From Roseateles toxinivorans (lineage in GTDB: Bacteria > Pseudomonadota > Gammaproteobacteria > Burkholderiales > Burkholderiaceae_C): a stretch of 35,461 bases of DNA. This document shows positions 1-35,461 of the stretch, in pieces (positions within the stretch are counted from its first letter, which is position 1; every line of letters begins with the position of its first letter). The stretch lies in NCBI GenBank assembly GCA_945898095.1, contig CAMDHE010000044.1, positions 1-35,461 of the forward strand. The letters run 5' to 3'. Below the pieces are notes generated by a model. The model saw only the letters and a list, made by a program, of their open reading frames with translations. It ran no database searches and was not told the DNA's origin. Made by a program: the position numbers and the translations under genes.

Positions 1-1
1 C

Positions 2-301
2 CTGCCGGCCGGGCTCGAACCGCTGGCCTATGCGCTGGACCTGTCGGGCGGCTCGGTGCTGTTCGAACTGCAAGGCCGCTGCGTCGACGCTGTGCTGGAG
101 CGCCTGCTCGACGCTGCGGCCATCCCGCACATGGCCGGCCAAGCGCACAGCACGCGCCTTGGCGACATCACGGTGATTGCCATGCGCCAGGCACCCGATC
201 GCGTCTGGCTGCTGGCCGACCGCAGCAACGATGACTATCTGGCCCGCTGGATCGCTTATGCGACGACAGCTGCGGTCGACTGTCAGCCTGACCCGGGCTG
301 A
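2..301 (+). CDS. soxG: Sarcosine oxidase gamma subunit-like protein, 3' end only
   Basis: The reading frame is open from the window edge and stops at TGA 299-301, so only about the last 99 residues are present. The segment VWLLADRSNDDYLARW resembles the C-terminal part of heterotetrameric sarcosine oxidase gamma subunits. In that family the gamma subunit belongs to the cytoplasmic SoxBDAG complex, which oxidatively demethylates sarcosine to glycine and passes the one-carbon unit to tetrahydrofolate. SoxG is normally the last gene of the operon, which fits the end of coding here. A soxB-like gene begins at the opposite edge of the window, so either two sox loci exist or the organism has split or rearranged the operon. 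The family call rests on a short segment and is moderate. Confidence 0.6.
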   Translation: MPAGLEPLAYALDLSGGSVLFELQGRCVDAVLERLLDAAAIPHMAGQAHSTRLGDITVIAMRQAPDRVWLLADRSNDDYLARWIAYATTAAVDCQPDPG

Positions 302-302
302 G

Positions 303-727
303 TTGGCAAGCAGCTTGACCTCGACCAGCATGGTCGGGGCAAAGAACGTGCCTCCCAACGCATGGCGGCTGCCACCGCACAGCAGGCGCGCGTCATGCAC
401 GAAGAAGCGGTTGGTAAAAATGCAGGTCTGGCCCGCGTTGCGGAACTTCGAGGCGAGCGCACCGTCGACGGCGGCATCGATGTCGGCCGTACGCTCGAGC
501 GCTGCTGCGCGATGACGCTGCGCCAGCTCTTCCAGGCCATGTCCGCCAGCTCAATCGCACGGCGGGTCTCGGCGGCGCCCAACTGTGGCACGCTGCCGAG
601 CCTTGCGCCGGTGGCAGGGTCAAAGACATCCAGCGTGCGGCCGTCGTCGGCGTCTAGACAGGCGCCGCCGACGAAGGCCTGCTGGCGCAGCAGCGCGGGG
701 TCGCGCAGTGCCCCACCGATCGCACGC
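303..727 (-). pseudogene. gabD: gabD-type succinate-semialdehyde dehydrogenase, internally deleted remnant
   Basis: Read on the minus strand, an N-terminal block typical of GabD is visible: LLRQQAFVGGACLDADDGRT, then an ALDH segment with AAETRRAIELADMAWKSW (about 700-520). After a jump and a frame change there is a catalytic-region block, ASKFRNAGQTCIFTNRFFV (about 440-390), which holds the nucleophile Cys in GQTC. A short GGTFFAPTMLVEV block follows, corresponding to a segment far downstream in intact enzymes. An intact GabD is about 480 residues; only about 140 codons' worth remains, in two frames, so several internal deletions are evident. No start codon context or stop makes a usable protein. 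GabD normally oxidises succinate semialdehyde to succinate with NAD(P)+. Its 3' side abuts the end of soxG in tail-to-tail orientation. Confidence 0.8.
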
Positions 728-789
728 TGACTGATCGTTCACCGCATTGCGCGATGTCCGTTACGCTCACTCCACGAGCCGCCCGGGCT

Positions 790-1710
790 TCACAGGACCG
801 GGCCGTTCCTTGCGCTTTGCTCTAGAGATCCTGGATTGGCAGCCGCCAGCATCTGCAACACCAGCGGATGATGCTGGCCGCGACGTGACCTGATCGCGTG
901 GATTTCCTCTACCACGCCCTTGCACGCACCAAGCAGACGCAGCCCCCGGATCATCCCGACGTCACCAGCACCCAGGCTACTGATCGGGAAAACGCCCAGC
1001 CCGCGCGCCGCAAAGACTGCCAGCAAGGCACTGTCTTCGAATTCGCCGACGATGCGCGGGCGCAGCCCCAACGATTCAAACCAGCCGTCCAGACTGGGCC
1101 TCAAGGCTGAATGATTGGTCGGTAGAAGCACCGGCAGGCGCTCAAGCGAGTGCGGAAATGTGTCGATTTCGGCTTGGCCGACCAGCGCCTCCGGCCCGTA
1201 CCAATCAACCGGCGACTGCGCCAGCAGTTCACTACTCAGCCGCAGGTTCGGGTTGTGCGGTGCCGGCCGCCCGGCGAGCACGATGTCAAGCTTGTGCAGC
1301 GCCAGCTCGGCGAGCAGTTGCTCCACTTCGCCTTCATGGCAGAGCAGCCGCAGCGCTGCGGTGTCGAGTACGGGTGCCAACAATGCATGGACTGCCAGCT
1401 TGGAAATTCCGTCTGACAAGCCGATGGCTAGCCTGGCCGACTTGTGGCTTGCCGCCTCCAGCACCTCCTCCGCGATCAAGCTGCCGAGCTGGAAGATCTG
1501 CTCGGCGCGGGCATAGGCGGCCCGGCCCGCGTCGGTCACGGTGACGCCGCGCCCCGCCGGTTTGAGCAACTGGTGCCCCAGCGCCTTTTCCAGCTCGCGC
1601 ACCTGCACGCTGATCGTCTGCACCGCCATGTCAAGGCGTTCGGCAGCGCGCGCAAACCCACTCTCCTTGACGACGACCCAGAAATAATAGAGATGGCGAA
1701 AATTGAGCAT
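790..1710 (-). CDS. nhaR: NhaR-like LysR-family transcriptional regulator
   Basis: The product has 306 residues, the usual LysR length. The N-terminus (NFRHLYYFWVVVKESGFARA) closely follows the NhaR type, in which HLYYFW opens the winged helix-turn-helix; the HTH covers about residues 18-60, and the effector-binding domain fills residues 90-295. NhaR activates the Na+/H+ antiporter gene nhaA in enterobacteria in response to sodium, and related proteins are widespread in betaproteobacteria with unknown targets. No nhaA lies nearby, so the effector and target are not shown by context. The start ATG has an AAAAGG sequence just upstream. It is divergent from htpX, with 140 bp between the starts that presumably holds both promoters. 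Confidence 0.85.
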   Translation of the reverse strand: MLNFRHLYYFWVVVKESGFARAAERLDMAVQTISVQVRELEKALGHQLLKPAGRGVTVTDAGRAAYARAEQIFQLGSLIAEEVLEAASHKSARLAIGLSDGISKLAVHALLAPVLDTAALRLLCHEGEVEQLLAELALHKLDIVLAGRPAPHNPNLRLSSELLAQSPVDWYGPEALVGQAEIDTFPHSLERLPVLLPTNHSALRPSLDGWFESLGLRPRIVGEFEDSALLAVFAARGLGVFPISSLGAGDVGMIRGLRLLGACKGVVEEIHAIRSRRGQHHPLVLQMLAAANPGSLEQSARNGPVL

Positions 1711-1850
1711 TGCCTTTTCACTTCGTAAAAACCGAACCTGAGCGAACTTTAACTCTGGTTGATCGGAAGTCGGAAGCTGCCGATGATCGCATGCTGACTC
1801 CGGTGATGGCTTGAGCCGGTATCTTTCATAAAAATTTTTCGAGAAACACC

Positions 1851-2723
1851 ATGAAACGAATTGTCCTTTTCCTGTTGACCAACCTGGGTGTGATGCTGGT
1901 GCTGGGCCTGGCCGTGAATCTGCTCGGCCTGAACCGCTTCCTCACCACCAATGGCCTGGACCTGACGTCGCTGCTCGGCTTTGCGCTGGTGATGGGGTTT
2001 GGCGGCGCGTTCATCTCGCTGCTGATCAGCAAGCCGATGGCCAAGTGGACGACCAAGCTGCAGGTCATCAACTCGTCTGCTGACACCACGCATATGTGGC
2101 TGGTAACAACGGTCGAGCGCATGGCAGCGAAGGCCGGCATCGAGACGCCCGAGGTCGGCATTTACGAGGGCGCGCCGAACGCATTTGCCACCGGCGCGTT
2201 CAAGAACTCGGCCCTGGTCGCGGTTTCAACCGGCCTGCTGCAGTCGATGACGCGCGAGGAGGTCGAAGCCGTGCTCGGCCCTGAGGTCGCGCATGTGGCC
2301 AATGGCGACATGGTGACGATGGCGCTGATCCAGGGCGTGATGAATACCTTCGTCGTCTTCCTTTCCCGGGTGATCGGCTACTTTGTCGACAAGGTCGTGC
2401 TGCGCAACCAGAACGACGGGCCCGGCATCGGTTACTACGTCACGACGATCATGCTCGACATCGTGCTCGGCGTCGTCGCGGCCATCATCGTCGCCTGGTT
2501 CTCGCGGCAGCGCGAGTTCCGCGCCGATGCCGGTGCGGCGCAGTTGATGGGCCGCAAGCAGCCGATGATGAACGCGCTGGCACGCCTGGGCGGGCTCGAC
2601 CCCGGCGAGATGCCCAAGGCGATGCAGTCGATGGGCATCAGCTCGCGCCCAAGCGGCTTGATGGCGCTGTTTTCAAGCCACCCGCCGATCGATCAGCGCA
2701 TCGAGCGACTCAGGCAGGCGTGA
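1851..2723 (+). CDS. htpX: HtpX-family membrane metalloprotease homologue with altered zinc motif
   Basis: The product has 290 residues, matching HtpX. It has N-terminal membrane segments at about 4-24 and 38-58, a second hydrophobic pair at about 155-175 and 190-215, the conserved [21 protein letters not shown] block, and a C-terminal [14 protein letters not shown]. HtpX is an inner-membrane, heat-shock-type zinc protease that acts with FtsH in membrane protein quality control. The active-site motif HExxH should read GHEVAH, but here residues 143-148 read GPEVAH: codon 144 is CCT where CAT is expected. The second His (148) and the distal zinc ligand Glu222 (REFRAD) are intact. One substitution thus removes a zinc ligand; this may be a true inactivating mutation or a base error. 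The rest of the frame is well preserved. The gene is divergent from the NhaR-like gene. Confidence 0.9.
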
Positions 2724-2873
2724 TCGGGGCTGGGCGCCAACAAAGCGGCAGAAAAAATCAGCACAGAATGGATAAAAACCATACGGTTCATCTGAAATAC
2801 CAAATTGTTTACATTCCGTCTGCGCCACATTTTTGGCGATAGCTGCCTCGTCAGCTCTTCTCTGGAGATTCAC

Positions 2874-3329
2874 ATGAAGAAAACCTTGATCGCTTCCGTC
2901 ATCGCGCTCGGCGCGGTATTTTCTGCCCAAGCCAAAGACATCGTCGACACGGCCGTCGCGGCCGGCAACTTCAGCACGCTCGCCACGGCACTGAAGGCCG
3001 CTGGCCTGATCGATACCCTCAAGGGCAAGGGCCCGTTTACCGTCTTCGCGCCGACCGACGCTGCATTTGCGAAATTGCCAAAAGCCGACCTCGACGCGCT
3101 GCTGAAGGACAAGGCCAAGCTGACGGCGGTTCTGACCTACCACGTCGTACCTGGCAAGGTCATGGCAGCAGACGTCAAAGCCGGTCAGGTCAAGACCGTC
3201 CAGGGTTCGAGCCTGACGGTGTCGACCTCGATGGGTGTGATGGTCGACAAGGCCAAGGTCACGGCCACCGACATCGTCGCCGACAACGGCGTGATCCATG
3301 TGATCGACAGCGTCATCATGCCGAAGTAA
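2874..3329 (+). CDS. Exported fasciclin (FAS1) domain protein
   Basis: The product has 151 residues. A typical Sec signal peptide covers residues 1-20 ([20 protein letters not shown], cleavage likely before KD). One FAS1 domain fills the rest, with the H1 box [17 protein letters not shown] and the H2-like region [10 protein letters not shown] and [14 protein letters not shown]. Single FAS1 proteins of this size are periplasmic or secreted and are linked to adhesion or stress responses; a precise role is unknown. The frame is open from 2805, but I choose the ATG at 2874 because it begins the signal peptide and has GGAGA at the right distance upstream. The gene is followed closely by a hairpin terminator and is probably monocistronic. 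Confidence 0.9.
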
Positions 3330-3387
3330 ACCTTGACGGGTCGGGCTGTGGCTGCAGTTGCAGTCCTCCGCAGCCGCAGGATGCCAG

Positions 3388-3410
3388 CAGCCGGTCTGAC
3401 CGGCTGTTTT
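3388..3410 (+). terminator. Rho-independent terminator of the FAS1 gene
   Basis: A perfect 8-bp stem (CAGCCGGT, 3388-3395, with ACCGGCTG, 3399-3406) has a 3-nt loop and is followed directly by TTTT. It lies about 60 nt after the fasciclin stop and before the PQQ dehydrogenase gene, so it separates the two transcripts. Confidence 0.75.
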
Positions 3411-3454
3411 CATTGGCGGGCAGGGGTTTATCGGTGCGACAGACTTCAACAACG

Positions 3455-4585
3455 ATGAGCATGATGATCCAAGCAATGAGTGACGCGATGAAGGCCTTGG
3501 GCGTGGCCGCGATGGTGTGGGGCGGCGCCGCCACGGCGCAGGAGCTGAAGCCGGTCACGGTGGCCGCGGGCCTGGCCCAGCCATGGGCCCTGGCGTTCCT
3601 GCCCGACGGCCGCATGCTGGTGACGGAAAAGGCCGGCGCCTTGCGCATCGTCACGGCCGACGGGCGCATCTCGGCAGCGCTGGAAGGCTTGCCGGCCGTC
3701 GACGCGGTGGGCCAGTGCGGCCTGCTCGACATCGTGCTCGACCCACAGTTCGCCAGCAACCAGCGCATCTTCTTCACCTTCGCCGAGCCGGCGGAAGGTG
3801 GCGTGAAGGGCAATTCCACGGCAGTCGGTCGCGCCCGGCTGGTGTCCGACAAGCTGGTCGACGTGAAGACCATCTTCGTGCAGCGCCCGAAGGTGGCCAG
3901 CCAGGCGCATTGCGGCTCGCGCATCGCCTTCGACCGCGATGGCCTGCTGCACGTGGGCCTGGGCGACCGCTTCAGCCGCAAAGATGACGCGCAGAACCCG
4001 AGCAACCATCTGGGCAAAACCATCCGTATCGATGCCGACGGCAAGGCCCCCGCCGGCAACCCGTTCCTGGCTACGCCCGGCGCCGCGCCCGAGCTGTGGA
4101 GCCTGGGGCACCGCAACATCCAGGGCCTGGCCTTTCACCCGGTGACGGGCGAACTGTGGGAGACCGAGCACGGCCCGCAAGGCGGCGACGAGATCAACGT
4201 GGTCGAGCGCGGTCGCAACTACGGCTGGCCGCTGGTGACCTACGGCGTCAATTACGGCATCGCCACGGCCATCGGCGAACCCGGCCCGAAGCCCGGCTTC
4301 GAGCAGCCGCTGCGCTTCTGGGTGCCGGTGTCGGTGGCCCCCAGCGGCCTGGCCTTCGTCACCAGCGACCGCTACCCGGGCTGGAAAGGCAGCCTGGTGA
4401 TGGGCACGCTGCGCGGGCAGTCGCTGTTCCGGTTCACGCTGGATGGCCGCAAGATCGCGGCCGAATCCAAGCTCGATACCGGCATCGGCCAGCGCATCCG
4501 CGACGTGCGCCAGGGGCCCGACGGCTGGCTCTACCTGCTGACCGACGGCAAGGAAGGCCGGCTGGTGCGGCTGGAAACGAAGTAG
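3455..4585 (+). CDS. Periplasmic PQQ-dependent aldose sugar dehydrogenase (YliI/Asd-type)
   Basis: The product has about 376 residues and a signal sequence ending near ATAQ, followed by the beta-propeller of soluble PQQ glucose/aldose dehydrogenases. Visible family motifs are the PWALAFLPDGRMLVTEK first blade, QAHCGSRIAFDRDG with the likely catalytic base His152, LWSLGHRNIQGLAF with the PQQ-contacting Arg220, and WETEHGPQGGDEINV followed by RNYGWP. The family oxidises aldoses to lactones in the periplasm using pyrroloquinoline quinone and Ca2+; the natural sugar is unknown. The start is uncertain: ATG codons occur at 3455, 3461, 3464, 3476 and 3488, none with a strong ribosome site, and 3476 or 3488 would give the most usual signal peptide length. 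The gene seems to stand alone. Confidence 0.88.
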   Translation: MSMMIQAMSDAMKALGVAAMVWGGAATAQELKPVTVAAGLAQPWALAFLPDGRMLVTEKAGALRIVTADGRISAALEGLPAVDAVGQCGLLDIVLDPQFASNQRIFFTFAEPAEGGVKGNSTAVGRARLVSDKLVDVKTIFVQRPKVASQAHCGSRIAFDRDGLLHVGLGDRFSRKDDAQNPSNHLGKTIRIDADGKAPAGNPFLATPGAAPELWSLGHRNIQGLAFHPVTGELWETEHGPQGGDEINVVERGRNYGWPLVTYGVNYGIATAIGEPGPKPGFEQPLRFWVPVSVAPSGLAFVTSDRYPGWKGSLVMGTLRGQSLFRFTLDGRKIAAESKLDTGIGQRIRDVRQGPDGWLYLLTDGKEGRLVRLETK

Positions 4586-5062
4586 ACCGGGCCGCGCGCG
4601 CTTCGGAGGGCAGGGATGGGAACCGGGCACAGGCTCTTGAGCTGCCGCGTGTGCTCAAACTGCCCCGCTCAGAGGCGCCTGGCCGTCCCTCACCGTAGTC
4701 AGCAGCGAGCAGGTGTCCAGGCTAATACCCCACAGATTGGACAAGGCTTCGGCTTGCGGTGCAGGGTCAGATGGTCATAGGGTGCAAAAAAACTGCCCCC
4801 ATCGTATCGAATCACTCATTTTTGCTTGCGAGTGCTTCCCCTAAAGCCAGCTCGCCGCCGATTAGGCGCTGGTCGGCAGGGCTGCTGGCCGTCGAACTGG
4901 CCGGCAATAGCGAGCTCATGCCAGGTCCTGAACAGCCCGGTGCTGCAACATTTTGCCCATGCCGGCAAACTGGAATCAATATCCGACCGCACAAGCATCC
5001 CGACCAAAAATGACTCATAAATCAAGAATCGGCTAGGATCATCACAGCTCTGGGGCAATGCC
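4586..5062. other. Intergenic stretch without a convincing gene
   Basis: This 477-bp stretch separates the PQQ dehydrogenase from the first toxin-antitoxin pair. Short open frames on both strands show no recognisable protein sequence. The only structure I can support is one copy of a 36-bp repeat (4731-4767) that recurs before the second toxin-antitoxin pair. A weak -10-like TAGGAT near 5032 may serve the antitoxin gene. Confidence 0.5.
4731..4767 (+). repeat. Dispersed 36-bp repeat, copy 1
   Basis: The core TTGGACAAGGCTTCGGCTT recurs as TTGGACAAGGCTGCGGCTT at 7630-7648, and similarity extends from CACAG on the left to AGGGT on the right in both. Both copies are in the same orientation upstream of a toxin-antitoxin pair. 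It may be a remnant of a larger mobile element. Confidence 0.55.
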
Positions 5063-5323
5063 ATGACCAACACCGAATTTCAACTGCCAAAAGTCGCTCA
5101 AACCAGAATCAGCCGACTGGCACTGGCTTCTGGGCGTAGCCCTGCGGCCATCCTGCGCTTCGTGCTGCGCGATGGTTTTGACGCCGTGGAACTCAGCATC
5201 AAAGAAAACGCCCAAGCCGATGCAGAGTTTGCAGCCGGCGCCACGGCAGCGCATGCCGATGTAATGCGCGATGCGTTGAAAGCGGTGCATCAGGAAAAGC
5301 ACGCGGCACGCGCTGCTGCATGA
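5063..5323 (+). CDS. Ribbon-helix-helix-type antitoxin of a ParDE-like module
   Basis: The product has 86 residues, with a short basic N-terminal segment VAQTRISRLALASGRSPAAI, as expected for a ribbon-helix-helix DNA-binding dimer, and a charged helical C-terminus (ELSIKENAQADAEFAAG) that would wrap the toxin. The stop overlaps the next start in an ATGA, the usual coupling of an antitoxin-toxin operon. By family knowledge the antitoxin neutralises the toxin and represses its own promoter. A GGGG-containing ribosome site precedes the ATG. I identify it mainly by size, fold pattern and the ParE partner; the exact family is not certain. Confidence 0.75.
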   Translation: MTNTEFQLPKVAQTRISRLALASGRSPAAILRFVLRDGFDAVELSIKENAQADAEFAAGATAAHADVMRDALKAVHQEKHAARAAA

Positions 5324-5625
5324 CCCTGACGGTTGTCTGGTCGGCTCAAGCGCGCAATCAATTCCTCGCAACGCTGACCTACATCGCCAAAGAAGACCCC
5401 CAGAGCGCAGAGTTGGTGCATGAACGGGTGGAAAAGTCGCTCAAACTTCTATGCGACTCGCCGAACATGGGCGTGCTGGCACCAACGGTTGGGGCGCGAA
5501 CCTACGCCGTTCCCAAAACAGGACACAGCTTTGACTATCGGCTAGTACGAGACCAAATCCGAATTCAACGCTGGTACCGACAACGGCAAGCCCCTGAACT
5601 CCTCGAACGCCGCCTCGATGAATGA
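5320..5625 (+). CDS. ParE/RelE-superfamily toxin with a non-native C-terminal tail
   Basis: The product has 101 residues. The pattern VVWSAQARNQFLATLTYIA, then RVEKSLKLLCDSPNMGVL and DYRLVRDQIRIQRWYRQRQ, is the ParE/RelE fold: an N-terminal helix pair, then a beta-sheet with basic residues. ParE toxins inhibit DNA gyrase, while RelE members cleave mRNA; sequence alone does not settle which applies. The frame overlaps the antitoxin stop by 4 bases. The last 12 or so residues (APELLERRLDE) are encoded by DNA that matches, on the opposite strand, the 3' end of the wax-ester synthase/DGAT gene at 8394-8464. The natural toxin probably ended near RQRQ, and a later rearrangement supplied the present stop. 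Confidence 0.78.
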   Translation: MTLTVVWSAQARNQFLATLTYIAKEDPQSAELVHERVEKSLKLLCDSPNMGVLAPTVGARTYAVPKTGHSFDYRLVRDQIRIQRWYRQRQAPELLERRLDE

Positions 5626-5659
5626 CGCTCGTTCGGCGGTTTCGGGGCGAGGCCCGGGC
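5588..5659 (-). pseudogene. 72-bp fragment of a wax-ester synthase/DGAT gene 3' end
   Basis: Read on the minus strand this encodes RPETAERASFIEAAFEEF followed by RGLP. It nearly matches LPETAELASFIEAAFEEF near the C-terminus of the intact gene ending at 8342. At DNA level 5588-5659 aligns with 8394-8464 in the same orientation with few differences. Nothing of the rest of a DGAT is present, so this is a remnant of a lost paralogue or a copied end. It forms the end of the toxin frame on the plus strand. Confidence 0.75.
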
Positions 5660-5694
5660 AGTCTGTTCGACGTTGAGGATTCGCAGGGCAGCTT

Positions 5695-6705
5695 TCAGCG
5701 TAAAAAGAAACCCGTGGGGAACGGGTCCAACTCTTCCAGCACCCATTGGTGGTGGCCCATGATGTGGGCGCTGCCGGTGACCTCGGTGAGCGCGCCGTCA
5801 AACTCGCCCACCTTCACCGCCTGCGTCACTTTCACTTCGAATGTGCTGCCCACGATGCTGCCGTTCACATAGGTCTGTCCCAGCGGCAATTGCCCGCGCA
5901 AGAACAACTGCGCGGCCCGGCCCGAGGTGCCGGTGCCGGTAGGCGAACGGTCCACCTCGCGATCGGCAAACACGCAGACGTTGGACTGGTCCACTCCGGC
6001 GCAGTTGGGGGCGCTGTCGATGATGCTGCCGTAGAGCTGGTTCAGCCCCGGCTCCAGCGGGTGCTGGATCTTCACCTGGGCCACCACCGCCGCCTTGGTT
6101 TCCGCACCCAACTGGATCAATGAACGAACCAGTTCAGGCTTCACCGTCAGGCCTGCCTGCTCGGCATTGAGGTAGTAGTAAAACGCCCCGCCAAACACGA
6201 TGTCGCCGCGCACCCGGCCAAAGCTGGGCGTATCCACCTCCAGGTCGCGCAGGTAGATGAAGGCCGGAACGTTCTTGAAAGTGACCTTGCCCGCGCGCTG
6301 GCCGTCCCACTCCACAAAGGCTTCGATGAAGCCCGCCGGTGCGTCAAAGGCTATGCGCGTCAGCGGGCTGGTGCGCTGCACATAGCCCAACTCCACCAGC
6401 ACCTTGCCCAGGGCAATGATGCCGTGGCCACACATGTCGCTATAGCCCTCGTTGTGGATGAAGATGACGCCAAAGTCGGCACCCGGCGTGGTGGGTGGCA
6501 GCAGGTAGGCGCCGTACATATCGGCATGGCCGCGCGGCTCGTTCATCAGGAACTGGCGCAGGTCGTCACGGTGGGTTTTGAGCCAGGCACGCTTTTCCAG
6601 AATGCCGGTGCCGGGCACGGCAGGCAGGCCGGAAGTCAGGATGCGCAGCGGCTCGCCGCCAGTGTGCGCGTCCACGGTCTGGACGGTACGGACAAGGTTC
6701 AACAT
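5695..6705 (-). CDS. Trans-3-hydroxy-L-proline dehydratase (proline racemase family)
   Basis: The product has 336 residues and the proline racemase fold. The N-terminus VDAHTGGEPLRIL and the first catalytic site SDMCGHGIIALGK (Cys92) are clear. The second site reads DRSPTGTGTSGRAA, with Thr256 where true racemases and hydroxyproline 2-epimerases have Cys. A Cys/Thr pair is the mark of trans-3-hydroxy-L-proline dehydratase, which eliminates water to give delta1-pyrroline-2-carboxylate in the cytoplasm. That product is normally reduced to proline by an ornithine-cyclodeaminase-family reductase; one such protein is encoded at 16228-17232, but far away. The gene is divergent from a GntR regulator with a clear operator between them, which suggests substrate-induced control. 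Confidence 0.88.
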   Translation of the reverse strand: MLNLVRTVQTVDAHTGGEPLRILTSGLPAVPGTGILEKRAWLKTHRDDLRQFLMNEPRGHADMYGAYLLPPTTPGADFGVIFIHNEGYSDMCGHGIIALGKVLVELGYVQRTSPLTRIAFDAPAGFIEAFVEWDGQRAGKVTFKNVPAFIYLRDLEVDTPSFGRVRGDIVFGGAFYYYLNAEQAGLTVKPELVRSLIQLGAETKAAVVAQVKIQHPLEPGLNQLYGSIIDSAPNCAGVDQSNVCVFADREVDRSPTGTGTSGRAAQLFLRGQLPLGQTYVNGSIVGSTFEVKVTQAVKVGEFDGALTEVTGSAHIMGHHQWVLEELDPFPTGFFLR

Positions 6706-6730
6706 GGCGGTTCCCAGGGCAAAAGGAATA

Positions 6731-6755
6731 TGGTTTCATTCTAACCAAACTGGTT
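6731..6755. promoter_or_regulatory. Probable GntR/FadR-type operator in a divergent promoter
   Basis: The arrangement TGGTT (6731-6735), AACCA (6743-6747), TGGTT (6751-6755) contains the perfect palindrome AACCA-AAC-TGGTT plus a third half-site. TGGT/ACCA half-sites are typical of FadR-subfamily regulators. It sits between the starts of the dehydratase (6705) and the GntR gene (6774), so it can control both. Confidence 0.7.
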
Positions 6756-6773
6756 TTAAAATCGTTCCACTTT

Positions 6774-7511
6774 ATGAAGCCTCCTCTGCCCAACGAACCC
6801 GCCCAGCCGCCACTGCGCGTACCGCAGCTGTACGAACTGGTGGCCGATCGTTTGAAAAAATCCATCCAGGACGGCACCTACCCGCCCGGCGCACGCCTGC
6901 CCGCCGAACGCGACCTGGCCACCACCCTGGGCGTAGGCCGCGCCGCAGTGCGCGAAGCCATGGGTGCGCTGGTGAACCAGGGCGTGGTGCGGACCCGGCC
7001 CAACGCCGGCTCCTTTGTGCGCGACACCGCGCTGGAGGTGATGCGCAGCGCAGCCAAAGCCTCGTCCCGGCCCGACACCAGCCCCTTGTCCACCCTGGCC
7101 GCAAGGCTGGCCATCGAACCCCTGGTGGCCCAGTTTGCCGCCGCCGTGGGCGGGCGTGACCCGGAAATCGAGCGCCTGCTGGACCGCATGGAGCACACCA
7201 GCGACCTCGGCGACCCGGCTCAGCGCCGTGCCTGGAACGAGGCCGACCGCCAGTTCCACCAGCGCATTGCCCAGATGAGCGGCAACCCGGTGATGGTGGC
7301 CATCGCCCAGGTGCTGGCCGCAGCGGTCGACGAACCCCTGTGGCGCGAACTGCGCGACCACGGCATCCACGACCCGGCCCGCGCCCGGCTGTACGTGTAC
7401 GAGCACCGCCTGATCTACGAGGCCATCGCCACCGGCAACCCGGAGGCGGCGGGGTTCTATGTCCGGCAGCATCTGGAGCGGGTGCAGAAGGACATGCTGG
7501 CGGCGGGCTGA
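6774..7511 (+). CDS. GntR family (FadR subfamily, FCD domain) regulator
   Basis: The product has 245 residues. A winged helix at about 18-85 contains LPAERDLATTLGVGRAAVRE and GVVRTRPNAGSFV, as in GntR proteins. The C-terminal all-helical FCD domain spans about 105-240 and includes NEADRQFHQRIAQMSGN and YEHRLIYEAI, with the Asp/His residues that bind a metal or acid ligand in the family. Such proteins usually repress the catabolic gene next to them until a substrate-derived acid binds. The divergent dehydratase gene and the TGGT/ACCA operator point to control by hydroxyproline or its product; this is inference. The start ATG has only a weak ribosome site. Confidence 0.9.
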   Translation: MKPPLPNEPAQPPLRVPQLYELVADRLKKSIQDGTYPPGARLPAERDLATTLGVGRAAVREAMGALVNQGVVRTRPNAGSFVRDTALEVMRSAAKASSRPDTSPLSTLAARLAIEPLVAQFAAAVGGRDPEIERLLDRMEHTSDLGDPAQRRAWNEADRQFHQRIAQMSGNPVMVAIAQVLAAAVDEPLWRELRDHGIHDPARARLYVYEHRLIYEAIATGNPEAAGFYVRQHLERVQKDMLAAG

Positions 7512-7555
7512 GCGTTCACAGCCCTGCCTGGACGAGTTTTGCGCCAGAAGCTTCA

Positions 7556-7608
7556 GGGATGCGCTGCATAAGCCCTCACGACAGGTGCTGGCGCGGCCTC
7601 GGGCAGCG
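7556..7608 (+). mobile_element. Fragment of the MITE-like element (left end)
   Basis: GGGATGCGCTGCATAAG and the following CCCTCACG, GGTGCTGGCGCGGCC and TCGGGC match the left 50 or so bases of the full copy at 9994-10157, in the same orientation, with a handful of differences. The similarity fades after 7608 and the right end is absent, so this is an old truncated copy. Confidence 0.7.
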
Positions 7609-7624
7609 CAACAGGCTCATGCTT

Positions 7625-7660
7625 CACAGCTTGGACAAGGCTGCGGCTTACGCCTAGGGT
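7625..7660 (+). repeat. Dispersed 36-bp repeat, copy 2
   Basis: This matches the repeat at 4731-4767 (shared core TTGGACAAGGCT, then CGGCTT). It lies just upstream of the AbrB/Doc operon and directly after the MITE fragment. Confidence 0.55.
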
Positions 7661-7663
7661 TAG

Positions 7664-7679
7664 TATTACACCTGTAATA
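7664..7679. promoter_or_regulatory. Palindromic operator of the AbrB/Doc operon
   Basis: TATTACA-CC-TGTAATA is a perfect inverted repeat with 7-bp arms, 17 bp before the antitoxin ATG. AbrB-type antitoxins usually repress their own operon at such sites. A GGAG ribosome site lies between the palindrome and the start. Confidence 0.7.
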
Positions 7680-7696
7680 ACATTTGGAGCCAGGCC

Positions 7697-7921
7697 ATGC
7701 ATGTCCTCAAACTCACACAAATCGGTAATTCGGTAGGGGTCATTCTTCCCAAAGAAGCTTTATCCAGGCTGAAGCTTGCCAAGGGTGAATCGGTGTTCCT
7801 GACCGAAACCAAGGAAGGCTATGCACTGACGCCCTACGACCCGGCGCTCGAGGAGGAAATTTCTGCCGGCAGGGCATTGATGCGCGAGTACCGCGATACG
7901 TTTCACCAACTCGCAAAATGA
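7697..7921 (+). CDS. AbrB/MazE-type antitoxin
   Basis: The product has 74 residues. The N-terminal half, KLTQIGNSVGVILPKEALSR, is the swapped-hairpin AbrB DNA-binding fold (GNSxGVxLPK motif). The C-terminal half, EEEISAGRALMREYRDTF, is a helix expected to bind and block the partner toxin. Its stop overlaps the next start in ATGA, which gives translational coupling with the Doc-like toxin. By family knowledge it neutralises the toxin and autoregulates; the palindrome at 7664-7679 is the likely binding site. Confidence 0.88.
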   Translation: MHVLKLTQIGNSVGVILPKEALSRLKLAKGESVFLTETKEGYALTPYDPALEEEISAGRALMREYRDTFHQLAK

Positions 7922-8310
7922 CTTGGCGTTGGATCAGCAAGCAAGCTTTGTTGCTCTTGCACGACGAGAGCCTGGCGGAGCACGGCGGTGGGACGGGTCT
8001 GCGGGACGAGGGCTTGCTCGACTCTGCCCTTGCGCGGCCGGTCAACCTGGCGAGTTATGAAAAACAAGACGCGGCGGCGTTGGCGGCCTGCTATGGCGTG
8101 GGTGTTGCCGATTGCCTCCGCCTTGTCGATGGGAACAAAGGCGCTGGGCTGCTGGCCGCAGGTTTGTTCCTGTACCTGAACGGATTCCGCCTGCAAGCCA
8201 CGCAGGCAGAGGTCACGCTCACCATGCTCGGTGTAGCCGCCGGCGAGATCAGTGAAAAAGCCTTTGCCGAATGGCTGCGCAGCCACATCGTGCTGCGCGA
8301 AAAGGTCTGA
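7918..8310 (+). CDS. doc: Doc (death-on-curing, Fic-fold) toxin homologue with lost catalytic motif
   Basis: The product has 130 residues, the length of Doc toxins. The pattern LLLHDESLAEHGGGTGLRDEGLLDSAL at the start (read in parts: HDESL, GLRDEGLLDSAL) and AACYGVGVADC before the active site are typical. Active Doc/Fic proteins carry HPFxDGNKRTA there: His is the catalytic base and Arg binds phosphate. Here residues 67-76 read LRLVDGNKGA, so His is Leu67 and the Arg after NK is Gly75. Doc transfers phosphate to elongation factor Tu and stops translation; with these changes the protein is very likely inactive, though it may still bind the antitoxin. The frame is otherwise intact and coupled to the antitoxin by ATGA. 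Confidence 0.85.
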   Translation: MTWRWISKQALLLLHDESLAEHGGGTGLRDEGLLDSALARPVNLASYEKQDAAALAACYGVGVADCLRLVDGNKGAGLLAAGLFLYLNGFRLQATQAEVTLTMLGVAAGEISEKAFAEWLRSHIVLREKV

Positions 8311-8341
8311 ACCGCAGCGCCCAATGGCTGGCAGCATTGAC

Positions 8342-9835
8342 CTACGAGCCGCCCGCCTTTCGGCCTGCCCTCGCACCAGTTTTCACCCCCGGTAAGCCCC
8401 TGAACTCCTCGAACGCCGCTTCGATGAATGACGCCAGCTCGGCGGTTTCGGGCAAGGCCCGGGCGCAGGCCATCAGGCCGATGTCGAGCGAATCGGCATA
8501 GGTCTGCACGGTGATGTTCAGCGCCAGCCCATGGACGACGATCGACGCCGGATAGTTGCAAAGCATGCGCGCGCCAGCCAGATATAGCGGGACCGGTGAC
8601 CCCGGTACGTTCGAGATCACCAGATTGGCCAGGCAGGGCAGCCGCTCGGCCAACTGGGCGCGCCCGTAGAGCAGCGCGCCGGCCTGCAGCAACCAGGGGA
8701 TGCCCAGCGATGGATAGTCGGCCGGCATCAGCGACTTGACCTGGCCGAGCTGGTTTTTCATCGCCCGGGATGCGGCCAGCAGATGGGCCAGCCGCCGCGC
8801 TGGCCTGGCCAGATGGGTGCCCAGGCTGACCAGCGTCATCGTTGCCTGGGTGTTGGCCTGATCGTCACCGCTGGCCCGCATCGACGCCGGCACCGCCGCC
8901 ACCAGCGACTTGCGCGGCAAAGGGCCATGTTTGGCGAACAGCCGCCGCAAGGCCCCGGCGCAAATGAACAGCAGCGCATCGTTGAGGCTGGCGCCATGAC
9001 GCCGCCGGATTTCATTCAGCTCAGCCAAGGGCAGGCTGACGGTTGAAAAAGACCGCTCCGCCGACAAGCTCTGATTCAGCCTTGTATGCGGCGCCAGCCC
9101 GAAGTTGTTGATCGCCGGACTGGCCTTCTTTTTGCCGCTGGCCCGCCAAGCCGAGAGCGTCTCGGCGGCCGTATCGACTGCTTTCTGCATGGCCATCGCC
9201 GTCAAGGTGCCGGCCGTGCTGGGCAAGGCCCGCACCAGCTGGACCAACTGCTGCCATTCCTGCGTCAAGGCCAGACGCAGCAGTTCGGCCTGACCCGGCT
9301 CGGACTGCCGTGCCTGGCGCTTGGGCAACTTGATCGCCCGCGGCTTGGCGCCAAGATCGAGGATCGCGCCGGCCAAGGCGACCGCAGCCTTGCCGTCGAC
9401 CGCCGCATGGTGGAGCTGGGTGTAAACACCGACATGGCGCTGGCCTTGCGGGCCGGGCGCCAGCCCTTCGAAAACAAAGAACTTCCACAGCGGCCGACCA
9501 CGATCAAGCAACTGCGGGTGCAGCAGCGCGACTTGCTGCTCGAGTTCGGCCAGGCCGCTGCCGGCCGGCAGCGAAATGCCGACGATGTGTTTTTTTAGAT
9601 CAGGCTTGGCGTCGACCCAGACCGGGTTGGCAAGATTCAAGGGCATGGTTTCCAGCCGACGCCGCAGCGGCGGCAGCAAAGCCAGACGGCCGGCTATATG
9701 GGCGCGCAGATCGTCCAGATAATTGCCCGCATAGTCAGCCGGCAATTCGAACAAATGCAGCGCACCGACATGCATCGGCATCTGCGGCGTCTCCAGATGG
9801 AGAAATGCCGCATCGACTCCGGCCAGTTGCTGCAT
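8342..9835 (-). CDS. Wax-ester synthase / diacylglycerol acyltransferase (WS/DGAT)
   Basis: The product has 497 residues, normal for bacterial WS/DGAT. The catalytic motif HHxxxDG appears as LHHAAVDGKAA (His142, His143, Asp147). The N-terminus QQLAGVDAAFLHLETPQMPM, ANTQATMTLVSLGT, the NVPGSPVPLYLAGA block and SIVVHGLALNITV are further family landmarks. The enzyme esterifies fatty alcohols or diacylglycerol with acyl-CoA, at the inner membrane and lipid droplets, to store wax esters or triacylglycerol. I choose the ATG at 9835 because AAGG stands about 9 nt before it; a GTG two codons upstream is possible. Its 3' end faces the Doc gene. A 72-bp copy of its 3' end exists at 5588-5659. Confidence 0.9.
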   Translation of the reverse strand: MQQLAGVDAAFLHLETPQMPMHVGALHLFELPADYAGNYLDDLRAHIAGRLALLPPLRRRLETMPLNLANPVWVDAKPDLKKHIVGISLPAGSGLAELEQQVALLHPQLLDRGRPLWKFFVFEGLAPGPQGQRHVGVYTQLHHAAVDGKAAVALAGAILDLGAKPRAIKLPKRQARQSEPGQAELLRLALTQEWQQLVQLVRALPSTAGTLTAMAMQKAVDTAAETLSAWRASGKKKASPAINNFGLAPHTRLNQSLSAERSFSTVSLPLAELNEIRRRHGASLNDALLFICAGALRRLFAKHGPLPRKSLVAAVPASMRASGDDQANTQATMTLVSLGTHLARPARRLAHLLAASRAMKNQLGQVKSLMPADYPSLGIPWLLQAGALLYGRAQLAERLPCLANLVISNVPGSPVPLYLAGARMLCNYPASIVVHGLALNITVQTYADSLDIGLMACARALPETAELASFIEAAFEEFRGLPGVKTGARAGRKAGGS

Positions 9836-9993
9836 CGCCACCTTTCCAACCTCGCTTCAGCGCAATCTCGACAGGACATCGCCGCTGTCCCCAAGCAGAA
9901 CAGCCCGAGGGCGGTCTGGCCTTGTGGAGGATCAGCGTCTCAGCGCATGAGCAGGAAAGAGCCCAAGCAGTCTGGCCCGGCCGACCGGTCTTA

Positions 9994-10157
9994 GGGATGC
10001 TCTGCATAACCCCTCACGGCTGGTGCTAGCGCGGCCCCGGGCGGTCTGCGGCGTTGCATTTATTGCCAATAGCACGCGCTATTGGCCGCAAAATGCGCCT
10101 TGCATCCCATCCCGGTCCGCACTGCACACATCCGCGTTGAGTTATGCAGAGCATCCT
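9994..10157 (+). mobile_element. MITE-like element, complete copy A
   Basis: The element is 164 bp and non-coding. Its ends are inverted repeats (GGGATGCTCTGCATAAC on the left, GTTATGCAGAGCATCCT on the right) and TA lies immediately outside both ends. An inner perfect hairpin (GCCAATAGC, 10065-10073, with GCTATTGGC, 10078-10086) has flanking bases that extend the pairing. A second copy of the same length lies inverted at 15100-15263. A TA duplication is typical of IS630/Tc1-type transposition, so mobilisation by such a transposase elsewhere in the genome is plausible. It sits between the WS/DGAT gene and the MFS gene. Confidence 0.8.
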
Positions 10158-10257
10158 TAGCAGCCACCTTGCCGCAGCCGGGATAATCGGCGATAGGCTT
10201 TGCGAATACCTCCACCTAGGCTCTGGCTGACAACTCTCTTAACCGGCTCAACTCTCG

Positions 10258-11490
10258 ATGAATGCACTCTCTGCGCGCAAAGCCGTATTCGTCTTCATCG
10301 CCTTCGCATTTGCCTATTTTTTGTCGTCGCTGATCCGCGCGGTGACAGCGACGCTATCGCCCGTCCTGACGCAGGAGTTTGCACTGCAGGCCCGCGATCT
10401 GGGGCTGCTGGCAGGCGGCTATTTTCTCGGCTTCTCGCTCACCCAACTGCCCTTGGGCAATTGGCTCGACCGCCATGGCCCCAAACGCGTGATCCTTTGT
10501 TTTCTTGCCGTGGCCGTGATGGCTTGCGTGGCCTTTTCATTGGCAACCAGCTTTGCCGGCCTGTTTGCCGCGCGCGTCCTTTGCGGGGTTGGCGTGAGCG
10601 CCTGCCTGATGGCCCCGCTGACCGGCTACCGGCGCTGGTTTGCGCCAGCCACCCAGATGCGCTTGAACTCGTGGATGCTGATGTCCGGCTCCATGGGCAT
10701 GGTCGCTTCCACCCTGCCGGTGCAATGGCTGACTCCGCTGTTCGGATGGCGGCCACTGTTCTGGGCCATGGCCTTGCTGCTGCTATTGGCCATGGCCTTG
10801 ATCGCCTGGCTGGTTCCGGCATGGGCACAGCAAGACCAGGGCGTGCACCCGGCAGCGCCCAAGGCCGGCTATGCGGAGGTCTGGCGCCACCCCTATTTCC
10901 GCCGGATGGCGCCCGTGGGTTTCTTTTGCTATGGCGGTTTGATGGCGGTGCAGACCCTTTGGGCGGCGCCTTGGATGATCAAGGTGGCGGCTTATTCGCC
11001 GCTGCAGGCGGCCACCGGGCTCTTCTGGATCAACATCGTCATGCTGGCAAGCTTCTGGGCCTGGGGGATGGCGAGTTCATGGCTCACCCGACGCGGGCTA
11101 CACGCTGACCGTCTGATTGAAACCGGCTTGCCTTTGAGCTTTGTGCTGCTGGTGCTGGTGATCGCCTCGCCCGCGTTCTGGCCCGAAGGAGCCGGCCCCT
11201 TGCTGGCGCTGTACTGCGTCGCCTGCAGCTTTGTCACCCCATCGCAACCGGCCATCGGCATGGCCTTCGATCCCGAGGCGGCTGGGAGAGCCCTGTCTGC
11301 CTACAACCTGGTGATCTTCCTGGGCATCTTCGTCATCCAGTGGGGCATCGGTTTGCTGATCGACGGGTTGCTGCTGCTCGGCTTCGGTCAGACCCCGTCA
11401 TTTCAGCTGGCCTTCGCAGCCTATTTGCTGTGCTGCATCGGCGCCTACCTGCATTTCCTGCGCGGCACGGGACATAAAGCACAGGACTAG
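10258..11490 (+). CDS. Major facilitator superfamily transporter
   Basis: The product has 410 residues and about 12 hydrophobic segments. The first cytoplasmic loop, GNWLDRHGPKRV between segments 2 and 3, is the MFS motif A (GxxxDRxGxR-like). A long charged loop at about 187-210 separates the two halves. The N-terminus (VFVFIAFAFAYFLSSLIRAV) resembles the nitrate/sugar-phosphate-like branch of permeases, but the substrate cannot be told. It seems monocistronic; the ribosome site before the ATG is weak. The neighbouring MITE copy A ends 100 bp upstream and may lie within its promoter region. Confidence 0.85.
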   Translation: MNALSARKAVFVFIAFAFAYFLSSLIRAVTATLSPVLTQEFALQARDLGLLAGGYFLGFSLTQLPLGNWLDRHGPKRVILCFLAVAVMACVAFSLATSFAGLFAARVLCGVGVSACLMAPLTGYRRWFAPATQMRLNSWMLMSGSMGMVASTLPVQWLTPLFGWRPLFWAMALLLLLAMALIAWLVPAWAQQDQGVHPAAPKAGYAEVWRHPYFRRMAPVGFFCYGGLMAVQTLWAAPWMIKVAAYSPLQAATGLFWINIVMLASFWAWGMASSWLTRRGLHADRLIETGLPLSFVLLVLVIASPAFWPEGAGPLLALYCVACSFVTPSQPAIGMAFDPEAAGRALSAYNLVIFLGIFVIQWGIGLLIDGLLLLGFGQTPSFQLAFAAYLLCCIGAYLHFLRGTGHKAQD

Positions 11491-11603
11491 GCATCGATCA
11501 ATCGCCTTCAAAAAAATCGCACGTCCTGACATAGCGATAGCATCCTGCAGACAGAGTCGGTCAGGCTTTGGGTGCTGTCAGATCTCCGTGTAGGGGGGCA
11601 TAA

Positions 11604-11632
11604 TTTTTCGAATTAATAGTAAACTCGAAAAA
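11604..11632. promoter_or_regulatory. Inverted-repeat operator of the HTH/PIN module
   Basis: TTTTTCGA (11604-11611) and TCGAAAAA (11625-11632) form perfect 8-bp arms around an AT-rich 13-bp centre containing TTAATAGTAAAC, which could be the -10 region. The site is 24 bp before the start of the HTH gene and suits autoregulation. Confidence 0.65.
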
Positions 11633-11655
11633 CTAAACGAAAACCAGGCCGAAAG

Positions 11656-12192
11656 ATGCAGCCCACACTTGAAAAAAAGACGCGCCAGAGTTCGCCGTCA
11701 AGCGGGGTGGATATGCTCGGCGAAGTGGCGAAGCTGCTCGCCGAAAATATCCCCGCGGGGGAGGCGGTGGACAAGTTTGCGTTGGCCAAGGCCCTGCACG
11801 ACGTGCTCGACGCTCGCGATGACCGCGGGCGTGCCGCCAGAAGACAAATCCAGATGCACATCTTGGAGGTCAACGAGCGTCTCGCGTATGGGAATATGTC
11901 CGAGCCGCAGGACCGCCTGCTGTCCACGGAGGAGGCTGCTCAGCTGATGAAGAAGAGCCGCCCGCATGTCGCGATGCTCATTGATGCGGGCGAGCTCGAA
12001 GGCAGTTCGACGACGCCCAAGGGCCATCGGCGAGTGCCCGAGTCCTCCGTTCGAGCATGGTTGAGCAAGCGTGAAAAGGCCGCCCAGCCTGGCTCGGCTG
12101 ACTACAAGGGAGCTGCAAGAGATGCGGGCATGTACGCTATCGCGGAAGGGGCGTACACCAAAGCCGGCGCGTCGGGCCGCGACCGTGACTGA
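11656..12192 (+). CDS. Excisionase-type helix-turn-helix protein, probable antitoxin of a PIN module
   Basis: The product has 178 residues. A MerR/excisionase-like HTH occupies about 92-140, LLSTEEAAQLMKKSRPHVAM followed by KGHRRVPESSVRAWL. This pattern (EEAAxLLxxSRPHVxxL, then HRR) is common in antitoxins paired with PIN-domain toxins. The N-terminal 90 residues are helical and charged. The gene overlaps the PIN gene by 8 bases (GTGACTGA), which supports a two-gene operon with the operator at 11604-11632. A paralogue without a toxin partner follows at 13132. The function as antitoxin is inferred from pairing. Confidence 0.75.
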   Translation: MQPTLEKKTRQSSPSSGVDMLGEVAKLLAENIPAGEAVDKFALAKALHDVLDARDDRGRAARRQIQMHILEVNERLAYGNMSEPQDRLLSTEEAAQLMKKSRPHVAMLIDAGELEGSSTTPKGHRRVPESSVRAWLSKREKAAQPGSADYKGAARDAGMYAIAEGAYTKAGASGRDRD

Positions 12193-12892
12193 CCACCCGC
12201 TGTCTCCCGGCGGGTCCACCTACGCAATCTTGGACGCGAACGCTCTTTTGCCGCCCAGACTCTCTGACGTGTTGTTCGATCTTCGCAGCCTGTATCTACC
12301 CCGCTGGACGGTCGACATCGAAAAGGAGTTTTTGCGAAATTGGGCAAAGGTGGTTAAAAAGCTCATAGGCGACGAACTGAGCGCTTACAAGGCAGCCTCC
12401 CCGCACCCAGCTGACGAGCGCAAGGCCGAAGACAGATTGAACGCTTACCGCAATGCAGTGGGTGACGAATACAGGCTAGCCGGTTACGGCGCCCCGCACA
12501 TTGCCCTACAAGTTCCGTCCGCGGTGAACAAGGGCGACATCCACGTCGCCCAAGCGGCGATATTGATGCGCCATCTCCTGGTTTCCGAGGGCGTCACATC
12601 CGATAAAGTCTTTCTGGTTTCTAGCAACGTCAAACACCTGGCGGCTGCAGACATGGGACAGTTGGGCATCGAAGTCATCAGGCCCGGCGCCTTTCTCGAT
12701 CTGCTGGTGCAAGCAGCCCCAGTTAGGCCCACTGCGGCTTTAGATAAAACCGTTTCCGACTTGGCCAAACCGCCCTACACCAAGAGCGACCTGTTGGGCG
12801 CTTTGACCTTGCATGGCGCCAAGTCCACCGCCGCGCATTTGCGCAAGGCGTGGGATGTTCAACTACCCCGCAGCAAGGATCGGCAGTCGTAG
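12185..12892 (+). CDS. PIN-domain protein, probable RNase toxin
   Basis: The product has about 235 residues from the GTG at 12185, chosen because it overlaps the upstream stop and places the PIN core at the N-terminus. AILDANALLPPRLSDVLFDL carries the first acidic residue (Asp in LDAN), RWTVDIEKEFLRNWAK has further acids, and KVFLVSSNVKHL matches the C-terminal PIN strand. PIN toxins are Mg-dependent ribonucleases, usually held inactive by the upstream antitoxin. The C-terminal third (after about residue 175) has no recognised domain. The frame is open well upstream (12071), but that part overlaps the antitoxin and shows no PIN sequence. Confidence 0.75.
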   Translation: MTDHPLSPGGSTYAILDANALLPPRLSDVLFDLRSLYLPRWTVDIEKEFLRNWAKVVKKLIGDELSAYKAASPHPADERKAEDRLNAYRNAVGDEYRLAGYGAPHIALQVPSAVNKGDIHVAQAAILMRHLLVSEGVTSDKVFLVSSNVKHLAAADMGQLGIEVIRPGAFLDLLVQAAPVRPTAALDKTVSDLAKPPYTKSDLLGALTLHGAKSTAAHLRKAWDVQLPRSKDRQS

Positions 12893-13131
12893 GGAGTCAA
12901 AGGGACCGACACGGGTCGTGCTTGTGCGGGGAGTCGCCGTTGCGAAATCTTGTTCGCCAGCAGGTTGAAGACGATCCGGCTGTTGTGGGTCTCGCATTGG
13001 CGGCTGATGGATGTCAAGCTGACGACGCTGGCCAGCAAATTATTCACAACAACCGATCATCCTAGTCGGCCCAGGCCCGGGCAGCCGCTTCGAAATTTGC
13101 GAATTCACGGTGACGATGCTACGCTATTGCC
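12893..13131. other. Short intergenic stretch
   Basis: These 239 bp between the PIN gene and the second HTH gene contain no supported gene. A -10-like TACGCTATT lies directly before the start at 13132. An 18-base string near 13021 also occurs inside the hpd gene, but the match does not extend convincingly. Confidence 0.4.
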
Positions 13132-13893
13132 ATGGCCACCGACAAGACAGCCTTCAAAGCATCCACCCGCAAGCCCAGACAGATGGGTGAGGTCGCGCCC
13201 AGGCTTGGCGGCCCGACTGCCGGTGGCACATTGGAAAGCACTGTGCTTGCAATGCTCAGTAGCGCTCGAGCCGCCACCCCACTCCAAACGGCACCAGCCA
13301 TTTCGCGAAGCCGGCCCAAATCACCGCCTGCCAAGTCCACAGCGCCGAAAGCGTTTGCCGAGCTTGGCCCAACCATGCCCCCCGAAGGCATCGACCCGGC
13401 AAAGCTGGCGAACTTGCAGTCGTACAGCCGCAAGCTGAACGAAGGCCTTTACAAGCAAGGCTGGATGCAGGTAAGGACGTTGCGGTTCCGACCAAAGGGC
13501 GAGAACATCGACCGGAAGTTTGTGGTCGAGTCATCGCTCGATCCGATGGACAGCTCGGCAGTGATCCTGCGTGTGCGTCCAGCGACCGGCGCCGAACTTC
13601 CCGAGGCCGGACCGAAGTACCTGACGACGCAGCAGGCGGCAAAAATCCTGAACGTCTCGAGGCCCTATGTCATCGGCCTTGCCGATGACGGCACGATCAA
13701 GGGCGTCATGCGCACGGACGCCAACCATCGCCGGATTCCCGAGACCGAGGTACTCCGCCTGCATGAGGTGATGCACCAGCAGATGCGCCTTGGCATTCAG
13801 GAGATCGAGGAGCTCAACGGTGATCTGCGGCAGCGCGAACTCGACGCGGCCAAACAAGCGGTGACCCGTCGCTGGGTGGCCAAGGCGCCTTAA
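13132..13893 (+). CDS. Orphan excisionase-type HTH protein (paralogue of the antitoxin at 11656)
   Basis: The product has 253 residues. Residues 1-95 are rich in Pro, Ala, Lys and Arg and look disordered. The HTH lies at about 160-210, YLTTQQAAKILNVSRPYVIG then NHRRIPETEVLRLHE, parallel to the antitoxin 1.5 kb upstream (SRPHV/SRPYV, then HRR[VI]PE). A helical C-terminal tail follows. In similar loci this gene type precedes a PIN toxin gene, but the 105 bp after its stop hold none, and the next gene (hpd) is on the other strand. It is therefore an orphan antitoxin or a stand-alone regulator. Confidence 0.7.
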   Translation: MATDKTAFKASTRKPRQMGEVAPRLGGPTAGGTLESTVLAMLSSARAATPLQTAPAISRSRPKSPPAKSTAPKAFAELGPTMPPEGIDPAKLANLQSYSRKLNEGLYKQGWMQVRTLRFRPKGENIDRKFVVESSLDPMDSSAVILRVRPATGAELPEAGPKYLTTQQAAKILNVSRPYVIGLADDGTIKGVMRTDANHRRIPETEVLRLHEVMHQQMRLGIQEIEELNGDLRQRELDAAKQAVTRRWVAKAP

Positions 13894-13998
13894 GCGGCAC
13901 GAAAAAATCTGCACCGGCCAAGATGGCAAGGACAAGAGTCCCGGCAAGCTCGACCACCACGACCACGACTTTGGTGGAGCGGGGTGTTGGGAGTGCAG

Positions 13999-15078
13999 TC
14001 AGCTATTGATGTCCAGCGCGCCACGGCGGATCTGGTCGCGTTCAAGTGACTCGAACAAGGCCTTGAAGTTGCCCTCACCGAAGCCTTCGTCGGCCTTGCG
14101 CTGGATGAATTCGAAAAACACCGGGCCGAGCATCGTTTCGGAAAAGATCTGCAGCAGCAGTCGCTTCTCGCCGCCGCTGGTCGAGCCGTCGAGCAGGATG
14201 CCGCGTGCCTGCAAGTCCGCGACCGGCTCGCCATGGCCGGGCAGGCGCGTTTCCAGGGCCTGGTAATAAAAGTCATTGGGCGCCGTCATCAAGGGCACGC
14301 CGGCCATCTGCAGGCTGTCGACGCTGGCCAGCAAATCGTCGGTGAACAGGGCGATATGCTGGATGCCTTCGCCGTTGAACTTCATCAAGAACTCTTCGAT
14401 CTGGCCGCTGCCGCGCGACGATTCCTCGTTCAGCGGAATGCGGATCTTGCCGTCAGGCGCTGACATCGCGCGCGAGGTCAGGCCGGTGTGCTGGCCCTTG
14501 ATGTCGAAGTAGCGGATCTCGCGGAAATTGAACAGCTTTTCGTAAAAAGCGCCCCAATGCGCCATGCGGCCGCGGTAGACGTTGTGGGTCAGATGGTCGA
14601 TCAGCTTGAAGCCATGGCCGACCGGATGGCGGTCAACGCCTTCGATGAATTTGAAGTCGATGTCGTAGATCGATTCGCCATCGGCAAAGCGGTCGATCAG
14701 GTACAGCGGCGCTCCGCCGATGCCCTTGATCGCCGGCAGGCGCAGCTCCATCGGCCCGGTGGCAATCTCGATCGGCTGCGCGCCCAGCGTCAGCGCACGC
14801 TCGTAAGCCAGATGCGAATCCTTCACCCGGAACGCCAGCCCGCAGGCCGACGGGCCATGTTCGGCCGCGAAAAAACCGGCCGGGCTCTTCGGTTCGCGGT
14901 TGACGATGAAATTGATCTCGCCCTGGCGGTACAGCAGCACATCCTTGGAGCGATGCCGCGCCACCAGGCTGAAGCCCAATTTTTCGAACAAGGGCTCGAG
15001 CGTATTGGCCGCCGGTGCCGCGAATTCGACGAACTCGAACCCCATCAAACCCATCGGGTTTTCGAACTGGTCTGTCAT
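13999..15078 (-). CDS. hpd: 4-hydroxyphenylpyruvate dioxygenase
   Basis: The product has 359 residues, as in the bacterial enzyme. It is made of two vicinal-oxygen-chelate domains. The iron ligands are visible: His162 in IDHLTHNV, His241 in [11 protein letters not shown] and Glu323 in [10 protein letters not shown], at almost the same positions as in the Pseudomonas enzyme. It converts 4-hydroxyphenylpyruvate to homogentisate in tyrosine catabolism, in the cytoplasm. GGAG stands about 8 nt before the ATG. The usual partner genes (hmgA, fah) are absent. MITE copy B ends 21 bp upstream of the start, so any native promoter has been displaced or lies inside the element. Confidence 0.95.
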
Positions 15079-15099
15079 CGCGATGCTCCGTTAGCTTTA

Positions 15100-15263
15100 G
15101 GGATGCTCTGCATAACTCCACGCGAGTGTGTGCAGCGCGGATCGGGATGGGATGCAAGGCGCATTTTGCAGCCAATAGCGCGTGCTATTGGCAATAAATG
15201 CAACGCCGCAGACCGCCCGAGGCCGGGCTCGCACAAGCCGTGAGGGGTTATACAGAGCATCCC
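15100..15263 (-). mobile_element. MITE-like element, complete copy B (inverted)
   Basis: The element is 164 bp, the same length as copy A and reverse-complementary to it with only scattered differences. Its ends (GGGATGCTCTGCATAACTCC and GGGGTTATACAGAGCATCCC) are inverted repeats with TA outside each end. The inner hairpin is conserved as GCCAATAGC (15171-15179) with GCTATTGGC (15184-15192) although the loop differs (GCGT for ACGC). It fits exactly between the stop of the threonine-dehydratase-like gene (15267) and the ribosome site of hpd. Confidence 0.8.
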
Positions 15264-15266
15264 TAA

Positions 15267-16235
15267 TCACATTTCGCGCCGGTAAATGCGCACCAGCTTT
15301 TCGAAATCAATATTGCCCCCGGACACGACACACACCACCGTGCGCGGTGCCGCTCCACCGTGCCGCCGCGTGGCGTCACGCTGCAACGCCGCCGCCACTG
15401 GTGCGGCACCCGCCCCCTCGGCAATGACGCGATTGCGCTCAGCCAAGGTGCGCACCGCGTCGGCTACATCGGCCAAGGTCATGACCACAGAGCCGTCGAG
15501 CAATGCGCGCGCCAGCGGCCACATTTCGGCGAGAACACAGCCTGATCCGATGCCGTCCACGAAGCTGGCGATGTAGTCGATGGGCGTTGGCGCATCGGCA
15601 GCGAGTGCTGCGGAAAAGGCGGCGGAGGTCTCCACTTCACACGCGAATATCTGCACTTCGGGTTTCAGTGCGCGCACCGCAGTGGCGATGCCACAAGCCA
15701 GGCCGCCCCCGCCGTACGGTACGAGGATTTCGTCTACTTGCGGAAGATCTTCGAGAATCTCCAGGCCGATGGTGCCGTTCCCCGCCATCACGGCCGCATC
15801 GCTCACAGGATGAATGAAGAAGCCCGCTTGGCCAGGATATTGCCGCGTCACCAGCACCTGCCACCAGGTGGCGAATGGCACCTTGATAACGCTGCCGCCC
15901 AATCGTGCGATGGCTTCCAGCTTGGTGGCGGGCGCGTGATCGGGAGCGATGACAGTGCACGGAATTCCCAGGCGACGCGCATGCCACGCAACGCCCTGCG
16001 CCATGTTCCCGGCGCTGGCGGTGTACACGCCGTGCGCCAGTTGCTCCGGCGTGGCCAGGGCGATGGCGTTGCCCGCACCCCGCAGCTTGAAAGAGCCGAT
16101 GGGCTGCAGGTTTTCAAGCTTCAGATAAATCTTGGTGTCATCGACGTTCAGGCGTACCAGCGGCGTACGCAGCACCGAGTCGCCGATGCGTGCGCGCGCC
16201 GCCCGAATGTCATCCAGGGTCAACCTGTTATTCAT
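15267..16235 (-). CDS. PLP-dependent threonine dehydratase/serine racemase-like lyase
   Basis: The product has 322 residues, a fold-type II PLP enzyme. The Schiff-base lysine is Lys50 in GSFKLRGAGNA, the cofactor phosphate loop is PYGGGGLACG (about 173-182), and ASAGNMAQGVAWHA is the substrate loop. There is no C-terminal ACT regulatory domain, so it is a catabolic type. Such enzymes deaminate threonine, serine or related beta-hydroxy amino acids to the 2-oxo acid. The ATG at 16235 overlaps the stop of the upstream gene by 8 bases (ATGAATAA) and has GGAGG 11 nt before it; a TTG at 16253 is less likely. The pairing with a cyclodeaminase-like gene resembles EutB/EutC of ectoine catabolism, but other eut genes are absent. 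Confidence 0.88.
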   Translation of the reverse strand: MNNRLTLDDIRAARARIGDSVLRTPLVRLNVDDTKIYLKLENLQPIGSFKLRGAGNAIALATPEQLAHGVYTASAGNMAQGVAWHARRLGIPCTVIAPDHAPATKLEAIARLGGSVIKVPFATWWQVLVTRQYPGQAGFFIHPVSDAAVMAGNGTIGLEILEDLPQVDEILVPYGGGGLACGIATAVRALKPEVQIFACEVETSAAFSAALAADAPTPIDYIASFVDGIGSGCVLAEMWPLARALLDGSVVMTLADVADAVRTLAERNRVIAEGAGAAPVAAALQRDATRRHGGAAPRTVVCVVSGGNIDFEKLVRIYRREM

Positions 16236-17232
16236 CGTCGCGCTTGCCTCCAAGTTCTACCTGTACACCAAGGCCAGCGTGAAGCGCCTTGGCGTACACG
16301 TACTGCGCCGCGGCCACGTCTTCGACGGCGAGCCCGAGGCCCTTGAAGAGCGTGATTTCTTCAGATGTTTGACGACCGGCCACGGTACCAAGCAGCAGCT
16401 CACCGATTTCGCCCACGATGTGATCGTCGTCGATCGCACCTTCCTGTTTTGGAAAGAGAAAGTCACCGGCTTCATTGAGCGTAGATTCGCGCCGGTCGAC
16501 ATACAGTCGCGCGCGGCGCACTGCATTCGTGTCGAGTTCCCGCGTGAAGGGCACGCTCGATCCCACCGCGTTCACATGCGTGCCGGGGGCAATCCACTCG
16601 CCGTGCAGCAAGGGGGTGCGCGCCGCCGTGGTGGTGCAGATGATGTCGGCGTCGCGTACGGTATCTTCGACCGTCGCACACGCGGTGACGGCGATACCAT
16701 GCCGCTCAGCGGCGCGCGAAGCGAAGTGCTTTGCGCGCGCGATGTCGCGACTCCAGACGCGCACCGTGGTGATGGCACGCGCGGCCAGCATCGCGTCGAG
16801 ATGCGAGGCGGCCTGCACGCCGCTGCCCAGAATGGCCAGCGATTGCGCATCGGGGCGCGCGAGCAACTGGGTAGCCACGCCGCTGACCGCTGCAGTGCGA
16901 ATAGCGGTGATGGCGCTTGCATCCACCATGGCGACCAGTTGCCCATGCCGGGTCTCAAACACCAACACGGCGCCCTGATGCGCGTCGTAGGGCGTGCCGT
17001 GATTGCCGGGGAAGACGCTCACCACTTTCACCCCCATCGCCGGCACATGGGCTGCATAACTGGGCATGAGCGCCAAGGCGCCGACATTTTCGGGCAACCA
17101 CATGATCTGTCGCAGCGGCACCATGGCATCACCACGCGACAACGCGGCCAGCGCATCGGCCATCACGGTCATGCACTCGCCCATGGGGAGGAGACGCCGC
17201 ACCTCGGCGCCGCTGACAATCAACAAGGCCAT
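16228..17232 (-). CDS. Ornithine cyclodeaminase / mu-crystallin family protein
   Basis: The product has 334 residues. The N-terminal region has the substrate-contacting MGVKVVSVFPGNH block, and the Rossmann fold begins at SLAILGSGVQAASHLDAM. DADIICTTTAARTPLL and PGTHVNAVGSS are standard for the family. Members either cyclise ornithine to proline, or reduce cyclic imines such as delta1-pyrroline-2-carboxylate, or act on ring-opened ectoine derivatives (EutC). A ketimine reductase would fit the dehydratase at 5695-6705, while the operon partner fits a EutC-like role; sequence alone does not choose. The ATG at 17232 is preferred because GGGAG precedes it and the family N-terminus starts there. 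It is translationally coupled with the downstream lyase. Confidence 0.88.
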   Translation of the reverse strand: MALLIVSGAEVRRLLPMGECMTVMADALAALSRGDAMVPLRQIMWLPENVGALALMPSYAAHVPAMGVKVVSVFPGNHGTPYDAHQGAVLVFETRHGQLVAMVDASAITAIRTAAVSGVATQLLARPDAQSLAILGSGVQAASHLDAMLAARAITTVRVWSRDIARAKHFASRAAERHGIAVTACATVEDTVRDADIICTTTAARTPLLHGEWIAPGTHVNAVGSSVPFTRELDTNAVRRARLYVDRRESTLNEAGDFLFPKQEGAIDDDHIVGEIGELLLGTVAGRQTSEEITLFKGLGLAVEDVAAAQYVYAKALHAGLGVQVELGGKRDDE

Positions 17233-17322
17233 CGCTACAAACTCCCGTGCGGCAACTTCACGGTGGCGCTCGCATCCACCCGTCCGAATCCGCAAATGCT
17301 GGCCTGGCCTGGCTGCACGGCC

Positions 17323-18501
17323 TCAAGGCAAGACGGGGCTGCCCGTTAGAGATTCGGCAGCACGCATCCTGAGCACCAGCGGGGGCAGCAGCGCCAGCGC
17401 CATCGCAAAGCAGATCAATGCCATCACCGCAATGGATACATAACCGTAGCGACCCGCGAGTTCACCGCCGATTGCAGGCCCAAGCGCCATACCGATGCAT
17501 TGGCTGGCCACGCTCATCGCAACCACTCGCCCCGTGGGGTCGATCACCGCCATGGTGCCGCTCAGGTATGTGAGAAACAGCGGCCAGATGTAGCTGAAAA
17601 TGATCACGCCGGCAGCGAACGGAACCAAGCCTGGAACCCAGCCAATCAACCCAACACTGAGCACCGCGCCGACGATGGCTGCGGTCAACATCGGCAACCG
17701 GCCCAAGCGCGTATGCAGCAACGAGGCGGTCAACGCGCCGGCAAAGGCGGCGACGGCATAGAAAGTCAGCACGCCGCCGACGGCCTCACGGTCCACGCCA
17801 GCCTGCAAACCAAGTCGCTCCAGAAAGGCCCAGACGCCGCCGAGTCCGATCCAGAACAGCAGCGACAAGCCCAGACTCAATGCGGCCCCCACCAACGGAA
17901 ACGGCGGAAGAGCTTGCGCTTTGCCATCACCCTTCAATCCGGTGAAGCTTTCCGGAATCCGCTGGGCCGTGACATAAACCACGAGCAAGGTCAGAGCCAG
18001 AAACATGTAAGCGCCTCGAACATGGAAGTGAGTCATCGACCACGCGCCCCCGGCCATCAGCGGCACTGCGAAGGCGTAGGCCATCATGTAGTACAGCCCG
18101 AAAGTGCGGTCCGGGTCGCGGGTTGTCGCGATCACGGCCAAGGCGATTGCCGCTACCAGACCGCAGCCAAAGCCAGCGATGAAACGACACAAAAGAATCG
18201 GCACAAAGGCATCTGACAACACCGGCCCCAAAGTTCCAAGGATGCCGATCGTGGTCCCGACAAGAACGACGTGGCGCCGGTTCCAGGCACCGCCGATGGC
18301 CGCCACGATGAAGGGCGCCAGGCCGATGCCAGCCATTTCGATGCCGGTGACATAGCCGGCCTGCGCCGGAGAAAAATGGTAGTCATCGATCAAGCCGCCG
18401 ACGATCAAGGGTTTGAGGATAAGCAAGGCCGACGATAGGAACCCGGTGGCAAAAATGGCGGCGAGCGTGATCGCGTAGGACAGATCGAATCGTTTTTTCA
18501 T
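17323..18501 (-). CDS. Major facilitator superfamily transporter of the hyu operon
   Basis: The product has 392 residues with 12 likely membrane segments. The segment PFIVAAIGGAWNRRHVVLVG is a variant of motif A between segments 2 and 3, and RFIAGFGCGLVAAIALAVIA is segment 4. The halves are joined by a loop near 195-210 (LKGDGKAQALPP). Its position between the amidohydrolase and the cyclodeaminase-like gene, all on the minus strand, suggests it imports the substrate of this catabolic unit; the substrate itself cannot be told. The start at 18501 (MKKRF) is chosen over a TTG two codons upstream. Confidence 0.85.
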   Translation of the reverse strand: MKKRFDLSYAITLAAIFATGFLSSALLILKPLIVGGLIDDYHFSPAQAGYVTGIEMAGIGLAPFIVAAIGGAWNRRHVVLVGTTIGILGTLGPVLSDAFVPILLCRFIAGFGCGLVAAIALAVIATTRDPDRTFGLYYMMAYAFAVPLMAGGAWSMTHFHVRGAYMFLALTLLVVYVTAQRIPESFTGLKGDGKAQALPPFPLVGAALSLGLSLLFWIGLGGVWAFLERLGLQAGVDREAVGGVLTFYAVAAFAGALTASLLHTRLGRLPMLTAAIVGAVLSVGLIGWVPGLVPFAAGVIIFSYIWPLFLTYLSGTMAVIDPTGRVVAMSVASQCIGMALGPAIGGELAGRYGYVSIAVMALICFAMALALLPPLVLRMRAAESLTGSPVLP

Positions 18502-18546
18502 CTTCAAAACCCTTCTTGCTTAGTCAGAACAGATTTCAGCCCAACC

Positions 18547-18628
18547 GTCATTGCAAACACAACCGAGCCCCCCAGCCCTTGGGGACGCTCCGCATGGCTT
18601 GCCTCGCCGCTTCATTGCTCGCAATGAC
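18547..18628. repeat. REP/MITE-like palindromic element
   Basis: The ends GTCATTGC (18547-18554) and GCAATGAC (18621-18628) are perfect inverted repeats, with GCTTGCCTCGCCGCTTCATT near the right end. Elements with GTCATTGCGAG-type ends are widespread in bacterial genomes as dispersed repeats. It occupies the gap between the amidohydrolase and MFS genes and might form a transcript hairpin inside the operon. Confidence 0.55.
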
Positions 18629-18666
18629 AGGACAAATTCTTCGCCTTTTGAACTGCCGAAACCTCG

Positions 18667-19902
18667 TCATGAAAGGCGGTTGCGCACCAGGGCGCCACCC
18701 TTCATGATGACTGGAATATTTTTCTCTGGCTTTCGAAACAACGCCAGGTCGGCGAAGGGGTTGCCTTCGAGCACCAGGATGTCGGCCAGCGCGCCGGCCT
18801 GGATACAGCCCAATTGGCCGGCCATCTGCAGGATTTCGGCGTTGATCGAGGTCGCAGAGCGCAAAACGTCGATGGGTTTGCTAACCTCGCCGCGCAATTC
18901 GAACTCGCCGCCCTGGAACGGGTGAAATGCGTGATCCAGCAAGTCAGTGCCAAAACCCAGCTTGACGCCAGCCCTCGCGCAGACCTCGATCGCGCGAAGC
19001 GCCTCATTGCCGACGCCCTTGATCTTGGCAACAACCTCGGGCGGCAGCTTGAGGTCGTCCACATGGCGCTTGAGCACGTCGACCACCGAAAGCGTCGGTA
19101 CAACGTAGGTGCCGTTCCTGGCGAGAATGCGTGCGGTCTCGTCCTGATGGATCATCGTGCCATGCTCGATGCTGCGCACACCGTATTCCGAGCATCGGCG
19201 CGACGAATCGTCGGTGTGGCTATGTGCCATCACATAGGTCCGACGCGTCGCGGCCTCGTAGACAGCGGCACGGATTTCTTCCTCGGTGAACTGCGGCATC
19301 CATATCGGGTCCGTGGGTGACAGAACGCCTCCCGAGACGAATATCTTGATTTGGTGCGCGCCTTTGCGCAACTCTTCGCGCACTGCAATACGCACCGCGT
19401 CAGCGCCGTCAGCCACCAACGATAGGGCGCCGGCGAAAACACCACAGCCACACAGTTCGCGTTCGTTGCCGGGCCGCATATCGCCATGCCCCCCGGTCTG
19501 CGAGATGGCACGGCCGGAAAAGTAAAAACGCGGGCCCTTGATGAGCCCCTGCTCGATTGCCATCCACAAGCCCATATCACCGCCCGCGGCATCGCGCACC
19601 GTCGTGAAGCCGCGCTGCAGCGTGCCTTCGAGCACTTTTGCCGCGTGGACTGCCATCAGCGGCGGCAGCATATGCTCGATCACAGCAACGCTCATGCTCG
19701 GGGAGTTCGCATGAAAGTGGCAGTCGATCAGACCCGGCATCAGATAACGGCCCTGGCAATCGATGACCTGAGCATTGGCGAAACTACCGCAGTTGGCACC
19801 GACTTCCTTGATTTGTCCATCTTCAACGACGACATCGCCGCCATCCAGGATTTCTTCGCTATGGCCGTCAAAGATCTTCGCGTTCTTGAATAGGGTAATC
19901 AT
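18667..19902 (-). CDS. Metal-dependent amidohydrolase (imidazolonepropionase/prolidase-like)
   Basis: The product has 411 residues and the complete amidohydrolase superfamily active site: HxH as His62 and His64 in LIDCHFHAN, the carboxylatable Lys186 in HQIKIFVSGG, His227 in VMAHSHT, His247 in SIEHGTM and Asp320 in LGFGTDLL. PGLIDCHFH after an N-terminal beta-sandwich is typical of cytoplasmic enzymes that cut cyclic amides or N-acyl/peptidyl bonds. The ATG overlaps the hyuB stop by 4 bases, so it belongs to the same operon and should act on the same pathway, for example on the product of the HyuAB reaction. The exact substrate is unknown. Confidence 0.88.
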   Translation of the reverse strand: MITLFKNAKIFDGHSEEILDGGDVVVEDGQIKEVGANCGSFANAQVIDCQGRYLMPGLIDCHFHANSPSMSVAVIEHMLPPLMAVHAAKVLEGTLQRGFTTVRDAAGGDMGLWMAIEQGLIKGPRFYFSGRAISQTGGHGDMRPGNERELCGCGVFAGALSLVADGADAVRIAVREELRKGAHQIKIFVSGGVLSPTDPIWMPQFTEEEIRAAVYEAATRRTYVMAHSHTDDSSRRCSEYGVRSIEHGTMIHQDETARILARNGTYVVPTLSVVDVLKRHVDDLKLPPEVVAKIKGVGNEALRAIEVCARAGVKLGFGTDLLDHAFHPFQGGEFELRGEVSKPIDVLRSATSINAEILQMAGQLGCIQAGALADILVLEGNPFADLALFRKPEKNIPVIMKGGALVRNRLS

Positions 19903-21632
19903 GCTGCACGCAATTCGTCTGTTTGTTGCTGGTCCACGGCCAATTCGCCGGCTCGCTCCACCACCACGACTCGGCAGACCGCCTGCGCTTGCGCCGCGTC
20001 GATGAAGCCGTTGCGAATGTCGGCCAACACCAGTTGCGGGTCGCGCTCCAGAGGCGATCCCCAGCCGCCGCCGCCGCCCGTGGTGGAGCGAAATACCGTG
20101 CCTTTGGGAAAGGGCCCGATGCTGGCAATGCGTTCGGTGTAGGTCTTCTCTTCTGCCGTGCCGGGATTCAATGCGAAGAAACCAGGGCGACCACTGCCCC
20201 CGCCGTTGACGCCCTTGGACGTCACATCCTTGGTGTTTTCTGTGAGCAAGCCCAGGAAGCAACCCTCTTCCAGCAGTCGGTAGTCCTTGAGCACACCCTT
20301 ACCGCCAAAGAATCTGCCCACGCCGCGCATTTCGGACGCGAACTCGAAGCGCTCGATGCGCACCGGATGCCGCGTCTCGGTCACCTCGACCGGGTTGTTC
20401 GGCAGATCGCCATTGCCGATCAACTGGTTCGTGGGGCCATCGCTGTCGTGCGTGGCGCCATTGCCACCGTGCACCGGATCGATACAGATGAAGGGCTTGC
20501 CTAATTCTGGCTGAATGCGCGAAATAAATCCGCCGGTCAATTGGTAACCGCCGGCCGGGCATGTTTCGGGAAGGATGTTGGCAAAGCAGCGAAACATCAA
20601 CTCCATCAGACACTCGACAATGTAACCGTAAGAATCGGTGGGCGCAGGCCGCTGCGGATTGATGATGCTGGACGGCGGCAGTTCGAACTCCAGGCACTGC
20701 GTGTGCCCGGCGTTGCAGGGGTCATGGGGCATGAGCAGGCCCTTGATCGACGAGGCCAGGATGCCGCGCGTGCAGGGCGCGGGCAAGTTGATGGGGCCCT
20801 GCGCGGTCGGGCTGGAGCCGTGGAGTGAAAACGCGATGCGGTCAGGCAATACCGTGACTTTCAGGCACACCAGGAATTCGCCATGCGGATTCACACCGTC
20901 GCTGTCCATTCTTATCGACGCGCCGTATTCGCCCTGCGGCAACTTGGCCACAGCGCGCCGCATGGCCTTGTCGGTTTCGACGATCACATGCGCCATCGAC
21001 TCGCGTACCACATTGGCGCCGTATTTGGCGCACAACGCCTGAACCCGAGCCACCCCCTGGCGGCAAGCGGCGATCTGAGCTTCAAGATCGCCCTTGACGA
21101 TGACGGGCAAACGCACGTTGTCGGCGATGAAATCCCAAAGCGCTTCGTTCTTGACACCTGCGGCGATGATTTTCTGGTGGCGAAAACACATGCCTTCCTG
21201 GTACATGTCGGTGGTATCCGGGCACCAACCCCCGGGGCTCTTGCCGCCGATGTCGGCCCAGTGCGCGCCGATACCGCAAAAGGCTATCAATTCGCCCTGG
21301 TGAAAGGCGGGCATGTAGATATTGGTGTCAGAGATATGCGTGCCGGTCTCGAACGGATCGTTCACGATCATCACGTCGCCCTCATCGAAGCGACCGTCCC
21401 AGCGCCGGATGCCGGCGCGTACCGCATCGGGAAAGGCCTGGCTGAAGACAATCACGCCCGGTGTTTCGGCCCACATGTCGCCCTGTGCAGACATGATGGT
21501 GACCGAGAAGTCCTGGACTTCGTACAGTAGGGGGCTATAGGCCGTGAGAATCAAGGTCTTGGCCATCTCCTCGGTACTGGCGACCAAGCGGTTGCGAATT
21601 ATTTCTGTCAAGACGACATCGATAACAGTCAT
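19899..21632 (-). CDS. hyuB: HyuB-type subunit (hydantoinase B/oxoprolinase family)
   Basis: The product has 577 residues, normal for HyuB. Visible landmarks are DVVLTEIIRNRLVASTEEMA, GDVMIVNDPFETGTHISDTN, HWADIGGKSPGG and the C-terminal TTGGGGGWGSPLERDP. HyuA and HyuB together form ATP-dependent enzymes that open hydantoins, 5-oxoproline and lactams; related pairs act as acetone or acetophenone carboxylases. The HyuA subunit phosphorylates and HyuB carries the metal site. The gene starts 9 bp after hyuA and overlaps the amidohydrolase by 4 bases. AAGAGA precedes the ATG. Confidence 0.92.
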   Translation of the reverse strand: MTVIDVVLTEIIRNRLVASTEEMAKTLILTAYSPLLYEVQDFSVTIMSAQGDMWAETPGVIVFSQAFPDAVRAGIRRWDGRFDEGDVMIVNDPFETGTHISDTNIYMPAFHQGELIAFCGIGAHWADIGGKSPGGWCPDTTDMYQEGMCFRHQKIIAAGVKNEALWDFIADNVRLPVIVKGDLEAQIAACRQGVARVQALCAKYGANVVRESMAHVIVETDKAMRRAVAKLPQGEYGASIRMDSDGVNPHGEFLVCLKVTVLPDRIAFSLHGSSPTAQGPINLPAPCTRGILASSIKGLLMPHDPCNAGHTQCLEFELPPSSIINPQRPAPTDSYGYIVECLMELMFRCFANILPETCPAGGYQLTGGFISRIQPELGKPFICIDPVHGGNGATHDSDGPTNQLIGNGDLPNNPVEVTETRHPVRIERFEFASEMRGVGRFFGGKGVLKDYRLLEEGCFLGLLTENTKDVTSKGVNGGGSGRPGFFALNPGTAEEKTYTERIASIGPFPKGTVFRSTTGGGGGWGSPLERDPQLVLADIRNGFIDAAQAQAVCRVVVVERAGELAVDQQQTDELRAA

Positions 21633-21641
21633 ATTTATCTC

Positions 21642-23711
21642 TTATTTGATAGCTGGATCAAGGACCAAGTTGCCGTAGTCGTCGCAAAGGCAGGTCCAAC
21701 CGGGCGGGACAACGGTGGTCATGGTCCACTCGTCGACGATGGCCGGGCCCTGCAGTTTTTGCCCGGGTGCCAAGGTATCGCGCTCGACGATTTGCGTCGG
21801 CACCATGGCACGCAAGCTGTGGAAATAGACGGGCCTGCTGCGCGGTATAGCCACCTTGGTCGGCGCAGAAATTCGCGCCACTTCAGGGGCGCGCACGCGG
21901 CCAATAGCCCGGCAGCGGATCGACACCTGTTCCAGGTTGGCGGCTGGGTCACCATGACCGTACAAACGCAGATGCGAGCTGACAAAGCGCTCGCGCACCC
22001 CAGCCAGGATCGATGCGCCATCGCGCCAAGCCGGATCCAACTCGACCGTGATGGTGAATTCCTGATTCTCGAAGCGTATGTCCACACGGCGCAGCAAAAC
22101 GATCTCTGCGCGCTCAAAACCGTAGCCGGCCACAGCCTGGAGCGCGTGTTCGGCGAGTTCATCCAGGACCAGCAGGCTTTGCCCGATATGCCCGCTGTCA
22201 AACGGCAGAACCTTGGTGCGCACCTGATCCTCGACATAGTCGCTGCTGAGAATGCCCCAGGCAGAAAAATTCGCCGGTGCGATCGGAACAATGACGCGCG
22301 GCACTTCCAGTTCCTCAGCCACCGAACAGGCAAATAGACCACCACCGCCACCGTAGGCCAGCGACACGAACTCGCGCGGATCCAGGCCGCGCGCGACGGT
22401 CTTGGTGCGAATCGCATTCGCCATATTGGTTTCGGCGATGGCCACGATGCCGTGCGCGGCCTGCTGCACGGTGATGCCCAAGGGCTTGGCGATTTTCTCT
22501 TCGATCGCCCGGGTCGCTGCTGCCAGATCGAGCTGCATGCGCCCGCCCAGGAAATAGTCCGGGTCCAGGCGCCCCAACACCAGGTGGGCATCGGTCGTCG
22601 TAGGTTCAACGCCGCCGCGGCCAAAACAGGCCGGCCCCGGATGCGCGCCCGCGCTTTGTGGTCCCACCTGGAGACCCATGCGGTGGTCCAGCCAAGCCAT
22701 GGAGCCCCCACCAGCGCCGATCGAGATCACGTCGATGAGCGAGCCCAGCACCGGGCGGCGCGCAATTTCGGTCTGGCTGCGCTCGAGAATATTGCCGTCC
22801 TCGATGATGGCCACGTCGTAGCTGGTGCCGCCCACGTCGGTGCAGATGACGTTCTTGTAGCCCAGCAGCGAGCATAAGTACTTCGCGCCGATGACGCCGC
22901 CGGCCGGCCCCGACATCAGCGTGCGGATCGGCTTCATGCCTGCGGTCTGGGCGTCGGCGACGCCGCCGTTGGACTGCATGATCGCCAGCGGCTGGGTATA
23001 GCCAGCTTCGGTCAAATTCAATTGCAGTTGATCCAGATAACCCCTGACGATGGGCTGGATGAAGGCGTTGAGCACGGTGGTGGAGGTGCGCTCGTATTCC
23101 CGCCATTCGGCGGCGATGTCATGCGAGACCGACACCGGCAGCTGCGGATAGCGTGCCGCAATGCGTTCGCGCGCCGCAATCTCGTGCGACGGGTGCGCGT
23201 AAGCGTGAAGAAAAGTGATGGCGACGGCCTGTACGCCCTGGGACAGCAGGTAGTCCACCTCGCGGTCGACCTCGTTCAGGTCGATGGGCTCGAGCACCTC
23301 GCCCTGCACGCTGATGCGCTCGGTGACTTCGCGCCGCAAAAAGCGTTCGACCAGCGGCTTGGGGTTGCGTTGGACGAAATCGTAGACCGGCTTGCGCCCG
23401 CCGCGTCCCATTTCCAGCACGTCGCGAAACCCCCGGGTCGTGATCAGCCCGACCCGGGCGCCGCGCTCCTGGATCAGCGCATTCACACCCACGGTCATGC
23501 CGTGGAAGATGCGGCCGATCGTCGCCATGTCCACGCCAAAGGCGCTCAGACCCTTCATGAACTGCTCGGGTAGCTGATGGGCGATCGACGGCACTTTTTC
23601 GATCCGGATTTCGCCCGTCTGCTCGTCCATCAGGACGAAGTCCATGAAGGTGCCGCCGACGTCGACAGCGATCCGATATTTCGACTGCATAGCTTTCACA
23701 AGCATTTTCAT
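21642..23711 (-). CDS. hyuA: HyuA-type ATPase subunit (hydantoinase A/oxoprolinase family)
   Basis: The product has 689 residues. The N-terminal phosphate-binding motif, normally DVGGTFTD, reads DVGGTFMD here (Met23). Later motifs are intact: GMTVGVNALIQERGARVGLI, LMSGPAGGVIGAKY, VICTDVGGTSYDVAII, VISIGAGGGSMAW and AYGGGGGLFACSVAEEL. HyuA uses ATP to activate the cyclic amide (or ketone) for cleavage by HyuB. It is the first gene of a leftward unit of six (to 15267). The ATG at 23711 has GAGG 8 nt upstream. A box with a C8 tract ends 61 bp before it. The Thr-to-Met change is odd for an otherwise complete protein. Confidence 0.92.
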   Translation of the reverse strand: MKMLVKAMQSKYRIAVDVGGTFMDFVLMDEQTGEIRIEKVPSIAHQLPEQFMKGLSAFGVDMATIGRIFHGMTVGVNALIQERGARVGLITTRGFRDVLEMGRGGRKPVYDFVQRNPKPLVERFLRREVTERISVQGEVLEPIDLNEVDREVDYLLSQGVQAVAITFLHAYAHPSHEIAARERIAARYPQLPVSVSHDIAAEWREYERTSTTVLNAFIQPIVRGYLDQLQLNLTEAGYTQPLAIMQSNGGVADAQTAGMKPIRTLMSGPAGGVIGAKYLCSLLGYKNVICTDVGGTSYDVAIIEDGNILERSQTEIARRPVLGSLIDVISIGAGGGSMAWLDHRMGLQVGPQSAGAHPGPACFGRGGVEPTTTDAHLVLGRLDPDYFLGGRMQLDLAAATRAIEEKIAKPLGITVQQAAHGIVAIAETNMANAIRTKTVARGLDPREFVSLAYGGGGGLFACSVAEELEVPRVIVPIAPANFSAWGILSSDYVEDQVRTKVLPFDSGHIGQSLLVLDELAEHALQAVAGYGFERAEIVLLRRVDIRFENQEFTITVELDPAWRDGASILAGVRERFVSSHLRLYGHGDPAANLEQVSIRCRAIGRVRAPEVARISAPTKVAIPRSRPVYFHSLRAMVPTQIVERDTLAPGQKLQGPAIVDEWTMTTVVPPGWTCLCDDYGNLVLDPAIK

Positions 23712-23735
23712 GCCAAGCCTCGTTAATTTACAACA

Positions 23736-23804
23736 ATGGTGGCCGGCTTCGGCAGGGTCAGCAAGCGGTACGGCGGGTGGGGCGTGCTGAAAAGTTGGGG
23801 GGGG
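23736..23804 (-). promoter_or_regulatory. Hyu box 1 and promoter of the leftward hyuAB operon
   Basis: Read on the minus strand: C8 (23804-23797), 15 nt, then CCCACCCGCC (23781-23772), 30 nt, then a -10-like CACCAT (23741-23736). The same order occurs at box 2 and box 3. Box 1 and box 2 face away from each other, each toward its own operon. No good -35 is seen, as expected for an activator-dependent promoter. Confidence 0.6.
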
Positions 23805-23826
23805 CGTTGCCGGTCCGTCGCGCGCA

Positions 23827-23896
23827 CCCCCCCCCCCGATTCGCCACGCACCCCACCCGGCAAACTAATCGATTGGACAAGGGCAAGCGCCAGAAT
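23827..23896 (+). promoter_or_regulatory. Hyu box 2 and promoter of the HyuA-like/DUF917 operon
   Basis: A run of 11 C (23827-23837) is followed by GATTCGCCACGCA, then CCCCACCCGGC (23851-23861), and 29 nt later by the -10-like CAGAAT (23891-23896). Start of translation is at 23933. The region GATTCGCC and the CCCACCCG block match box 3 closely. Confidence 0.65.
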
Positions 23897-23932
23897 GTAT
23901 GCAAGCAACGACCGCTCTCGATCGAGGAAAGA

Positions 23933-25495
23933 ATGAAGAAAACTAAACTCAGGCTGGGCATCGACGTGGGGGGCACGAACACCGACGGGGTGCTGATGTC
24001 GGGCAGCGAGGTGCTGGGGGCCCACAAGAGCTTCACCACAGACGACATCAGCGGGGGCGTGATCAGCACAGTGAGCGAGCTGCTGCAAGGATCAGGCGTG
24101 CCGGCGGGCAATATCGGCAGCGTCATGATCGGAACGACGCAGTTCGTCAACGCCTTCCTGCAACGCCGCCATCTGTCCGAAGTGGCGGTGGTGCGCATTT
24201 GCCTGCCGAAGTCGGACGGCGTGCCACCGATGGTGGCCTGGCCAGACGACCTGCGCGCCATCATCGGCTCTCACATCTATCTGGTGGGTGGCGGCTCCTT
24301 CTACACCGGACTCGAATATGCGTCATTGGACGAGGATGAGTTGGACAAGGTTGGCCGCGACATCGCGAAAAAGGGCTTGAATGCGATCGTCATCACCGCC
24401 AACTTTGCGCCGGTGCGCCCTGACATCGAGGAGCGTGCCGCGTCCATCCTGCGCCGGCATCTGCCCAACGCCGACATCACGCTGTCGGCGCAAGTCGGCG
24501 GTATGGGTCTGATCGACCGGGAGAATGCCGCCATCATCAACGCCGCGTTGTCCCAACTCTCGCGCAAGGTCGTCACCTCGCTCGTCAGTGCCTTCCAAAG
24601 CGTGGGCATCAATGCCCCGATCTACATCAGCCAGAACGACGGCACGCTGATCAGCACCGAGTATGCGCAGCGCTTTCCCATCTTCACCTGCTCGGCCGGC
24701 CCCACCAACAGCATCCGGGGCGCGGCCTTCCTCACGGGCTTGCAGGAAGCCGTGGTGGTGGACATCGGCGGTACGACGACCGACGTTGGCTTCCTGCTGC
24801 GCGGCTTTCCAAGAGAGACCGCCACCGCCAACACCATCGGCGGCGTGCGGACCAACTTTCGCATGCCCGACGTGCTCTCGATCGCTCTGGGGGGCGGCAC
24901 GGTTGTGCGTCAAAGTGCCACCGGCATCACCCTGGGGCCGGACTCGGTGGGCTACCAGCTCAAGGACAAGGGCATGATCTTTGGCGGCGACACGCTCACC
25001 ACCACCGACATCGCGGTGCGTGCGGGCCAGTTCTCGCTGGGCGACAGGAGCAAGGTCGCGGGCCTTCCCGATGCGTTGGTGAGCAGCGTGCTGGACATCA
25101 TCCACGCCCGCATCGAGGTCGCCATCGACCAGATGAAGACCAACAGCCGGCCAGTGCCCGTGGTGCTGGTCGGCGGCGGTGCGATCCTGGTGTCGCGTCC
25201 CCTCAAAGGTGCCTCTCAGGTGTACCAGCCCGAGTATGCCGAAGTGGCCAATGCCATAGGTGCGGCGATCGCACTGGTCAGCGGCCGTGTGGACCGGCTC
25301 TTTGACGTCGGTGCGCTGGGACGCGAAGGCGCGCTGGCCAAGGCCAAGAGCGAGGCCATCGCCGCCGCCGTTGCTGCGGGCGCCGACCCGGACAGCGTGC
25401 AGATCGTGGATGTGGTCGAACTGCCGATGATGCACATAAAGAGCGGTTCGGTGCAGATCAAGGTGCGCGCCGTGGGCGAGCTGGCTGACGAATGA
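23933..25495 (+). CDS. HyuA-like hydantoinase/oxoprolinase-family ATPase (short type)
   Basis: The product has 520 residues, shorter than the classical HyuA (about 690) because the C-terminal domain is missing. The first phosphate motif is GIDVGGTNTDGVLM, with Asn as in this subfamily, and the second is VVVDIGGTTTDVGFLLRGFP. GTTQFVNAFLQRR, SAGPTNSIRGAAFL and SIALGGGTVVR complete the ATPase core. There is no HyuB partner; instead a DUF917 protein follows 28 bp downstream. This pairing is common, and related fused proteins are known, so the two probably form one enzyme. The start is the ATG at 23933 with GAGGAAAG before it; the frame is open further upstream through the box region but without family sequence. 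Confidence 0.9.
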   Translation: MKKTKLRLGIDVGGTNTDGVLMSGSEVLGAHKSFTTDDISGGVISTVSELLQGSGVPAGNIGSVMIGTTQFVNAFLQRRHLSEVAVVRICLPKSDGVPPMVAWPDDLRAIIGSHIYLVGGGSFYTGLEYASLDEDELDKVGRDIAKKGLNAIVITANFAPVRPDIEERAASILRRHLPNADITLSAQVGGMGLIDRENAAIINAALSQLSRKVVTSLVSAFQSVGINAPIYISQNDGTLISTEYAQRFPIFTCSAGPTNSIRGAAFLTGLQEAVVVDIGGTTTDVGFLLRGFPRETATANTIGGVRTNFRMPDVLSIALGGGTVVRQSATGITLGPDSVGYQLKDKGMIFGGDTLTTTDIAVRAGQFSLGDRSKVAGLPDALVSSVLDIIHARIEVAIDQMKTNSRPVPVVLVGGGAILVSRPLKGASQVYQPEYAEVANAIGAAIALVSGRVDRLFDVGALGREGALAKAKSEAIAAAVAAGADPDSVQIVDVVELPMMHIKSGSVQIKVRAVGELADE

Positions 25496-25523
25496 CCTAC
25501 CAACCCAACCGACGAACACCCAT

Positions 25524-26624
25524 ATGCGAATGATTGAAACCGTGCAGGAAATCCAGGACATGGCCCGAGGGGCGGTCTTTTTGGGGTCGGGCGGCGGAGG
25601 CGATCCCTACGTGGGCGAGTTGTTCCTGCGCCAGCAGCTCAACCTGGGGCGTCACGCGAAGATCGTGGACGCCAGTGAGCTGGCCGATGACGCCTTTGTC
25701 ATTTGTATCGCCGGCGTGGGCGCGCCCACCGTGCTGGTGGAGCACCTGGTCAGCGCCAAGACGCTGCTGCGCGTGCTCGAGCATGCTGAAAAATTCTACG
25801 GTCGCAAGGTCGACGCGCTGATCTCGGCCGAAATAGGCGGGGCCAACTCGATGTTCCCGGTGGCGCTGGGCGCGCAGACCGGGCTGCCAGTGGTCGACGG
25901 GGACGGCATGGGGCGGGCATTTCCGCACCTGGAGATGACCACCTTCAGCGTCTACGGCATCAAGACCAGCCCGGGCTTCGTGATGGACGATTCGGGCAAC
26001 GTGGTGAGCTTCGAGACCAGCACCGACCGGCTGGCCGAGGAAGTCGTGCGCGGCGTCGCCACCGCGCTGGGGGCCATGGTCTACGGCTGCTTTTACCCGA
26101 TGTCGGGTGCGCAGGTAAAGGCGACCGCTGTGCTCGGCACCATCAGCCAGACCATAGAGATCGGCCGGCATATCCGCGAAGCGCGAGACCATTTCGAGGA
26201 CCCATTCACCGGCCTGATGGCCTACCTGAACGACCCGGCCAAGGAACGCCATGCGCGCATCCTCTTCGACGGCAAAATCGTCGACGTGACGCACGAGACT
26301 CGGGACGGCTGGCATTGGGGGCGCGTGGTGATCGGTAACACCACCGACGAGTCGGATCAGCTCACCGTGGACATCCAGAACGAATTCCTGATCGTAAAAA
26401 GAAATGGCCGCACCGTGACCGTGGTGCCGGACTTGATCAGCGTGCTGGACACCGAGACCGCCGAGCCGCTGACGGCCGAGATGCTCGCCTACGGCCAGCG
26501 CGTTCGCGTCATCGGCTACAGCGCTGCGCCAGTCATGCGCAGACCCGAATGCCTGAAGGTCTTCGGTCCCAGGATGTTCGGCCTGGACGAAGACTTCGTG
26601 CCGGTGGAAGAGTTGACGGGCTGA
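25524..26624 (+). CDS. DUF917 family protein
   Basis: The product has 366 residues. Characteristic blocks are GAVFLGSGGGGDPYVGEL near the N-terminus, SAEIGGANSMFPVALGAQTG, VVDGDGMGRAFPHLEMTTF and a C-terminal GYSAAPVMRRPECLKVFGP. The biochemical role of the family is not established; it usually accompanies a HyuA-like ATPase and may take the place of HyuB. The Gly-rich loop near residues 18-27 suggests nucleotide or phosphate binding. Two close ATG codons (25524, 25530) are possible and neither has a clear ribosome site, so translation may depend on the upstream gene. The gene faces the LuxR-type regulator tail to tail, 70 bp apart. Confidence 0.9.
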   Translation: MRMIETVQEIQDMARGAVFLGSGGGGDPYVGELFLRQQLNLGRHAKIVDASELADDAFVICIAGVGAPTVLVEHLVSAKTLLRVLEHAEKFYGRKVDALISAEIGGANSMFPVALGAQTGLPVVDGDGMGRAFPHLEMTTFSVYGIKTSPGFVMDDSGNVVSFETSTDRLAEEVVRGVATALGAMVYGCFYPMSGAQVKATAVLGTISQTIEIGRHIREARDHFEDPFTGLMAYLNDPAKERHARILFDGKIVDVTHETRDGWHWGRVVIGNTTDESDQLTVDIQNEFLIVKRNGRTVTVVPDLISVLDTETAEPLTAEMLAYGQRVRVIGYSAAPVMRRPECLKVFGPRMFGLDEDFVPVEELTG

Positions 26625-26694
26625 AGTCGACCGCACTCTCCTCCCTCGCACCACAGCAGTCGGGCGGCAAGGCGCGCCGCGCTCGAGAGTTTTT

Positions 26695-29385
26695 TCAGGG
26701 CATCAGCGCACGGCGCCGTGCTTGCGCTACCGCATCCTCGCGCTTGCCCACTTCGAGCTTGGCGAAGATCGCCTTCAGGTGCTTTTTCACGGTCTCGGGA
26801 GACAGCAGCAGCGTCTTGGCGATCATTTTGGTCGACTGGTCCTTGGCCAATTCACAAAGGACATCGAGCTCACGGGGCGTGAACGCGCTGGTGGCGCTTG
26901 GTCGACTGAACGCACTGGTGGCGCTGGACCTTGCGCGGAATGCGGACTCCCAGGTTTTGACCACATGCCCGGCCCAGGCGCTGGTCAGCCCCAGGCTTTT
27001 TTCGCTCACGGCCCTGACCTGGACCATCACTTCCGCGCCAAAGCCGATAAATATCTGCACCACGCCGCATTTCTGCGCAAACAGCAATGCGCGCTGCAGA
27101 TCGCGCCCAGCTTCGCCATCGCGTCCCAGCAGACGCAAGGCATGCGAACGCATCACCAGCGCGGTGATTTCACTGAGGTGGTAGCTGCTCGCTATGGACA
27201 TCGCCAGAAATAGATTGGCGGTTTCGAGTGCCGCGTCCTGCCTCTCTGCATGCAGTTGCAGGAAAAAGCGCGCTCGTGCAAGGGCCTCCACCGTATCCCA
27301 GGGCAGCGTCGCGGGCAGGCAGGCAGACTGCCAGAGCTCGTCCAGTGGCATGGAGGTAGCGATGAGCTCGGCATTGATGGCTTCGCCGAATCTCACTTCG
27401 AGTTCGACCTGAGCTGCGGCGGCGATCGCCGCAAGATGGGGGAGGTTTTCCTCAGCAGCGAAATGGCGTGCGCCATTCAACAGTTCGATCGCGCGCAGGG
27501 CATTGCCACCTGCCGCTTCGCAGATCGCCGGGTCCACCATCGTGCCGACGTAAAACTCAAACATATTGAACGACTCTGTCAAAACAATGGATGAAAATTG
27601 CCCCACTGCTGCGTCAAGGTCAGCGCGCTGAAAGAGTATTTTTCTCAGTAAGACCGAGGTGACTTGACCGAGAACATGGGGCCGGTATTGCACGAAGTTG
27701 ACGTCTTGGTGCAGCAAATGCCGGATGATTTGCTCGGCGTTGTCGAGCTCGCCGCGGGCATAGGCATTGCGCGCCTGGTACATCCGTATCCAGGGTTTGG
27801 TCAGATAACCTGAATCCCGATACAAGCGTTCGATCTGGGCCGTGCGGCGCTCGCACCGGTCCACCGGGCCGTAGCGTTGCAACAAGCTGATTTCGATCGA
27901 CAAGCACATGCACAGCGCTCGTCTGTCTTCGGCACCACCGGCCTGAGCCAACTGCTTGGCATGCTCCAGCACGGGCCACCGCGAAAACAGCAGCGACTGC
28001 TCGGCCTGGGTCAGCAGCATGGAACAACGCGCCACCTCAAGTTCCAGTCGCGCCGGGCCCTCGGCACAAAGTTCACTTTCATTGATGGCAGTTTCGATAC
28101 GCTCAAACTGGACGCCAGGCGTCAGACTCAGCGCAACCTGCTGCACCATTCGCAGCAAGCGCAACCGGGGATGGCGAGAAATCGTCGCTGGCGGCAGCAG
28201 CTGCAGCATCGCGCGCACACGCAGAGCGCCTTCGCTGAGCAGCAACAGAATCGCCCCTGCGTCTTCGATCATTTGCGCCGCTGCATCCAGCTGGCCGGCA
28301 GCCACTGCATGTTCCACCGCCTCGTAAACCCGCTGCCTTTCGATCATGTGGTGCGCGGCGCGCAAATGCAGCTCAGCTCTCTTACCCGGGGCGCTTACGT
28401 CCATCGCATCAAGAAAATAGTCGCTCAACAAAGGGTGCAGTCGCGCGCTCCAATTTGATTCATCCACGACCACAATGGGCTTCAACGCGGAGAGTTCACG
28501 GATAAACCCCAGGCTGTCAAGGCGCTTGCGCACCGAGTTCGCCGAATCCACGTCCAGCGTTGCCAGCACCGACACCTCCGAAAGAAACGCAAGGGTCTCG
28601 GGTTTGAGCGTGGAAAAAACCTCCTCGGCCAGGTAGTCAAAAATCTGTCGGCGCGGCATCTTGGCGCTGGCTTCGACAGTCCAGTTGTCCAGCGCTCCTC
28701 CGACGGCGCTCAAGCGCGCCAGTTGCAGCGCGAAGGGCCAGCCGTCGGCATAGCTGGCAACCTGCTCCAGCGCCTGCTGCGGCATATAGTCCTGCAGCAA
28801 GGAACAGGTCTCGGAAAAGTTGAAGCGCAGGAAGTCGGCGTCGACAATCCGGATCTTGCCCGCCAGCTGCAGCCTCGTCAGCGGAATATGCGGCATCTCA
28901 CGACTCGCCAGCACCACGCTGACATTGACCGGAGCCGCCCAGGTGATGGCTTCGATGACATCGTCCACCAGTTCCGTGGAGGCGATTTCAAACTCGTCGA
29001 TGAAGATCAGCAGCGGCTGCGAAATGCCGGCAATAAGGCCTGCCAAGTCAGGCGCCTGTGCCCTTCCCTTGAGTTTCGAAGGCAGCTTGCTGTAGGCCAG
29101 TGCCGCCAGCAAGCTCTCGGAAAATATTTCCGGATCCTTGTCCTTGGCATCACAGTTCAACCAGCAGACCGTGGCGCCTTCCTGTTCTGCACGGCGTGCC
29201 AGTTGTGCCAGCAGCGTGGTCTTGCCAAAGCCGGCTGGGGCGACCACGACGGTCAAACGTGCCGTCGTCGGCGGCGCCGAAAGCAGCAGCGAAATCAGGC
29301 GCTCGCGCCAGACCGCCTCATCGATATGCACGATCGGTGCATATTGACTACGTTGGGCTTGCCTGAGATGACCTCTGAATTTCAT
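26695..29385 (-). CDS. MalT-type (LAL) LuxR-family ATPase regulator
   Basis: The product has about 896 residues from the ATG at 29385. It has an N-terminal STAND ATPase with the P-loop VVAPAGFGKTTLL (residues 49-57) and the Walker B LLIFIDEFE. A long helical, TPR-like sensor fills the middle, and the C-terminal LuxR HTH reads FTPRELDVLCELAKDQSTK and then LLLSPETVKKHLKAIFAKL. MalT-type proteins bind inducer and ATP, oligomerise and activate catabolic promoters at short asymmetric boxes. The frame is open to 29499, but that upstream ATG directly touches the C8 tract of box 3 and the added 38 residues do not look like the family, so 29385 is preferred. A 27-bp tandem duplication (26881-26898 and 26908-26925) sits in the linker just before the HTH. 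It is the best candidate activator for boxes 1-3. Confidence 0.88.
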   Translation of the reverse strand: MKFRGHLRQAQRSQYAPIVHIDEAVWRERLISLLLSAPPTTARLTVVVAPAGFGKTTLLAQLARRAEQEGATVCWLNCDAKDKDPEIFSESLLAALAYSKLPSKLKGRAQAPDLAGLIAGISQPLLIFIDEFEIASTELVDDVIEAITWAAPVNVSVVLASREMPHIPLTRLQLAGKIRIVDADFLRFNFSETCSLLQDYMPQQALEQVASYADGWPFALQLARLSAVGGALDNWTVEASAKMPRRQIFDYLAEEVFSTLKPETLAFLSEVSVLATLDVDSANSVRKRLDSLGFIRELSALKPIVVVDESNWSARLHPLLSDYFLDAMDVSAPGKRAELHLRAAHHMIERQRVYEAVEHAVAAGQLDAAAQMIEDAGAILLLLSEGALRVRAMLQLLPPATISRHPRLRLLRMVQQVALSLTPGVQFERIETAINESELCAEGPARLELEVARCSMLLTQAEQSLLFSRWPVLEHAKQLAQAGGAEDRRALCMCLSIEISLLQRYGPVDRCERRTAQIERLYRDSGYLTKPWIRMYQARNAYARGELDNAEQIIRHLLHQDVNFVQYRPHVLGQVTSVLLRKILFQRADLDAAVGQFSSIVLTESFNMFEFYVGTMVDPAICEAAGGNALRAIELLNGARHFAAEENLPHLAAIAAAAQVELEVRFGEAINAELIATSMPLDELWQSACLPATLPWDTVEALARARFFLQLHAERQDAALETANLFLAMSIASSYHLSEITALVMRSHALRLLGRDGEAGRDLQRALLFAQKCGVVQIFIGFGAEVMVQVRAVSEKSLGLTSAWAGHVVKTWESAFRARSSATSAFSRPSATSAFTPRELDVLCELAKDQSTKMIAKTLLLSPETVKKHLKAIFAKLEVGKREDAVAQARRRALMP

Positions 29386-29499
29386 GCGCCGGAAAGAAGG
29401 TGGACAAACAAACTGCGGACATCTTTTTGTGGGCAGATGGTAATGCGATTCACTTGGCGATCGACCGGTCTGCATTGGGGCATATGAAATTACGTGCAT

Positions 29500-29567
29500 C
29501 CCCCCCCGATTTGCCGAGTCATCCCACCCGCCAACTCACGCCAGCCTAATCCGATGCAGCACAGAAT
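29500..29567 (+). promoter_or_regulatory. Hyu box 3 and promoter reading toward the second hyuAB pair
   Basis: A run of 8 C (29500-29507), GATTTGCCGAGTCAT, then CCCACCCGCC (29523-29532) is followed after 29 nt by the -10-like CAGAAT (29562-29567). Box 2 has the same hexamer at the same distance. The site lies 114 bp from the preferred LuxR start, on the divergent side. Confidence 0.65.
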
Positions 29568-29647
29568 ACACATGGCGGCAAGTACCCAACGCCGGTTCAA
29601 GAAACGCACCCGGTTACCCTGCCCACACAATTAAAAGGAGACTCCCC

Positions 29648-29782
29648 ATGCAAGCTCGCAAGAACAGCAATGCACAGCTCACCCCGATTCCTTTGTACGC
29701 TTACCAAGCGAGAAGTCAATGTATCGAGTTGATGTTGAAGTTGAAGTGTGCGGGCCGATTACAAAGCCGATCATCAATCTGA
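29648..29782 (+). CDS. Small open reading frame with strong ribosome site, possibly a truncated gene
   Basis: The frame has 44 codons and begins MQARKNSNAQLTPIPLYAYQ. The sequence AAAAGGAGACTCCCC before its ATG is the best ribosome site in the region, and it is the first frame after the box 3 promoter. I do not recognise the protein. Base composition turns AT-richer at about 29700, in the middle of the frame, and an overlapping frame at 29718-29801 encodes a 27-residue peptide ending in MVCGK. The likeliest reading is the first 20 or so codons of a lost gene joined to the edge of the lower-GC hyuAB segment; a leader peptide is the alternative. Confidence 0.45.
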   Translation: MQARKNSNAQLTPIPLYAYQARSQCIELMLKLKCAGRLQSRSSI

Positions 29783-29827
29783 TCATGGTGTGCGGTAAAT
29801 AAACTTCGGTTAACGAGATCACAAAAT

Positions 29828-31873
29828 ATGAAACGAATGGCAACAGACGTCGGCGGGACGTTTACGGATATCGTCTGGGTAGACGAAGCAAGTGGTGACG
29901 TCCACACGGATAAAGCGCCAACGACTCCTGGGGACGTTGTTCAGGGAGTTTTGGCGGTAATGCAAAAAACCAAGGTCGCAGCGGCCGAGATTGGTCAGTT
30001 TGTCCACGGCTCGACCGTGGCGACAAACTCTCTGGTCGTCAAAAGCGGCGGCAAAACAGGTTTGATCACAACACGCGGGTTCCGTGACTCAATTGAAATA
30101 CGGCGAGTCAATCGACCCGATGCGCATATCTACAATATTTTCTGGCGCAAACCGGATGCACTGATCCCGCGCGCGCTGCGCCTTGAAGTGACGGAACGAC
30201 TGCACTTTTCCGGCAAGGTCCTGCAGCCGGTCCAATACGACGATGTAGTGACAGCGGTAGAGGCACTTCGCAAGGAAGGGGTCGAGACCATCGCAGTTTG
30301 CTTCCTTCACGCTTACGCTAATCCCGCCCACGAACTTGAAGTCCGGGCAATCATCACCAAACTTTGGCCCGAGGTGTATGTCTCAATGAGTCATGAGGTG
30401 GCCAGAGAAATACGCGAGTACGAGCGCGTCAGTTCGACCGCAATCGATGCCTATGTCAAAAAGCCTGTCGTCAGCTATCTGCGTCGGCTGCAGAAGTCTT
30501 TCCACTACGATCTTGGCGTTCCAAATGATCCGCTAATTGCCAATTCGACTGGGGGCGTGTCGACCATTGACGCAATCGAACGGGCGCCAATCCAGATGCT
30601 TGCATCCGGACCGGCGGGCGGGGCGATTGGTGCTGCGTATCTTGCCGGCAAGACAGGCATGCTCAATCTAGTGACTGCCGATGTGGGTGGCACTACCTTT
30701 GATGTCTCCTTGGTCGTTAACGGCCGAAACGTCTTGCGTAACGAGCATGAAGTGCTGGGATATGTCGCAAAAGTTTCGTCGATAGATGTTCGAAGCGTTG
30801 GCTCGGGTGGTGGAAGCATTGCCTCTGTCGATGCCGGTGGAATGTTGGAGGTTGGTCCGGCAAGCGCCGGTGCTGATCCGGGCCCCATGTGCTACGGCCG
30901 AGGAGGCGATCGCCCAACCGTCACCGATGCTGCGGTAGTTAGTGGCATCATCGACTGGGAACGGTTCGCCGGTGGAGAAATGCTGCTTAAGCCGGAACTA
31001 TCGGCCCAGGGTGTTGAGCAGATTGCCACACGACTCGGCATTTCTTCCGACCAAGCCGCAGAGGGCATCCTTACGGTGGCCCGCAACGTCATGGCGGATG
31101 TGACGCGTCAGATTTTGGTTGGTCAGGGGCATGACCCGCGTGATTTCTCATTGCTAGGATTCGGCGGCGGTGGCGGGTTGTTTGCTTGCGACGTTGCCCG
31201 AAATCTCGACATTCCTACGGTGGTCATACCCAATCATCCGGCGGCTTTTTCCGCCTGGGGAATGCTCAGCGCCGACATCATCGGATCATTCGCACGGAGT
31301 TATGTCCAATCGGCCGATACGCTTGACCCGGCGGTTATCCGCGGCCTCTTTGCGGAAATGGAAAAAGAAGCAGTCAGCCTGATGGCCGAAGCGAAGGTAG
31401 AGCCTGGTCGAGTGACCCTCGAGCGCGTCGTCGAAGCACGCTACGAAGGTCAGGGACACGAAGTGGAAGTCTCCATGGACGGTCTAGCCCTGGATGACTC
31501 GCTGCGAACAACACTTTCCCAACGTTTTGAAGAGCGCCATGTTTATCGTTTTGGCCACTCGATGCAGGCTTCTCTGGAAACAGTCACGTTTCGGCTGCGT
31601 GCTTTTGGTGCTATGACCAAGCTGGCGATTCGCAATATCGCGATCGGCAACTCGAATGCGGAGGCGGCGCTGGTCCGAACCCGGTTGATTCACCTGGCCG
31701 GTCAGCGGCGTGATTGCGCCATTTATGAGCGCAGCAAATTACTGGCAGGCAATGTCATTCATGGCCCGGCAATCGTCGAGGAACCAGCACATGTGACCCT
31801 CATTTTCCCAGGCGACATCCTCAGGGTTGACGCCTACGGCAATCTCGTTGTGACTATCGGAGCGGATTCATGA
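29828..31873 (+). CDS. hyuA: Second HyuA-type ATPase subunit
   Basis: The product has 681 residues and all family motifs: TDVGGTFTDIVWVDEASGD (residues 6-24, with the normal Thr13), GSTVATNSLVVKSGGKTGLI, LASGPAGGAIGAAYLAG, TADVGGTTFDVSLVVNG, RSVGSGGGSIASVDAGG and LGFGGGGGLFACDVARNL. With the next gene it forms a complete HyuAB pair, an ATP-dependent ring-opening amidohydrolase or a carboxylase. It is clearly divergent from the HyuA at 21642 and is not a recent duplicate. The base composition is visibly lower in GC than the neighbours and rich in A/T third positions, which suggests acquisition from another lineage. Only a weak GAGA precedes the ATG. Confidence 0.93.
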   Translation: MKRMATDVGGTFTDIVWVDEASGDVHTDKAPTTPGDVVQGVLAVMQKTKVAAAEIGQFVHGSTVATNSLVVKSGGKTGLITTRGFRDSIEIRRVNRPDAHIYNIFWRKPDALIPRALRLEVTERLHFSGKVLQPVQYDDVVTAVEALRKEGVETIAVCFLHAYANPAHELEVRAIITKLWPEVYVSMSHEVAREIREYERVSSTAIDAYVKKPVVSYLRRLQKSFHYDLGVPNDPLIANSTGGVSTIDAIERAPIQMLASGPAGGAIGAAYLAGKTGMLNLVTADVGGTTFDVSLVVNGRNVLRNEHEVLGYVAKVSSIDVRSVGSGGGSIASVDAGGMLEVGPASAGADPGPMCYGRGGDRPTVTDAAVVSGIIDWERFAGGEMLLKPELSAQGVEQIATRLGISSDQAAEGILTVARNVMADVTRQILVGQGHDPRDFSLLGFGGGGGLFACDVARNLDIPTVVIPNHPAAFSAWGMLSADIIGSFARSYVQSADTLDPAVIRGLFAEMEKEAVSLMAEAKVEPGRVTLERVVEARYEGQGHEVEVSMDGLALDDSLRTTLSQRFEERHVYRFGHSMQASLETVTFRLRAFGAMTKLAIRNIAIGNSNAEAALVRTRLIHLAGQRRDCAIYERSKLLAGNVIHGPAIVEEPAHVTLIFPGDILRVDAYGNLVVTIGADS

Positions 31874-33603
31874 GCACAAATACACCTATAGACCCGATTA
31901 CGCTTGCCGTTGTCAGGAACTTTCTGCAAGCAACTGCTACCGAAATGCGTGACACGATTCAACGTACTTCGTTCTCACCGGTCATTTATGAGGACCGCGA
32001 CTTCGCCTGCGGCCTGCTCGATGCCGACGGGGGGACCGTCGCCGAGGCTCCGGGTCTAACTCTCTTCATGGGAACTCTCGGCCCAGCCGTAAGCAAGTGC
32101 CTCAATGTGCTCGGTCGCGATGTCGTCGAACCTGGTGACATCTTCATCGTTTCCTTGCCGGACTTCACCGGGTCTCATGCTGCCGACATGATGCTTTTCG
32201 CCCCGATTTATCACGGTGAACGCCTGTTTGGCTTCACGGCTAGCAAGGCCCACCTGGTCGACGTGGGTGCCAAAGATCCCTATCCAACTGACTCGACCGA
32301 TGCGTTCCAGGAAGGATTGCGGCTGCCACCAACCAAGCTATACCGCCGTAACCAGTTAAACACTGACGTCGAGGGAATTATCAAGTCCAATTCACGCGCA
32401 GCCGATGTCATCTGGGGCGACATTCAGGCAGAAATTGCCTGCTTCCGCGTCGGCGCCGCTGCCTGTCAGCGTCTGCTCGACAAATACGGATTCGACACGG
32501 TCAACGCATGCGTCACGGAGATGTACAACCACGCCGAACGCATGGCGCGCGCAGCAATTCGTACCCTGCCGGCTGGCACTTGGTCAGCGCAAGGACATCT
32601 CGACGATAACGGTGTGCAGCGGGGAATTCCGGTGCACATAGCAGTCGCAATTACAGTCGATCCGGTTGCCGAGACCATTATTTTTGATTACACCGGATCT
32701 GCTCCGGAACAGGGCGGCCCGACCAACACGCCCTTGATCAGCACTGTCTCGGTTTCGCGCATGATGGGGAAGATATTGTCTGCTCCAGACACGACTGCCA
32801 ATGAGGGTTCGTTTCGGCAGATCAGGATCATTGCGCCGGAAAGGACAATCTTCAACGCCTCTACAACTGCTCCGACTCAACTCTATGGATGGCCATTATT
32901 GAGCGCCGTCGAGATTATTTGCAAGGCATTGGCGCCTGTGTTTCCCAACCGCTTCCCGGCACAATCGGCCGGTGATCTTGGTGGTGTACTCCGTTACGGA
33001 TTCTGGCCAGAGACGGGGAAAATGTGGTTTCAGGCGAACATCGAAGGGATCGGTCAGGGCGCAAGCTCCTCCGCTGACGGTGAAAGTGCGATGGTTCACA
33101 TCGCAGAAGCCTGCTCGCGCAATCTGCCGGTCGAGATTGAGGAAACCAATACTCCGACTATCGTCGAACGGTATGAGTTGATCACTGACAGCGGCGGAGC
33201 GGGAACATTTCGTGGCGGTCTTGGCGTCAGGCGTGACTACAGGATGTTGATAAATGGCACCATGCTCTCCGCCCTCGAACGCACTACTTCGCCGGCAGAA
33301 GGTGTCCTTCTTGGTCAGACGGCGCATCCGAACCATGGCATGCTGGAATCAAAAACCCACGGAAACATCCGGTTTGCCAAGATACCTACACAACCCTTTG
33401 AAAACGGAGATTTGATTTCAGTTCGAACTGGCGGCGGGGGCGGATGGGGCGACCCGCACCTGCGTCCGCCGGAAGCTGTTCTGAAGGACGTTATAGACGG
33501 CTACGTCTCCGTGGCATCAGCTAAAGATGTCTATCACGTTGTCATCGACGCTGCGACCATGGCTATCAATCGGGATTCCACAGTGATTCTTAGAGGTCAA
33601 TGA
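31870..33603 (+). CDS. hyuB: Second HyuB-type subunit
   Basis: The product has 577 residues. Landmarks are ITLAVVRNFLQATATEMRDT, GDIFIVSLPDFTGSHAADMM, HLVDVGAKDPYPTDS, ETNTPTIVERYEL, TDSGGAGTFRGGLGVRRDYR and the C-terminal RTGGGGGWGDPHLRPPE. Its ATG overlaps the hyuA stop (ATGA). The same lower GC as in the preceding gene continues to its stop and ends almost exactly there. The partner reaction is as for HyuA; lactam, hydantoin or carboxylase activity cannot be separated from the sequence alone. Confidence 0.93.
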   Translation: MSTNTPIDPITLAVVRNFLQATATEMRDTIQRTSFSPVIYEDRDFACGLLDADGGTVAEAPGLTLFMGTLGPAVSKCLNVLGRDVVEPGDIFIVSLPDFTGSHAADMMLFAPIYHGERLFGFTASKAHLVDVGAKDPYPTDSTDAFQEGLRLPPTKLYRRNQLNTDVEGIIKSNSRAADVIWGDIQAEIACFRVGAAACQRLLDKYGFDTVNACVTEMYNHAERMARAAIRTLPAGTWSAQGHLDDNGVQRGIPVHIAVAITVDPVAETIIFDYTGSAPEQGGPTNTPLISTVSVSRMMGKILSAPDTTANEGSFRQIRIIAPERTIFNASTTAPTQLYGWPLLSAVEIICKALAPVFPNRFPAQSAGDLGGVLRYGFWPETGKMWFQANIEGIGQGASSSADGESAMVHIAEACSRNLPVEIEETNTPTIVERYELITDSGGAGTFRGGLGVRRDYRMLINGTMLSALERTTSPAEGVLLGQTAHPNHGMLESKTHGNIRFAKIPTQPFENGDLISVRTGGGGGWGDPHLRPPEAVLKDVIDGYVSVASAKDVYHVVIDAATMAINRDSTVILRGQ

Positions 33604-33649
33604 CTGTGCAATTGCCGGCTATTTTTATATTGAAATATCGGCATAAGTT

Positions 33650-34015
33650 TCGTTCGCCCGGAACAGCTGGAAGCGATCGTCGCCGGGCTGGTGCCCGCGC
33701 CTGTGGGGCACTTTCCCGCGTGTGCTGGGTCACTACTGCCATGGCCGGGGGCTGTTCTCGCTGGAGACGGCGGTGCACAAAATGACGGGGCTGACGGCCA
33801 AGCGCTTTGGCCTGCCCGATCGCGGCCTGATCGCTCCCGGTATGGCCGCCGACCTGTGCGTATTCAATGCTGACACGGTGATCGACCAAGCTACGTTCGA
33901 GGAACCGAAACGGGCCAGCGCCGGCATCGCCTGGGTGGTCGTGAACGGGCGAGTGGCATGGCGCCAAGGTGAAGCGGCGGCCCTGGCCGGCCAGTTGTTG
34001 GAGCGGCGGGCATGA
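33650..34015 (+). pseudogene. 3' remnant of a D-aminoacylase-like amidohydrolase, frameshifted
   Basis: RPEQLEAIVAGLVPAPV is read in one frame from about 33652, then GTFPRVLGHYCHGRGLFSL and MTGLTAKRFGLPDRGLIAPG in another. The C-terminus, GMAADLCVFNADTVIDQATF followed by EEPKRASAGIAWVVVNG, matches the end of N-acyl-D-amino-acid deacylases. Only about 120 codons of the usual 480 or so remain, the whole N-terminal metal site is missing, and a frameshift lies near 33700-33708. Its GC-rich composition differs from the hyuAB pair directly before it. The last codons overlap the start of the Rieske gene (ATGA), as in an intact operon. Confidence 0.75.
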
Positions 34016-35049
34016 GCGGCTTCATCCAGAACGCATGGTATGTCGCCGCCTGGGCCCACGAGGTTCCGGCCGACGGCTTGTTTGCACGCACCGTGATCGG
34101 CGAACCCCTGCTGCTCTACCGCACAGCCAGCGACGAAGTCGTGGCACTCGAAGACCGCTGCTGCCACCGCCAAGCACCTTTGTCGCGTGGACGAAAGGAA
34201 GGCGACTGCGTGCGCTGCGGCTACCACGGCCTGAAGTTCGACCGCCACGGCATCTGCGTCGAAGTACCCGGAATGGAAGCTGTGCCGCCGAAGGCCTGCG
34301 TGCGCAGTTTCCCCGTCGTCGTGCACAACAAGTGGATCTTTGTCTGGATGGGCGACAGTACCAAGGCCGACCCGGCGCTACTGCCAGATACCTTCAGCAA
34401 TGACCACCCCGAGTGGCGCTACCTGCCGGGCTACCTTCACTACGAAACGCCGTACGAACTGATCGCTGACAACCTGCTCGACTTCTCGCATTTGAGCTAT
34501 GTGCACGCGGCCACGCTGGGCGGCAGCGAACAGATCGCGCAGATACGGCCCAAGGTCGAGCGAATCGAGCGCGGCATCCATGTGCAACGATGGGTACCCA
34601 ATGTGCCACCGCCGGCCTATTACCAGCCGCTTTGGGACTATGGCGGGCTGGTTGACCGTTGGATCGAGTACGAATTCATTCTGCCGGCCACGCTGTTGAT
34701 GCATTCCGGCGCAAGCCCGGCGGGGGCGGCCCGTGATGACAACAGAACCGGCATCCGCTTCCACAGTTGCCAGGCCTTGACACCAGAGAGCGCCCACTCG
34801 ACGCATTATTTTTTCCAGGAGTCGCACCATGCGACACAGGGCGACGCCGGAACCACGCAAGGCTTGTACGAAGGATTGCTGGCGGCTTTCGAAGAAGACC
34901 GGCAGATGATCACCGCTCAATGGCGCAGCATGTCACTCAAGCCCGACGTGCCGATGCTGCCGCTGCATATGGATGCGGCGCTCACCCTTTTCAGGCGACT
35001 GGTGATGCAGGTGCTGGTCGAGGAGTCGAATTGCAAGGACTCGGCATGA
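34012..35049 (+). CDS. Rieske non-haem iron oxygenase (VanA/demethylase-like)
   Basis: The product has 345 residues. The Rieske 2Fe-2S cluster is bound by Cys50 and His52 ([14 protein letters not shown]) and Cys69 and His72 ([11 protein letters not shown]). The mononuclear iron site reads [18 protein letters not shown], with Asn154, Asp157, His160 and His165. This layout and length match the vanillate O-demethylase oxygenase group, which includes many O- and N-demethylases. A reductase partner is not seen. The gene is coupled at both ends by 4-base overlaps, with the aminoacylase remnant before it and soxB after it, so a role in demethylating an N-methyl compound before sarcosine oxidase is plausible but inferred. 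Confidence 0.9.
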
Positions 35050-35461
35050 CGCTTCGCAAGCATTATTCGGCCTGGAACCTCTTGGCCTCGGCCCTGCAAG
35101 GCCAGGCCGACTGGGCGCCGGCGTGGCGCGACGCCGAGCCCAAGGCCCGCTACGACGTGATCATCATTGGCGGCGGCGGCCACGGCCTGGCCACGGCCTA
35201 CTACCTGGCGAAGAACCACGGCATCACCAATGTGGCGGTGCTCGAAGCCGGCTGGATCGGCGGCGGCAACACCGGCCGCAACACCACCATCGTGCGCTCG
35301 AATTACCTCTATCCCGAGAGTGCGCGGCTGTACGACTTCTCGGTGCAGCAGTACGAGCAGTTGGCGCAGGAGCTCAACTTCAACATCATGTTCAGCCAGC
35401 GTGGGGTGATGACGCTCGCGCATTCGCGCCACGACCTCGATTCGCAGTCGCGTTGGGTCAA
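35046..35461 (+). CDS. soxB: Sarcosine oxidase beta subunit, 5' part
   Basis: The frame starts at the ATG overlapping the preceding stop and runs off the window; 138 residues are visible. The FAD dinucleotide motif is [20 protein letters not shown] (about residues 37-56). [20 protein letters not shown] after it is typical of SoxB, the FAD/FMN-binding catalytic subunit of heterotetrameric sarcosine oxidase. The N-terminus [17 protein letters not shown] also fits. The following soxD, soxA and soxG are presumably beyond the edge. Confidence 0.9.

Follow-up and report, generated by a model that had tools for sequence, protein, structure and literature searches.

To our knowledge, few large MalT-type LuxR regulators have a defined operator. 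The MalT box is given in the accessible portion of PMC7567727 as GGA(T/G)GA repeats within GGGGA(T/G)GAGG, with its 5′ end at −34.5 to −35.5, and the excerpted text of PMC4381067 describes multimerization as the decisive step that enables MalT to bind its boxes cooperatively and to recruit RNA polymerase. The repeats of TpdR, a LAL regulator of Rhodococcus jostii TMP1, are placed at −79 to −65 and −51 to −37 in the available section of PMC6099782. Among the matches listed in open-licence texts (titles and abstract openings), none deals with hydantoinase or S-Me-THD genes under the control of a LuxR/MalT regulator.

Here we describe three C-rich boxes in a 35,461-nucleotide stretch of Roseateles toxinivorans DNA, analyzed as a whole and hereafter called the window. 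At E. coli malP, TCATCCCCG and TAATCCCCCG share the orientation of the window box at a spacing of 24 bp, with TCCTCCC between them and GGATGA beyond on the other strand; the E. coli malE–malK region contains TCATCC/TCCTCC sites, with no pair like the box. The preliminary description of this locus had presented the element as a new C-tract box; as an unrelated new motif it was not borne out, as half-site and orientation are like those of E. coli malP. Judged by its sequence, the box appears to be a MalT-type paired box, that is, an asymmetric G-rich direct repeat, and not the MalT box itself.

Results

C-Rich Boxes and Their Downstream Hexamers

All three box elements of the preliminary description were recovered where it had placed them, with the blocks, gaps, and hexamers it had reported (Table 1). 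Box 1 consists of a C8 run (23804–23797, minus strand), a gap of 15 nt, and CCCACCCGCC, followed by CACCAT; box 2 of a C11 run (23827–23837, plus strand), a gap of 14 nt, and CCCACCCGGC, followed by CAGAAT; and box 3 of a C8 run (29500–29507, plus strand), a gap of 15 nt, and again CCCACCCGCC, followed by CAGAAT. Boxes 1 and 2 are arranged back to back, their first-block anchor bases lying 42 bp apart in the window. Runs of at least seven C or G occur in the window in the three boxes only.

The genome-wide check proposed earlier was carried out with a strict box pattern, which found three distinct places in the 4,713,174-base source assembly (209 contigs), all of them inside the window. Read backwards, the same pattern gave no match in the source assembly; it gave none in 100 dinucleotide shuffles of the window, and a similar box pattern gave none in 100 Markov-1 windows. 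The strict pattern was derived from the same three sites, so these figures indicate that the sites are alike and rare and say nothing on function.

Table 1. Positions of the boxes, promoter-like hexamers, and genes in the window.
Feature	Position	Strand	Remark
hyuB1	19899..21632	−	
hyuA1	21642..23711	−	
−10-like CACCAT, box 1 promoter	23736..23741	−	−35-like TTGCTG 17 nt before hexamer
Box 1	23772–23804	−	upstream of hyuA1–hyuB1; repeat spacing 22
Box 2	23827–23861	+	upstream of hyuA3–S-Me-THD; repeat spacing 21
−10-like CAGAAT, box 2 promoter	23891..23896	+	
hyuA3, short HyuA-like	23933..25495	+	co-occurs with regulator
S-Me-THD-like protein	25524..26624	+	PF06032/PF20906
LAL/MalT-type regulator, 896 aa	26695..29385	−	STAND NTPase, helical-repeat middle, LuxR HTH
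Box 3	29500–29532	+	divergent region beside regulator gene; repeat spacing 22
−10-like CAGAAT, box 3 promoter	29562..29567	+	
TonB-dependent receptor gene remnant	29648..29695	+	first 16 codons; homology ends at 29695
hyuA2	29828..31873	+	lower-GC segment in the receptor gene's place
hyuB2	31870..33603	+	

Anatomy of the Box Across Genomes

Eighteen sites were tabulated on two anchors of our own setting, namely the residue that follows the first C block and the G that follows the second block; a second pair in genome G036, with a spacing of 24 on the same anchors, was left out of this set. The anchor spacing was 22 bp in 16 of the 18 sites and 21 bp in the other two, in agreement with the two-turn direct-repeat geometry proposed at the outset. 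The conserved core is CCCCC(G/A), 22 bp, CC(A/C)CCCG. In the two closest genomes, G409 and G251, the second block reads CCC(A/C)CCCG, and in distant relatives the first block has about five C. The C8 run is a feature of the window clade, the conserved core being shorter.

Two readings of the C runs themselves were weighed at this point. Slipped-strand changes in run length might switch the promoters on and off, and the first tract of box 2, which has 11, 8, and 9 C residues in the window, G409, and G251, respectively, would fit such phase variation. We regard this as very unlikely, since the first block is short in distant relatives and box 1 has C8 in all three close genomes; moreover, single assemblies cannot reveal variation within a population. 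Alternatively, the several G runs on the opposite strand might form a G-quadruplex or another G-strand structure that acts without a cognate protein, which the constancy of the 22-bp repeat and of the hexamer's place, kept while run lengths vary, makes extremely improbable.

The C block is preceded by CAT in 7 of the 18 first halves and likewise in 7 of the 18 second halves, with CAT one base further off in some; the box can accordingly be written as a direct repeat of approximately CATCCCCCG. Seven bases past the second half, TTG occurs in 14 of the 18 sites and TTGC in 11. In those 14 sites TTG occupies the position expected for a −35 element; it is absent from that position at window boxes 2 and 3. 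About 17 bases past the TTG place lies CAGACT, CAGAAT, or a similar hexamer, and the nearly fixed distance between the box and a −10-like hexamer, first noticed in the window, holds across the tabulated sites. If the hexamer is the −10 element, the 5′ ends of the G-rich half-sites would lie near −45 and −67 relative to the inferred start site.

The Protein Encoded Beside Box 3

The N-terminus of the regulator matched nSTAND_NTPase5 in Pfam at 35.8 bits (cut-off 34), and its Walker A sequence, APAGFGKTT, is invariant or nearly so in 12 orthologues. The C-terminus matched GerE, the LuxR helix-turn-helix, at 54.4 bits (cut-off 23.5), and this domain holds many invariant residues, for example S862, P863, E864, T865, K867, and H869. 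For a MalT-like superhelical repeat sensor, TPR_MalT reached 30.5 bits, below its cut-off of 45. At 896 aa, and with both an NTPase and a LuxR helix-turn-helix above the Pfam cut-offs, the protein is a LAL/MalT-type STAND regulator.

The best match in a PDB profile search was MalT (8bob, E 7.6e-38), covering the N-terminal part. The same entry was the best match in a predicted-fold search (E 3.8e-13), though the superposition was loose (rmsd 22); next came a further STAND protein and a number of unrelated ATPases, and MalT domain III (1hz4) ranked seventh, with a TM score by target of 0.73. The model had a pLDDT of 77 and a pTM of 0.61, and the helix-turn-helix was poorly modelled. BLASTP against E. 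coli MalT aligned the NTPase region at 25% identity; a second match, of lower strength, takes in the helix-turn-helix. Assignment as a MalT orthologue was rejected, the score being 206.8 bits against an NCBIfam MalT equivalog cut-off of 537. Control of maltose genes, as by MalT, likewise finds no counterpart in the genes linked to the regulator, which are of the hyu, S-Me-THD, and TonB receptor kinds.

Distribution of Box and Regulator in Relatives

LAL orthologues were sought in 59 relatives, 399 family genomes, and 369 class genomes. At E ≤ 1e-60, they were present in 11 of the 399 family genomes; none was found in the class genomes except in the source genome, and none on plasmids at E 1e-60. 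Together with two genomes from the 59-relative search, this gave 13 LAL+ genomes (G000, the source, and G409, G251, G252, G062, G174, G182, G405, G228, G036, G116, G389, and G007), whose LAL proteins are 39–100% identical to the window regulator. The public records L044 and L045 were treated as G409 and G251 and not counted again.

A paired C block adjoins the LAL gene, or heads its operon, in 12 of these 13 genomes, demonstrating that the box is conserved in relatives. The two closest genomes keep all three boxes at homologous places, and nine more distant genomes have a paired C block beside the regulator gene or at the operon head. Separate boxes before hyuA3 and hyuA1 occur, among the LAL+ loci, in G000, G409, and G251 only, and in all three genomes they have the back-to-back arrangement. 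No box was found in G007 by pattern or matrix, though LAL, TonB, hyuA3, and S-Me-THD are all present there. A TACCC(A/G) pair 22 bp apart was picked in G007 by eye, post hoc. Genome G324, the one family genome that has hyuA3 and in which LAL was not detected, is represented by a boxless 4.9-kb contig; as only about 150 bases precede its first gene, the lack of a box carries little weight.

One fixed pattern was applied to 36 genomes. It matched 8 of the 13 LAL+ genomes, at 14 places that all lie at the LAL locus, versus 2 of 23 LAL− genomes, once each; this supports co-occurrence of the box with orthologues of the large LuxR protein, for which a test had been proposed earlier. LAL− here denotes genomes without a match at E ≤ 1e-60 among the 59 relatives or the 399 family genomes, the family negatives not being named individually. 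Read backwards, the pattern matched 5 of the 36 genomes, once each. The boxes of G228, G036, G116, and G389 were missed by the fixed pattern and found by looser patterns or by reading. A looser pattern gave 27 hits in the 13 loci, comprising 16 boxes, 2 out-of-register overlaps, and 9 hits elsewhere that were set aside.

Because a matching element adjoins the regulator gene in most of the distant relatives examined, the boxes look like docking sites for the regulator. Another regulator might instead bind the box, with LAL adjoining it merely through a common inherited locus; the boxes of LAL+ genomes all lie in one locus, so that linkage and binding are inseparable there, and G007 keeps LAL without a detectable box. 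We nevertheless consider this explanation unlikely: the half-site resembles the MalT box, the LAL helix-turn-helix is rich in invariant residues, the 22-bp spacing persists where LAL identity is only 39–53%, and the box heads the operon even where gene order has changed, as in G389.

Matrix and Pattern Searches

A matrix was trained on nine sites from the more distant genomes. Its top three distinct places in the window were box 3 (27.8), box 2 (21.1), and box 1 (13.0), and the next place scored 9.5. The best score in each of 60 Markov-1 windows had a mean of 13.0 and a maximum of 19.0; boxes 3 and 2 exceed this maximum and therefore pass, and box 1 fails. Boxes 3 and 2 are thus supported from outside the window, and box 1 is at chance level. 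In 25 loci of remote paralogues, the best matrix score was 13.1.

A pattern drawn from the distant sites, in which AT before the first block was dropped and spacings of 21 and 22 were allowed, was run with up to three mismatches. In the source assembly it found box 3 alone, with one mismatch, and missed boxes 1 and 2. Among LAL− genomes it matched 8 of 15, with 10 matches in total, one with two mismatches and nine with three. Both this pattern and the matrix were designed with the window boxes in view, so neither test was blind. The loose pattern CCCCCNGATTYGCC matched 95 of 399 family genomes and was dropped as too short to inform. Box 1 is the weakest of the three, resting on its likeness to boxes 2 and 3 and on its conservation in G409 and G251.

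These results also bear on whether the boxes could be a chance or compositional artefact of a GC-rich genome. Such an origin would be compatible with box 1 taken alone by matrix score, and with the occasional fixed-pattern matches in LAL− genomes and in the backward reading. We give it next to no credence, given the absence of matches in 100 shuffles, the restriction to three places in the whole assembly, the conservation of the box across genera, and the scores of boxes 2 and 3, which surpass those of all 60 Markov windows.

Genes Linked to the Boxes

Orthologues of hyuA3 (E ≤ 1e-80) were present in 12 of 399 family genomes, including all 11 LAL+ genomes of that set; in G252, hyuA3 and the regulator gene are on different contigs. 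A TonB-dependent receptor gene adjoins the regulator gene in 11 of the 13 LAL+ genomes, the exceptions being G000 and G389, and in G252 this receptor gene runs off the contig. The box points at the receptor gene in 10 of the 11 genomes that have one beside the regulator. In G389 the box stands directly before hyuA3, and the receptor gene is absent from the 15.5 kb read. The usual target of the regulator-side box is a TonB-dependent receptor gene. A gene for a cytosine/purine-type permease adjoins S-Me-THD in both genomes checked, G007 and G389. As for hyuA1, the ATG conserved in G409 and G251 is that at 23690, not that at 23711.

The window differs from its relatives behind box 3. Box 3 of G409 and of G251 is followed by a receptor gene that is open; hyuA2B2 in the receptor gene's place was seen, among the genomes read, in the window contig only. 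The GC content of positions 29696–33700 is 55.6%, lower than on the left side (61.8%) and on the right (63.5%), and third-position GC is 0.58–0.60 in hyuA2 and hyuB2 versus 0.71–0.85 in the five left neighbours measured. A repeat search of 29300–34000 found short imperfect repeats only and no clear insertion ends. Another contig of the source assembly, C124, carries the full receptor gene; its first base corresponds to window position 29555, a little past the place of the box, and it is 93% identical to the window over 141 shared bases. A fourth box before this receptor copy is possible.

Because the receptor gene is cut after 16 codons and hyuA2B2 is low in GC, the third hyu unit is best read as local: either hyuA2B2 was inserted recently and so captured box 3, or strains were joined in assembly. 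The regulon reading of the preliminary description is mostly supported, but its three hyu units hold for the window contig and do not extend to the regulon at large, in which the receptor gene is the usual target of box 3.

Discussion

We consider it probable that the MalT-type regulator binds the boxes as paired half-sites and activates the linked genes. Switched on by some pathway molecule, the regulator would form multimers; a multimer would occupy both half-sites, which are separated by about two helical turns, on the same face of the DNA. As MalT is described to do, the bound regulator would then bring RNA polymerase to the promoter that follows. The ancestral regulon would have comprised the outer-membrane TonB-dependent receptor gene and the hyuA3–S-Me-THD genes, all activated in this way. 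In the window clade, it would have gained a box ahead of each of hyuA3 and hyuA1B1, and on the window contig the hyuA2B2 pair would have come to sit behind box 3. This suggests regulon growth by box gain within one bacterial family.

The regulator described here gains a candidate operator sequence, a geometry, and a target set open to testing. The target set (a TonB receptor, a HyuA-like protein, an S-Me-THD-like protein, and, in G007 and G389, a permease) points to an uncharacterised route for ring-amide uptake and opening. The paired C-block switch would be a new form of the established MalT-type gene switch. A further-reaching view, which we put forward tentatively and with more doubt than confidence, is that these proteins form a separate MalT-type branch within this family, in which a rigid 22-bp C-block operator, lying one helical turn further from the promoter than that of MalT, couples the outer-membrane receptor to hydantoinase-type ring opening; in the window clade the regulon would have spread to new operons by box gain, and the longer poly-C tracts may tune or switch it.

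The closest counterpart is MalT of E. coli and Klebsiella, likewise a STAND–LuxR activator of about 900 aa with direct-repeat sites upstream of the promoter. The window half-site resembles the TCATCCCCG/TAATCCCCCG elements of malP; in contrast to the MalT box, the window half-sites are C runs without a conserved GAGG end, and they lie 22 bp apart rather than the 24 of the malP pair. The 5′ end of the proximal half-site, inferred to lie near −45, would be about one turn upstream of the −34.5/−35.5 that the excerpt of PMC7567727 gives for MalT. In place of maltose genes, the putative targets here comprise receptor, HyuA, and S-Me-THD genes.

TpdR, as described in the available section of PMC6099782, resembles the window regulator: it too belongs to the LAL type and controls a catabolic operon, whose promoter is preceded by two direct repeats. 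It differs in being actinobacterial and in having its own 15-bp repeats of another sequence, 28 bp apart from start to start. The Actinoplanes MalT regulon, in the accessible portion of PMC7567727, similarly combines a MalT-like regulator with a motif common to many non-maltose promoters. That motif is a palindromic TCATCC-N5-GGATGA overlapping the −35 element, whereas the window boxes are direct repeats.

The receptor gene and the C-rich elements

Within the window, the TonB-dependent receptor gene, the usual target of box 3, gives way after codon 16 to a low-GC segment carrying hyuA2B2, and a full receptor gene is present on another contig of the same assembly (C124). In box 2, one of the candidate operators, the length of the first C tract differs among close genomes, with 11 residues in the window and 8 and 9 in its two closest relatives, G409 and G251, respectively. 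In G036, a more distant genome carrying the regulator, a second paired C element lies upstream of the regulator gene and is directed toward an adjacent 295-codon frame.

Flanking genes and the window's right end

A second copy of the window's right end lies on a different contig, C45 (95%), where a further copy of the last 127 bases was also found (96%); this stretch may belong to a mobile or repetitive element that lies at the end of the contig. A Pfam search with the minus-strand frame at this end returned no match. A relative of the proline racemase gene adjoins the receptor gene in G251. Downstream of hyuA1B1 and on the same strand lie amidohydrolase, MFS transporter, ornithine-cyclodeaminase-like, PLP enzyme and HPPD-like genes, which possibly constitute a catabolic operon.

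Coordinates of the features described (window, unless stated otherwise)
Feature	Position	Strand
Proline racemase gene	5695-6705	
Region holding the genes downstream of hyuA1B1	13999-21632	-
Box 2, first C tract	23827-23837	+
hyuA2B2 segment	29695-33700	
Right-end frame	34917-35432	-
Repeated right end	35064-35461	
Second paired C element, G036 (locus record L068)	11447-11477	-
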